Both the position numbers and the translations under genes were made by a program. This document shows, piece after piece, positions 1-39,978 of a stretch of DNA of 39,978 bases (positions are counted from its first letter, which is position 1; each line of letters starts with the position of its first letter). Below the pieces are notes generated by a model, which made no database searches, had not been told where the DNA came from, and was given only the letters and a program-made list of their open reading frames with translations. Source of the stretch: Rhodothermales bacterium (GTDB taxonomy: Bacteria; Bacteroidota; Rhodothermia; Rhodothermales; UBA10348); the NCBI GenBank assembly GCA_024711125.1, contig JANJTM010000023.1, forward strand, positions 1 through 39,978, given 5' to 3'.

Positions 1-1130
<1,130 letters not shown>

Positions 1131-1310
1131 GGCAAGAGCCTGTATTTCGGGATACGTTCCGACAGATGAAAAGAAGCTAACCCGACCGTCCCAGTATCGC
1201 TGCGAGGGACCTTCTTACGTCGCCGTATACAACGAAAATTCGCTGTTCGCGACATTCCGCCGCCCGACGGGTTCCACGGGCATACGGGACGCACCCAGAC
1301 AGACACCATC

Positions 1311-1997
1311 ATGCACCCGGATCACGATCCGCGCGACACCATGCACCCGGCGTTCGCCCGGGTGTGGGACGCCGTCGCACGACGCCTATTTACCGCCGAG
1401 TCGACGCCGGATCTCTTCAACCCGTACAAGGATGTCGATGCGCTCCTTGATGCTCCGGACGCGGCGGAAATCCGGAGAGCCAACCTGGCCGCGTATTTCT
1501 CGGCCTATGAGCGGCTCCCGGAGGTGCTCCTTCTCGCCGAGGCGCCCGGACCCTGGGGCTGCCGCTTCTCGGGTGTGCCCATCACGAGCGAAGCGCAGCT
1601 CGCCGACCCCGGGTTTCCGCTCTCGGGGTCCCTTTCCGGAGCGGACGGAGTGCCGCATGCCGAGTACAGCGCCGCCATCTTCTGGAGACTGCTGCAACCC
1701 CATTTCCCGCGGTTCTTCGTGTGGAACAGCGTGCCGATGCATCCCCATCGACCGGATGACCCCTTGAGCATCCGCACGCCGAGAGCCGGGGAAACGAGGC
1801 GTTTCGAACCGCTGACCCGTGAGATCGTCGCCGCGCTCGAGCCCCGCTTGACGCTGGCCGTCGGTCGAAAGGCCGAGTCGGTGCTCGCCCGGATCGGAGT
1901 GGCCCATTCGTACGTACGCCATCCTTCGCAGGGCGGGGCCTCGGCATTTTCCGAGGGGGTGCGCGCCGCGCTCGCCCGCATCGACGCAACCGGCTGA
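1311..1997 (+). CDS. Uracil-DNA glycosylase superfamily protein
   Basis: A 228-residue cytoplasmic protein of the uracil-DNA glycosylase fold, expected to remove uracil or a related damaged base from DNA. The motif around residues 72-90 (LLLAEAPGPWGCRFSGVP) is the active-site loop of the bacterial branch that carries the GPWGCRFSG signature; residues 138-146 (WNSVPMHPH) form the central motif, and HPSQGG near residue 204 gives the C-terminal histidine loop. These differ from classic Ung (GQDPYH), so substrate preference is unknown. The ATG at 1311 is the longest start; a second ATG at 1341 (MHPAFARV) is equally plausible, since neither has a ribosome binding site. The stop is 3 bp before rarA, so the two are probably one operon, fitting a DNA-repair role. 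Family is confident, exact activity is inferred. Confidence 0.82.
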   Translation: MHPDHDPRDTMHPAFARVWDAVARRLFTAESTPDLFNPYKDVDALLDAPDAAEIRRANLAAYFSAYERLPEVLLLAEAPGPWGCRFSGVPITSEAQLADPGFPLSGSLSGADGVPHAEYSAAIFWRLLQPHFPRFFVWNSVPMHPHRPDDPLSIRTPRAGETRRFEPLTREIVAALEPRLTLAVGRKAESVLARIGVAHSYVRHPSQGGASAFSEGVRAALARIDATG

Positions 1998-2000
1998 ACC

Positions 2001-3425
2001 ATGGACTCCCTCTTCGATCACGCGGCCGAGCGGGCCCGGCTGGGGCACGCCCCCCTGGCCGACCGCATGCGGCCGCGCACGCTGGACGCGTTCGTCGGGC
2101 AGGAACACATCCTCGGCCCGGGCCGACTGCTGCGCCGCGCGATCGAAGCCGACCGCATCACCTCGCTGATCTTCTTCGGTCCGCCCGGGACCGGGAAGAC
2201 CACGCTCGCCCGCATCATCGCCGGCGCGACGCGTGCGCATTTCGTGTCGATGAACGCGGTACTGGCAGGCGTAAAGGATATCCGGGACGCGATTTCGGCC
2301 GCCGAGGACCTGCTGCGGTACCGGCAGCGGCGCACGATCCTGTTCGTCGACGAGGTGCACCGCTTCAACAAGGCCCAGCAGGACGCGCTGCTTCCGCACG
2401 TCGAGAACGGGACGGTCACCTTCATCGGGGCGACCACGGAGAATCCGTATTTCGAGGTCATCAAGGCGCTCGTAAGCCGCTCCCGGGTCTTCGAGTTGCG
2501 AACGCTGACCGACGACGACCTGGCCCGCATCGCCCGCCAGGCCCTCGTCGACCCCGACCACGGGTACGGACGCCGGACGGTCGCGGTCGACGAGGACGCG
2601 CTGGCCCACCTCGTCAGCACGGCGAACGGCGACGCCCGAAGCCTGCTGAACGCGCTCGAGCTGGCCGTGGAAACCACGGAGCCCGCGCCGGACGGCTCCG
2701 TGCACATCGACATGGCGGTCGCCGAGGACTCGATCCAGAAGCGGGCGGTACTCTACGACAAGGAAGGCGACGCCCACTTCGACACGATCTCGGCCTTCAT
2801 CAAGAGCCTGCGGGGCTCGGACCCCGACGCTGCGCTCTACTGGATGGCCCGCATGGTCTACGCCGGTGAGGATCCGCGCTTCATCTTCCGCCGCATGCTG
2901 ATCTTCGCGTGCGAGGACGTGGGACTGGCCGATCCGCGCGCGATCCAGGTCGCGACGGCGTGCATGCAGGCCTTCGAATTCGTCGGCATGCCCGAGGGCC
3001 GGTTCCACCTGGCGGAATGCTGCCTGTACCTGGCCACCGCTCCGAAATCCAACTCGTCGCTGTCCTTCTTCGACGCCCTCGCGTTCGTCGAGAAGGAGGC
3101 CTCGCACGAAGTACCGAACCCGCTCAAGGACGGCAACAGGGACAAGGAAGGGCTGGGCCACGGCAAGGGGTACCTGTATCCGCACGCGTACCACAACCAT
3201 TACGTGCCGCAGCAGTACCTGCCGGACGGCATGCAGGGCACCTACTTCTATCGTCCGTCGGACGTCGGGTACGAGCGCACGATCACCGAGCGCATCGAGT
3301 ACTGGCGCTCACGGGACGAGGCCGAAAGCCTGGAGCGCCGGCTCAGGAAGTACGGTTCGGAAGGCGCGCGTCCGGAAGAGGAACCGGCGCCGCCGGACGC
3401 TCCGGGACCGACTTCGGGCGGATGA
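2001..3425 (+). CDS. rarA: Replication-associated recombination protein A (AAA+ ATPase)
   Basis: RarA/MgsA is a clamp-loader-like AAA+ ATPase that acts at stalled replication forks and single-stranded DNA gaps. The 474-residue length is typical. Walker A GPPGTGKT is at residues 60-67 and Walker B ILFVDEVHRF ends with DEVH at 117-120, followed by the family-typical FNKAQQDALLPHVE and GATTENPYFEV segments. The C-terminal half has the conserved RarA tetramerisation region, including SAFIKSLRGSDPDAALYW and the terminal LPDGMQG...YYRPS-like block. The start ATG lies 3 bp after the upstream stop without a Shine-Dalgarno, suggesting co-transcription with the glycosylase-like gene. The last 25 residues are proline- and glutamate-rich and probably disordered. 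Confidence 0.96.
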   Translation: MDSLFDHAAERARLGHAPLADRMRPRTLDAFVGQEHILGPGRLLRRAIEADRITSLIFFGPPGTGKTTLARIIAGATRAHFVSMNAVLAGVKDIRDAISAAEDLLRYRQRRTILFVDEVHRFNKAQQDALLPHVENGTVTFIGATTENPYFEVIKALVSRSRVFELRTLTDDDLARIARQALVDPDHGYGRRTVAVDEDALAHLVSTANGDARSLLNALELAVETTEPAPDGSVHIDMAVAEDSIQKRAVLYDKEGDAHFDTISAFIKSLRGSDPDAALYWMARMVYAGEDPRFIFRRMLIFACEDVGLADPRAIQVATACMQAFEFVGMPEGRFHLAECCLYLATAPKSNSSLSFFDALAFVEKEASHEVPNPLKDGNRDKEGLGHGKGYLYPHAYHNHYVPQQYLPDGMQGTYFYRPSDVGYERTITERIEYWRSRDEAESLERRLRKYGSEGARPEEEPAPPDAPGPTSGG

Positions 3426-3446
3426 GCCGCCGATCGAGGCCCGCCT

Positions 3447-3520
3447 TGGCATCGCATCACCGGGGCGGGGCTCACCGTGGCACGGCAACACCGTGACCGG
3501 ATCGGCCATGGCATCGCATC
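3447..3520. repeat. Short direct repeats and palindrome upstream of the TRAP genes
   Basis: The 12-mer TGGCATCGCATC occurs at 3447-3458 and 3509-3520. Between them CACCGTG occurs at 3473-3479 and 3489-3495, and the second copy is the right half of a perfect palindrome CACGG-caaca-CCGTG at 3481-3495. The 137 bp gap between rarA and dctQ is otherwise featureless. It could be the operator region of the TRAP genes; there is no U-tract, so it is not a standard terminator for rarA. No function is shown. Confidence 0.4.
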
Positions 3521-3531
3521 GCGGTGCCCGC

Positions 3532-3539
3532 TATTTTCG
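3532..3539 (+). promoter_or_regulatory. Candidate -7 element before dctQ
   Basis: TATTTTCG matches the TAnnTTTG -7 element of Bacteroidota sigma-A promoters at all but one position and lies 24 bp before the chosen GTG start of dctQ at 3563. No clear -33 element is visible. Its position argues for the GTG at 3563 rather than the GTG at 3524, which would put the element inside the gene. Confidence 0.4.
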
Positions 3540-3562
3540 GCCGCCACCCCACCCCGACCTCC

Positions 3563-4135
3563 GTGCCTGCTCTCCTCAAGTTCGCCGACGCCGTGGACCG
3601 CTTCAGCGAGCGTTCGGGCCGCCTCCTGGGCTGGCTCTCGCTCCTGATGGTGCTCGTCGGCTCGTACAACGCGATCGTCCGCTACCTCGACAAGTACAGC
3701 GGACTCGGCCTCAGCTCGAACACCTACATCGAGCTGCAGTGGTACCTGTTCAGCGCGATGTTCCTGCTGGGCGCCGCCTACACGCTGAAGAAGGACGCCC
3801 ACGTCCGGGTGGACGTGCTCACCATGCGGCTGTCGCCGCGGGGAAGGGCCTGGGTCGACGTCGCCGGCATCGTGCTCTTCCTGGTTCCGTTCTGCCTGAT
3901 GATGCTGTGGGTGTGCTATCCGGCGGTGCAGAACTCCATCGCCGTTCGCGAGATGTCGCCCGATCCGGGCGGGCTTCCGCGCTGGCCGATCAAGGCCGTC
4001 ATCCCGGTCGCGTTCATCCTGCTGCTGGTCCAGGGCCTCGCGCTGCTCGCGCGCCGCGTCGCGTTCCTGGTCGACCACGGGCGCAAGGTCGCGGCCCCCG
4101 ACGCCGGCGAGCACCTGGGCGGAGGCCACGTATGA
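3563..4135 (+). CDS. dctQ: TRAP transporter small permease subunit (DctQ-like)
   Basis: The small four-helix membrane subunit of a tripartite ATP-independent periplasmic (TRAP) transporter, which pairs with the large permease DctM to import organic or keto acids using an ion gradient. From the GTG at 3563 it has 190 residues. Four hydrophobic segments are visible: around LLGWLSLLMVLVG, YLFSAMFLLGAAYTL, VDVAGIVLFLVPFCLMMLW and VIPVAFILLLVQGLALL. The family motif AYTLKKDAHVRVDV follows helix 2. The stop overlaps the next ATG (ATGA at 4132-4135), so it is translationally coupled to dctM. An upstream GTG at 3524 would add 13 residues but crosses the candidate promoter. The matching binding protein is not adjacent; a candidate lies at 8422-9534. 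Confidence 0.9.
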   Translation: MPALLKFADAVDRFSERSGRLLGWLSLLMVLVGSYNAIVRYLDKYSGLGLSSNTYIELQWYLFSAMFLLGAAYTLKKDAHVRVDVLTMRLSPRGRAWVDVAGIVLFLVPFCLMMLWVCYPAVQNSIAVREMSPDPGGLPRWPIKAVIPVAFILLLVQGLALLARRVAFLVDHGRKVAAPDAGEHLGGGHV

Positions 4136-5451
4136 ACCCGGATCTCCTCGGCCCCCTGATGTTCGTCGGGGCGCTGCTCCTCATCTTCAGCGGCTTCCCG
4201 GTCGCATTCGCCCTCGGCGGAACGGCGCTCGTCTTTGCGTTCCTCGGCGTGGAACTCGGCCTCTTCGACTGGCACCTGCTGCTCGCCATGCCCGACCGCA
4301 CGTTCGGCGTCATGTCGAACTACGTGCTCCTGGCGATCCCGTTCTTCATTTTCATGGGCACGATCCTCGAGAAATCGCGCCTCGCCGAGGATCTGCTCAC
4401 CACCATCGGCGCCGTTTTCGGACCGCTCCGGGGCGGCCTCGCCCTCGCCGTCGTGTTCGTGGGAGCCCTGCTCGCCGCCGCTACCGGAGTCGTGGGGGCT
4501 TCCGTGGTCGCGATGGGCATGATCTCGCTCCCGGTCATGCTGCAGTACGGATACGGCAAAGAACTCTCCACGGGCGTCATCACGGCGGCCGGTACGCTGG
4601 GGCAGATCATTCCGCCCAGCGTCGTGCTCGTGGTGCTCGCCGACCAGCTCGGGGTCTCGGTCGGATCCCTCTTCATGGGCGCGTTCGTGCCCGGCGTGAT
4701 GCTGGCGGGCCTTTTTGCCCTCTACACCGTCGGCATCGCGGTCTTCCGCCCGAAACTGGCTCCGGCGCTGCCCCTGTCGGCGCGTTCGGTGAGCGGAAGG
4801 GCACTCGCCCTGCGCGTCATGAAGGTCATGATGCCTCCGCTCGTGCTCATCCTCCTGGTGCTGGGTTCGATCTTCGCCGGCGTCGCCACGCCGACCGAGG
4901 CGGGCGCGCTCGGCGCGCTCGGCGCGATGGGCCTTGCGGCGGCGAACCGGCGGCTCACGCTGGCCGCGGTGCGCGACACCATGGACGAGACGCTCAAGCT
5001 GACCGCCATGGTCATGTTCCTCCTGATCGGCTCGACCGCGTTCGCGCTGGTCTTCCGCGGGCTCAACGGCGACCTCTGGATCCACGACCTGCTCACGAAC
5101 CTTCCCGGAGGCGTCGTCGGCCTGCTGATCGTCGCGAACCTGGCGATTTTCCTCCTGGGCTTCTTCATCGACTTCTTCGAGATCGCGTTCATCGTGATCC
5201 CGCTCCTCGCCCCGGCGGCGGCCGCGCTCGGCATCGACCTCGTGTGGTTCGGCGTGATGATCGGAATGAACCTGCAGATGTCCTTCCTGACCCCGCCCTT
5301 CGGTTTCGCGCTCTTCTACCTGCGGGGGGTGGCCCCGCCCGAGATCCCGACGTCGACGATCTACCGGGGCGCCGTGCCGTTCATCGTGATCCAGGCGATC
5401 GGGCTGCTGCTCGTGATCCTGTTCCCGCAGCTGGTGAACTGGTCGTACTGA
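4132..5451 (+). CDS. dctM: TRAP transporter large permease subunit (DctM-like)
   Basis: The large membrane subunit of the TRAP transporter, forming the transport channel with DctQ. The 439-residue, almost wholly hydrophobic protein begins MNPDLLGPLMFVGALLLIFSG and shows the expected 11-12 membrane segments. Family motifs are present: SGFPVAFALGG near residue 20, AIPFFIFMGTILEKS near residue 70, the AAATGVVGASVVAMGMISLP region and ITAAGTLGQIIPPSVVLVV, and near the C-terminus GMNLQMSFLTPPFGFALFYL. It starts within the end of dctQ (ATGA). The downstream gene is convergent and 490 bp away, so the operon ends here. The substrate cannot be read from this subunit; the candidate binding protein suggests alpha-keto acids. 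Confidence 0.95.
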   Translation: MNPDLLGPLMFVGALLLIFSGFPVAFALGGTALVFAFLGVELGLFDWHLLLAMPDRTFGVMSNYVLLAIPFFIFMGTILEKSRLAEDLLTTIGAVFGPLRGGLALAVVFVGALLAAATGVVGASVVAMGMISLPVMLQYGYGKELSTGVITAAGTLGQIIPPSVVLVVLADQLGVSVGSLFMGAFVPGVMLAGLFALYTVGIAVFRPKLAPALPLSARSVSGRALALRVMKVMMPPLVLILLVLGSIFAGVATPTEAGALGALGAMGLAAANRRLTLAAVRDTMDETLKLTAMVMFLLIGSTAFALVFRGLNGDLWIHDLLTNLPGGVVGLLIVANLAIFLLGFFIDFFEIAFIVIPLLAPAAAALGIDLVWFGVMIGMNLQMSFLTPPFGFALFYLRGVAPPEIPTSTIYRGAVPFIVIQAIGLLLVILFPQLVNWSY

Positions 5452-5581
5452 GCCTGGGGTGGGTCTGCCGTCCCGAGATACGGGAGCACGCGCCCCGCAC
5501 GGGTCAGAGCCTGTGGCCGCAAGGGGTGGTTGCGCGGCTTACGGGCGCGGGAGGGAGTCTGAGCGGTGTGGAGCCGGATCG

Positions 5582-5601
5582 GAAGGCCGCCGGAGGCCTT
5601 C
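5582..5601 (+). repeat. GC-rich inverted repeat after dctM
   Basis: GAAGGCC (5582-5588) and GGCCTTC (5595-5601) form a 7 bp stem with a 6 nt loop, 130 bp after the dctM stop. No U-tract follows, so intrinsic termination is doubtful. It lies immediately before repeat array A and may be unrelated to it. Confidence 0.4.
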
Positions 5602-5611
5602 GGGATGGCGC

Positions 5612-5750
5612 GGAAGTGGGATTTCGGGCCAAAGTCGACATATTGACCCCAAAAACCTGACGAAAATGTCGATTTTCGGCCCAAAGTCGACATATTGACC
5701 CCCGAAAACGGGTGAATACATGGAAAACCGCCCCCATTTTCCAATCCGGG
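5612..5750. repeat. Hairpin repeat array A, three units with 52 bp period
   Basis: Three units whose loop cores begin at 5624 (TCGGGCC), 5676 (TCGGCCC) and 5728 (CCGCCCC), exactly 52 bp apart. Units 1 and 2 share a 27 bp near-identical block (5624-5650 and 5676-5702) that includes AAAGTCGACATATTGACC. Unit 2 is a hairpin, ATGTCGA (5666-5672) pairing with TCGACAT (5687-5693). Unit 3 is a hairpin, TGGAAAA (5721-5727) with TTTTCCA (5737-5743). Unit 1 has a left arm GGAAGTG (5612-5618) that does not pair with its own right arm but equals the left arm of array B. The 52 bp period breaks reading frame, so it is not coding. It lies between the convergent dctM and DinB genes. The rest of the gene-free stretch, 5452-5581 and 5751-5941, shows nothing I can name. 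Confidence 0.85.
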
Positions 5751-5941
5751 ACCCGTACCTGCCAGAAAGAGGGTGAGCGCCGGCGTCAGTGAGATGGCAG
5801 GCCTTCCATGATCTGGATGGGGTATGCACTGCCCTTCGGCTTTCCCACGGCCGAGAAGGCTGACCCATCACCCTGTAAGCAGACCCGTGATTCGAAGCCG
5901 GCCTTGCGGATGTTGCCTTCGTCCAGCGACGAGACCGCGCT

Positions 5942-6469
5942 TCACGCCCCCAGGATCTCGTCCACGATCCCGAAGTGGTGGCGGGCGTGGATCGCCACCA
6001 GGCGGAGCCACTGGCGGGCGTCGAGCGCGCCGAACACGTGGTGGTCGGTTCGCCAGGCGGCCTCTTCGACGCGGGGAAGTTCTCCCTTGACACGCACCAG
6101 CGCCAACCGGCTCCGGGCCACCAGCTCGGCGGTTTCCAACCGGCCGGGATCGGCGGGCGGAACCGATCGGTCGGGCGCCTTGCCGCGTCCGCGGGGGATG
6201 TGGCCCGTGGTGAGTACGTAGCGGCCGACGAGGTTGATCGAGCCGCCGGCATGGGCGGGCTCGGCCTGGTGGGCGATGCGGTCGACGGCGGTCAGCATGA
6301 GGCCGTTCGACAGCGCCACGTGGCACAGATGCTGGGCGGGCGACCAGGCCGAGACGGACGGGACCCGCAGCCGAAGCCGCTCATCGGGCTCGGCGAGCAG
6401 GCGCTCGATCCGGTCGTAGGTCGCTGCAGCAGCCTCGAACCGCTCGAGCAGATCACGGGAGACAGGCAT
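5942..6469 (-). CDS. DinB-like metal-binding four-helix protein
   Basis: A 175-residue DinB/YfiT-like protein. The family forms a four-helix bundle holding a metal through three histidines; members include thiol transferases and many with unknown function. The candidate ligands are His47 in WSPAQHLCH and His161 with His164 or His165 in VAIHARHHFGIVDEIL. The chosen start ATG at 6469 gives MPVSRDLLERFEAAAATYDRI, a normal N-terminal helix; the frame stays open upstream, so a longer start is not excluded. A -7-like TACGTTGC lies at 6499-6506 on the reverse strand. It is divergent from the Lrp-type regulator, which could control both. Specific function unknown. Confidence 0.85.
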   Translation of the reverse strand: MPVSRDLLERFEAAAATYDRIERLLAEPDERLRLRVPSVSAWSPAQHLCHVALSNGLMLTAVDRIAHQAEPAHAGGSINLVGRYVLTTGHIPRGRGKAPDRSVPPADPGRLETAELVARSRLALVRVKGELPRVEEAAWRTDHHVFGALDARQWLRLVAIHARHHFGIVDEILGA

Positions 6470-6498
6470 CGGGGAGTTCGGCGGTAGGGAAGACCCAT

Positions 6499-6506
6499 GC
6501 AACGTA
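6499..6506 (-). promoter_or_regulatory. Candidate -7 element before the DinB-like gene
   Basis: On the reverse strand TACGTTGC fits TAnnTTTG at six of eight positions (fixed positions TA, TT; G at position 7 is shifted) and lies 30 bp before the ATG at 6469. No upstream element is clear, so this is a weak call. Confidence 0.25.
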
Positions 6507-6582
6507 CGGAATCGCCGGCGAATCGATGCATGCCGAACGACGTTCGGCCATGACCTGCCATCGACGAACAATAGTGGACCAA

Positions 6583-6617
6583 GTGTGGTACATACCGTAT
6601 ATTGTGTGGCACCACAC
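6583..6617 (+). promoter_or_regulatory. Promoter with candidate Lrp operator
   Basis: TATATTGT at 6598-6605 is a -7-like element 24 bp before the Lrp ATG at 6629. Two copies of GTGTGG, at 6583-6588 and 6604-6609, are 21 bp apart (two helical turns) and flank it; the second copy is the left half of a perfect inverted repeat GTGTGG-ca-CCACAC at 6604-6617. Phased repeats overlapping the promoter are typical of autoregulated Lrp/AsnC operators. The assignment to this regulator is inferred from position. Confidence 0.5.
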
Positions 6618-6628
6618 GATGAACGCCC

Positions 6629-7102
6629 ATGCTCGATTCGCTCGACCGCATCGATCGCCGAATCCTGAACATCCTCCAGGAGGATGCGACGGTGACGAAC
6701 GTCGACCTGGCACGACAGGTGGGGCTGGCTCCCGCGTCCACGCTCGACCGCGTGCGCAAGCTGCGGCGGGAGGGCTACATCCGGTCGACGGTTGCGCTGC
6801 TCGAGGCCGACAAGGTCGGCCACCACACGATCGCGTTCGTCTCGATCTCCCTGCTCCAGCACGGGGCCGAGAAGCTCGAAGCCTTCCGATCCCACGTCGA
6901 AAACCTGCCCGACGTGCTGGAATGCTACCACGTGTCGGGCGAGAGCGACTTCCTGCTCAAGGTCGTCGCCCGCGACATCCGTGCCTACGAGGATTTCCTC
7001 CTGCATCGACTGACGTCCGTTCCCGGGATCGGACGCATCCATACCTCCTTCGTGCTCTCCACCGTGAAGCACGGCACCAAGCTGCCCATCGCAGACGCCT
7101 GA
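6629..7102 (+). CDS. Lrp/AsnC family transcriptional regulator
   Basis: A 157-residue feast/famine regulator. Residues 3-50 form the winged helix-turn-helix (LDRIDRRILNILQEDATVTN...GLAPASTLDRVRKLRREGYI), and the rest is the RAM ligand-binding domain, with VLECYHVSGESDFLLKVVARD near residues 95-115, the usual effector-binding loop. It sits 8 bp before the methionine gamma-lyase-like gene, which it probably controls; the effector is then likely methionine or another amino acid. In pseudomonads an Lrp-type protein (MdeR) controls methionine gamma-lyase, a useful parallel. Start ATG has no Shine-Dalgarno. Repeats around its promoter suggest autoregulation. Confidence 0.94.
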   Translation: MLDSLDRIDRRILNILQEDATVTNVDLARQVGLAPASTLDRVRKLRREGYIRSTVALLEADKVGHHTIAFVSISLLQHGAEKLEAFRSHVENLPDVLECYHVSGESDFLLKVVARDIRAYEDFLLHRLTSVPGIGRIHTSFVLSTVKHGTKLPIADA

Positions 7103-7110
7103 GGCCCGCC

Positions 7111-8409
7111 ATGGAATCCAAGCGATCCACCTACGACCCCACGACCCACCTCATCCACGGCCGCATGCGCAGCGACGCGTGGGAGTACGGGCACCACCTG
7201 GTTCCGCCCATTTCCACCTCGACGACGTTCCGGCTCGACTCCACCGCGCGGGGGGCGGCGGGATTCCGGGAATTCGGAAGCGAAGAGGATTCGCACATCT
7301 ACATCTACGACCGCCTGCACGAGCCGAACAAGGACATGCTCGAGGAGCGGCTCGCGGCGGCCGAGGGGGGCGAATGCGCGGTGTCGTTCGCGTCGGGCAT
7401 GGCCGCGGTCTCGGCGGCGCTCGGCATCCTGCTGAAGACGGGCGAGCACGTGCTCACGCACCGGGCGCTCTACGGCTGCACGCACTCGCTCCTGCACGGG
7501 TGGTATCCGAAGCTCGGCATCGCGGCGACCGACATGGATCTCCGGGACGTCGAGGCGCTCGAGGCGCACATCCGGCCGGAAACCCGGGTCGTCTACTTCG
7601 AGAGCCCGGCCAACCCGACGATGGACATCATCGACATCGGCGCGGTCGCGGCCGAGCTGCGGCGCATCAACGCCGAGCGCACGCCCGAAACGCGGATCTG
7701 GATGGTGATCGACAACACGTTCTCGACGCCGTTCTGCCAGCGGCCGATCGAGCACGGGGCCGACATCGTGCTGCACAGCCTCACGAAGGGGATTTCCGGG
7801 TTCGGAACGGACATGGGCGGGGTCGTCATCGGACCCCGCGGAAAGCACGCCGACCTGCTCATGTGGCGCAAGGATTTCGGAGGCGTGCTCTCGCCGCGCG
7901 CGGCGTGGGCGATCATGGCCTACGGCCTTCCGAGCCTCGCCGTGCGCATGCGGCAGATGCAGGAGAGCGCGCGCCAGGTCGCGCGCTACCTGGAGAACCA
8001 CCCGTCGGTACACCGCGTCGCGTACGCCGGGTTGCCGTCCTTCGAGGGATACGAGGTCGCGCGCCGGCAGATGACCGACTACGAAGGCAATTTCGCTCCC
8101 GGGTCGATGATCTACTTCGAACTGGTGGGCGACAGTCCGCAGGAGCGGCAGGAAGCGGGCGCGCGGTTCATCAACCACCTCGCCAGGAATGCCTACACGA
8201 TCACGCTGGCGGTCAGCCTGGGCAACGTGCGCACGCTCGTGGAGCATCCGTCCACGATGACGCACTCCATGATCCCGCCCGAAGAGCAGGAGGCCGCCGG
8301 CATCTCTGCGAGCGGAATCCGCCTGGCGATCGGGCTCGAGTCGGTGGACGACCTGATGCGGGACCTGGAGGAGGCGCTGGTCGCGTCCGGCGAGGCCGTT
8401 CCTGCGTGA
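7111..8409 (+). CDS. Methionine gamma-lyase-like PLP enzyme (Cys/Met metabolism family)
   Basis: A 432-residue PLP enzyme of the trans-sulfuration family, expected to degrade methionine or a related sulfur amino acid to methanethiol, 2-oxobutanoate and ammonia. PLP lysine is Lys226 in LHSLTKGISGFG, the pyridine-contacting Asp is Asp201 in VIDNTFSTPF, and the neighbouring-subunit phosphate motif is YDRLHEPN (Tyr66, Arg68). Cys123 in LYGCTHSL matches the catalytic Cys116 loop (LYGCTFA) of methionine gamma-lyases, where cystathionine gamma-synthases have glycine; this favours the lyase. Against it, the sequence round the lysine is not the usual SATKY. It follows the Lrp regulator by 8 bp. Cystathionine gamma-lyase or homocysteine synthase activity remains possible. 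Confidence 0.85.
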   Translation: MESKRSTYDPTTHLIHGRMRSDAWEYGHHLVPPISTSTTFRLDSTARGAAGFREFGSEEDSHIYIYDRLHEPNKDMLEERLAAAEGGECAVSFASGMAAVSAALGILLKTGEHVLTHRALYGCTHSLLHGWYPKLGIAATDMDLRDVEALEAHIRPETRVVYFESPANPTMDIIDIGAVAAELRRINAERTPETRIWMVIDNTFSTPFCQRPIEHGADIVLHSLTKGISGFGTDMGGVVIGPRGKHADLLMWRKDFGGVLSPRAAWAIMAYGLPSLAVRMRQMQESARQVARYLENHPSVHRVAYAGLPSFEGYEVARRQMTDYEGNFAPGSMIYFELVGDSPQERQEAGARFINHLARNAYTITLAVSLGNVRTLVEHPSTMTHSMIPPEEQEAAGISASGIRLAIGLESVDDLMRDLEEALVASGEAVPA

Positions 8410-8421
8410 CGCCGAAACCCG

Positions 8422-9534
8422 TCAGCCGTTCGACGCCTCGAAGTTGGCCACCGACAGCTCGGCCGTGCTGAGCCAGCGGTCCGACGCCGACTGGAAGGCC
8501 TTGTACGAACGGTAGATGCGGTCGTAGGCCGGGTCCGTGGCTTCCTCTTCGAGCAGCTCCCGGGTCGTGGCGGCGGCCGCCGTCAGGATCTCGGGCGCGA
8601 ACGGACGCAGGGTCACGCCCTTGCCGAGCAGACGCTCGAGTGCGGGCGGATTGTTCGCGTCGTAGTGGGCCATCATGTCGACGTTCGCCTCGGCCGCCGC
8701 GGCCGCGACGGCGGCCTGGTAGTCTGACGGCAGCGATTCCCATGCCTGGCGGTTGACGTAGAAGCTGAGGTTGGGTCCCGGCTCCCACCACCCGGGGTAG
8801 GAGTAGTTCTTGGCGACCTCGAAGAAGCCGAGCTTCTCGTCGTCGTACGGTCCCGACCACTCGGTCGCGTCGATCGCGCCGCGCTCGAGCGCAGGGTAGA
8901 TGTCCCCGCCCGCGAGGACCTGCACCGTGACCCCGAGCCGATCCATGACGCGCCCTCCGAGCCCCGGAATGCGCATCTTGAGGCCCCGCAGGTCCGACAG
9001 GCCCCCGATTTCCTTGCGGAACCAGCCGCCCATCTGCGTCCCGGTGTTTCCGCCCGGGAAGTTGACGATGTTGAAGTCGGCGAAGAGGGCGCGCAGCAGG
9101 TCCCTGCCTTCCCCGTAATAGAACCAGGCGTTGTACTGCCGGGCGTTCATTCCGAACGGCACGGTGCAGTCGAACGCCAGCGCCGGGTTCAGACCCGTGA
9201 AGTAATAGCTGGCCGCGTGCCCCATGTGCACGGTGCCCTTCTGCACCGAATCGAGCACCTGGTCGAACGGCACGATCTCGCCGACCGGGAAGACCCGGAT
9301 GCTGAACCGGCCCTCGGTGAGTTCCGACACGCGGTTCGCGAAGACCTCGGCGGCACCGTAGATGGTGTCCAGCGAACGCGGAAACGTGGAAACGAGGCGC
9401 CAGGTCACGTTGGTGCGCGTGCGCACGGCGGGACCTTCGCCGCCCGAGCCGCCGCAGCCGGCGACGAGCGAGGTGGCGGCGACCGCTCCGGCGGCCGCCG
9501 GGAGCCCGGTGCGGAAGAATGCTCTCCGTTTCAT
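8422..9534 (-). CDS. dctP: TRAP transporter substrate-binding protein, TakP-like (DctP family)
   Basis: A 370-residue extracytoplasmic solute receptor of a TRAP transporter. The N-terminus has a twin-arginine-like start (KRRAFFRT, Arg3-Arg4), a hydrophobic stretch and a lipobox ending SLVAGC with Cys27, so it is likely a lipoprotein exported in folded form. The mature part carries DctP features such as LKMRIPGLGG and, near residue 215, GAIDATEWSGPYDDEKLGF, a signature of the TakP branch that binds alpha-keto acids or lactate with a cation; Arg in LKMRIPG would bind the carboxylate. It is 43 bp downstream of an SDR on the same strand and convergent with the lyase gene. It is the only candidate partner here for DctQM at 3563-5451. 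If the lyase makes 2-oxobutanoate, a keto-acid receptor next to it is suggestive. Confidence 0.9.
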   Translation of the reverse strand: MKRRAFFRTGLPAAAGAVAATSLVAGCGGSGGEGPAVRTRTNVTWRLVSTFPRSLDTIYGAAEVFANRVSELTEGRFSIRVFPVGEIVPFDQVLDSVQKGTVHMGHAASYYFTGLNPALAFDCTVPFGMNARQYNAWFYYGEGRDLLRALFADFNIVNFPGGNTGTQMGGWFRKEIGGLSDLRGLKMRIPGLGGRVMDRLGVTVQVLAGGDIYPALERGAIDATEWSGPYDDEKLGFFEVAKNYSYPGWWEPGPNLSFYVNRQAWESLPSDYQAAVAAAAAEANVDMMAHYDANNPPALERLLGKGVTLRPFAPEILTAAAATTRELLEEEATDPAYDRIYRSYKAFQSASDRWLSTAELSVANFEASNG

Positions 9535-9577
9535 CGTGGAAGCGGTTTGGATGGGGTCTGTGGGAAAGGCCTTCGGT

Positions 9578-10297
9578 TCAGCCGCCCGGTCTCAGGGGTC
9601 GCATGACGACTTCCGACACGAGGTAATTGTCCGGGGTCTCCACGATGTGGAGGACCGTGGAGGCCACGTCCTCGGCCGTCATCGGGTTCGCGCTGGGCGT
9701 CGAACCGGACGTGAGAAAGAACTCCGTGGCGATCGAGCCCGGGTAGATGCAGGAGACCTTGATACCGTGCCCCCGCACCTCCTTCATGAGGGCATCGCTG
9801 AGGCCGCGCAACCCGAACTTGGTGGCGTTGTAGGCACCGATGCGGGGGTTGCCGAGCAGCGCGGCGACCGAGGCCACGTTGACGATGTGCCCTCCGAACC
9901 CTTCCCGTTCGCCGCGCGCCTTCATGCCGGGAAGCACCGCGCGCGTGCAGAGAAAGACGGCGCGCAGGTTGGTGTTCATCATCAGGTCCCAATCGGCGGT
10001 CTCGAGGTCCTCGAGTTCGGCGAATCGGCCGAGGCCGGCGTTGTTGACGAGCACGTCGACGCGGCCCGCCTCGGCCTCCATGCGCTCGAACGCCGCGCGA
10101 ACGCCGGCTTCCTCGGTCACGTCGCACGGAACGGGCACGAACGCAGGGCCCAGATCCCTGCGCACGGAGGCGAGACGGTCCTCCCGACGGGCAAGGCCGT
10201 ACACGACGGCGCCCCGGGCCGCGAAAGCGCGGGAAACCGCAAGGCCGAGGCCGCCGGAGGCCCCGGTGACGACGGCGATCTTTCCGGAGAGGATCAT
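9578..10297 (-). CDS. Short-chain dehydrogenase/reductase
   Basis: A 239-residue classical SDR, a soluble NAD(P)-dependent oxidoreductase of unknown substrate. The cofactor motif TGASGGLG is at residues 11-18, Arg residues after the second strand (LARREDR) suggest NADP preference, NNAG is near residue 89, the catalytic serine lies in NVASVAALLG and the catalytic YNATK near residue 154. It is followed 43 bp later by the TRAP binding protein on the same strand. Upstream on the reverse strand TATTCTAC (10319-10326) may be its -7 element. Three unrelated SDRs occur in this window; this one most resembles YdfG/serine-3-dehydrogenase-type enzymes. Confidence 0.9.
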   Translation of the reverse strand: MILSGKIAVVTGASGGLGLAVSRAFAARGAVVYGLARREDRLASVRRDLGPAFVPVPCDVTEEAGVRAAFERMEAEAGRVDVLVNNAGLGRFAELEDLETADWDLMMNTNLRAVFLCTRAVLPGMKARGEREGFGGHIVNVASVAALLGNPRIGAYNATKFGLRGLSDALMKEVRGHGIKVSCIYPGSIATEFFLTSGSTPSANPMTAEDVASTVLHIVETPDNYLVSEVVMRPLRPGG

Positions 10298-10318
10298 GAG
10301 GCAGAAACGGAGGGTCCC

Positions 10319-10326
10319 GTAGAATA
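10319..10326 (-). promoter_or_regulatory. Candidate -7 element before the SDR gene
   Basis: On the reverse strand TATTCTAC has the TA start and T at position 6 of the -7 pattern and is 22 bp before the ATG at 10297. It is an AT-rich island in a GC-rich 94 bp divergent gap. Weak call. Confidence 0.25.
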
Positions 10327-10379
10327 CGACGCGGGGACCGGGCTCGCGAACCCGGAAGGCCGCGTACGTCCCGCGATCC

Positions 10380-10387
10380 TATCTTGA
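10380..10387 (+). promoter_or_regulatory. Candidate -7 element directly before trmH
   Basis: TATCTTGA fits the TAnnTTTG pattern with the last two bases exchanged and ends only 4 bp before the ATG at 10392. If used, the transcript would begin at or near the start codon, making a leaderless mRNA, or the true start would lie further downstream in the gene. Confidence 0.35.
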
Positions 10388-10391
10388 AACC

Positions 10392-11159
10392 ATGCGACCC
10401 ACCCTGAGAGCCACACCCGACGCACGAACCCGCCTTCCGACCCGGGTCGTCAAGGGCGGTCGCACCCTTCCGGACCGGTTCCTGGTGGGCGACGTCGAAC
10501 TGCCGCCCCCGGAGATCTGCCGCCGGCTCACTCCGTACCTCTCGCCGGAGCGCGCGGCCCGCATCGAGCGCGTGCTGGACGGCCGGACGTACGGGATCGC
10601 GACGGTCGTCGAGGGCCTCGCGAACTCCGGCAACGTGAGCGCCGTCATGCGCACCGCCGAGGGCTTCGGATTCCAGCGCTTCGACCTCGTCGCCGGCGAG
10701 GCGCCTTTCAAGCATTCGCGGCGCACGGCGCAGGGCGCCGACAAATGGCTCGACGTGCGCGGCTGGTACGAGCCCGCCGACTGTGCCGATGCGCTCCGGA
10801 AAGAGGGCTACCGGATCGTCGCGGCGCATCTCGCCGAGGGGGCGCGGGCCTCGTGGGACATCGATTTCACCCGGCGCACCGCGATCGTCTTCGGAAACGA
10901 GATGCGGGGCGTCTCGCCGGTCATGCTGTCGGCCGCCGACGACCTGTGCGTGGTACCGATCGACGGATTCGTGCAGTCGTTCAACATCTCGGTGGCGGCG
11001 GCGATGCTGTTGTACCAGGCGCGCATGTCCCGGGAGCGGGCAGGGCTCGGCGGTGACCTCACCGACGACGAACGGGGCCGCATGCGTGCCGAGTTCTACC
11101 GCCGCAGCGTCAGGAACTGCGATCTCCTGCTCGCGCAATCCCTGGCGAACGACCCGTGA
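10392..11159 (+). CDS. trmH: SpoU-family tRNA/rRNA 2'-O-methyltransferase (TrmH-like)
   Basis: A 255-residue SPOUT methyltransferase, probably making 2'-O-methylguanosine 18 in tRNA with S-adenosylmethionine. The three trefoil-knot motifs are present: NSGNVSAVMRTAEGFGF near residues 77-93 with the catalytic arginine, VFGNEMRGVSPVML near 167-180, and VPIDGFVQSFNISVAAAMLLYQ near 191-212. The last resembles E. coli TrmH (VQSLNVSVAAALILYEA) more than TrmL or RlmB. The first ~75 residues precede the catalytic core and are a little longer than in E. coli TrmH. GTG of the next gene overlaps its stop (GTGA, 11156-11159), so it is translationally coupled to the alkyltransferase. rRNA rather than tRNA as target is not excluded. 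Confidence 0.87.
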   Translation: MRPTLRATPDARTRLPTRVVKGGRTLPDRFLVGDVELPPPEICRRLTPYLSPERAARIERVLDGRTYGIATVVEGLANSGNVSAVMRTAEGFGFQRFDLVAGEAPFKHSRRTAQGADKWLDVRGWYEPADCADALRKEGYRIVAAHLAEGARASWDIDFTRRTAIVFGNEMRGVSPVMLSAADDLCVVPIDGFVQSFNISVAAAMLLYQARMSRERAGLGGDLTDDERGRMRAEFYRRSVRNCDLLLAQSLANDP

Positions 11160-11722
11160 CGGATCGCCCAACCGTGCTGCGACCCGAAGGAGCGCTGCTG
11201 GCGCGCACGATCGACAGTCCGGTCGGGCCGCTGGCCGTCGCCGTTTCGCCCGTCGGCGTGATGCAGGTAGCGTTCGGGCGGTACCCGGGTCCGGGTCCGG
11301 CCTTCGAAGCCGGCGAGGCGGCGAGAAGCCGGAACGCGTCGATCCGCCTGGCGGCGGGCCTCCTGGAGACGACCGCCCGCCAGTTGGAGGCCTATTTCGA
11401 CGGCAGTCTGCGCGCGTTCGACGTCGCGCTCGATCTCCAGGGCACTCCCTTCCAGCTTCGCGTCTGGGCGGCGCTTCGGGCGCTGCCCTACGGCCAGACG
11501 CTGTCGTACGGCGACATGGCGCGCCGGCTCGGCGACGGCAACCTGGCGCGGGCCGTGGGAGCTGCCGCCGGTGCGAACCCGGTGGCGATCCTCGTGCCGT
11601 GCCACCGGCTCGTGGGATCAGGCGGCGAGCTGACGGGTTTCGCGGGCGGGATCCGGGTCAAGCAGGCATTGCTTCGTCACGAATCCCAGGCTTCGTCTCC
11701 CGATCTCTTCGGCGGTTTCTGA
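11156..11722 (+). CDS. ogt: Methylated-DNA--protein-cysteine methyltransferase
   Basis: A suicidal DNA repair protein that moves the methyl group of O6-methylguanine to its own cysteine. It has 188 residues. The acceptor is Cys149 in ILVPCHRLVGSGGELTGFAGG, the full active-site and Asn-hinge region; the DNA-binding winged helix with GTPFQLRVWAALRALPYGQTLSYGDMA starts near residue 96. An N-terminal RNase-H-like domain is present but no Ada metal-binding domain. The GTG start overlaps the trmH stop. Residues after about 170 (SQASSPDLFGGF) are a short extra tail. Confidence 0.94.
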   Translation: MTDRPTVLRPEGALLARTIDSPVGPLAVAVSPVGVMQVAFGRYPGPGPAFEAGEAARSRNASIRLAAGLLETTARQLEAYFDGSLRAFDVALDLQGTPFQLRVWAALRALPYGQTLSYGDMARRLGDGNLARAVGAAAGANPVAILVPCHRLVGSGGELTGFAGGIRVKQALLRHESQASSPDLFGGF

Positions 11723-11740
11723 CCCGGCCGCCGCCTACCG

Positions 11741-12946
11741 ATGCCGCGATTCCGACCGATTCCCGTCCTCGCCCTGCTGCTCTCGGCCTGCTCGGGGCCC
11801 GCACCCCTGCCGATGCCGGTACCCGAGCCGGTCCTCGTCGAACCTCCGGCGCCGGAGGGCGTGCCCTTCCGGGCGCTCTATGCGGAGGCCGGAAGGGTCG
11901 TCGCCCATGACCTTGCCGGCGACGCCCGGCGGGACGTCTCGAGCTTCGCAGGCGCGGTCGTCGGCAGATATCCGTCGCCGGCGGGCGGTGCCGTCGTGGC
12001 CGTTGCCCGGGACGGAGACTCGCTGGCGGTCTGGCTCGTGGGCGGCGCCGACGAACGGACGCACCGCCTCGCTGCGCTGGCCGCCCCGGTGGAAACGACC
12101 GTGGCCTGGTCGCCCGACGGCACGAACCTGGCCTTCGGACACTACGTGCCGACCACGCGGGATGCCCGCCCGGCCATGGGAGCGGGCGACATCCTGCGGG
12201 TGGATCCCGCGACGGGTGTCGCTGCCCGGGTCGGCTGCCAGGCGGCGCGCGCGGTACTGGCGTGGATGGGTCCGGACGAGCTGCTGGTGCGGGACACCAA
12301 CAACCTGTACGTGGTCGCGCTGGACGGCTGCGCCACCCGCTCCACCGTGGACGCCCGCCGCATGCACCGCCTGTCGGTCGCCCCCGACGGTCGCCACGTG
12401 GCGTACGTGCACCGCGAACTGGTCTACAACCGCCAGCGGCGCGCCTACGAGCCCGACTCGACGCTGCGTATCGCGGCCCCGGACGGCGCGGACGAGCGCA
12501 CGGTGGTCGCTTTCCGGTACCGGCCCGAACGGCTTGCGTGGAAGGCCGACGGAACCGAGTTCGCCTACGACGTCGAGCACCCGGATCGTCCGGGCGTCCG
12601 CGTGATCTCGATCTACGACGTGGCTTCGGGGCAGAACGCGTACCTGCATCCACCCACGGGGGACGGGCCGTCGGAGTTCGCGCCGTCGTGGTCCCCGGGC
12701 GGAACCCGGCTCGCCTACCGCACGGCCGGATCCGACGGCGCGGTCCGGCTCGCCGTGCGCACCTTCGCCGACCCCTTCCCGACCGTACTCGAGGGGTCGG
12801 AAGGCGCCGGGCTCGTCGGGTGGGCGGGCGAAAATGCCGTGGCCGCGCGCCTGCCCGCGGGCGTGGCGCGGGTCTGGAGATTGGACGGAGGCATGCCCTT
12901 CGACCTGCCTGTCGGCGCGGACCCGATCGTCGTCGCTCCGCGCTGA
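11741..12946 (+). CDS. TolB-like beta-propeller lipoprotein
   Basis: A 401-residue secreted protein. The N-terminus (MPRFRPIPVLALLLSACSG) is a lipoprotein signal with LLSAC as lipobox, Cys17 being lipidated, followed by a proline-rich linker of about 20 residues. The rest has WD40/PD40-type repeats: WSPDGTNLAFGHY, VAPDGRHVAYVHRE, WKADGTEFAYDVE and WSPGGTRLAYRT, each a beta-propeller blade as in TolB. No catalytic domain is seen. It starts 18 bp after ogt and may be co-transcribed. The role is unknown; such proteins sit in the periplasm or on the outer membrane and often bind partners. It converges with GlnRS, 9 bp away. Confidence 0.8.
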   Translation: MPRFRPIPVLALLLSACSGPAPLPMPVPEPVLVEPPAPEGVPFRALYAEAGRVVAHDLAGDARRDVSSFAGAVVGRYPSPAGGAVVAVARDGDSLAVWLVGGADERTHRLAALAAPVETTVAWSPDGTNLAFGHYVPTTRDARPAMGAGDILRVDPATGVAARVGCQAARAVLAWMGPDELLVRDTNNLYVVALDGCATRSTVDARRMHRLSVAPDGRHVAYVHRELVYNRQRRAYEPDSTLRIAAPDGADERTVVAFRYRPERLAWKADGTEFAYDVEHPDRPGVRVISIYDVASGQNAYLHPPTGDGPSEFAPSWSPGGTRLAYRTAGSDGAVRLAVRTFADPFPTVLEGSEGAGLVGWAGENAVAARLPAGVARVWRLDGGMPFDLPVGADPIVVAPR

Positions 12947-12955
12947 CCGGGTCGA

Positions 12956-15295
12956 TCAGGCGAGCGCCGCCTCGAGCACCTCGCGCAGCAACTGCGGGTT
13001 GGCCTTGCCGTCCGTGGCCTTCATGGCCTGTCCGACGAAGAAGCCCATAAGGCCGGTCTTGCCGGCACGGTAGGCCGCGACCCGATCCGGAAAGGCCTCA
13101 AGCACCCCCGAGACGGCCGATTCCAGCGTGGCGCGATCCTCGATCTGGACGAGTCCGCGGCGTTCCACGATGGCCGAGGGCTCCCCGCCGTGCGCCACGA
13201 GCTCGGCGAAGACCTCCTTGGCGAGGCGGCTCGACAGGGTTCCGTCTTCGACCAGACCCACGAGCGCGGCGAGGGACGCCGGCGTGACGGCCATGGCCGA
13301 AAGCCCCCGCTCCTTGCGTTCCCGCTGCAGTTCGTGCACGACCCAGTTCGCGACCGACCGGGGTTCGGCCGACGCGGCGGCCTGCTCGAAGAACGTGCCC
13401 AGTTCGGGGTCTGACGCGAGGAGGGCGGCATCCTCGAACGCGATGCCCCAGCGCGATTCCAGGCGACGGGCCTCGACCTCCTGGTCCGCGTCCAGGGCGG
13501 GGATCGGCGGTCCGGACGACTCTTCGACCGCGGACTGACGCCCGGCCTTCGACGGAGCCGGCTGGGCCGTCCCCGCCGTCTCGGCCGCGCCGGACACCCT
13601 GGCCCACGTGTCGCGGAGCGTGATCGTACGGATGTACACCGGCCGTTCCGGGCGAAAGTCCACCGGGTCGGCGTAGAAATAGCCCTGCCGCTCGAACTGG
13701 AACCGGTCGCCCGCCCGGGCCCGGGACAGGCTGTGCTCGGCAAGAGCCGTCGAGACGATCTCCCGCGAGTTCGGCGTGAGGCGATCCAGGAAACTCTGTC
13801 CCTCGGGTACGTCCTCAGGATCCGGAATGGAGAACAGCCGGTCGTAGAGCCGGGCCTCGACCGGGACGGCATGATCGGCTTCGACCCAGTGGATCGTGCC
13901 CTTGACCCGCCGTCCGGCCGATTCGCCGGACTTCGAATCCAGGTCGACGGTGCAGCGCAGTTCGACGACGGTGCCGTCCGCATCCTTGACGACCTCGTCG
14001 CAACGGATCACGTAGGCATAGCGCAGGCGAACCTCCGCCCCGGGGGAGAGCCGGTGGAAGCCCCTGGGAGGAACTTCCGCAAAGTCGTCCCGCTCGATGT
14101 ACAGGGTCCGGCCGAAAGGCACCGGTCGCGTGCCCTGCTTCGGCACGTCGTGCGGCCAGTAGCTCGCGTCGAGCCACTCGGTCTCGTCCTCGGGCCAGTT
14201 GGTGAGCACCACGCGAAGCGGACGAAGTACCACCATCACGCGCGGCGCCTCGTGGTTCAGCTCGTCACGGATCAGGTGCTCGAACAGGCTGATGTCGATC
14301 ATCGTCTCGGCCTTGGCGATGCCGACCTGGTCGGCGAATCGCCGGATGGCGGCCGGCGGAACGCCCCGGCGCCGCTGGGCCGCGATCGTGGGCATGCGCG
14401 GGTCGTCCCAGCCTTCGACGTGCCCTTCCTTGACGAGGCGCAGGAGCTTGCGCTTCGACACCACCGTGTACTCGAAATTGCGGCGCGCGTACTCGTACTG
14501 GTGGGGGCGGGGCGGCTCGTACAGCGCATCGACCAGCCAGTCGTACAGCGGACGGTGCACGTCGAACTCCAGCGAGCAGAGCGAGTGCGTGATGCCCTCG
14601 ATCGCGTCCGACAGCGGATGCGCGAAGTCGTAGAGCGGGTAGATGCACCAGTCCTTGCCGCGCCGGTAGTGCTCGAAGTACTTGATGCGATACAGCACCG
14701 GGTCCCGGAGCAGCATGTTCGGGTTCGCCATGTCGATCCTTGCCCGCAGCACGTGCGCGCCCTCCGGAAACTCACCGGCGCGCATGCGGCGCAGCAGGTC
14801 GAGATTCTCGTCCACGCCGCGCTCCCTGAAAGGGCTCGGGCGCCCGGCCTCGGTCACCGTGCCGCGGTACTCGCGGATCTGCTCCTCGCTCAGGCTGTCG
14901 ACGTACGCCCTGCCGTCCACGACGAGCCGCTCGGCCATGTCGTACAACGCCTCGAAATAGTCCGACGCGAAGTACAGGTGCTCCCCCCAGTCGAAGCCCA
15001 ACCAGCGGATATCCCGCTGGGCCGCCTCGACGTACTCCATGTCCTCGGTTTCCGGGTTCGTATCGTCGAAGCGCAGGTGACACCGCCCCCGGTAGTCCTT
15101 CGCCAGCCCGAACTGCAGGCAGACGGCCATCGCGTGCCCCAGGTGCAGGTAGCCGTTGGGTTCGGGCGGAAACCGCGTCACGACGCGCCCGCCGGTGGCC
15201 CCGGTGCGCAGGTCCTCCTCGATGATCTGGCGGAGGAAATTGCTCGGGCGCTCGGCCGGTTCGGGCGTGGCGGAAGAGGCGGAATCGGTCGACAC
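12956..15295 (-). CDS. glnS: Glutaminyl-tRNA synthetase with C-terminal YqeY domain
   Basis: Charges tRNA-Gln with glutamine using ATP. The 779-residue protein has the class I catalytic core with the HIGH equivalent in PPEPNGYLHLGHA (HLGH at 51-54) and the KMSKS equivalent VVSKRKL at 278-284, then the beta-barrel anticodon-binding domain to about residue 585. A linker rich in Pro, Ala and Ser (about 588-625) leads to a YqeY/GatB-tail-like helical domain (about 625-779) ending QAMKATDGKANPQLLREVLEAAL, as in the Deinococcus GlnRS, where this domain aids tRNA binding. E. coli GlnRS, lacking it, is 554 residues. The GTG start is supported by one of the few good Shine-Dalgarno sequences here, AGGAG at 15304-15308 (reverse strand). 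Confidence 0.95.
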   Translation of the reverse strand: MSTDSASSATPEPAERPSNFLRQIIEEDLRTGATGGRVVTRFPPEPNGYLHLGHAMAVCLQFGLAKDYRGRCHLRFDDTNPETEDMEYVEAAQRDIRWLGFDWGEHLYFASDYFEALYDMAERLVVDGRAYVDSLSEEQIREYRGTVTEAGRPSPFRERGVDENLDLLRRMRAGEFPEGAHVLRARIDMANPNMLLRDPVLYRIKYFEHYRRGKDWCIYPLYDFAHPLSDAIEGITHSLCSLEFDVHRPLYDWLVDALYEPPRPHQYEYARRNFEYTVVSKRKLLRLVKEGHVEGWDDPRMPTIAAQRRRGVPPAAIRRFADQVGIAKAETMIDISLFEHLIRDELNHEAPRVMVVLRPLRVVLTNWPEDETEWLDASYWPHDVPKQGTRPVPFGRTLYIERDDFAEVPPRGFHRLSPGAEVRLRYAYVIRCDEVVKDADGTVVELRCTVDLDSKSGESAGRRVKGTIHWVEADHAVPVEARLYDRLFSIPDPEDVPEGQSFLDRLTPNSREIVSTALAEHSLSRARAGDRFQFERQGYFYADPVDFRPERPVYIRTITLRDTWARVSGAAETAGTAQPAPSKAGRQSAVEESSGPPIPALDADQEVEARRLESRWGIAFEDAALLASDPELGTFFEQAAASAEPRSVANWVVHELQRERKERGLSAMAVTPASLAALVGLVEDGTLSSRLAKEVFAELVAHGGEPSAIVERRGLVQIEDRATLESAVSGVLEAFPDRVAAYRAGKTGLMGFFVGQAMKATDGKANPQLLREVLEAALA

Positions 15296-15303
15296 GGGAG
15301 GTT

Positions 15304-15308
15304 CTCCT
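15304..15308 (-). promoter_or_regulatory. Shine-Dalgarno sequence of glnS
   Basis: Reverse-strand AGGAG lies 8 nt before the GTG at 15295. It decides this start and is unusual because most genes in the window have no recognisable ribosome binding site. Confidence 0.55.
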
Positions 15309-15352
15309 GGGGCCGGGCGCGGCGGTCGCCGCGTTTCGGGCGGAATCGTGGG

Positions 15353-15374
15353 GCGTTGAAGCGCGATTCAACGC
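15353..15374. promoter_or_regulatory. Perfect inverted repeat in the glnS / S46 peptidase divergent region
   Basis: GCGTTGAA (15353-15360) and TTCAACGC (15367-15374) are separated by 6 bp, a 22 bp palindromic site between divergent glnS and the peptidase gene. It is followed on the plus strand by a run of seven A at 15385-15391. As both genes point away from it, a transcription terminator is unlikely; an operator, or a 5' leader hairpin of glnS, fits better. The regulator is unknown. A weak -7-like TATCCTCG for the peptidase is at 15404-15411. Confidence 0.45.
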
Positions 15375-15443
15375 ATCCTCACGCAAAAAAATCCCTCTCC
15401 GCGTATCCTCGTCCCTCCAACAACCCGAATCCGGGGTGACGAC

Positions 15444-17540
15444 ATGAAGCGATTGGGAATGGCGATCTGGGTCGGTGCCCTGATCGCGACGATGGTCCCC
15501 TCGTCGGCGGCGCAGACGGTGAGTGCCGAGGCAAGCGACCTGGACAACGGCAAGATGTGGCTCTTCGAGAATCCGCCGCTCGACTACCTGGAGGCGACGT
15601 ACGGCTTCCGCCCCGACGCCGCCTGGCTGGAGCGGGCCCGCCTGAGCGCGCTGCGCATTCCCGGGTGCTCCGCGTCGTTCGTCTCCCCCAACGGGCTCGT
15701 CGTGACGAACCACCACTGCGTTCGCGGGCGCCTGCCGGCGATCCAGCGGGAGGGGGAGACCCTGCTCGACGACGGGTTCCGGGCGGCGAGCCTGGACGAG
15801 GAACGCCGCATTCCCGGCTTCTACGCCGACCAGCTGCTTCGCATCGAGGACGTGACCGCCGAGATCGATGCCGCCGCCGCGACGGCGCAGACCGACGCCG
15901 AGCGCGCCGACGCCCGGCAGGCCGCCGCGACGGCCGTCCAGGCCCGGCTTTCGGCTTCCCGCGCGCCGGGCGACAGCCTGGTCGTCGAGGTCGTACCGCT
16001 CTACCAGGGCGGCAAGACCTCGGCCTACGTCTTTCGCCGGTTCATCGACGTGCGCTTCGTGATGGCGGTCGAACTCCAGGCCGGTTTCTTCGGCGGCGAC
16101 GGCGACAACTTCACCTATCCGCGCTATGCGCTGGACTACTCGTTCCTGCGGGTCTACGGTCCGGACGGCAGGCCGATGGCGACGCCGCACCACTTCACCT
16201 TTTCCGACGCCGGCGTGCAGGAAGGAGACCTCGTCTTCGTGATCGGAAACCCGGGCTCCACGTCGCGGCAGTTGACCGTGGCCCAACTCGAGTACCTGCG
16301 GGACGTGCAGGTCGCCGTTCGGGCCCGTTCGCTGACGTCCCGCCTCGGGGCGTACCGCGCGTTCTACGCGGCCGATCCCGTCACCGGGGAGGCGATGGAC
16401 CTGCGCAACGTGATGTTCGGCATCTCGAACAGCGAGAAGGCCTTCGTAGGACGGGCCGAGGCGCTGCAGGAGCCCTGGGTGATCGCGCGCCGCGCCGACG
16501 ACGAGAAGCGGTTCCGCGACGCGATCGCCGCCGATCCGGCGCTCGCCGTGCGGTTCGGAGGGGTGCACGACGCCATTGCGGCCGTGGTCGCCGAGCAGCG
16601 CACGATGGCCGTCGAAACCGCGGCGTTCGAGGCACTGGGCGCGGCGCGGCTGGCCGCTGGGTTCGAACAGCGCATGATGCAGGCCTGGGCGCTGCTTTCC
16701 GACGCGCCCGGATCGGAACGTGCCCGGCGCACGCGCGAGCGGCTGATGCAGTCGGCGGACTATCCGGCAGCGCTCGAGGCGTCGCTCTGGAACCTGCGTA
16801 TCGAGGACTGGAAGCGGGTATTGCCGGCCGACGACCCCATCCTGGCCGCGCTCGACGGGCTGCCGGGAAGCTCCGCACTCGCGTCGGCGGCCGGCACGAA
16901 GGCGGCCCTGGAGGCCGGAACGCTCACGATGGAAGACCCCGGGATGCGCCTGGCTTCGGTCCTCATGCCCCGCTTCGCCGCGTGGCAATCGGCCATGGCA
17001 GGCCTCTCGGCCCGTCTCGCCGACCTGCAGCGCGAGATCGGCAAGGCCCGTTTCGCCGTCTACGGCGTCGCGGTGCCCCCCGATGCCACCTTCTCGCCGC
17101 GATTCACCGACGGCGTCGTCCGCGGATACGAGTACAACGGAACGCTCGCGCCCGCGTATACCACGCTCTTCGGCATGTACGACCGGCACTACTCGTTCGC
17201 GGGACATCCCGATTGGGCGCTGCCGGACCGGCTCGCGAGCCCCCCGCCGGGATTGGACCTCGGCACGCCGCTCAATTTCGCCTCGACGAGCGATACGATC
17301 GGGGGCAATTCCGGGTCGCCGGCAGTCACGAAGGACCTGGCGCTCGTCGGCCTGAACTTCGACCGCAACATCGAGGGGCTGGTGCGCGACTACCTGTACC
17401 TGCCCGAGCGCGGTCGCAACGTGATGGTGGACATGCGCGCCGTGAAGGCCACGCTGGACCACGTGTACGATCTCGACCGGGTCGTCCTCGAGCTGACCAC
17501 GGGGCGGCTCGTGGCCACCGAGGCCGAGGCCGACCGGTAG
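15444..17540 (+). CDS. S46 family dipeptidyl-peptidase, DPP11-like
   Basis: A secreted serine exopeptidase that removes dipeptides from peptide N-termini, acting in the periplasm or at the cell surface. The signal peptide (MKRLGMAIWVGALIATMVPSSAAQ) is cut near residue 23. It has 698 residues, normal for S46 (about 700-720). The chymotrypsin-like triad is His90/His91 in VVTNHHC, Asp221 in GGDGDNFTYPR and Ser623 in TIGGNSGSPAV. Arg641 in GLNFDRNIEG is 18 residues after the catalytic serine, the spacing of Ser655 and Arg673 in Porphyromonas gingivalis DPP11; that arginine selects Asp/Glu at P1, while DPP7 has glycine. Acidic specificity is thus predicted, not shown. Stop is 1 bp from the convergent SDR stop. 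Confidence 0.94.
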   Translation: MKRLGMAIWVGALIATMVPSSAAQTVSAEASDLDNGKMWLFENPPLDYLEATYGFRPDAAWLERARLSALRIPGCSASFVSPNGLVVTNHHCVRGRLPAIQREGETLLDDGFRAASLDEERRIPGFYADQLLRIEDVTAEIDAAAATAQTDAERADARQAAATAVQARLSASRAPGDSLVVEVVPLYQGGKTSAYVFRRFIDVRFVMAVELQAGFFGGDGDNFTYPRYALDYSFLRVYGPDGRPMATPHHFTFSDAGVQEGDLVFVIGNPGSTSRQLTVAQLEYLRDVQVAVRARSLTSRLGAYRAFYAADPVTGEAMDLRNVMFGISNSEKAFVGRAEALQEPWVIARRADDEKRFRDAIAADPALAVRFGGVHDAIAAVVAEQRTMAVETAAFEALGAARLAAGFEQRMMQAWALLSDAPGSERARRTRERLMQSADYPAALEASLWNLRIEDWKRVLPADDPILAALDGLPGSSALASAAGTKAALEAGTLTMEDPGMRLASVLMPRFAAWQSAMAGLSARLADLQREIGKARFAVYGVAVPPDATFSPRFTDGVVRGYEYNGTLAPAYTTLFGMYDRHYSFAGHPDWALPDRLASPPPGLDLGTPLNFASTSDTIGGNSGSPAVTKDLALVGLNFDRNIEGLVRDYLYLPERGRNVMVDMRAVKATLDHVYDLDRVVLELTTGRLVATEAEADR

Positions 17541-17541
17541 C

Positions 17542-18336
17542 TCATCCCGGCCGGTAGCCGCGGACGATGCGTCGCAGCAGGGCGGGAACGAAGCGGAACA
17601 GGGTGATCCCGACGATCTCGGCGCCGCCGATGGCCACCTCGGCGCGGCGTCGATCGATCGCGCGCAGCGCCTTGCGCGCGAACACGTCGGCGTCCATGCC
17701 CCGTTCCTGCTGCCCGTCCATGACCGCGTGGCTCGACCCGTCGGCATGCAGGGCGTGGATCGAGATGTCGGTGCGCACGTAACCCGGGCAGAGGATCGTG
17801 ATCGAGACCCCGCGGTCGGCCAGCTCGGCCCGCAGGCTCTCGAACCAGCCGTGCAGGGCGTGTTTGGACGCGGCATACGTGGACCGCAGCGGCGTTCCGA
17901 TGCGACCCATCACCGACGACACGACGACGATCTGCCCCGATCGGCGCGCGACCATGGAGGGCACGACCGCGCGCGTGGTGGCCACGTGCCCGAAGAAGTT
18001 CACCTCCATGATGCGCCGAACGACCTCGAGATCGGTCTCCAGGGCGCCCGCGCGCTGGCTGATGCCCCCGTTGAGCACCAGTACGTCCACCGGGCCAAGG
18101 TCCAGCACCTGTTTCGCCGCCGTCTCGATGGCCGACGGGTCGGCGAGGTCGATCGGAACGACGACCGCTTCGGATCCGGTTGCGAGCGAACGGGCGACGC
18201 TTTCGAGGGCACCAGGGCGCCGGGAGGAGAGCACGCAGCGCGCGCCGCCCGCCGCGAACGCACGCGCGAGCGCCGCACCGATTCCCGTGGAAGCCCCGAC
18301 GATCCACACGGTGCGCCGGCGAGGAGCATCACCCAT
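17542..18336 (-). CDS. Short-chain dehydrogenase, DHRS7-like
   Basis: A 264-residue SDR. The cofactor motif is GASTGIGAAL at about residues 14-23; the usual NNAG is replaced by LNGGISQRA near residue 88; the catalytic serine is in VVVSSVMGRIG and the YAASK motif near residue 156. After the catalytic helix the sequence (ILCPGYVRTDISIHALHADGS) resembles the membrane-associated DHRS7/DltE branch, and the C-terminus has a hydrophobic stretch with several arginines (GITLFRFVPALLRRIVRGYRPG) that may sit at a membrane. The substrate is unknown. The ATG at 18336 touches the promoter-like element of the divergent unknown gene, so the two promoters overlap. Confidence 0.88.
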   Translation of the reverse strand: MGDAPRRRTVWIVGASTGIGAALARAFAAGGARCVLSSRRPGALESVARSLATGSEAVVVPIDLADPSAIETAAKQVLDLGPVDVLVLNGGISQRAGALETDLEVVRRIMEVNFFGHVATTRAVVPSMVARRSGQIVVVSSVMGRIGTPLRSTYAASKHALHGWFESLRAELADRGVSITILCPGYVRTDISIHALHADGSSHAVMDGQQERGMDADVFARKALRAIDRRRAEVAIGGAEIVGITLFRFVPALLRRIVRGYRPG

Positions 18337-18344
18337 TATATTCC
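18337..18344 (+). promoter_or_regulatory. Candidate -7 element before the unknown-yqgE pair
   Basis: TATATTCC is 16 bp before the ATG at 18361 and directly abuts the divergent SDR start codon. It is identical to the element before the HIT gene (21315-21322). Confidence 0.4.
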
Positions 18345-18360
18345 GAGCGTTTCCTTGTTG

Positions 18361-18831
18361 ATGACATCTTTCATGGGGCGCATCGTCGGTTCGGGGGACA
18401 CGCCGTCCAAACGTCGGTCTGCGCACGAGCGTTCGTGTGCCGAGGTCCTGCGACGGCTTGCCGAGCGCAGCACGTTCGACGAGGAGGCGCTCGACATGGC
18501 CGCGTTCCTCGTGTTCTCGCTGCGCGGAATCTACGCGACGATCGACGAAAGCGCCGGGGCCTGGGACGATCGCGACTACTGGCGCAAGGCCGAGGCCCTG
18601 CGCGAGAAATACCGTTGGGCCCAGGTGAAGGCCGACGAACTCGAGGCGCTGCTCAAGGCAGGTTCGACCTCGCGCGTTCCGGACTTCCTGATCTCGATCG
18701 TTCCCCATTTTGCCCACGTCACGGTCGTCGCCCTGACGCGCGACGCAGACTGGTGGTGCGGGGCGTGGAAAGCGCTGGCGCGGCAGGCCGGCGCGAACCG
18801 GGCGGGTGCGGTCTCGGAGGCCCGGGGATGA
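18361..18831 (+). CDS. Unknown alpha-helical protein coupled to YqgE
   Basis: I do not recognise this 156-residue protein. It has no signal peptide and no clear membrane segment. The first 30 residues are basic and Ser/Arg-rich; the middle (residues 40-100) is predicted helical and acidic, with FDEEALDMAAFLVFSLRGIYATIDESAGAW and then a charged helix KAEALREKYRWAQVKADELEALL; the end has PHFAHVTVVALTRDADWWCGAW. It is tryptophan-rich (five Trp). The start is taken as the ATG at 18361; the ATG at 18373 is an alternative. Its stop overlaps the yqgE start (ATGA), so the two proteins are made together and may work together. Codon use is like its neighbours, and the overlap supports it as real. Confidence 0.75.
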   Translation: MTSFMGRIVGSGDTPSKRRSAHERSCAEVLRRLAERSTFDEEALDMAAFLVFSLRGIYATIDESAGAWDDRDYWRKAEALREKYRWAQVKADELEALLKAGSTSRVPDFLISIVPHFAHVTVVALTRDADWWCGAWKALARQAGANRAGAVSEARG

Positions 18832-19397
18832 GCGAGACTGCGGGCCGCACGGCTGCCGTGACCGGCTCCCTGCTCGTGGCGGCGCCCGGGCTGGAGGACC
18901 CGAACTTCCGCCGGACGGTGATCCTCTTGTGTGAGCACGGTTCGGCGGGCTCTTTCGGACTCGTCCTGAACCGCGTGCTCGCCGTACGTCCGGGCGACGT
19001 GTTCGACTCGCTCGAGCCGGTCCCGCACCCCATGGCCTACGGGGGGCCGGTCCAGCCGGACACGATGCATTTCCTTCACCGGCTCGGCGACCGGGTTCCG
19101 GACGGCGTGGAGCTGCCCGGCGGCGTGCATTGGGGTGGTGATTTCGAACGGCTGCAGGCCGTCATCGAAGCGAACGCGGGCCTGGCGGGACGCGCCCGCT
19201 TTTTTCTCGGCTACGCCGGGTGGACCGCGGGCCAGCTCGACGACGAGGTGGCCGAGGGATCGTGGATTGCCACCTCCGCCAGGGTTGACGACGTGTTTCC
19301 GGTCTCCCCGGAAACCCTGTGGCGGGATACCATGCTGCGACTGGGCGGCGAATTCGCGCTCTGGGCCAATACGCCCGCCGACATCCGCACGAACTGA
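18828..19397 (+). CDS. yqgE: YqgE/AlgH family protein
   Basis: A 189-residue member of the YqgE/AlgH family (UPF0301), small cytoplasmic proteins of unsettled function; in Pseudomonas AlgH affects alginate regulation. Typical family features are the N-terminal GSLLVAAPGLEDPNFRRTVILLCEH, SFGLVLNR, a YGGPVQPDTMHFLH block near residue 65 and FFLGYAGWTAGQLDDEVAEGSW near residue 125. It overlaps the preceding unknown gene by 4 bp. It converges with the third SDR, 3 bp apart. Confidence 0.92.
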   Translation: MSETAGRTAAVTGSLLVAAPGLEDPNFRRTVILLCEHGSAGSFGLVLNRVLAVRPGDVFDSLEPVPHPMAYGGPVQPDTMHFLHRLGDRVPDGVELPGGVHWGGDFERLQAVIEANAGLAGRARFFLGYAGWTAGQLDDEVAEGSWIATSARVDDVFPVSPETLWRDTMLRLGGEFALWANTPADIRTN

Positions 19398-19400
19398 CGG

Positions 19401-20114
19401 TCAGAGGTCGCCCAGCTGCGGACGCACGAGCAGCTCCTCGACGACCGTCCGGTCAGACATCGAGCACGCCGAAACGACGGCGGCCGCGATATCCTCGGCC
19501 GGCATGAAACGCTCGTCGGGCAGGTCGACGCCGTCCCAGGACGGCGTTAGCGTGGCTCCCGCCAGCACGGTGGTCACACGGATTCCGACCGAGCGGGTTT
19601 CCTCGCGCACCGAACGCGCGAGGCCGAGGAGGCCGTGCTTGGCCGCACAGTACGCGGCGCCGGAGGGATAGCCCTTGATCGAGGCCGTCGAGCCCATGAA
19701 GACCAGGTGGCCCCCGCCCGCGCCGATCATCGCCGGAAGCAGCGAGCGCGTGACGAGGAATGCCGAAGTGAGGTTGACGTCGACCTGGCGCCGGAAGGCC
19801 TCGGCAGACAGCTCCAGCACGCCTCCCGGCTCGAACGCGCCGGCGTTGTTGACCAGGACGGTGGGGGCGCCGAAGGTGCGCAGGATCGTGTCGGCGGCAG
19901 AAGCGACCTGGCGGTCATCGGTGACGTCGCACGGGACCACGACCGTGTCGGCACCGTGTCCCGCGCACGCTGCCGCCGTGCGATGCAGGCCGTCCCGGTT
20001 GCGCGCGACGAGCGCGATCCGTGTCCCCGGGACGGCGGCGAACGCGACGGCCACGGCCGCGCCGATGCCCTGGCTGGCTCCCGTGACGACGATGCGGTGT
20101 CCGGCGGTCGGCAT
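19401..20114 (-). CDS. Short-chain dehydrogenase in the pterin operon (possible sepiapterin-type reductase)
   Basis: A 237-residue SDR with cofactor motif TGASQGIG (residues 12-19), NNAG near 92, catalytic serine in GSTASIKGYPSG and YCAAK near 152. It is the last gene of a tight operon after PTPS and GTP cyclohydrolase I, only 3 bp from folE. Sepiapterin reductase, which turns 6-pyruvoyl-tetrahydropterin into tetrahydrobiopterin, is an SDR, so by position this is a candidate. Sequence alone does not separate it from 3-ketoacyl reductase-like SDRs, so the role is inferred from context. Confidence 0.85.
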   Translation of the reverse strand: MPTAGHRIVVTGASQGIGAAVAVAFAAVPGTRIALVARNRDGLHRTAAACAGHGADTVVVPCDVTDDRQVASAADTILRTFGAPTVLVNNAGAFEPGGVLELSAEAFRRQVDVNLTSAFLVTRSLLPAMIGAGGGHLVFMGSTASIKGYPSGAAYCAAKHGLLGLARSVREETRSVGIRVTTVLAGATLTPSWDGVDLPDERFMPAEDIAAAVVSACSMSDRTVVEELLVRPQLGDL

Positions 20115-20117
20115 GGC

Positions 20118-20777
20118 TCAGGCTCGGCCGGAGGAAATCAGGCGCATGAACTCTGAGCGCGTGCTCGTCGAGTCGAGAAACTCTCCCGACATCGCGCTGG
20201 TCGTGGTGACCGAGTGCTGCTTCTGCACACCCCTCATCACCATGCACAGATGCGTGGCCTCGATCACGACGGCAACTCCGACCGGCTTGAGCACGTCCTG
20301 GATCGCGTTGCGGATCTGGATCGTCAGCCGTTCCTGCACCTGCAGGCGGCGCGAATAGACGTCGACGATGCGCGGAATCTTGCTGAGCCCCACGACGTGG
20401 CCGTTCGGGATATAGGCGATGTGCGCCTTGCCGAAGAACGGCAGCATGTGGTGCTCGCAGAGGCTGTAGAGCTCGATGTCCTTGACCAGGATCATCTCGC
20501 TGTAGTCCTCGGCGAACAGCGCGCTCGTCAGGATCTGCCGGGGATCCTGGGAATAGCCCTGCGTCAGGAACTGGTAGGCCTTGGCGACCCGTTCCGGAGT
20601 CTTGAGCAGACCCTCCCGCTCCGGATTTTCTCCCAGGCGGGCCAGGATGCCGTGCACGTGATCCGCGAGGTCGGCGGTGGCGGCGGGATCGTAGTGATGC
20701 TCGGCCTGGTAGAGGGATTCTTCGATTTCCACGGTTTCGGTCCGGTAGGGTGGTGCGACGGGCGTGCAGTCATTCAC
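20118..20777 (-). CDS. folE: GTP cyclohydrolase I
   Basis: Converts GTP to 7,8-dihydroneopterin triphosphate, the first step to folate, biopterin and queuosine precursors. The 219-residue length is normal. The zinc ligands are Cys107 and His110 in [12 protein letters not shown] and Cys178 in [30 protein letters not shown] and the C-terminal [15 protein letters not shown] are typical. The start is a GTG at 20777 that overlaps the end of the PTPS gene by 8 bp, showing translational coupling. It lies in the middle of a PTPS-folE-SDR operon. Confidence 0.96.
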
Positions 20778-21183
20778 CGCGGTATTCCGCGAAGTTGCGC
20801 TCGGTCTCGTACAGCTTCAGCGAGTGGAGGTGTCCCGCGGGCAGACAGCCCTCGAGCCGATTCCAGAAAGCGACGACCAGGTTCTCGCTCGAGGGCAGGA
20901 TGCCCGCGAGGAAGTCCACGTCGAGATTGAGGTTCGCATGGTCGACGTGCCGCACGATGCGTTCCTCGACGATGGAACGCAGCGTTCCCAGGTCGATGAC
21001 GTACCCCGTTTCGGGGTCGGGCTCCCCCGCGACGGTCACTTCGAGGACGTAATTGTGCCCGTGCCAGTTCGGGTTGTTGCAGGGACCGAACGTCGACCGG
21101 TTCCAATCGTCGTCCCGACGTGCGTTGTGCAGGCGGTGGGCCGCGTTGAAGTGCACGCGGCGCGTCACGTAAACCGTGGGCAT
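20770..21183 (-). CDS. 6-pyruvoyl-tetrahydropterin synthase family protein
   Basis: A 137-residue enzyme acting on dihydroneopterin triphosphate, the folE product. Zinc ligands are His16 (FNAAHRL), His41 and His43 (HGHNY); the catalytic Cys35 lies in [14 protein letters not shown], and the Asp81-His82 pair in RHVDHANLN completes the relay. The NNPN-x-HGHNY loop and the following [15 protein letters not shown] closely follow the animal PTPS pattern (NNPNGHGHNY), with Trp40 in place of Gly. QueD enzymes of queuosine synthesis share the fold, so 6-carboxytetrahydropterin synthase is the main alternative. The ATG at 21183 starts at the first beta strand; the frame extends upstream through the divergent promoter and is not used. 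First gene of the operon. Confidence 0.9.
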
Positions 21184-21314
21184 GGTCGGCTGGGTCGTTG
21201 GCCGGGGCGGAAGGCTCGACTCGCCCCGTTCCCGAACTCGTCGGGCTGGATCCTTGGGTGTTCCCGGCAGCCGGACCGTTACCGCACGGCCCTGCCGGCA
21301 GTCGTTGCAGAAGG

Positions 21315-21322
21315 TATATTCC
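21315..21322 (+). promoter_or_regulatory. Candidate -7 element before the HIT gene
   Basis: TATATTCC lies 21 bp before the ATG at 21344, in the divergent gap with the pterin operon. Same sequence and similar spacing as the element at 18337. Confidence 0.4.
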
Positions 21323-21343
21323 GAACGCCGAACCCCGTGTGCC

Positions 21344-21688
21344 ATGGCCGAAAAAACCCTGTTCCAGCGAATTGCCGACCGCGAGATCCCGGCGCAGATC
21401 GTCTACGAGGACGACTGGTGCGTGGCATTCCGCGACATCTCGCCGCAGGCGCCCACGCACGTACTCGTGGTGCCGCGCAAACCGGTACCGACGCTCGATG
21501 ACCTAGAGGACGCCGACGCCGAGGTCATGGGGCGGGTCCTGTTGGCGGCCCGCAACGTCGCGCGGCAGGAAGGTCTTTCCGGGGGGTGGCGGGCGGTCAT
21601 CAACTGTGGACCGGACGCGCAGCAGACCGTCTTCCACGTGCATCTGCACTTGCTGGGCGGGCGCAGGTTCACCTGGCCTCCCGGCTGA
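21344..21688 (+). CDS. HIT family nucleotide-binding protein (HinT-like)
   Basis: A 114-residue histidine-triad protein, a purine nucleoside phosphoramidase or related nucleotide hydrolase in the cytoplasm. The triad HVHLHLLGG is at residues 98-106, with the catalytic His100 or His102, and the N-terminal FQRIADREIPAQIVYEDD and HVLVVPRKPVPTLDDL are typical HinT (Ap4A hydrolase-like) sequence. Length is standard. First gene of a likely operon with the barrel protein, CoaE and the acyltransferase, although these functions are not obviously linked. Confidence 0.93.
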   Translation: MAEKTLFQRIADREIPAQIVYEDDWCVAFRDISPQAPTHVLVVPRKPVPTLDDLEDADAEVMGRVLLAARNVARQEGLSGGWRAVINCGPDAQQTVFHVHLHLLGGRRFTWPPG

Positions 21689-21695
21689 GCCGACC

Positions 21696-23705
21696 GTGCC
21701 CCGCCCCGCGCTCCCGGTCGCGCTGCTGCTCGTCGCGGCGCTCGCGACGCCGGTTTCGGCCCGCCAGGCGGGGCGCTACGAGGGCTCGTTCGAGCGGGAC
21801 GTGAACCGCTACCGCTGGATCGGGCTGCTCGAGGCTTCGCACACGGCGGGGCCCTGGCGGTTCTCGCTGCAGGACCGCTTCCGATCGGACGCGTTCCTGC
21901 TTTTCGACGATCGACTCAGTTTCCGCGACGAGAACGTGGCCGTGGCGACGGGCGATCGCCGGCTTGCCGACGCGGTTCGACTGCGGTTCGTCGCCCGTTC
22001 CGACTGGTTCAGCCTGAGCCGCGTCTCGAACCTGGCGGGCTTCGCCGGGCTCTCGCTCGGAAGACCGGGCGGAATCGTCGTGGAGCCCATGCTGGGCGTG
22101 GCGAGCGACCGGCGCCCCGGCGCCCCCGTCGCGGCCGGACCGGCGCCCATGCGCACGGACACGGGTCCCGCGGTGGCGCTGCGGGCGACGCTTCCGGCGA
22201 TAGAAACCGGTGGATACGTGCTGCAGGGGACCGGCGACGCGGCCTGGCATCGCATCGAACCGCGGCGTTCCGGTGGCGCGAGACTCGCCGTCGCGGCCCG
22301 GCGCCGCTTCGAGAGCACGACGCTGCGGGCCGAGTGGCTGTCGGCTTCGAGCAGGCGCGATGCGTACCAGGCCGCATCGTTCCTGAACCGCGAGCCGACC
22401 CTTCGTTCGACCGAGTCGGTGGAATCGACCCGAAGCGATACGCTGGACCTTTCGGTCGGCGTCGAAGCCCCGCTCGCCGACGGGATCGCCATGGACGGAG
22501 TCGTCCGGTTTTCGTCGAACAACCGGTTCGTGCGCACGTTGCGCGCTCCGGCCGAGGCGCTCTTCTTCGATTCGGATTTCGGTCGCCGGGCGGGCGATCT
22601 CGCGACGAACCTTTCGGTGCGGCGCGGAAACGTGGAGGCCCGTTTCGGCGCCGAGGCCGGCGCCGAAACCGAGCGCCGCGGTCTCGCCAACGAGGAGGAC
22701 CTTCCGGCGGTGCAGGCGGCGCAGAAGCGGGACCTGCTGCGGCAGGCCGACTACGACCGCGGTTACCTCACGCTGCGGTTCGATGCGAGGGTCCCGCTGT
22801 CCCGGCGGACGATGCTGCAGGCAGACGGTTCGGCCAACGGCATCCGCCACGACACGCCCCTCATCAACCTGGACGACAGGGACGAGGTCTTCTACAACGG
22901 CCGGATCGGTCTCCTCTTCCGCCCCGACAGGACGTTGGACGTGGACGTACAGGCACTGGGCACGTGGTACCACACGGTCTATCTCAAGGCGGCCCGTTCG
23001 GCCGAGAACACGGTCCAACGCAGCCTGCGCCTACGTCCAACGGTGGCCTGGCGTCCCGACCGCGCGACGCGGGTGCAGTTGACGGGCGAGGTACGGGCGA
23101 CGTATACGGTGGACGATTTCGTGCTGCCCGGGCGACGTCCCAGCGACCAGTCGGCCCGCGAAATGCGCTACGACCTGGTGGTGGAGCGGAGGATCGAGCG
23201 AGGCATCCGGCTCCTGGCCGACGGGCGCTACAGCGACCTCCGGCTCGGCCGGTTCCTCCGCGACGCGTTTGCCGAGATCCCGTTCGACACCCTGCGCACC
23301 GGCGCGGCCTGGATACGGCTGCAGGTCGGAGAACGGGCCGTCGCCGAGATCGGCCTCCGGATCTTCGTGCGCAGCGATTTCGACCGGTCGGCGTCGGTGA
23401 CCTACACGCGGACGGGGCCGGACGGCCTTCCCTTGACCGATGTCTCGGGCACCCCGCTGCGTTCCTCCGTCACGCGTCCGGGTAGGGAGCGCATCCTCCA
23501 GTGGGGTCCCACGACGTCGGTGGACGTTCCGCTCACCGGGTCGTCGGTGCTGCGCATGGAGGGTTGGTACACCGTCCAACGCATCACGCGACGACTCTAC
23601 GGCGATCTGCCGGAGGAATCGGCCCCGTCGATACGCAAAGCCGCGTCCCGCGGCACCCGTACGACCATTCCGAACCTTTCCGTCTCGGTGGTGTGGAATT
23701 TCTGA
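21696..23705 (+). CDS. Large outer-membrane beta-barrel protein of unknown function
   Basis: A 669-residue secreted protein. From the GTG at 21696 the signal peptide is clear (PALPVALLLVAALATPVSARQ, cut after VSA). No named domain is recognised, but the whole mature part alternates polar and aromatic/hydrophobic residues with many short Arg/Thr-rich strands, and the last residue is Phe in NLSVSVVWNF, the signature of an outer-membrane barrel recognised by the BAM machinery. It has no TonB-box plug domain that I can see, so it is likely a simple porin-like or structural barrel. It follows the HIT gene by 7 bp. Confidence 0.72.
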   Translation: MPRPALPVALLLVAALATPVSARQAGRYEGSFERDVNRYRWIGLLEASHTAGPWRFSLQDRFRSDAFLLFDDRLSFRDENVAVATGDRRLADAVRLRFVARSDWFSLSRVSNLAGFAGLSLGRPGGIVVEPMLGVASDRRPGAPVAAGPAPMRTDTGPAVALRATLPAIETGGYVLQGTGDAAWHRIEPRRSGGARLAVAARRRFESTTLRAEWLSASSRRDAYQAASFLNREPTLRSTESVESTRSDTLDLSVGVEAPLADGIAMDGVVRFSSNNRFVRTLRAPAEALFFDSDFGRRAGDLATNLSVRRGNVEARFGAEAGAETERRGLANEEDLPAVQAAQKRDLLRQADYDRGYLTLRFDARVPLSRRTMLQADGSANGIRHDTPLINLDDRDEVFYNGRIGLLFRPDRTLDVDVQALGTWYHTVYLKAARSAENTVQRSLRLRPTVAWRPDRATRVQLTGEVRATYTVDDFVLPGRRPSDQSAREMRYDLVVERRIERGIRLLADGRYSDLRLGRFLRDAFAEIPFDTLRTGAAWIRLQVGERAVAEIGLRIFVRSDFDRSASVTYTRTGPDGLPLTDVSGTPLRSSVTRPGRERILQWGPTTSVDVPLTGSSVLRMEGWYTVQRITRRLYGDLPEESAPSIRKAASRGTRTTIPNLSVSVVWNF

Positions 23706-23737
23706 GGCCATAACGGGTCACGATAGGGAAGCGCGGC

Positions 23738-24376
23738 ATGATCGTCATCGGGGTCACGGGCGGGATCGGAAGCGGCAAATCCACGGTCTGCGCGTTGCTC
23801 GCGGCCCGTGGCGCGCGCGTCTTCACCGCCGACCTCGAAGCCCGGCGCATCATGGAGAACGGCCGCACGGTGCGCAAGGAACTCGTCGCGCTGCTGGGCA
23901 ACGACGTCTACCGGGCCGACGGAACGCTGGACCGACCGCTCTTCGCGCGCAGGATGTTCGCCGATCCGGAACTGGTGGCCGCGGTCAACCGCATCGTGCA
24001 TCCGAGGGTAGCGCGCGCCTTCGCCGCGGCGCGCCGGAAGGCGCTGCGCGACGGGGTACCGGTCCTGGTGAAGGAAGCGGCACTCCTGCTGGACGCGCCC
24101 GGCCTCGAGCGGCTCGACGCGATCGTCGTGGTGACGGCACCCGAGGCGGTGCGGGTTTCCCGCGTTGCCCGTCGCGAGGGTTGGACCCCGGAGGTCGTGC
24201 TCGCGCGCATGGCGCACCAGCGCAGCGATGCGGCCTTTCTCGAGGCCGCGGACTTCGTCGTCGACAACGGGGGTACGCCCGACGAGCTGGAGTCCCGCGT
24301 GGATCGTCTATGGCGCGTCCTTTCGGAGGGCGTGGTGGGACGCCGGCGGCTTGGCGGCCTCCCTCGCGGTTCGTAG
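23738..24376 (+). CDS. coaE: Dephospho-CoA kinase
   Basis: Phosphorylates dephospho-CoA, the last step of coenzyme A synthesis. The P-loop GGIGSGKS is at residues 8-15 near the very N-terminus, followed by FTADLEARRIME (the usual DAD-type motif is altered to TAD) and VLVKEAALLLDAPGLERLDAIVVV, where the family has its substrate-lid motif. 212 residues matches the family. It ends with a basic tail (GRRRLGGLPRGS). Starts 32 bp after the barrel gene and ends 22 bp before the acyltransferase. Confidence 0.92.
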   Translation: MIVIGVTGGIGSGKSTVCALLAARGARVFTADLEARRIMENGRTVRKELVALLGNDVYRADGTLDRPLFARRMFADPELVAAVNRIVHPRVARAFAAARRKALRDGVPVLVKEAALLLDAPGLERLDAIVVVTAPEAVRVSRVARREGWTPEVVLARMAHQRSDAAFLEAADFVVDNGGTPDELESRVDRLWRVLSEGVVGRRRLGGLPRGS

Positions 24377-24398
24377 AATCGGGCGCTCCCAGACCGCC

Positions 24399-24989
24399 AT
24401 GCCGTTCCCGTCCCTTCCGCCCGACATGCCGCGCCGCGGCAATGCAGCCATCCGTTGGTTCGGCCGTACCGGCTTGCGGCTCATGGGGTTCCGGTTCGTT
24501 GGGGAGATTCCGAACCTCCGGAAGTTCGTCCTGATTGCGGGGCCGCACACGACGAATTGGGATTTCGTGCTCGGCATGCTGCTCCAGTTCGCGCTCGGCC
24601 TGCGCATCCACTTCATCGGCAAGCACACGCTCTTCCGCGGGCCGTTCGGCGTCGCGATGCGGTGGCTGGGCGGCATCCCGGTGAACCGCTCCGAACCGGG
24701 CGACCTCATCGAACAGGTTGTATCCCGGTTTCGCACGCACGAGCGATACGCGCTCGGTCTTTCGCCGGAAGGCACCCGTTCCCGGGTCGAGAAGTGGAAA
24801 TCGGGTTTCTACCGCATCGCGGTCGCGGCCGAAGTGCCGATCCTCATCGGCATCTTCGACTTCGGGCAAAAGGAGCTTCGCCTCGATGCCGTCTTCCATC
24901 CCACGGGCGATTACGAGGCCGACCTCCCGCTGATCCGGGCGCACTACCGGCCGGAGCAGGCGAAGTATCCCGGGAAGTACGCGGCGTGA
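24399..24989 (+). CDS. Lysophospholipid acyltransferase family protein (PlsC-like)
   Basis: A 196-residue acyltransferase that probably transfers an acyl chain onto a lysolipid or glycerophosphate at the inner membrane. The catalytic HX4D motif is His50-Asp55 in AGPHTTNWDFVLG and the substrate-binding PEGTR is at 123-127 (LSPEGTRSRVEKWK). Phenylalanine- and leucine-rich patches round the motif suggest membrane contact, but no long membrane helix is present. It is shorter than E. coli PlsC (245). The start ATG at 24399 is 22 bp after coaE; a longer upstream frame runs through coaE and is a shadow. Confidence 0.85.
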   Translation: MPFPSLPPDMPRRGNAAIRWFGRTGLRLMGFRFVGEIPNLRKFVLIAGPHTTNWDFVLGMLLQFALGLRIHFIGKHTLFRGPFGVAMRWLGGIPVNRSEPGDLIEQVVSRFRTHERYALGLSPEGTRSRVEKWKSGFYRIAVAAEVPILIGIFDFGQKELRLDAVFHPTGDYEADLPLIRAHYRPEQAKYPGKYAA

Positions 24990-25013
24990 CGGCCCGTGGG
25001 GCGGCGATTCGGG

Positions 25014-28000
25014 TCAGGATCCGCCTTCGCGGGCGCGTGCGGCCAGCAGGCGATCGATTCGGCCCTGCGCCTCCCGGACCTGCGGCTGCAGCTCGGCGTC
25101 GGCCTCGGCCCACGCCTCCACGAAGCGCCGGTAGGCCTCGATCGCGTCGTCCGATCGGCCCAGCGTCTCGGAAACGTCCCCGAGCAGTCGCCAGGCCTGG
25201 GGCTGCATGCCCATGTCCTCCATGGGATCGAGCAGGCCGGACCGGCCGAGCGAAGCGGAGAGGAGGTCGGCCGCCGTCTCGGCGCTGTCGGCCTCGACGA
25301 GGGCCGAGGCGAGTTCGAACAGGAGCAACCGGGGCGCCCCCGGGAAGATCGCCCGGGCCTCGCGCAACGCGGCCACGGCCTCGAGGGGACGGCCGTCTGC
25401 CGTGGCCAGCATCGCACGTGCCGCATGGCGGAACGGATCGTTTCGAAGCCACGCTTCGGGCCACGTCGATTCCTGGGAGGCCAGGAGCCGATTCGCTTCA
25501 TCGGGCTGCCCCGCCACGGCCCGCAGCATCGCCAGGACACCGTACGGCCGCGACAGCGGCGGCATCGACTCCATGGGAAGGTCCCGAAGCTGGGCATCGA
25601 TGTCGTCGGAGAGCCCCGATCGGTCCCCGGTCGCCGTCAGGCGGAAATACAGGGACCGCAACCGGGAAGCCAGGGCGGTCTCGGACATCGGCGCGACCGC
25701 CTCCCGGTTGCGCATCGCGCGCTGCGCGTCGGCCAGGCGCCCGGAGCGCATCGAGAGCACGCCGATCCCGTCCTCGACGAACAGCCGCATGGACGGATCG
25801 TTCACGGCCGCGGTCGCGAGGCGCAGGGTGTCGATCGCGGTCCCGGAATCGCCCGTTTCGAGGTAGAGCAGCAGCCCGCGCCACCAGTGCGTGTTCGGGT
25901 GCCCGGGGAATCGCACGGCGAACGAATCGAGTGCCGCACGGGCCTGGTCGATCCGTCCGGTCGACGCCAGCGACACCACGCGGTTGTCGAAGTAGACACT
26001 CGACGGGTTGGGGGTGCGCACGGCCCGGGCCGTGTAGCGCTCGGCCCGCTCGAACTCCCCGACCTGGAGGGCCGATACGGCCGCGTTGTTGAGCGCGGTG
26101 CCGTCGTCCGGAAATTCCTGCAGCATGGCGTCGTAGGTCGCGAGCACCGCGCGCTCGTCCACCTCGACGACATTGTAGTACCATGCCTCGGCGTAGTACC
26201 GCTCGTCCCGCGGCAGCCGATCACGCAACTCCCACGCGCGCCGGGCGAGCCGGACCATCTCGTCCGGACGGATCTGCGCGTTGTTGTAGAGCACCGACAG
26301 CTTGCGGTAGGCCATGGCGAAGGTCGAGTCGGCCGCAATGGCCGCCTCCAGCGCCGGGCGCGCCTTCGCATAGTCGCCCGCCTCGAACGCCGCCACGCCC
26401 AGGGTGTACTGGCGCAGGGCCTCGAGCGACCGCGTCGACACCGCCTCCAACGCTTCGGCCTGCCGGATCGATCGCAGGGATTCGCCGATGCGTTCGCGCA
26501 ACGTTTTCGAAAGCCGGTCCACGGCGCGCACGATCTCGGCGTCCGAGTCGGCGGTTTCCCGCAGCGGCACCAGTTCCTGCCCCGATACCGCGTCGACGAG
26601 CCGGAGGCTCAGGACATAACTCGAACCCAGCGACGCGATATCGCCGGTAACGACGGCTTTCGCGCCCGCCCTCCGCGCCACCTCGCGCGCGGTCTCGAGA
26701 TCGAGCGTGGCGTCGCCCCGCTGCATGAGCCCGAGAATGCGCCGCACCTCCGACGGATCGAGCAGCGAAACGACCGACGACTGCGCGAGGTCGATGCGAA
26801 GGGCTTCCGATATCGTTCGCCCCAGCCCTTCCTGGGCCGATCGGTCATCGAACTCGGCCACCACGACCCGATCCTGCGAAGAGAGCACGCCCCGCGTGAC
26901 GAGCGTGCCCGCCGGACCGATGCCGAGCGCCCGCAGTCCCATCCAGCCGGCGGCGACGACGGCGAGCCCGGCCATGGCCACCACGCCGCCCCACCGGGCC
27001 CGGCGCACCGTGAGCCAGGCCTCGAGGCCCGACAGTTCGCGGCGATCGCCCGAATCGAGCCGCGCGCGCCGGTCCTCCACGCGGTCGGCATACCAGAGGA
27101 TGGGGACTCCGGCCGCCATGAGCACGACGCCGAGGGCAAATACCCAGTCGGGAAGTCCGAACAGCATCATCGCCGCGTAAACCAGCGCCAGCACGAGGAC
27201 CGCAACCGCCGCGAACCCGGCGAGAAAACCGAGTCCGGACCGTGATTCCGCGAGGGGCGCCGGCGCGGGAGCCGGACGTACCGCCGAACCGCCGAGGGCC
27301 TCGGCGGCGGCCGCGGTCGTCGCGAACCGGTCCTCGGGCCGCTTCGCGAGCAGGCGCGAGAGGATGGCGCGCGTCTCGGGGGTCGCGTCCACGGGCGGCG
27401 GATCCTCGTTCAGGATCGCGTAGACGAGCGCCTGCTCGTAATCGGCGTCGAACGGCCGGCGTCCGGAGAGCATCTCGTGGAGCACGACCCCGAGCGACCA
27501 CTGGTCGGCGGCCGGTCCGACCCGCTCGCCGCGTGCCTGCTCGGGGCTCATGTAGGCTGCCGTTCCGACCGTGGAACCGGCTTTCGTAAGGTCGGCCGAG
27601 GACTCGAGCTTGGCCACGCCGAAGTCGAGGATCCGGACTTCGCCGCGCCCGGTGACCATGAGGTTGGCCGGCTTGACGTCCCGGTGCACGATGCCGGCTT
27701 CGTGGGCCCGCGCAAGTCCGGAAGCCACTTGCCGGGCGATGGCAAGCGCCTCGGCCTCGGGAAGCGGCCCCTGCTGCAGCCGGTACTTGAGCGTCTGCCC
27801 GTCGTACCACGGCATCACGATGTAGATCTGCCCGTCCTCGGTCTCGCCGATGTGGTGGATCGCGCAGATGTTGGCGTGGTCGAGCGCCGAGGCCGCCCGC
27901 GCCTCCTGCATGAAACGCTGCTTCGCGTCCGCGTCCTGGCTCAGGTGGGGCGGAAGGAATTTCAGCGCGACGCGACGCTGGAGCTGCTGGTCGAACGCGC

Positions 28001-28073
28001 CGTAGACGATGCCCATGCCGCCCGAACCGAGGCGTGAATCGATACGGTAGTGGGCGACGGTCTGGCCGATCAT
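25014..28073 (-). CDS. Membrane Ser/Thr protein kinase with TolB-like and TPR domains
   Basis: A 1019-residue receptor-like kinase. Residues 8-270 are a full Hanks kinase: GSGGMG (16-21), Lys38 in VALKFL, HRDVKPAN (130-137), DFG (150-152) and SPEQ (176-179), so it should be active. A low-complexity Ala/Pro linker and a hydrophobic segment follow (about 280-345, two closely spaced helices), then another membrane segment near 370-390. From about 405 to 510 a TolB/FlgO-like domain (AEFDDRSAQEGLGRTISEALRIDLAQ) precedes TPR-like helical repeats to the C-terminus (SLEALRQYTLGVAAFEAGDYAKARPAL and many more). This layout is common in Gemmatimonadota and Acidobacteriota. Signal and targets unknown. 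Confidence 0.92.
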   Translation of the reverse strand: MIGQTVAHYRIDSRLGSGGMGIVYGAFDQQLQRRVALKFLPPHLSQDADAKQRFMQEARAASALDHANICAIHHIGETEDGQIYIVMPWYDGQTLKYRLQQGPLPEAEALAIARQVASGLARAHEAGIVHRDVKPANLMVTGRGEVRILDFGVAKLESSADLTKAGSTVGTAAYMSPEQARGERVGPAADQWSLGVVLHEMLSGRRPFDADYEQALVYAILNEDPPPVDATPETRAILSRLLAKRPEDRFATTAAAAEALGGSAVRPAPAPAPLAESRSGLGFLAGFAAVAVLVLALVYAAMMLFGLPDWVFALGVVLMAAGVPILWYADRVEDRRARLDSGDRRELSGLEAWLTVRRARWGGVVAMAGLAVVAAGWMGLRALGIGPAGTLVTRGVLSSQDRVVVAEFDDRSAQEGLGRTISEALRIDLAQSSVVSLLDPSEVRRILGLMQRGDATLDLETAREVARRAGAKAVVTGDIASLGSSYVLSLRLVDAVSGQELVPLRETADSDAEIVRAVDRLSKTLRERIGESLRSIRQAEALEAVSTRSLEALRQYTLGVAAFEAGDYAKARPALEAAIAADSTFAMAYRKLSVLYNNAQIRPDEMVRLARRAWELRDRLPRDERYYAEAWYYNVVEVDERAVLATYDAMLQEFPDDGTALNNAAVSALQVGEFERAERYTARAVRTPNPSSVYFDNRVVSLASTGRIDQARAALDSFAVRFPGHPNTHWWRGLLLYLETGDSGTAIDTLRLATAAVNDPSMRLFVEDGIGVLSMRSGRLADAQRAMRNREAVAPMSETALASRLRSLYFRLTATGDRSGLSDDIDAQLRDLPMESMPPLSRPYGVLAMLRAVAGQPDEANRLLASQESTWPEAWLRNDPFRHAARAMLATADGRPLEAVAALREARAIFPGAPRLLLFELASALVEADSAETAADLLSASLGRSGLLDPMEDMGMQPQAWRLLGDVSETLGRSDDAIEAYRRFVEAWAEADAELQPQVREAQGRIDRLLAARAREGGS

Positions 28074-28127
28074 GGAGGCGGGGGTAGCGGCGCCAAGAAC
28101 GTCACTTCCGTGCCGGGAAACAAGCGA

Positions 28128-29099
28128 TCACCCGCCGTGCGTCGGCATGCGGGACAACATCACCGCGCCGAGGGCGGCCGGCACGAGAATATTGACGGCG
28201 TAGAGACCCAGCGCGGCGTCCACGGCGACCGCCGTGGACAATCCGAGACCCGCCATGAAGAAGGCCGCGGCGGCCTCCCGCACCCCGAGGTCTCCGAGGG
28301 TCAGGTTCGGAATCACGTTCTTGACCGACAGGGTGGCCAGCCCCGCGGCCACGAGCCAGGCGAAAGACACCTCGGCGCCGAACGCGACGGCCATGAGCGA
28401 GAGTTGCGACGCCCCGATGGTCAGCCGCAACCCGTTGGCGGCCATGGCCGCCATGGCGTCGCCCGGCCGCATCGCGAGCAGGAAGTCGAGGCCGGGGCGG
28501 GGCCGGCGGCGCACGAACCACCGGTGCAGCCGGTCGGGCCGGAGCGCAAGCGCGAGCACGGCCACGAAGAGCGCGAGAGAAACGGCGGCGACGGAACGCC
28601 AGGCGCCGGAAGGTTCGGGCGCGAGCAGGAGAATGCAGCTCGACCCGAGGAGAAACGGCGGTCCGTACCGCAGGAACGTCTCCAGCCCCACGCCCGAGGC
28701 CCAGGCCCACCCGTTTCCGCGCCCGTGCATCCAGCCGCGGCCGGCGAACTCCCCGATGCGCGCGGGGGTCCAGAACCCGATGGCGTGCGAACCGACGACG
28801 GCGCGCACGCTCTCGGCGTACGTCACGTCGGGCGCGATGCGACGCGCGATGAACCACCAGGCCCAGCCGGCGACGAGGAAATTCGGCACCATGAGCCCGA
28901 GCGCGGCGGCCGCCGGCACCCAATCGGCGCGCCGAACGGCCTCCAGCATGGCCCGTTCGTCCACCTGCACGACGAGCACCGCGGCGATGACCGCGGTCAC
29001 GCCGAAGCGAACCCATGCGGGCAATCGGAACCCGGCGCCTGCCGGGTCCGCGTCGTCAGTCCTTGGTGACGACGTTCGCGATCGCGCTCTTCTCCACAC
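28128..29099 (-). CDS. Flippase-like integral membrane protein (lysylphosphatidylglycerol synthetase TM / UPF0104)
   Basis: A membrane protein of the UPF0104/AglD/MprF-transmembrane superfamily, which flips or transfers lipids. The 323 residues hold about eight hydrophobic segments. Family marks include TPARIGEFAGRGW near residue 112 (the TPGGxGE-like motif) and NLTLGDLGVREAAAAFF near residue 260 (the PGGLGxxE-like repeat of the motif). The ATG at 29099 overlaps yajC by 44 bp on the same strand; the alternative GTG at 29000 would give 290 residues and remove the overlap. The segment from yajC to the kinase is probably one operon. Confidence 0.8.
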   Translation of the reverse strand: MWRRARSRTSSPRTDDADPAGAGFRLPAWVRFGVTAVIAAVLVVQVDERAMLEAVRRADWVPAAAALGLMVPNFLVAGWAWWFIARRIAPDVTYAESVRAVVGSHAIGFWTPARIGEFAGRGWMHGRGNGWAWASGVGLETFLRYGPPFLLGSSCILLLAPEPSGAWRSVAAVSLALFVAVLALALRPDRLHRWFVRRRPRPGLDFLLAMRPGDAMAAMAANGLRLTIGASQLSLMAVAFGAEVSFAWLVAAGLATLSVKNVIPNLTLGDLGVREAAAAFFMAGLGLSTAVAVDAALGLYAVNILVPAALGAVMLSRMPTHGG

Positions 29100-29370
29100 G
29101 GAGCTTGGTGTTCGTGTCGACCTGCAGCAGGACCGACGCTTCGTCCACCTGGGCGATGCTGCCGTGCAGGCCGCCGATCGTGACCACGCGGTCGCCCTTC
29201 TTGACGGCCTCGATCATCTTCTTGCGCACGTCTTCCTTCTTCTTCTGCGGGCGGATGATGAAGAAGTAGAAGACGATGAAGATGAGGACGAGCGGAAGGA
29301 ACATCGCCAGCGGGTTCGGCTGCTCGCCGCCGGCGGGGGCTCCCATGAGGAGGATCGCGAGAGAGGTCAT
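29056..29370 (-). CDS. yajC: Preprotein translocase subunit YajC
   Basis: A small accessory subunit of the SecDF complex in the inner membrane. 104 residues with one membrane segment (LAMFLPLVLIFIVFYFFIIRP, about 21-41) followed by the family motif RPQKKKEDVRKKMIEAVKKGDRVVTIGGLHG and a basic tail. The reverse-strand TATCTTTG at 29396-29403, a perfect match to the Bacteroidota -7 consensus, lies 26 bp upstream of the ATG. secD and secF are not in this window. Confidence 0.94.
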   Translation of the reverse strand: MTSLAILLMGAPAGGEQPNPLAMFLPLVLIFIVFYFFIIRPQKKKEDVRKKMIEAVKKGDRVVTIGGLHGSIAQVDEASVLLQVDTNTKLRVEKSAIANVVTKD

Positions 29371-29395
29371 CGAGTTTCGATCGGGATGAATCGCG

Positions 29396-29403
29396 CAAAG
29401 ATA
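29396..29403 (-). promoter_or_regulatory. -7 promoter element of yajC
   Basis: Reverse-strand TATCTTTG is an exact TAnnTTTG -7 element, 26 bp from the yajC ATG. No TTTG -33 element is found at the usual distance; GC-rich sequence replaces it. Confidence 0.5.
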
Positions 29404-29442
29404 CGCCCCCGGGCGGGCCGACGGCGAATGCGCGGTTGCGGA

Positions 29443-30663
29443 TCAGGCGGTGAGGGCGCGCCAGTAGAAGGCGGGAGACAGCAGGCGCCGTCGTTCGTCC
29501 ATGTCGTCGAACATGGCGCTGATGTCGGCGGCGAGGGCCGGAGAACGGGCCGCTTTTCCGATGACCAGGTCGAGCAGGAAGCGCGAGCGGCTCATCCGCT
29601 GCAGCGTGTGCGACAGTCGCAGTTCGTCGCGCACGACCCGGAGCGTTTCCCGTTCGTACGCCGCGAGCGCGGCCGGCGAAAAATCACTTTCGGCGGCGCA
29701 GCGGGCGATGCACTCGGCGGCGTTGAATCCGCTCACCATCGCGTTGCCGATGCCTTCCCCGGTGAACGGATCGATGAGGCTCGCGGCGTCGCCGACCAGC
29801 ATCCATCCGTCTCCTGCCATCCGTCGCGGCTTCGAGCCGACCGGCAGGCCCCACCCCTTGACGGGTCCCAGCCGGCGGGCTCCCGCGAACCGGTGCGCGA
29901 AGCGCTCGTGGTTCACGACGCGCTCGAGCAGGTCCTTGAGCCGAGCGTCCTTGCGCTTGATCGCGGCGCTGAGCATGCCGAGGCCCACGTTGGCCCGCCC
30001 CTCGGCCATCGGAAAGATCCAGAAATAGCCGGGTAGCGTCTCCTCGACGAAATGCAGCTCGATGTGGTCGAGCGCGTTGAACCCGGTCACTCCCTCGTAG
30101 TAGGCCCGCACGGCGGCCACGTAATGCCTCGGATCGAGCTGGCCCATCCCGAGCTCGCGCGCCACGATCGAATAGGCGCCGTCGGCACCCACGACGACGC
30201 GCGCACGGTCCTCGTGCGATCGGCCGTCGGCGTCCGTCCAGCGGACACCCCGAACGGCGGCCCCGTCCCGGACGAGACCGGTTACCGAGGCACCTGTCAC
30301 GATCCGGGCGCCCGCGGCGACCGCAGCGTCGAACAGCAGCGCGTCCAGGCGCTCGCGCGCGAGGACGTACCCGGGCGCAAATGCCCCACCGAGGGCCTTG
30401 CGGAACGGGATTTCCACGACGTCGCCGCGGGGACCGCTGAACGTGACTCCCCAGCTACCGACGCTCCCGGCGTCGTGCACCGCCCGCTCGAGCCCGAGCC
30501 GCCGCAGCACGGTCATGCTCTTTCCGCCGCACGCGTCCCCGCAGATCTTGTCACGCGGAAACGTCGCCCGGTCGAGCGTAAGCGCCGAAAGGCCCTTACG
30601 GGCGAGGAGGTGTGCGGCCGTCGATCCGCCCGGGCCGGCCCCCACGATGATCGCGTCGTACAT
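29443..30663 (-). CDS. Geranylgeranyl reductase family FAD-dependent oxidoreductase
   Basis: A 406-residue flavoprotein of the geranylgeranyl reductase / menaquinone-reducing oxidoreductase family, which saturates isoprenoid side chains or hydroxylates small molecules. The FAD motif GAGPGGST is at residues 8-15 after AIIVG, the second motif ADGAYSIVAREL near residue 160 is the GD(A/G) region, and VGDAASLIDPFTGEGIGNAM near residue 285 closes the flavin fold. PGYFWIFPMAEGRANVGLG near residue 220 marks the family. Substrate unknown; lipid or quinone tail reduction is plausible. The SRP RNA lies immediately upstream on the same strand. Confidence 0.85.
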   Translation of the reverse strand: MYDAIIVGAGPGGSTAAHLLARKGLSALTLDRATFPRDKICGDACGGKSMTVLRRLGLERAVHDAGSVGSWGVTFSGPRGDVVEIPFRKALGGAFAPGYVLARERLDALLFDAAVAAGARIVTGASVTGLVRDGAAVRGVRWTDADGRSHEDRARVVVGADGAYSIVARELGMGQLDPRHYVAAVRAYYEGVTGFNALDHIELHFVEETLPGYFWIFPMAEGRANVGLGMLSAAIKRKDARLKDLLERVVNHERFAHRFAGARRLGPVKGWGLPVGSKPRRMAGDGWMLVGDAASLIDPFTGEGIGNAMVSGFNAAECIARCAAESDFSPAALAAYERETLRVVRDELRLSHTLQRMSRSRFLLDLVIGKAARSPALAADISAMFDDMDERRRLLSPAFYWRALTA

Positions 30664-30713
30664 GCGGTAGCGTCGCAGCGCCTGCCGGTCGTCGGAGCGC
30701 GGGCCGGCCGGAC

Positions 30714-30731
30714 AAAAAAATAAGGGGCAAG
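30714..30731 (-). terminator. Intrinsic terminator of the SRP RNA
   Basis: On the reverse strand the 3' arm of the RNA closing stem (CTTGCCCCTT end) is followed at once by a U-rich tract with seven consecutive T at 30714-30720. The closing stem and tract together resemble an intrinsic terminator built into the RNA end. Confidence 0.5.
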
Positions 30732-30824
30732 CTGACCGTATCGCGCCGCATCGACCTCCTACCGCTGCTGCCTTCCGGCCCTCACGGGATTCAGAGGGAG
30801 CTGGCCGTACGGGACTTGCCCCTT
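30722..30824 (-). ncRNA. ffs: Signal recognition particle RNA (4.5S-type)
   Basis: The small SRP RNA, which with Ffh delivers membrane proteins to the Sec machinery. On the reverse strand the apical domain IV core reads GAGGGCCGGAAGGCAGCAGC, matching the conserved bacterial pattern CAGG-x-CCGGAAGG-x-AGCAGC with its GGAA tetraloop. The two ends (AAGGGGCAAG at the 5' end, CTTGCCCCTT at the 3' end) pair perfectly for 10 bp. About 103 nt, the normal size of the bacterial short form without an Alu domain. It lies between the divergent glycosyltransferase and the flavoprotein gene. Confidence 0.93.
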
Positions 30825-30874
30825 GCGGGCGCCAACCGCGAACTGCCGGGATGGTTCCCGGCCGACGGGACGGC

Positions 30875-30882
30875 TATTTTAC
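30875..30882 (+). promoter_or_regulatory. Candidate -7 element before the first glycosyltransferase
   Basis: TATTTTAC lies 18 bp before the GTG at 30901. Its position supports this GTG over the longer upstream starts, which would place the promoter inside the gene and overlap the SRP RNA. Confidence 0.4.
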
Positions 30883-30900
30883 CCGACTCCACCCCCCGCC

Positions 30901-32037
30901 GTGTACTGGACCTTCGTCGCGCTCGGCCTAGCCTGCTCGGCCGGCTATTCCGCATTCCTCCTGCTGCTGGCGTGGTCCTTCCGCGCCGCGGTCCGGGAGG
31001 GCGGTTCGCGGCGCGCCGCGGGCGGGGCGGAGTTCCCGGTCAGCGTCGTGATCCCCGCCCGCAACGAGGAGAAGCACATCGGCGCGTGCCTCGACGCCGT
31101 GCTCGCATCGGCCGACGCCCGCTGCGAGGTCGTGGTCGTGGACGACGCGTCGAGCGACGGAACGGCCGATGCGGTGCGCCGCCGTATGGGCGCGGGCCCG
31201 TGCCCGGTGCGCCTGGTCACGCTCGAGGGAGCCGACCGCGCCCACAAGAAGCGGGCGGTGGAGGCGGGTGTCGCCGCGGCGACGGGCCTGTGGATCCTGC
31301 AGACCGACGCCGACTGCCGGCCCGGCCCGGCCTGGATCGTCGCCATGCGCCGCCACATGACGGATGACGCCGGGTTCATCGCGGGGCCGGTGCTCTTCGC
31401 TCCCGACGACGGGGCCTTCCGCGGTTTCCAGGCGCTCGAGTTCTGCGGCATGATGGGCATTTCGGCGGCGGCGATCCGCATGGGGCGCCCCATGCTGGCG
31501 AGCGGGGCGAACCTCGCGTTCCGCCGGGACCTCTTCGACCGCGTGGGCGGCCACGGGGCGACCGACCACGTGACCTCGGGCGACGACGTCCTGCTCATGC
31601 ACGCGATCGACCGGCTCGGAACGGCGCGCATCGCGTCCTGCACGGATCCGGACGCCGTCGTCGAGACGCCGGCGCAGCCCGACCTGGAGGGATTCTTCAA
31701 TCAACGCAGCCGGTGGGCGTCCAAGGCGGGACGCGTGGGGGATCCGGGCCTCGTCGCGCTGTATTCGGTCATCTGGGGCGCTTTCGTCTTCGCGCTCGTC
31801 GCGTTTCCCGCGGCGCTGGCGATGTCTGCGCCGGCCTGGCCGGCGGTCGCCGCCTGGCTGCTCAAGGTCGGCGGCGAATTCGTGATGCTCGATGCCGTCA
31901 CGCGCCATTACGACCGCCGCCGGTTGCTGCGCCACCTCGTCCCGTGGCAGCCCCTGCACATCGCCTACGTCACCCTCGCGCCGGTCATCGGCCTGGCGGT
32001 CGGGTTCACGTGGAAAGGCCGCAGGCTCGCGCGATGA
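30901..32037 (+). CDS. Family 2 glycosyltransferase (membrane-anchored)
   Basis: A 378-residue processive-type glycosyltransferase. An N-terminal membrane segment (WTFVALGLACSAGYSAFLLLLAWSF) precedes the GT-A domain: PVSVVIPARNEEKHI at 46-60, nucleotide-sugar DD at 81-82 in VVVDDASSDGTAD, the metal motif QTDADCRPGPAW near 140, an acceptor region with SGANLAFRRDLFDRVGG, the catalytic TSGDDVLLMHAI near 230, and QRSRW-type motif FNQRSRWASKAG. Three more membrane helices close the protein, as in cellulose/N-acetylglucosamine synthases. The GTG start lies 18 bp after a -7-like element. It is translationally coupled to the deacetylase gene (ATGA). Confidence 0.88.
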   Translation: MYWTFVALGLACSAGYSAFLLLLAWSFRAAVREGGSRRAAGGAEFPVSVVIPARNEEKHIGACLDAVLASADARCEVVVVDDASSDGTADAVRRRMGAGPCPVRLVTLEGADRAHKKRAVEAGVAAATGLWILQTDADCRPGPAWIVAMRRHMTDDAGFIAGPVLFAPDDGAFRGFQALEFCGMMGISAAAIRMGRPMLASGANLAFRRDLFDRVGGHGATDHVTSGDDVLLMHAIDRLGTARIASCTDPDAVVETPAQPDLEGFFNQRSRWASKAGRVGDPGLVALYSVIWGAFVFALVAFPAALAMSAPAWPAVAAWLLKVGGEFVMLDAVTRHYDRRRLLRHLVPWQPLHIAYVTLAPVIGLAVGFTWKGRRLAR

Positions 32038-32657
32038 GACGATACGAATGGTCTGTCCGCACAGCGGCCCTCCTGCGCGGGGTCGAATGCCGGACGCGCT
32101 CCGAAGGCATACACCTGACCTTTGACGACGGACCGGACCCCCGCTCGACCCCCGGACTGCTGGAGGCCCTCGCACGCCACGGCGCGCGCGCGACCTTCTT
32201 CCTGTTGTCGCACCGCGCGGCCGCCGACCCCGGGCTTCTACGCGCGACGGTCGACGCGGGGCACTCGATCGCCTCCCACGGACGCGGCCACGTGGACGCG
32301 TGGCGGGTGAAGGCCGCCGAGGCCATCGCTGACCTCAGCGAAGGCACCGACGCGCTCGAGCAGGCGCTCGGGCGACCGATCCGGCGCGTACGCCCGCCGT
32401 TCGGACGCCTGCGTCCCGCCACGCTGCACTGGGCGATCGGCACGGGGCGCACGATCTGCCTGTGGAGCCGCATGCCGGGAGACTTCCGCCCCGACGCGAC
32501 GCCGGAAACCGTCGCCCGCCGCGTCGCCGAACGGGTGCGCCCGGGCGATATCGTGGTACTGCACGACGCCCGGTCCGGTGCCGCCGAGACCGCCGCGCGC
32601 ACGGCCGAACGCCTGGCCGACCGGTGGCCGCTCCTCCCGCTGGTCGAGGTCCCATGA
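32034..32657 (+). CDS. Polysaccharide deacetylase (NodB/CE4 fold)
   Basis: A 207-residue metal-dependent amide hydrolase that removes acetyl groups from amino sugars of a glycan. The NodB motifs are present: TFDDGP at 29-34 (catalytic Asp), the metal histidines His82 and His86 in SHGRGHVDAW, RPPFGRLRP near 120, a W-x-x-x-x-x-D segment (LWSRMPGDFRP) and LHDA near 180. There is no obvious signal peptide, unusual because most such enzymes act outside; it may work on a lipid-linked precursor on the inner side. It overlaps both neighbours by ATGA-type junctions. Confidence 0.9.
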   Translation: MRRYEWSVRTAALLRGVECRTRSEGIHLTFDDGPDPRSTPGLLEALARHGARATFFLLSHRAAADPGLLRATVDAGHSIASHGRGHVDAWRVKAAEAIADLSEGTDALEQALGRPIRRVRPPFGRLRPATLHWAIGTGRTICLWSRMPGDFRPDATPETVARRVAERVRPGDIVVLHDARSGAAETAARTAERLADRWPLLPLVEVP

Positions 32658-33739
32658 CGGCGCTCTCCCTCGTCCTGCTCGCGGTACAGGTGACCTACCA
32701 CCTCCTGCTGCGCCTCGGGTGGCGACGGGCGCTGGACGACGCCCGCGCCTTCGAAGGCGCGCGCGCCGAGGTCCCGGTGAGCGTGGTCGTCGCCGCTCGC
32801 GACGAGTCAGCCCGCATTCCCGCGCTGCTGGACGCACTCTCGGCGCAGGAGCACGGGCGTTTCGAGGCCGTGATCGTCGACGACGGTTCGCTCGACGGCA
32901 CGGCCGATCTCGTGCGGAATCACGCGGCACGGGACCCGCGGGTCCGCCTGGTTCCGAACCCGGACCCGAAGGAACCCCGCAAGAAACACGCGCTCGCCGC
33001 CGGCATCGCGGCCGCACGCCACGACCGGCTCGTGTTCACCGACGCCGACTGCGTTCCGGGTCCGGGTTGGCTCGCGGCCATGGCCTCGGCGTTGGGCGCC
33101 CAGGAGGGTCGGGGTCTCGTCGTCGGCGTCGGCCAGCCGCTCCGCCGCCCCGGAATGCTGAACGCGCTGCAGCGGTGGGACGCCGCGTGGGCCGCCTACA
33201 CGGGCGCGGCGGCGATCGCGTGGCGGCGCCCGTACCTGGCGAAGGGCTCGAACATGGCCTACGATCGAGCGGTCTTCGAGGCCGTGGGCGGGTACGCGTC
33301 CATGCTCTCGAGCCTCAGCGGCGACGACGACCTGCTCGTGCAGGCCGTCGCGGAACGGGGAGCGGGACGGGTCCGCTTCCAGCCCGACCCGCGCGCGATC
33401 GTTCGGAGCCCCAGCCCGGAAACGCTGCGCGCGTGGGTCCGGCAGAAACGACGGCACACGGCCGCCAGTCGCCACTACGGCCCCGCGATCCAGGTGCACC
33501 TGGCGCTCTACCACGGCTCGGCGACCCTGCTGTGGCTGGCGCCCGTCGCGACCGGCGGCCTGGGTTTCGCCGCACTCGCGGCGCGACTGGTGATCGTCGC
33601 CCTGGCGGCACGCGATCCGCTGCGCCGGACGGGACATACGGATCTCGCGTGGAAGGCCCCCGTTCTCGACTTCCTCCACGCGTGTTTCCATGCCTCGATT
33701 CCGCCCATCGGGTATTTCTTCGGCGCGCGCCGCTGGTAG
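32654..33739 (+). CDS. Second family 2 glycosyltransferase
   Basis: A 361-residue paralogue of the first transferase. N-terminal membrane segment, then PVSVVVAARDESARI, VIVDDGSLDGTADLV (DD), VFTDADCVPGPGW, KGSNMAYDRAVFEAVGGY, the catalytic SGDDDLLVQAV region and the acceptor motif WVRQKRRHTAASRHYG; C-terminal membrane helices follow. Its ATG overlaps the deacetylase stop (ATGA). The two transferases flanking a deacetylase point to production of one partly deacetylated glycan or glycolipid. Substrate sugars are unknown. Confidence 0.88.
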   Translation: MTALSLVLLAVQVTYHLLLRLGWRRALDDARAFEGARAEVPVSVVVAARDESARIPALLDALSAQEHGRFEAVIVDDGSLDGTADLVRNHAARDPRVRLVPNPDPKEPRKKHALAAGIAAARHDRLVFTDADCVPGPGWLAAMASALGAQEGRGLVVGVGQPLRRPGMLNALQRWDAAWAAYTGAAAIAWRRPYLAKGSNMAYDRAVFEAVGGYASMLSSLSGDDDLLVQAVAERGAGRVRFQPDPRAIVRSPSPETLRAWVRQKRRHTAASRHYGPAIQVHLALYHGSATLLWLAPVATGGLGFAALAARLVIVALAARDPLRRTGHTDLAWKAPVLDFLHACFHASIPPIGYFFGARRW

Positions 33740-35273
33740 CCGGGCGGCGACGGCCGTCGGTGTCGGCGTTGCGCTGGCGGCCCTGGCGGTCCTGGCGGCG
33801 CCGGCCGCGGACGCGCAGCCGAGGGGCGACCGCCCCATGCTGCTCGTCGAACCCGGTTCGATAGAGATTCTCGGGCGGGCACGCGCCTCGATCTTCGCAT
33901 TGGACATCGATGGGGCCGAGCGCGAGCTGGCCACGCTGGCCGCGCGGCCCGACGGGGCGGTCGCGGCCTGGTATCACCGGTCGCTGTCGAGCCTTCTCGT
34001 GGCCCTCCTGGACGACGAGGACGCGGCCTGGTCGCGGTTCTTCAGCCGCAGCGACTCGCTGCGACGGCGCCTCGACCATGCCCCGCGGGGTGCCTGGAGA
34101 GACCTCCTCGAGGCCGAAGCGGACTATCAGCGCGCCGTCGCGTGGGCGAAACGTGGCCGCTATGCGCGGGCGGCCATGGCGGCTTCGGCCGCGTTCCGCG
34201 GGTATTCCCGCACGGTGGAACGCTATCCGCACCTCGCCGACGCTCGCAAGGGTACCGGGCTCTTCGAGGCGCTCGTCGGAGCGCTGCCCGACACCTACCG
34301 CCGTTTCCTGACCCTTTTCGGTTTCCCGGGCGACTTCTCGCGCGGAACGGCGGCGCTCGTCGATGCCGCACGCGGCGACGGCTACTTCTCGGACGAGGCC
34401 TCGCTGTACCTGGGCATGCTCGGTCTCTTCGAGTTCCCGGTGCCGGTGGACGCCCTCGCCGAACTGCGGGCGGTCTACTCGCGGACCGGCCGCAGCCCGC
34501 TGGTCGCGCTGCCCCTGCTGGAGACGCTCCTGCGCAGGCGCCGTGTCGCCGAAGCCGAGGATGTGCTGAAGGATGTCGCCCGGCGCATGGAGGAGGGCCG
34601 CACGATGCCCGTCGCGTATCTCGCCTGGTTCGAGGGCGAATGCGCGTATCGACGCGACGCCTTCGATGCCGCGGCCGCGCACTTCGAACGGTACGTGCGG
34701 ATCCACCGCGGCCCGGCGCTCAAGGCCCACGCATGGATGCGACTCGGACAGTCGCACGACCTCTCCGGACGACGTTCCGAAGCGGTCGCCGCATATCGCG
34801 AGGTCGTGGCGGCGCGCGAATTCGATTCGGATGCCGCGGCTGCCCGGTTCGCGGCGGAACGCCTGCGGGCAGCGCCGTCCGACGACGAACGCACGCTCTG
34901 GTACGCGGCCAACGCGTTCGATCGGGACGACCCGGCGATCGCCGAAGAGATGCTGAGAGGCCTGGTGGAGCGGACCGCGCTCGACCCCGGCCTTCGGGCC
35001 GAGGCGCTGTACCGGCTCGGTCGTGTCGCGGAGGAACGCCGTTCCGACGACGAGGCCGTCGCGTGGTACCGGCGGGCGGTGGACGCGGGCGGGGATGCGA
35101 AGGACCGGTGGAAGCCCACGAGCTGGTATCGCATCGCCCGCATCGAGGAGGCCCGCGGCAACCGGTCGGCGGCGCGCGCTGCGCTGGAGCGACTGCTCGA
35201 GGTGGAGGGCGACTACGATTACCGCGGGCAGCTGCGCCGACAGGCCGAAACCCGGCTCGCCGGGCTCAGATGA
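33690..35273 (+). CDS. Secreted TPR-repeat protein
   Basis: A 527-residue protein. The N-terminus (MPRFRPSGISSARAAGSRAATAVGVGVALAALAVLAAPAADAQ) has a long basic n-region before a hydrophobic core with a cleavage site after ADA, so it is probably periplasmic or outer-membrane bound. The rest is alpha-helical tetratricopeptide sequence: pairs of helices such as DPGLRAEALYRLGRVAEERRSDDEAVAWYRRAVDAG and HAWMRLGQSHDLSGRRSEAVAAYREVV. It overlaps the preceding transferase by 50 bp. TPR proteins often scaffold export complexes, e.g. PgaA-like partners; here that is inferred from context only. The stop overlaps the convergent priA stop by 8 bp. Confidence 0.8.
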   Translation: MPRFRPSGISSARAAGSRAATAVGVGVALAALAVLAAPAADAQPRGDRPMLLVEPGSIEILGRARASIFALDIDGAERELATLAARPDGAVAAWYHRSLSSLLVALLDDEDAAWSRFFSRSDSLRRRLDHAPRGAWRDLLEAEADYQRAVAWAKRGRYARAAMAASAAFRGYSRTVERYPHLADARKGTGLFEALVGALPDTYRRFLTLFGFPGDFSRGTAALVDAARGDGYFSDEASLYLGMLGLFEFPVPVDALAELRAVYSRTGRSPLVALPLLETLLRRRRVAEAEDVLKDVARRMEEGRTMPVAYLAWFEGECAYRRDAFDAAAAHFERYVRIHRGPALKAHAWMRLGQSHDLSGRRSEAVAAYREVVAAREFDSDAAAARFAAERLRAAPSDDERTLWYAANAFDRDDPAIAEEMLRGLVERTALDPGLRAEALYRLGRVAEERRSDDEAVAWYRRAVDAGGDAKDRWKPTSWYRIARIEEARGNRSAARAALERLLEVEGDYDYRGQLRRQAETRLAGLR

Positions 35274-37521
35274 GCCCCATCGGATCCACGTCGACCGTGA
35301 TGCGGCACCCGGCCGGAAGGCGGGCGATTCCCGCGGTCGTTCTCGCGATCGCGGCACGCAGTGCGCCGGGCGGCACCGACCGCGGCGCGCGCACGAGCAC
35401 GTGCCAGCGCCAGGTGCGGTTGACGCGGGCGATGAAGGCCTGCGCGGGTCCGATCGCCTCGATGGGCGCCGCTCCGGCGAAGCCCCGGGAGGATTCGCCG
35501 AAGGCCGCCGCCCACGCCTCGGCGAGTTCCTGCACGGGACGCTCCTCGGGCCCGCGGAACTCGATGCGCACGAGTCGCACGAACGGCGGCCACGAAAGCG
35601 CCTCCCGCGCGGGCAATACCTCGTTTACGAATCCTTCGTAATCGTGCCGCTTCGCGAGGCGGATCACGGGGTGGTCGGCATGGCGTGTCTGCAGGATCAC
35701 CTCGCCGTGCAGTTCCGCCCGTCCGGCGCGGCCCGCCACCTGGGTCAGCAGCTGGAAAATGCGTTCGTCGCTTCGGAAATCGGGGAAGAGGAGGCCGGCG
35801 TCCGCGTCGATCACCCCCACCAGCGTCACCCGCTCGAAATCGAGCCCCTTGGCGACCATCTGGGTACCGACCAGGATATCGGCCTCGCCGGCGCCGAAGC
35901 GGGCGAGGATGCGGTCGTGCGAGTCCTTCCGGCCCGTCGTGTCGAGGTCCATGCGCAGCAGCCGCGCATCGGGGAAGAGTGCCGCGAGATCCTCTTCGAC
36001 CCGCTGCGTGCCGGCGCCCAACTGTTCGAGGGCCCCGCTGCCGCACTCGACGCAGGTGGATTCCAGGCGGAACGCGCGCCCGCACGTGTGGCAGCGCATC
36101 TGCCGCTTCGCCTTGTGCACGGTCAGCGTGACCGAGCAATCGGGGCAGGTGGGGGAGTGTCCGCAGTCGCAGCATTGCAGCACGGGAGCGTATCCGCGCC
36201 GGTTCTGGAGCAGGATCACCTGCTGGCCGTCTGCGAGCCGCTTCGCGATCGCCTTGTGCAGTGCCGCCGAGATCGCCGAGGCGGGCCGCCCCGATTTGCG
36301 CTCGGCCACGAGGTCCACGATGCGCACGTCGGGCAGGCGCGCCGGCGCGCTGCCCGGCTGTGCGACCCGCTCGGGCATCGAGACCAGCGTGTGTTTCCCG
36401 GTCGCCGCGTTGTGCCACGACTCGAGGCTGGGCGTGGCGCTTCCGAGCACGCAGACGGCGCCCGCGCGGGCTGCACGCACCAGGGCCACGTCCCGCGCGT
36501 GGTACCGCGGGGCCGGGTCGAACTGCTTGTAGGAGGCCTCGTGCTCCTCGTCCACCACCACGAGACCGAGGTTCCTGACGGGCGCGAAGATGGCGCTGCG
36601 CGGTCCGATAACGACCCTGCGCCGCCCCGCGCGGATCTCCCGCCACGTGTCGAACCGCTCTCCCGAGGCCATGCGCGAGTGCAGGACCGCGACCTGGTCG
36701 CCGAAACGGGCGCGGAATCGCCGGACGGTCTGCGGCGTCAGCGCGATCTCCGGAACGAGTACGATGCCGCTGCGACCCGTCGCCGTCGCGCGGTCGAGCG
36801 CGGCCATGTACACCTCGGTCTTGCCGCTGCCGGTGACTCCGTGCAGGAGGAAACTCGCGAACCCGCCGCCGTCGAGGGCTGTCGCGAGGGACTCGACCGC
36901 CGCGCGCTGGTGCGCCTGCAGTTCGGGCGCCGTGACGCGTGCCGTCAACCCGTCGGTCGGCGCGGACGCCCTCGACGATTCCATCTCGGCGGTCTCGATC
37001 GCGCCCCGCTTCGCCAGCGCGTCGAGCGTCGCGTACGTCGCGCCGGTCTCGCCGACCACGGTCGCGGCGCGAACCCAGGTGCCGGGGCGGGTGGCGAGGA
37101 GGTCGAGGACCGCCTGCTGGCGCGGCCCCGCCGCCGCGGGTTCGGCGCCGATGCGCACGTACCGCTCCACGAGCGCCTCGGCCGCGGGGGGCGGAAGCGC
37201 CGCCTTGCACGCCTCTCCCCACGAGCAGGCATAATATTCCGCAATCCAGGCCGTCAGGTCGAGCAGCTCGGGCGGAAGCGCGGGCTCGTCGTCGAGAACC
37301 GCCACGATCTGTTTGAGGGCCGCCGGGTCGGGGGCGTCGGTATGGGCACTGCCGGGTCCGGGTCCCGGTACGATCACCCCCTGCATCGAGCGCCTTCCGA
37401 ACGGAACCTCGACGCGCGCGCCCGGCAGGGCCTTGTCTGCAAGGCGCTCCGGCACCCCGTACGTGAACAGGGTCTCGAGCGGAAGGGGCAGCGCAACGCG
37501 CACCAAGCGGGGTTCGGGCAC
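35266..37521 (-). CDS. priA: Primosomal protein N' (replication restart helicase PriA)
   Basis: A 3'-to-5' helicase that reloads the replisome at abandoned forks. From the GTG at 37521 it has 751 residues (E. coli 732). The N-terminal 3'-DNA-binding domain starts VRVALPLPLETLFTYGVPE; Walker A GVTGSGKT is at 228-235, DEEH at 324-327 in VVVDEEHEASYKQFD, and a cysteine-rich zinc region lies at 450-493 (CCDCGHSPTCPDCSV and CHTCGRAF...CVECG), all PriA hallmarks. A longer frame from a TTG at 37599 would cross the divergent start of the lipoprotein gene and is unlikely. Gene ends overlap the TPR gene by 8 bp. Confidence 0.95.
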   Translation of the reverse strand: MPEPRLVRVALPLPLETLFTYGVPERLADKALPGARVEVPFGRRSMQGVIVPGPGPGSAHTDAPDPAALKQIVAVLDDEPALPPELLDLTAWIAEYYACSWGEACKAALPPPAAEALVERYVRIGAEPAAAGPRQQAVLDLLATRPGTWVRAATVVGETGATYATLDALAKRGAIETAEMESSRASAPTDGLTARVTAPELQAHQRAAVESLATALDGGGFASFLLHGVTGSGKTEVYMAALDRATATGRSGIVLVPEIALTPQTVRRFRARFGDQVAVLHSRMASGERFDTWREIRAGRRRVVIGPRSAIFAPVRNLGLVVVDEEHEASYKQFDPAPRYHARDVALVRAARAGAVCVLGSATPSLESWHNAATGKHTLVSMPERVAQPGSAPARLPDVRIVDLVAERKSGRPASAISAALHKAIAKRLADGQQVILLQNRRGYAPVLQCCDCGHSPTCPDCSVTLTVHKAKRQMRCHTCGRAFRLESTCVECGSGALEQLGAGTQRVEEDLAALFPDARLLRMDLDTTGRKDSHDRILARFGAGEADILVGTQMVAKGLDFERVTLVGVIDADAGLLFPDFRSDERIFQLLTQVAGRAGRAELHGEVILQTRHADHPVIRLAKRHDYEGFVNEVLPAREALSWPPFVRLVRIEFRGPEERPVQELAEAWAAAFGESSRGFAGAAPIEAIGPAQAFIARVNRTWRWHVLVRAPRSVPPGALRAAIARTTAGIARLPAGCRITVDVDPMGLI

Positions 37522-37593
37522 GGGGTCGGGGGGACGTTGCGTTGAAACCCGCGCCGTCGGCCGGGGTTGCCACGGTTCTGGACTCCCGGAGCG

Positions 37594-38607
37594 ATGCAAA
37601 TCCGTCTACCCTCGATCCTGGCCCTGGTGCTCGTTGCGGCCCCCGGGTGCTTTCCGTACGCCTGCAACCGCACCGAGACGCGGGCGATCGCGCCGGCCGA
37701 TTCGGTTTCGCGCGCGTTGGCGGCGGCGACGCCGGTCGACACGCTCGAGGTGCTCGGCGACGTGGGGGGAGCATTCGAGCATCCGCGCACGGTCGCGTTC
37801 GGGCCGGGCGGCGTGCTCTGGTTCACCGATACCGGGCGGAACAGCGTGTCGCGCGTCGATTCGACCGGCGCTGCGACCGAGTCCGTCCCCGACCACTTCG
37901 AATTCCCCTACCTCGCCGGTTTTCGGGGCGGAAAGCCGGTCGTGTACGCGGCCGGTCCGCGGCGGCTCGTCGGGCTGGACGACGACGGCGCCGAAGCCTG
38001 GTCGCAACCGATGCCGAAGGACGGCCCGGAAAAGGGCGCCCTGACGTACGCGCTCGTCACCGACCGCGGGTCCTGGTTCAAGGTGCTCGGCGAGGAGTTC
38101 GGCGGGCTGATCGTCGCGTTCGACAGCGCCGGCGCCGAAACGGGCCGCACGCCGCTCGGGGGCGCGTGGTGGCGCTGGGCCGGCTTCCTGCGCACGTGGC
38201 GGGGCGAGGCGTGGTCGCTCTCGGGCTATCGTCCGCTGCTTCACCGGATCGGCGAGACCCTCGGCGATTCGCTCGCGTTGCAGGGCTTCGACTCCCCGAT
38301 GCTCGCCCGCCTGCGCAGCTTCGAGCGCGGCGACGCCGACGCGCCCCCGCTCCTCACCGCGTCGGCGACGGGTGCGGACTCGGTCCTCTTCGTGCTCAAC
38401 ATGCGCCCCGGCTGGCTCAACGTCGATGTCTACGGTCCCGACGGACGCCTTCGCCGCATCCTCACCGAGCCGAACCCGGGGTTCGACAAGAACTTCTTTC
38501 CGACCGACATCGCGGCCCGCGCGTTTCCCGGCGGGGCGTACGAGATCGCCGTCACGGTCACGGAGCCCGAGGCCGGGGTGCGGAGGTACCGCTGGGCGGG
38601 GTTCTAG
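37594..38607 (+). CDS. Beta-propeller lipoprotein (NHL-like)
   Basis: A 337-residue secreted protein. The signal (MQIRLPSILALVLVAAPGC) ends in the lipobox APGC, Cys19 being lipidated. The mature part opens with a propeller-type repeat (FEHPRTVAFGPGGVLWFTDTGRNSVSRVD), the pattern of NHL/6-bladed propellers of bacterial secreted sensors, and continues with further degenerate blades (LAGFRGGKPVVYAAGPRRLVGLD, VDVYGPDGRLRRIL). No catalytic motif seen. Divergent from priA with 72 bp between; no convincing promoter for either in that gap. Confidence 0.78.
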   Translation: MQIRLPSILALVLVAAPGCFPYACNRTETRAIAPADSVSRALAAATPVDTLEVLGDVGGAFEHPRTVAFGPGGVLWFTDTGRNSVSRVDSTGAATESVPDHFEFPYLAGFRGGKPVVYAAGPRRLVGLDDDGAEAWSQPMPKDGPEKGALTYALVTDRGSWFKVLGEEFGGLIVAFDSAGAETGRTPLGGAWWRWAGFLRTWRGEAWSLSGYRPLLHRIGETLGDSLALQGFDSPMLARLRSFERGDADAPPLLTASATGADSVLFVLNMRPGWLNVDVYGPDGRLRRILTEPNPGFDKNFFPTDIAARAFPGGAYEIAVTVTEPEAGVRRYRWAGF

Positions 38608-38700
38608 GGCGCGTCTGCCCCCCGGTACGCGCGTGGTGCGTCCACGACCTCGGACGACGGGGTCGACGCGGCCATTTTCGCGATGTGCCGGCGGGCCCAT

Positions 38701-38883
38701 GTGGAAATTCGGCCCTATTTTCCACTTCCGGAGCCGTTTTTGGAGTGCGGAAGTGTAATCGAGGCCGTTTTTCCACTTCCGGAGCCGTTTTTGGAGTGCG
38801 GAAGTGTAATCGAGGCCGATTTTTCCACTTCCGGGGCCGTCTTGAGGGTGCGGAAGTGGAATTGAGGCCCGTATTCCACTTCC
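38701..38883. repeat. Hairpin repeat array B, four units with 51-52 bp period
   Basis: Loop GGCC cores lie at 38711, 38763, 38814 and 38866 (steps 52, 51, 52). Units are hairpins: GTGGAAA (38701-38707) with TTTCCAC (38719-38725); GGAAGTG with CACTTCC at 38749-38755/38774-38780 and at 38800-38806/38826-38832; and a perfect 11 bp stem GGAAGTGGAAT (38852-38862) with ATTCCACTTCC (38873-38883). Segments 38722-38767 and 38773-38818 are identical (46 bp). Between hairpins CACTTCCG can pair instead with the next CGGAAGTG across a GGAGCCGTTTTTGGAGTG spacer, so the array can fold two ways. Period 51/52 shifts frame, so it is not coding. It lies between the lipoprotein and recG; 38608-38700 and 38884-39025 show nothing I can name. 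Confidence 0.87.
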
Positions 38884-39025
38884 TCGCTTGCCTGTGGCAG
38901 GCCTCGGGCCTCACCGATGCCGAAAGCCCGAGCGAAAGCCGCGGCATGACCGCAGGCGGGGGGCGCCGCCCACGCGACCAACCAGGGAGGCCCGGCCGGG
39001 CCCGCGCCAAGTGTCCACCTCCGCG

Positions 39026-39033
39026 TATCTTCC
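39026..39033 (+). promoter_or_regulatory. Candidate -7 element before recG
   Basis: TATCTTCC lies 33 bp before the recG ATG at 39067. It matches TAnnTT with the last two bases CC, like the elements at 18337 and 21315. Confidence 0.35.
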
Positions 39034-39066
39034 CCGGGATGCCCAAGCGCCCCAGTCCGCGCCCTC

Positions 39067-39978
39067 ATGCCGGAGTCCTTCCTCGACGAGCCCATCCAGT
39101 TCCTGAAGGGGGTCGGTCCGCGCCGGGCGAAGGCGTTCGAGGAGGCGGGCGTCACCACCGTGCGCGACCTGTTGCAGGTCTACCCGCGCCGGTACCTCGA
39201 CCGCTCGAGCATCACCCCGATCCGGCTGATCCGGGCGGAATCGGGTACCGTGACGGTGGTCGGAACCGTCCGCTCGGCCCAGACCGTGCCCGGGCGCGTC
39301 AAGCGCTTCGAGATCGTCGTCGAGGACGAGTCGGCCGCGCGCCTGCAGTGCGTCTGGTTCAAGGGCCTCGGGTGGATTCCGAAAGCCTTCAAGGTCGGCG
39401 ACCGCGTCGCCCTGCACGGCAAGCCGCAAGTCTACCAAAGCCGCGTCTCGCTCGCCCATCCGGACTTCGACAAGCTCGTCGACGAGGGCCCCGCGCTCGA
39501 CACCGGCCGCATCATCGCCCTCTACCCCGGCGGCGCCGCGTTCGACCGCGCGGGCATCACGAGCCGGCAGATGCGGCGCATCCTGTACGAACTGTTCAAG
39601 GAGCACGGCCTGAAGCTGCAGGATCCGTTCCCCGAGTCGCTGACGAAGCCGCTCGGCCTCATGGAAGGCCGCGTGGCGTGGCGCGCGGTCCACTTCCCCA
39701 AGTCGCAGGACGAACTGCGCGCCGCCCGCGCCCGCCTCATCTTCGACGAGTTCTTCTGGATCCAGCTCCTGCTCGCGCGGATGCGCCAGAAGCGCACCGC
39801 CACCCCCGGCCCCGTCTTCGGCGAGCCCGGCCCGCTCGTCCAGCGTTTCCTGAGCGAAATCCTCCCCTTCGAACTCACCGGAGACCAGCACGCCGCGATC
39901 GCCGACGTCGTGCGCGACACCCGCACCGGCGTCCAGATGAACCGCCTGGTGCAGGGGGATGTCGGAAGCGGTAAAACC
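39067..39978 (+). CDS. recG: ATP-dependent DNA helicase RecG (C-terminus cut by window edge)
   Basis: Remodels stalled replication forks and Holliday junctions. Only the first 304 residues are present of about 700. The N-terminal helix-hairpin part (PIQFLKGVGPRRAKAFEEAGV, with the typical DLLxxYPRRYLDRS) precedes the wedge/OB domain (about 55-150, with CVWFKGLGWIPKAFKVGDRVALHGKPQ), then the segment with FELTGDQHAAIADVVRD, and the window ends inside Walker A (GDVGSGKT). The ATG at 39067 gives the standard MPESFLDEPIQFLKGVGP start; the ATG at 39039 is in another frame. Confidence 0.94.
   Translation, partial: MPESFLDEPIQFLKGVGPRRAKAFEEAGVTTVRDLLQVYPRRYLDRSSITPIRLIRAESGTVTVVGTVRSAQTVPGRVKRFEIVVEDESAARLQCVWFKGLGWIPKAFKVGDRVALHGKPQVYQSRVSLAHPDFDKLVDEGPALDTGRIIALYPGGAAFDRAGITSRQMRRILYELFKEHGLKLQDPFPESLTKPLGLMEGRVAWRAVHFPKSQDELRAARARLIFDEFFWIQLLLARMRQKRTATPGPVFGEPGPLVQRFLSEILPFELTGDQHAAIADVVRDTRTGVQMNRLVQGDVGSGKT

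Follow-up and report, generated by a model that had tools for sequence, protein, structure and literature searches.

The compact, overlapping gene group described here probably forms a membrane aminoglycolipid cassette, in which two or three GT2 enzymes act with a cytosolic deacetylase, and which would be a counterpart of the hexSDF and gpgSDF systems. It was recovered from a 39,978-nt stretch (the window; contig JANJTM010000023.1, assembly GCA_024711125.1, forward strand) of a Rhodothermales bacterium (GTDB lineage Bacteria; Bacteroidota; Rhodothermia; Rhodothermales; UBA10348). Four plus-strand open reading frames, encoding GT-A, NodB, GT-B, and a TPR protein, overlap serially, and the cassette unit reaches past 30901-35273 to a flippase-like gene at 28128-29099 on the minus strand. 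The features of the region are:

28128..29099, minus strand: PF03706 (LPG_synthase_TM, UPF0104; MprF/UPF0104-type) flippase-like membrane protein, 323 aa, cassette member.
29443..30663, minus strand: geranylgeranyl-reductase-family flavoprotein between YajC and GT-A (TIGR02032, 218.8 bits, cut-off 158.8).
30721-30828, strand opposite to GT-A: SRP RNA gene.
30901..32037, plus strand: GT-A, GT2 membrane glycosyltransferase, 378 aa, GTG start, with TDADC and QxxRW motifs; the cassette's core transferase.
32034..32657, plus strand: NodB/CE4 deacetylase, 207 aa, ATG start, five of five CE4 motifs, without an export signal by hydropathy.
32654..33739, plus strand: GT-B, second GT2 membrane glycosyltransferase, 361 aa, ATG start.
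33690..35273, plus strand: TPR protein, 527 aa, ATG start, with a signal-like N-terminal segment.

The gene set and overlaps reported in the first-pass annotation are borne out by the ORF coordinates and junction sequence, with ATGA shared by GT-A and NodB (32034-32037), ATGA shared by NodB and GT-B (32654-32657), and a 50-base overlap between GT-B and the TPR gene (33690-33739). For GT-A, the GTG start at 30901 is more likely than TTG at 30823, because the latter falls inside the SRP RNA gene. The flippase gene of the window lies on the opposite strand, 1.8 kb from GT-A, with YajC and the reductase in between, a separation that counts against the aminoglycolipid reading.

Pfam matches confirmed that two membrane glycosyltransferases (GT-A, PF00535, 76.5 bits; GT-B, PF13641, 84.6 bits) flank a deacetylase of the CE4 / NodB-homology family (PF01522, 89.6 bits vs. 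a cut-off of 23.1). NodB residues D31, D32, H82, H86, R120-P122, W144, D150, and H177 are invariant in 20 aligned sequences, and the top-ranked Foldseek structure matches of its AlphaFold2 model (mean pLDDT 91.8) are the CE4 enzymes PdaC and Bc1960. By strict patterns, all five CE4 motifs occur in 46 of the 55 NodB proteins of the order, which favours the aminoglycolipid reading; the other nine, which include proteins from cassette places (L044, L192, L212-L214), each miss at least one pattern, and this weighs against it.

The initial observation that NodB has no visible signal peptide held, as Kyte-Doolittle analysis detected no hydrophobic segment. The same topology check was extended to the 45 residues preceding the first motif in 85 sequences (80 scorable, five without a start pattern), and an N-terminal hydrophobic stretch was absent from 77 of the 80 scored, by a hydropathy test rather than a dedicated signal-peptide predictor. 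The three exceptions are L049 and L215, whose lipoprotein-like N-termini occur at places without the cassette, and L047, where the stretch lies partly upstream of the start common to close relatives. Since the nearest folds are peptidoglycan deacetylases, the substrate of NodB might instead be a peptidoglycan precursor or some other soluble molecule, the neighbourhood being envelope housekeeping only, and differing flanks between families (PurD, MutS, PriA) fit such an arrangement. This is very unlikely, because PdaC and Bc1960 act outside the membrane, whereas the window's NodB shows no export signal, and because flippase, GT-A, and NodB stay together while the flanks change. One downstream gene in other families, where downstream genes were annotated in part, reads as a radical SAM protein.

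The Pfam families matched by GT-A and GT-B are GT2-type (and GT21-type) only. The two had been called paralogous, and they share 37% identity over 278 aa; the tree, however, assigns each to a distinct clade that also contains counterparts from other families, rather than grouping them as a local duplication. GT-B shares its clade (17 rows, SH-aLRT 96) with the glycosyltransferase that lies upstream of the flippase in other families. Among PDB sequences, the GT-A profile matched best to 6yv7, a crenarchaeal lipid-linked mannosyltransferase. Such a match would suit a pathway in which a polyprenyl-phosphate-linked sugar or short glycan is flipped and then passed to lipid A, protein, or polysaccharide (compare ArnC/ArnD and archaeal AglD), as would the PF03706 domains fused to or adjoining archaeal N-glycosylation transferases, and the flippase/deacetylase/glycosyltransferase neighbourhood of Methanosarcina, that are described in PMC5898192. 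We regard this pathway as rather unlikely, given scores of just 25.7 and 21 bits against the ArnC equivalog NF007986 (cut-off 529), on which ArnC/ArnD was rejected, and given that no oligosaccharyltransferase-like or ArnT-like gene was found among about 20 annotated neighbours.

Other named pathways were likewise rejected on model scores: Nod factor synthesis (NodB TIGR04243, 91.8 vs. 240 bits; NodC TIGR04242, 20.2 and 23.4 vs. 550 bits) and the HpnI/HpnK hopanoid glucosamine pathway (HpnI TIGR03472, 34.8 and 59.4 vs. 310 bits). A search of the window's genome for hopene cyclase gave no match.

The flippase-like protein matches PF03706 with 58.6 bits (cut-off 33.4), misses the narrower TIGR00374 model (27.1 vs. 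43.2 bits), and its profile has no match among PDB sequences at E 0.01. In relatives, its gene lies directly upstream of the same GT-A and NodB. The suggestion, made from the window, of a deacetylated glycolipid or lipid-sugar modification gains support because this flippase-like partner is conserved and NodB has no export signal in most scored relatives.

Across the order, 55 NodB places were found in 54 of 114 genomes, and at 48 of these places some cassette gene lies no more than 3 kb away (matches of at least 40 bits). At these distances and scores, GT-A occurs near 43 of the 55 (42 upstream on the same strand), a count that takes in nine degenerate GT-As, one opposite-strand match, and one gene truncated where its contig ends, while the flippase occurs near 30 and a second glycosyltransferase near 19. 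Four of the 55 places have the flippase without GT-A, which counts against an aminoglycolipid product. Among the 114 genomes, 40 encode both NodB and the flippase, 14 NodB alone, five the flippase alone, and 55 neither (Fisher p 1.5e-13, relatedness ignored). When 394 genomes were sampled, 71 matched the flippase profile, and 58 of the 71 lie outside the order; at 40 loci taken from these 58, mostly the better-scoring ones, GT-A is always next (40/40), followed by NodB in 30, with a glycosyltransferase downstream in 28 and upstream in nine. The ten of these flippase-GT-A loci that have no NodB within 3 kb also speak against the proposed lipid. The four-gene order whose conservation was to be checked was seen only in the window's family; across the order and phylum, the conserved arrangement is flippase-GT-NodB, often joined by another glycosyltransferase.

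The search profiles were built from cassette members and are biased toward finding cassette members. As a rough negative control, at least 80 loci, many of them short, with NodB homologues of other lineages were scanned, by record title mainly from Flavobacteriaceae and other Bacteroidetes, with a few from other phyla. Among the matches listed, flippase or GT-A appeared at two loci (L053 and L101), both on contigs of the window's order, four other loci had GT-B-type matches alone (38-198 bits), and the remaining loci had no cassette-gene match. We found no account of this cassette in this phylum in the open-access literature, judged by titles and abstract openings.

One genus of the order, sampled through 13 NodB-bearing genomes, lends further support to the cassette. 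In nine of these, a GT-A-like frame has neither QxxRW nor TDADC, the flippase was not found at E 1e-10, and a search for other GT-A-like proteins gave none above 73 bits; catalytic motifs, flippase, and second GT2 are missing together. The other four keep GT-A and the flippase, and encode a glycosyltransferase of the window's GT-B type elsewhere in the genome. NodB motifs are intact where those of GT-A are lost, an observation that weighs against the aminoglycolipid reading, and the nine joint absences may represent a single event.

Flanking genes vary between families. Several genomes of the window's family have the reductase placed between YajC and GT-A; in scanned order loci of other families its profile gave two weak matches (L033, 78 bits; L044, 94 bits), about 4 kb from the cassette. 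It is a recurrent neighbour in the window's family, and any functional tie to the cassette would be putative. Its recurrence there, together with weak CruG-like scores (47.2 and 62.6 bits), could indicate that the glycosyltransferases decorate an isoprenoid such as a quinone or carotenoid; we consider this highly improbable, as the CruG cut-off, on which CruG itself was rejected, is 600 bits and the reductase profile is matched so rarely, weakly, and distantly in those scanned order loci of other families.

The TPR protein matches TPR families alone in Pfam, and a single-sequence structure prediction is all-helix at low confidence (mean pLDDT 51). Residues 19-37 of the protein form a hydrophobic segment, with an Ala-rich stretch after it, in agreement with the earlier description as secreted; as a cassette-wide partner it does not stand, for among the order loci examined only those of the window's family have it beside the cassette. 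In that family, five genomes carry the GT pair and the TPR protein without NodB, and a distant homologue (164 bits) in another family lies near a non-cassette NodB (L049), both of which weigh against the aminoglycolipid reading.

The first-pass annotation had likened the operon, with its synthase, deacetylase, and TPR export partner, to pga/ica-type logic, while naming the double transferase and apparently cytoplasmic deacetylase as differences. A system of that type would make and export partly deacetylated poly-N-acetylglucosamine. The broad parts list is alike, since pgaABCD and icaADBC combine a GT2 synthase with a CE4 deacetylase, the pga system includes a TPR protein, and GT-A has the QxxRW motif. 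In those systems, though, the deacetylase is secreted and PgaA carries a barrel, whereas the deacetylase here has no hydrophobic N-terminus, the TPR protein, among the order loci examined, adjoins the cassette only in the window's family and matches no barrel family in Pfam, and the cassette has a conserved flippase-like gene that pgaABCD and icaADBC do not. With the PgaC/IcaA equivalog TIGR03937 scoring 53.3 and 49.6 against 422.3 bits, this explanation, already disfavoured, is hardly credible and was rejected.

Under the aminoglycolipid reading, GT-A would use a nucleotide sugar at the cytosolic face to attach an N-acetyl-hexosamine either to a membrane lipid or to a sugar that the lipid already bears, and the second GT2 would add or supply a neighbouring sugar. 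The signal-less NodB would then remove the acetyl group in the cytosol to leave a free amine, and the TPR protein may serve as a periplasmic accessory of the GT pair in the window's family. The CE4 family is known mainly for secreted polysaccharide and peptidoglycan enzymes, and would, if this is true, have a cytosolic lipid-modifying branch. The finished lipid would be moved to the outer leaflet by the PF03706 protein, a putative role that follows the analogy with MprF drawn in PMC5898192. These genes provide a concrete set for glycolipid testing in this phylum, and would offer a specific substrate for assays of PF03706 proteins. A change in membrane charge is expected from amino-sugar lipids (PMC12713373), and C. 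difficile that has lost hexSDF is less resistant to daptomycin and bacitracin (PMC10128005).

Three described systems bring the same protein types together. The archaeal arCOG00899 (PF03706) neighbourhoods, for example in Methanosarcina acetivorans, have all three adjoining; the likeness is by protein type, the flippase role is predicted from MprF, and the authors propose that these genes serve glycosylation pathways (PMC5898192). In Clostridioides difficile, of a phylum other than the window's, hexSDF makes aminohexosyl-hexosyl-diradylglycerol, and is described as one operon of a synthase, a polysaccharide deacetylase, and a standalone MprF-type flippase domain in which an N-acetyl-hexosyl glycolipid is deacetylated (PMC10128005), as the product of the window's genes may be. 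HexS, however, is annotated as a monogalactosyldiacylglycerol synthase and is the sole glycosyltransferase of the operon as described, compared with two GT2 enzymes here, and HexD is placed outside the cell in the authors' main model, with intracellular action as one alternative (PMC10128005), whereas the window NodB is predicted to be cytosolic. In Pseudomonas aeruginosa, gpgSDF makes GlcN-phosphatidylglycerol, its products having been demonstrated with E. coli as heterologous host, and is described as a glycosyltransferase, a predicted-cytosolic deacetylase, and a UPF0104 flippase, although GpgS is GT4-type, GpgD belongs to COG3233, and the glycosyltransferase is single (Table 2, PMC12713373). 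As in hexSDF and gpgSDF, deacetylase, PF03706-type flippase, and glycosyltransferase form a unit here, the window's flippase being nearby and outside the operon; the glycosyltransferase family differs from those of HexS and GpgS, comparing Pfam with the papers' annotations. It is conceivable, though we would not call it probable, that this undescribed cassette, arranged as GT(up)-flippase-GT(A)-NodB-GT(down) and with a flippase-GT(A) core found in widely separated families of the phylum, yields an aminoglycolipid of two or three sugars by means of a cytosolic NodB, so that the synthase-deacetylase-flippase scheme was put together independently a third time, and that in one genus the transferase is now a non-catalytic partner beside an intact NodB. 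Should such a lipid be the product, at least three lineages of bacteria would have arrived at this scheme with glycosyltransferases of different types.

As the first-pass annotation had claimed, four overlapping plus-strand genes are present in the window, with ATGA junctions between GT-A and NodB and between NodB and GT-B, and a 50-base overlap between GT-B and the TPR gene. That four-gene reading overlooked a PF03706 partner on the minus strand, a flippase-like protein whose role is predicted. The window genome, taken to belong to the Bacteroidota in the broad sense, spans 3.8 Mb in 81 contigs, and the window is one contig of 39,978 bases with the following features.

Features of the window around the cassette
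25014-28073, minus strand: long protein whose translation reads like a Ser/Thr protein kinase ending in a C-terminal repeat region
28128-29099, minus strand: PF03706 protein (LPG_synthase_TM), flippase-like (Pfam family)
29443-30663, minus strand: geranylgeranyl-reductase-family gene, which in several genomes of the window's family is flanked by YajC on one side and GT-A on the other; its link to the cassette is a candidate at most
30721-30828, minus strand: small SRP RNA gene, Bacteroidales type (RF04183, 90.1 bits), on the opposite strand to GT-A and shortly upstream of its start
30901-32037, plus strand, start GTG: GT-A, GT2 membrane glycosyltransferase (ORF reading, family search)
32034-32657, plus strand: NodB/CE4 deacetylase (ORF reading, family search)
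32654-33739, plus strand: GT-B, second GT2 (ORF reading, family search)
33690-35273, plus strand: TPR protein with a signal-like N-terminus (ORF reading, family search, hydropathy)
38718-38883: tandem repeat with 3.2 copies of a 51-base unit (89% matches), lying downstream of an ORF at 37567-38607

GT-A carries the usual GT2 signature, TDADC followed by QxxRW, with key positions invariant across 13 aligned sequences. The CE4 metal and catalytic positions are likewise kept in the window NodB and are invariant across 20 aligned sequences. The AlphaFold2 model of NodB is confident (mean pLDDT 91.8; residues 1-12 unsure), and the structures that match it best belong to CE4 deacetylases, PdaC and Bc1960 among them. 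By hydropathy, 77 of 80 scored NodBs (85 collected, five left unscored because their start pattern differed) have no hydrophobic stretch ahead of the catalytic domain. The deacetylase is accordingly still predicted to be cytosolic, as the first-pass annotation had it.

In other families of the order, the flippase gene immediately precedes GT-A, in several cases with an overlap; NodB comes next, commonly with a second GT after it. NodB was found at 55 places in 54 of the 114 genomes of the order, using search profiles trained on cassette members. Counting matches of 40 bits or more within 3 kb, GT-A neighbors 43 of these places (including nine degenerate GT-As, the weak, opposite-strand L211, and L213, cut by a contig end), the flippase 30, and a second GT 19; 48 places have one or more of the three. 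Flippase and NodB occur without GT-A at four loci (L036, L200, L206, and L209). Seven NodB places have no cassette gene in that range: L049 and L215, whose NodBs have lipoprotein-like N-termini; L155 and L216, which are weak NodB matches (126 bits); L208, with just 1.9 kb of upstream sequence; L197, with no cassette gene in the 5 kb upstream of NodB; and L186. Flippase and GT-A occur together elsewhere in the genomes of L186 (G107) and L049 (G037). Across the order, 40 genomes encode both NodB and flippase, 14 only NodB, 5 only flippase, and 55 neither (p 1.5e-13, ignoring the relatedness of genomes).

A search of 394 sampled genomes of the phylum, anchored on the flippase, gave matches at E 1e-40 in 71, of which 58 lie outside the order. 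In the 40 outside-order loci fetched (the 18 omitted were mostly lower-scoring), GT-A follows the flippase in 40/40 and NodB lies within 3 kb in 30, with a GT downstream in 28 and upstream in 9. The cassette flanks vary among annotated loci of the order (PurD, MutS, PriA, and others). This block, intact in changing surroundings, is the strongest sign that the cassette would serve a single function. At locus L253, a radical SAM protein (11749-12747) follows the downstream GT, with every curated model far under its cut-off; ORFs grouped with it by BLAST clustering follow the downstream GT in several outside-order cassettes, the family search having covered the L253 ORF alone.

One genus of the order, g22, includes thirteen NodB-bearing genomes. 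Nine encode a NodB that retains all five CE4 motifs, preceded by a frame that aligns to GT-A at just 58-109 bits and contains neither QxxRW nor TDADC; the L193 and L202 frames match a loose D-x-D pattern in contexts unlike TDADC. These degenerate frames, of about 364-378 aa (L153, L154, L187, L188, L193, L198, L199, L202, and L203), possibly encode a non-catalytic partner. The nine genomes yielded no flippase at E 1e-10, nor did any other GT-A-like protein in them score above 73 bits. The other four genomes keep GT-A (359-378 bits) and flippase, and all four encode, at a separate site, a GT resembling the window GT-B (323-386 bits). As these proteins score 154-182 bits against the GT-A profile, one present in any of the nine would have surfaced when they were searched with that profile; the GT-B-type absence is read from that GT-A search. 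On these profile scores, three components, one of them unlinked (the GT-B-type GT), are apparently missing jointly from the nine genomes, which are related and may reflect a single event.

The second GTs appear to be of two kinds. In a tree of 141 GT sequences (quick method with midpoint root, leaving 42 of 138 inner branches open; the degenerate g22 GT-As are absent because matches scoring under 120 bits or shorter than 250 residues were dropped), the window GT-B and all nine GTs that precede the flippase in other families share a 17-row clade (SH-aLRT 96), separate from both the GT-A rows and the main downstream-GT group. This grouping suggests that an ancestral order GT(up)-flippase-GT-A-NodB-GT(down) may have existed, with four of the genes kept in the window.

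A genome-wide search at E 1e-10 through all 27 members of the window's family recovered the TPR protein from 11 genomes. The match in G004, where no GT-A is found at E 1e-30, is weak, and only about half of the protein is matched in G006 and G012. It adjoins a cassette GT on the same contig in nine genomes, and in G026 both lie at contig ends. NodB is absent from five genomes (G009, G014, G017, G018, and G026) that encode the TPR protein together with both GTs, and no TPR match occurs in G005, G016, or G020, which have a single GT-A match each (the G016 contig ends inside GT-A). This pattern argues that the TPR protein goes with the GT pair, not with the deacetylase. Among order loci of other families, the one TPR homolog (164 bits) is in L049, at 2885-4654 (plus strand), about 4.5 kb from the non-cassette NodB (9071-9829, minus strand) with the lipoprotein-like N-terminus.

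Curated models rejected pga/ica, Nod, HpnI/HpnK, and ArnC/ArnD identities, and a search of the window's genome for a hopene cyclase gave no match; the pga/ica-type logic first proposed for the operon finds no match among these models. The main rival reading is that the cassette makes a polyprenyl-linked intermediate for another glycan. The reading of the cassette as a producer of an amino-sugar membrane lipid draws on hexSDF of C. difficile (PMC10128005) and gpgSDF of P. aeruginosa (PMC12713373, which includes its reconstruction in E. coli), each described as combining a glycosyltransferase, a deacetylase, and a putative MprF/UPF0104-type flippase to make an amino-sugar lipid. Flippase, deacetylase, and glycosyltransferase types also adjoin in archaea, according to a 2015 analysis (PMC5898192). 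A later paper adds that another C. difficile enzyme provides the first sugar (PMC11898633), which suggests a role for the window's second GT. The nearest tested systems are hexSDF and gpgSDF, and the window cassette differs from them in using two or three GT2 enzymes; because its transferases come from other families, we keep it out of hexSDF/gpgSDF membership. The window cassette is, by analogy, predicted to work like hexSDF and gpgSDF, with a putative acceptor lipid and a putative amino sugar.

Follow-up and report, generated by a model that had tools for sequence, protein, structure and literature searches.

A dispersed family of three-dyad intergenic arrays in two related bacterial genera, with features expected of protein-binding sites

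The window analysed here, a 39,978-nucleotide stretch from a Rhodothermales bacterium (contig JANJTM010000023.1), carries two arrays of short inverted repeats. Array B (38697-38883) comprises four dyads and is flanked by an unnamed gene at 37594-38607 and a recG-matching gene starting at 39067; TRF reports a tandem repeat across 38718-38883 with a period of 51 and a score of 253. The first dyad (38697-38729) has a degenerate left half-site, CCATGTGGAAA, followed by N11 and TTTCCACTTCC; the second (38749-38780) and third (38800-38832) read GGAAGTGTAAT-N10-TTTCCACTTCC and GGAAGTGTAAT-N11-TTTCCACTTCC, and the fourth (38852-38883) reads GGAAGTGGAAT-N10-ATTCCACTTCC. Three linkers of 19 bp lie within 38730-38851 (38730-38748, 38781-38799 and 38833-38851), and T5 stands at the centre of the first and second; neither dyads nor linkers of this array are assigned a strand.

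Array A is a three-dyad element on the forward strand at 5609-5747, downstream of a TRAP large-permease gene that ends at 5451. It has a left-end half-site of B type at 5612-5622 (+, GGAAGTGGGAT), continues through internal half-sites at 5634-5644 (-, GTCGACATATT), 5663-5673 (+, AAAATGTCGAT), 5686-5696 (-, GTCGACATATT) and 5715-5725 (+, AATACATGGAA), and closes with a right-end half-site at 5736-5747 (-, ATTTTCCAATCC). Its length is near-constant over 25 aligned copies from the same genome. The analysis confirmed the original prediction that the two arrays share an architecture with a 51-52 bp period, that both contain TCGGCCC and that they are non-coding. The window also holds a small SRP RNA gene on the reverse strand at 30721-30828 (Rfam Bacteroidales_small_SRP, 90 bits), a match that hints at an origin on the Bacteroidota/Rhodothermota side.

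We identified many further copies in the home genome (81 contigs, 3.79 Mb, 99.3% complete). Searches by blastn returned 68 and 47 matches (E<=1), and sequence-only profiles together with collected loci place about 25 copies of B and about 45 of A, about 70 in total, these numbers being approximate because matches overlap across both strands. The dispersed family that had been proposed from two arrays is thus extended, and further copies occur in a second genus, g10. A lack of further copies, named in the original prediction as a ground for refuting it, therefore does not apply. Each dyad consists of two inverted 11-bp half-sites flanking a GC-rich centre of 10-11 bp (spacer S2, often containing GGCC), while successive dyads are separated by spacer S1, which carries A5 or T5 amid GC-rich sequence. 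Both spacer type and arm orientation alternate along the arrays, and the dyads recur at 51-52 bp, a distance of about five helical turns. B elements contain 2-4 dyads at steps of 51 or 52 bp and A elements contain three, which is the commonest number overall. The A element is moreover constant in length and has B-like half-sites at both ends; when 25 copies are aligned, 24 columns are the same throughout, the remaining columns are free and the length hardly varies. Dyad detection allowed up to three mismatches, which inflates half-site identity and leaves the geometry unaffected.

The arms are the best-conserved part across copies and the loops and linkers vary, largely the inverse of the fixed loops and changing arms first described. 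The overall half-site consensus is approximately CGAMRTGKAAW, with cGAAGTGKAAW in B and ATAYRTCGAMT in A, and a core common to both, read at S2 dyads, is GTSGAAT / ATTCSAC. The arms of A and B had been called different, but they look like two versions of a single half-site. Exact half-sites (GAAGTGKAAW) number 128 in the home genome versus 4 for the reversed pattern, and nearly all of the places listed fall within arrays. An uptake sequence (USS/DUS), for which many single copies are expected, was rejected on these grounds. The spacers of the home genome share a loose common consensus, so that recent common descent of its copies is possible.

A B profile run over 27 genomes of the taxonomic family matched in the home genome and in genus g10 of that family (87 matches in G009, 14 in G018 and 6 in G014), with one weak match elsewhere. 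In G009 the element is reduced to its core, GTGKAAT-N10/11-ATTMCAC, and its geometry is strict: in 31 of 33 arrays the number of dyads is exactly three, 51 of the 64 centre-to-centre distances measure exactly 51.5 bp, and the spacers follow the order (11,10,11) in 25 of 31 arrays. The linkers of about 25 bp are fixed in length and random in sequence, with an identity between loci of 0.386 versus 0.359 for shuffled sequence and low information content. Several G009 loci (L168, L169, L171, L173, L176, L177, L179 and L184) are local tandem duplicates of whole three-dyad elements, and among these the linker identity is 0.66-0.97.

Across 114 genomes of the order, GTGGAAT-N9-12-ATTCCAC occurs 23 times in the home genome, 19 times in G009 and 3 times in G018, and at most once in any other; among 394 genomes of the phylum, those outside the two genera match the core dyad twice at most. 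A search of named genomes, the home genome left out, with the exact-arm pattern gave 10 scattered matches, about the number expected by chance. One match in viral contigs, which its ORFs apparently place within a gene of a phage of 45% GC, is also taken as chance. In another family, f15, two species carry single dyads that are one base apart (GTGGAATCATCCACATATTCCAC at L199 in G071 and GTGGAATCATGCACATATTCCAC at L203 in G050), possibly a conserved operator.

With gene calls from a simple codon-bias caller that was checked on the window, all 93 of the 93 elements examined lie outside genes. Between tandem genes the element is closer to the upstream stop than to the next start in 31 cases versus 8 (p=0.0003), the median distance from a stop codon being 115-157 bp, and flanking gene pairs are convergent in 26 cases and divergent in 13. 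The polarity of A relative to tandem genes is random (11 vs 8). Inspection of the context of other copies, which the original prediction had proposed as a check, revealed no recurrent flanking gene family among the neighbours, which are ordinary genes. Between the home genome and G009, one gene flanking the elements is clearly similar (L007/L168, at 60% identity), with weak domain-level matches besides; this sharing is at about chance level and the places are non-orthologous as far as examined, which suggests that copies move or turn over. The elements are spread over many contigs. Some lie near contig ends (L002, L011, L040, L043, L139, L147 and L153 in the home genome; L165 and L169 in G009), where arrays perhaps break assemblies.

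We propose, with a probability of about one half, that these chromosomal intergenic elements act as double-stranded DNA, as sites for a putative dimeric DNA-binding protein that would bind all six half-sites in a nucleoprotein complex. Linkers that are random yet exact in length, together with half-sites almost confined to arrays, point to a protein array on DNA, and the independent change of arm positions reported below fits sites read by a protein better than RNA hairpins. Moreover, half-site centres are about 21.5 and 30 bp apart, near two and three helical turns, so that the six half-sites would face one side; the putative protein would then occupy one face of the helix. The role of such a complex would be chromosome-organising or partition-like rather than regulation of neighbouring genes, a guess suggested by the distribution over many contigs, the random polarity to flanking genes and the extragenic placement. 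Set against the protein-site reading are the restriction to two genera, unusual for a core chromosome-organising system, the position nearer upstream stops, as in REP-like elements, places that differ between genera, and the loose spacer consensus of the home genome.

The main rival is a REP/MITE-like non-autonomous mobile element whose half-sites are read by a putative transposase, in which case the constraint would reflect mobility with no host function; we regard this as possible but not probable. It would fit a family that is dispersed, intergenic and patchy inside one taxonomic family, with positions that differ between genera and an alternating orientation like that of BIMEs (PMC2817692). 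Some copies, moreover, travel in mobile DNA. Six B loci of the home genome have longer flanks in common, and five of them (L008, L019, L022, L024 and L026) sit inside a MITE of 300-650 bp whose IS-like inverted ends, CTAGGGCGTGTTCACACTC...GAGTGTGAACACGCCCTAG (with variants), enclose B-array DNA and, in most, an HxlR-like gene fragment. L017 looks like the source locus of the captured HxlR-like gene part and the adjoining B array. In this MITE the array is a passenger beside captured host DNA, a point against the mobile reading. In G018 we found seven copies of a repeat of about 330 bp, most containing a dyad array; the loci concerned in G018 are L192-L195, L208, L210-L215 and L216:690-1100. 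Where seen, the left end is the junction CTAG|CAGTCTGTCGGAC and the right end is the outer edge of a dyad, and the repeat includes the first part of a truncated frame that resembles a transposase and that we take to be IS1182-like. A PF05598 transposase was rejected as the origin of this repeat; the home genome has none, and the locus of the one such gene in G018 lacks the end sequence of the repeat. These carriers show that arrays can hitch-hike, but leave the other copies unexplained, since those lack such ends.

Several expectations of the mobile reading were not borne out. No RAYT (Y1 transposase, PF01797) was matched in the home genome, while the control rings in 5/14. The 22 G009 elements examined have no target duplication, flank symmetry or flank inverted repeats, and for the family as a whole no terminal inverted repeats were found. 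The linkers of G009, unrelated between loci, indicate that no recent copying took place there except as local tandem duplicates. By inspection of the A, B and G009 alignments, no GTAG or CGTC tag stands at the palindrome end, CGTC within the A arms being one of three variants. The suggestion of a REP/REPIN-like element therefore holds as far as a dispersed, non-coding, REP-like repeat, but not for membership of those families, given the absence of PF01797 and of compensatory changes.

A structured non-coding RNA, or 3'-UTR hairpins serving mRNA protection or transcription ending, appears improbable and is disfavoured. Arrays A and B fold far better than shuffled sequence (z down to -5.6), and the placement towards 3' ends would suit such hairpins. 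The prediction that stems keep their pairing while their sequence changes was not confirmed by partner-shuffle tests: counts of Watson-Crick cells match the partner-shuffled values in A dyads (390 vs 398.6, 388 vs 386.8 and 879 vs 874.9), in the two kinds of B hairpin (505 vs 503.9; 518 vs 518.7) and in 89 distinct dyads of G009 (622 vs 640.1). Combinations at A columns 39 and 120 (CA 8, CG 7, TA 5, TG 5) are those of independence, and RNAalifold gave six pairs with a covariation term of +0.05 (nil). Variable arm positions thus change independently of their partners, so that selection on pairing is not supported and the structured RNA reading is rejected, the lack of covariation being the outcome that the original prediction had itself named as refuting it. 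The two variable arm positions of family A (alignment A1) read CG, TG or CA, with TA in 0 of 100 against 9.9 expected, a pattern at the level of the duplex, as if CpG decay or protein contact set the limit.

The RNA reading is further opposed by the random polarity and by the distance from stop codons given above. The arrays had not been recognised as a known family, and this stands: an Rfam search of the window at gathering score had no match for them, a permissive search with six representative loci (E up to 0.5) yielded only a sub-threshold ctRNA match, and terminator and promoter scans found 0 sites at both window loci. Where hairpins are predicted in alternating arrays, covariation should accordingly be tested before an RNA is proposed. 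Operators of a regulon, that is, transcription-factor sites, are very improbable: dyad half-sites with degenerate positions resemble operators, but no neighbour gene family recurs, convergent pairs outnumber divergent ones, and the elements are closer to stops than to starts.

Returning to the protein-site reading, we tentatively extend it, in a form that we think rather doubtful, to a lineage-specific system in which a putative protein reads an exact element of three dyads and six half-sites at some 60-70 places, each under selection, and thereby organises or segregates the chromosome. If true, the elements would constitute a new class of multi-site chromosomal address. More generally, exact geometry with randomised intervening sequence is a strong and cheaply obtained sign of proteins arrayed along DNA, and sets such elements apart from the many extragenic repeats usually filed as hairpins. 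An element of about 130 bp also offers a defined bait for finding the binder, and the contrast between the two genera a means of profiling the binder's gene.

Interspersed extragenic palindromes are a known kind of element, of which the three-dyad family appears as a new form relative to the limited open-access literature compared, where an earlier description is possible. BIMEs are composed of palindromic units in alternating orientation (PMC2817692), and REPs are tagged by GTAG or CGTC, the GTAG REPs accompanying RAYTs, although RAYT loss is reported in some REP hosts (PMC3733652). The present family resembles them in being intergenic, dispersed, regularly spaced, alternating in orientation, biased to the 3' side and species-limited. 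It differs in having no GTAG or fixed CGTC tag, no RAYT in the home genome and no compensatory stem changes, and in being mostly fixed at three dyads with exact 51.5-bp geometry. We therefore do not file it as REP, the tag, transposase and compensatory changes having been sought and not found, while its layout resembles that of BIMEs. REPINs likewise have two conserved inverted sites and a conserved spacer length, but compensatory changes are common in them (PMC3116915) and they have a RAYT, neither of which was found here, where several dyads in a row make up the unit. Prokaryotic MITEs are also short, non-coding and dispersed, and some family copies ride in one, but the copies themselves lack terminal inverted repeats and target duplications. 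In contrast to CRISPR arrays, half-sites here alternate in orientation and form about 70 short arrays. The res site of the Tn3 family also has three dyads of ~12-bp half-sites in about 120 bp, but it is single-copy beside the resolvase gene and unequally spaced, whereas the neighbours here are ordinary genes. The sopC centromere is built of 43-bp repeats to which a dimeric protein binds. Plasmid centromeres such as sopC and the pSM19035 heptads (PMC9499535) thus resemble the present arrays in their repeated tandem or inverted sites, a dimeric reader being only putative here; the elements described here, in contrast, are chromosomal and occupy about 70 places.
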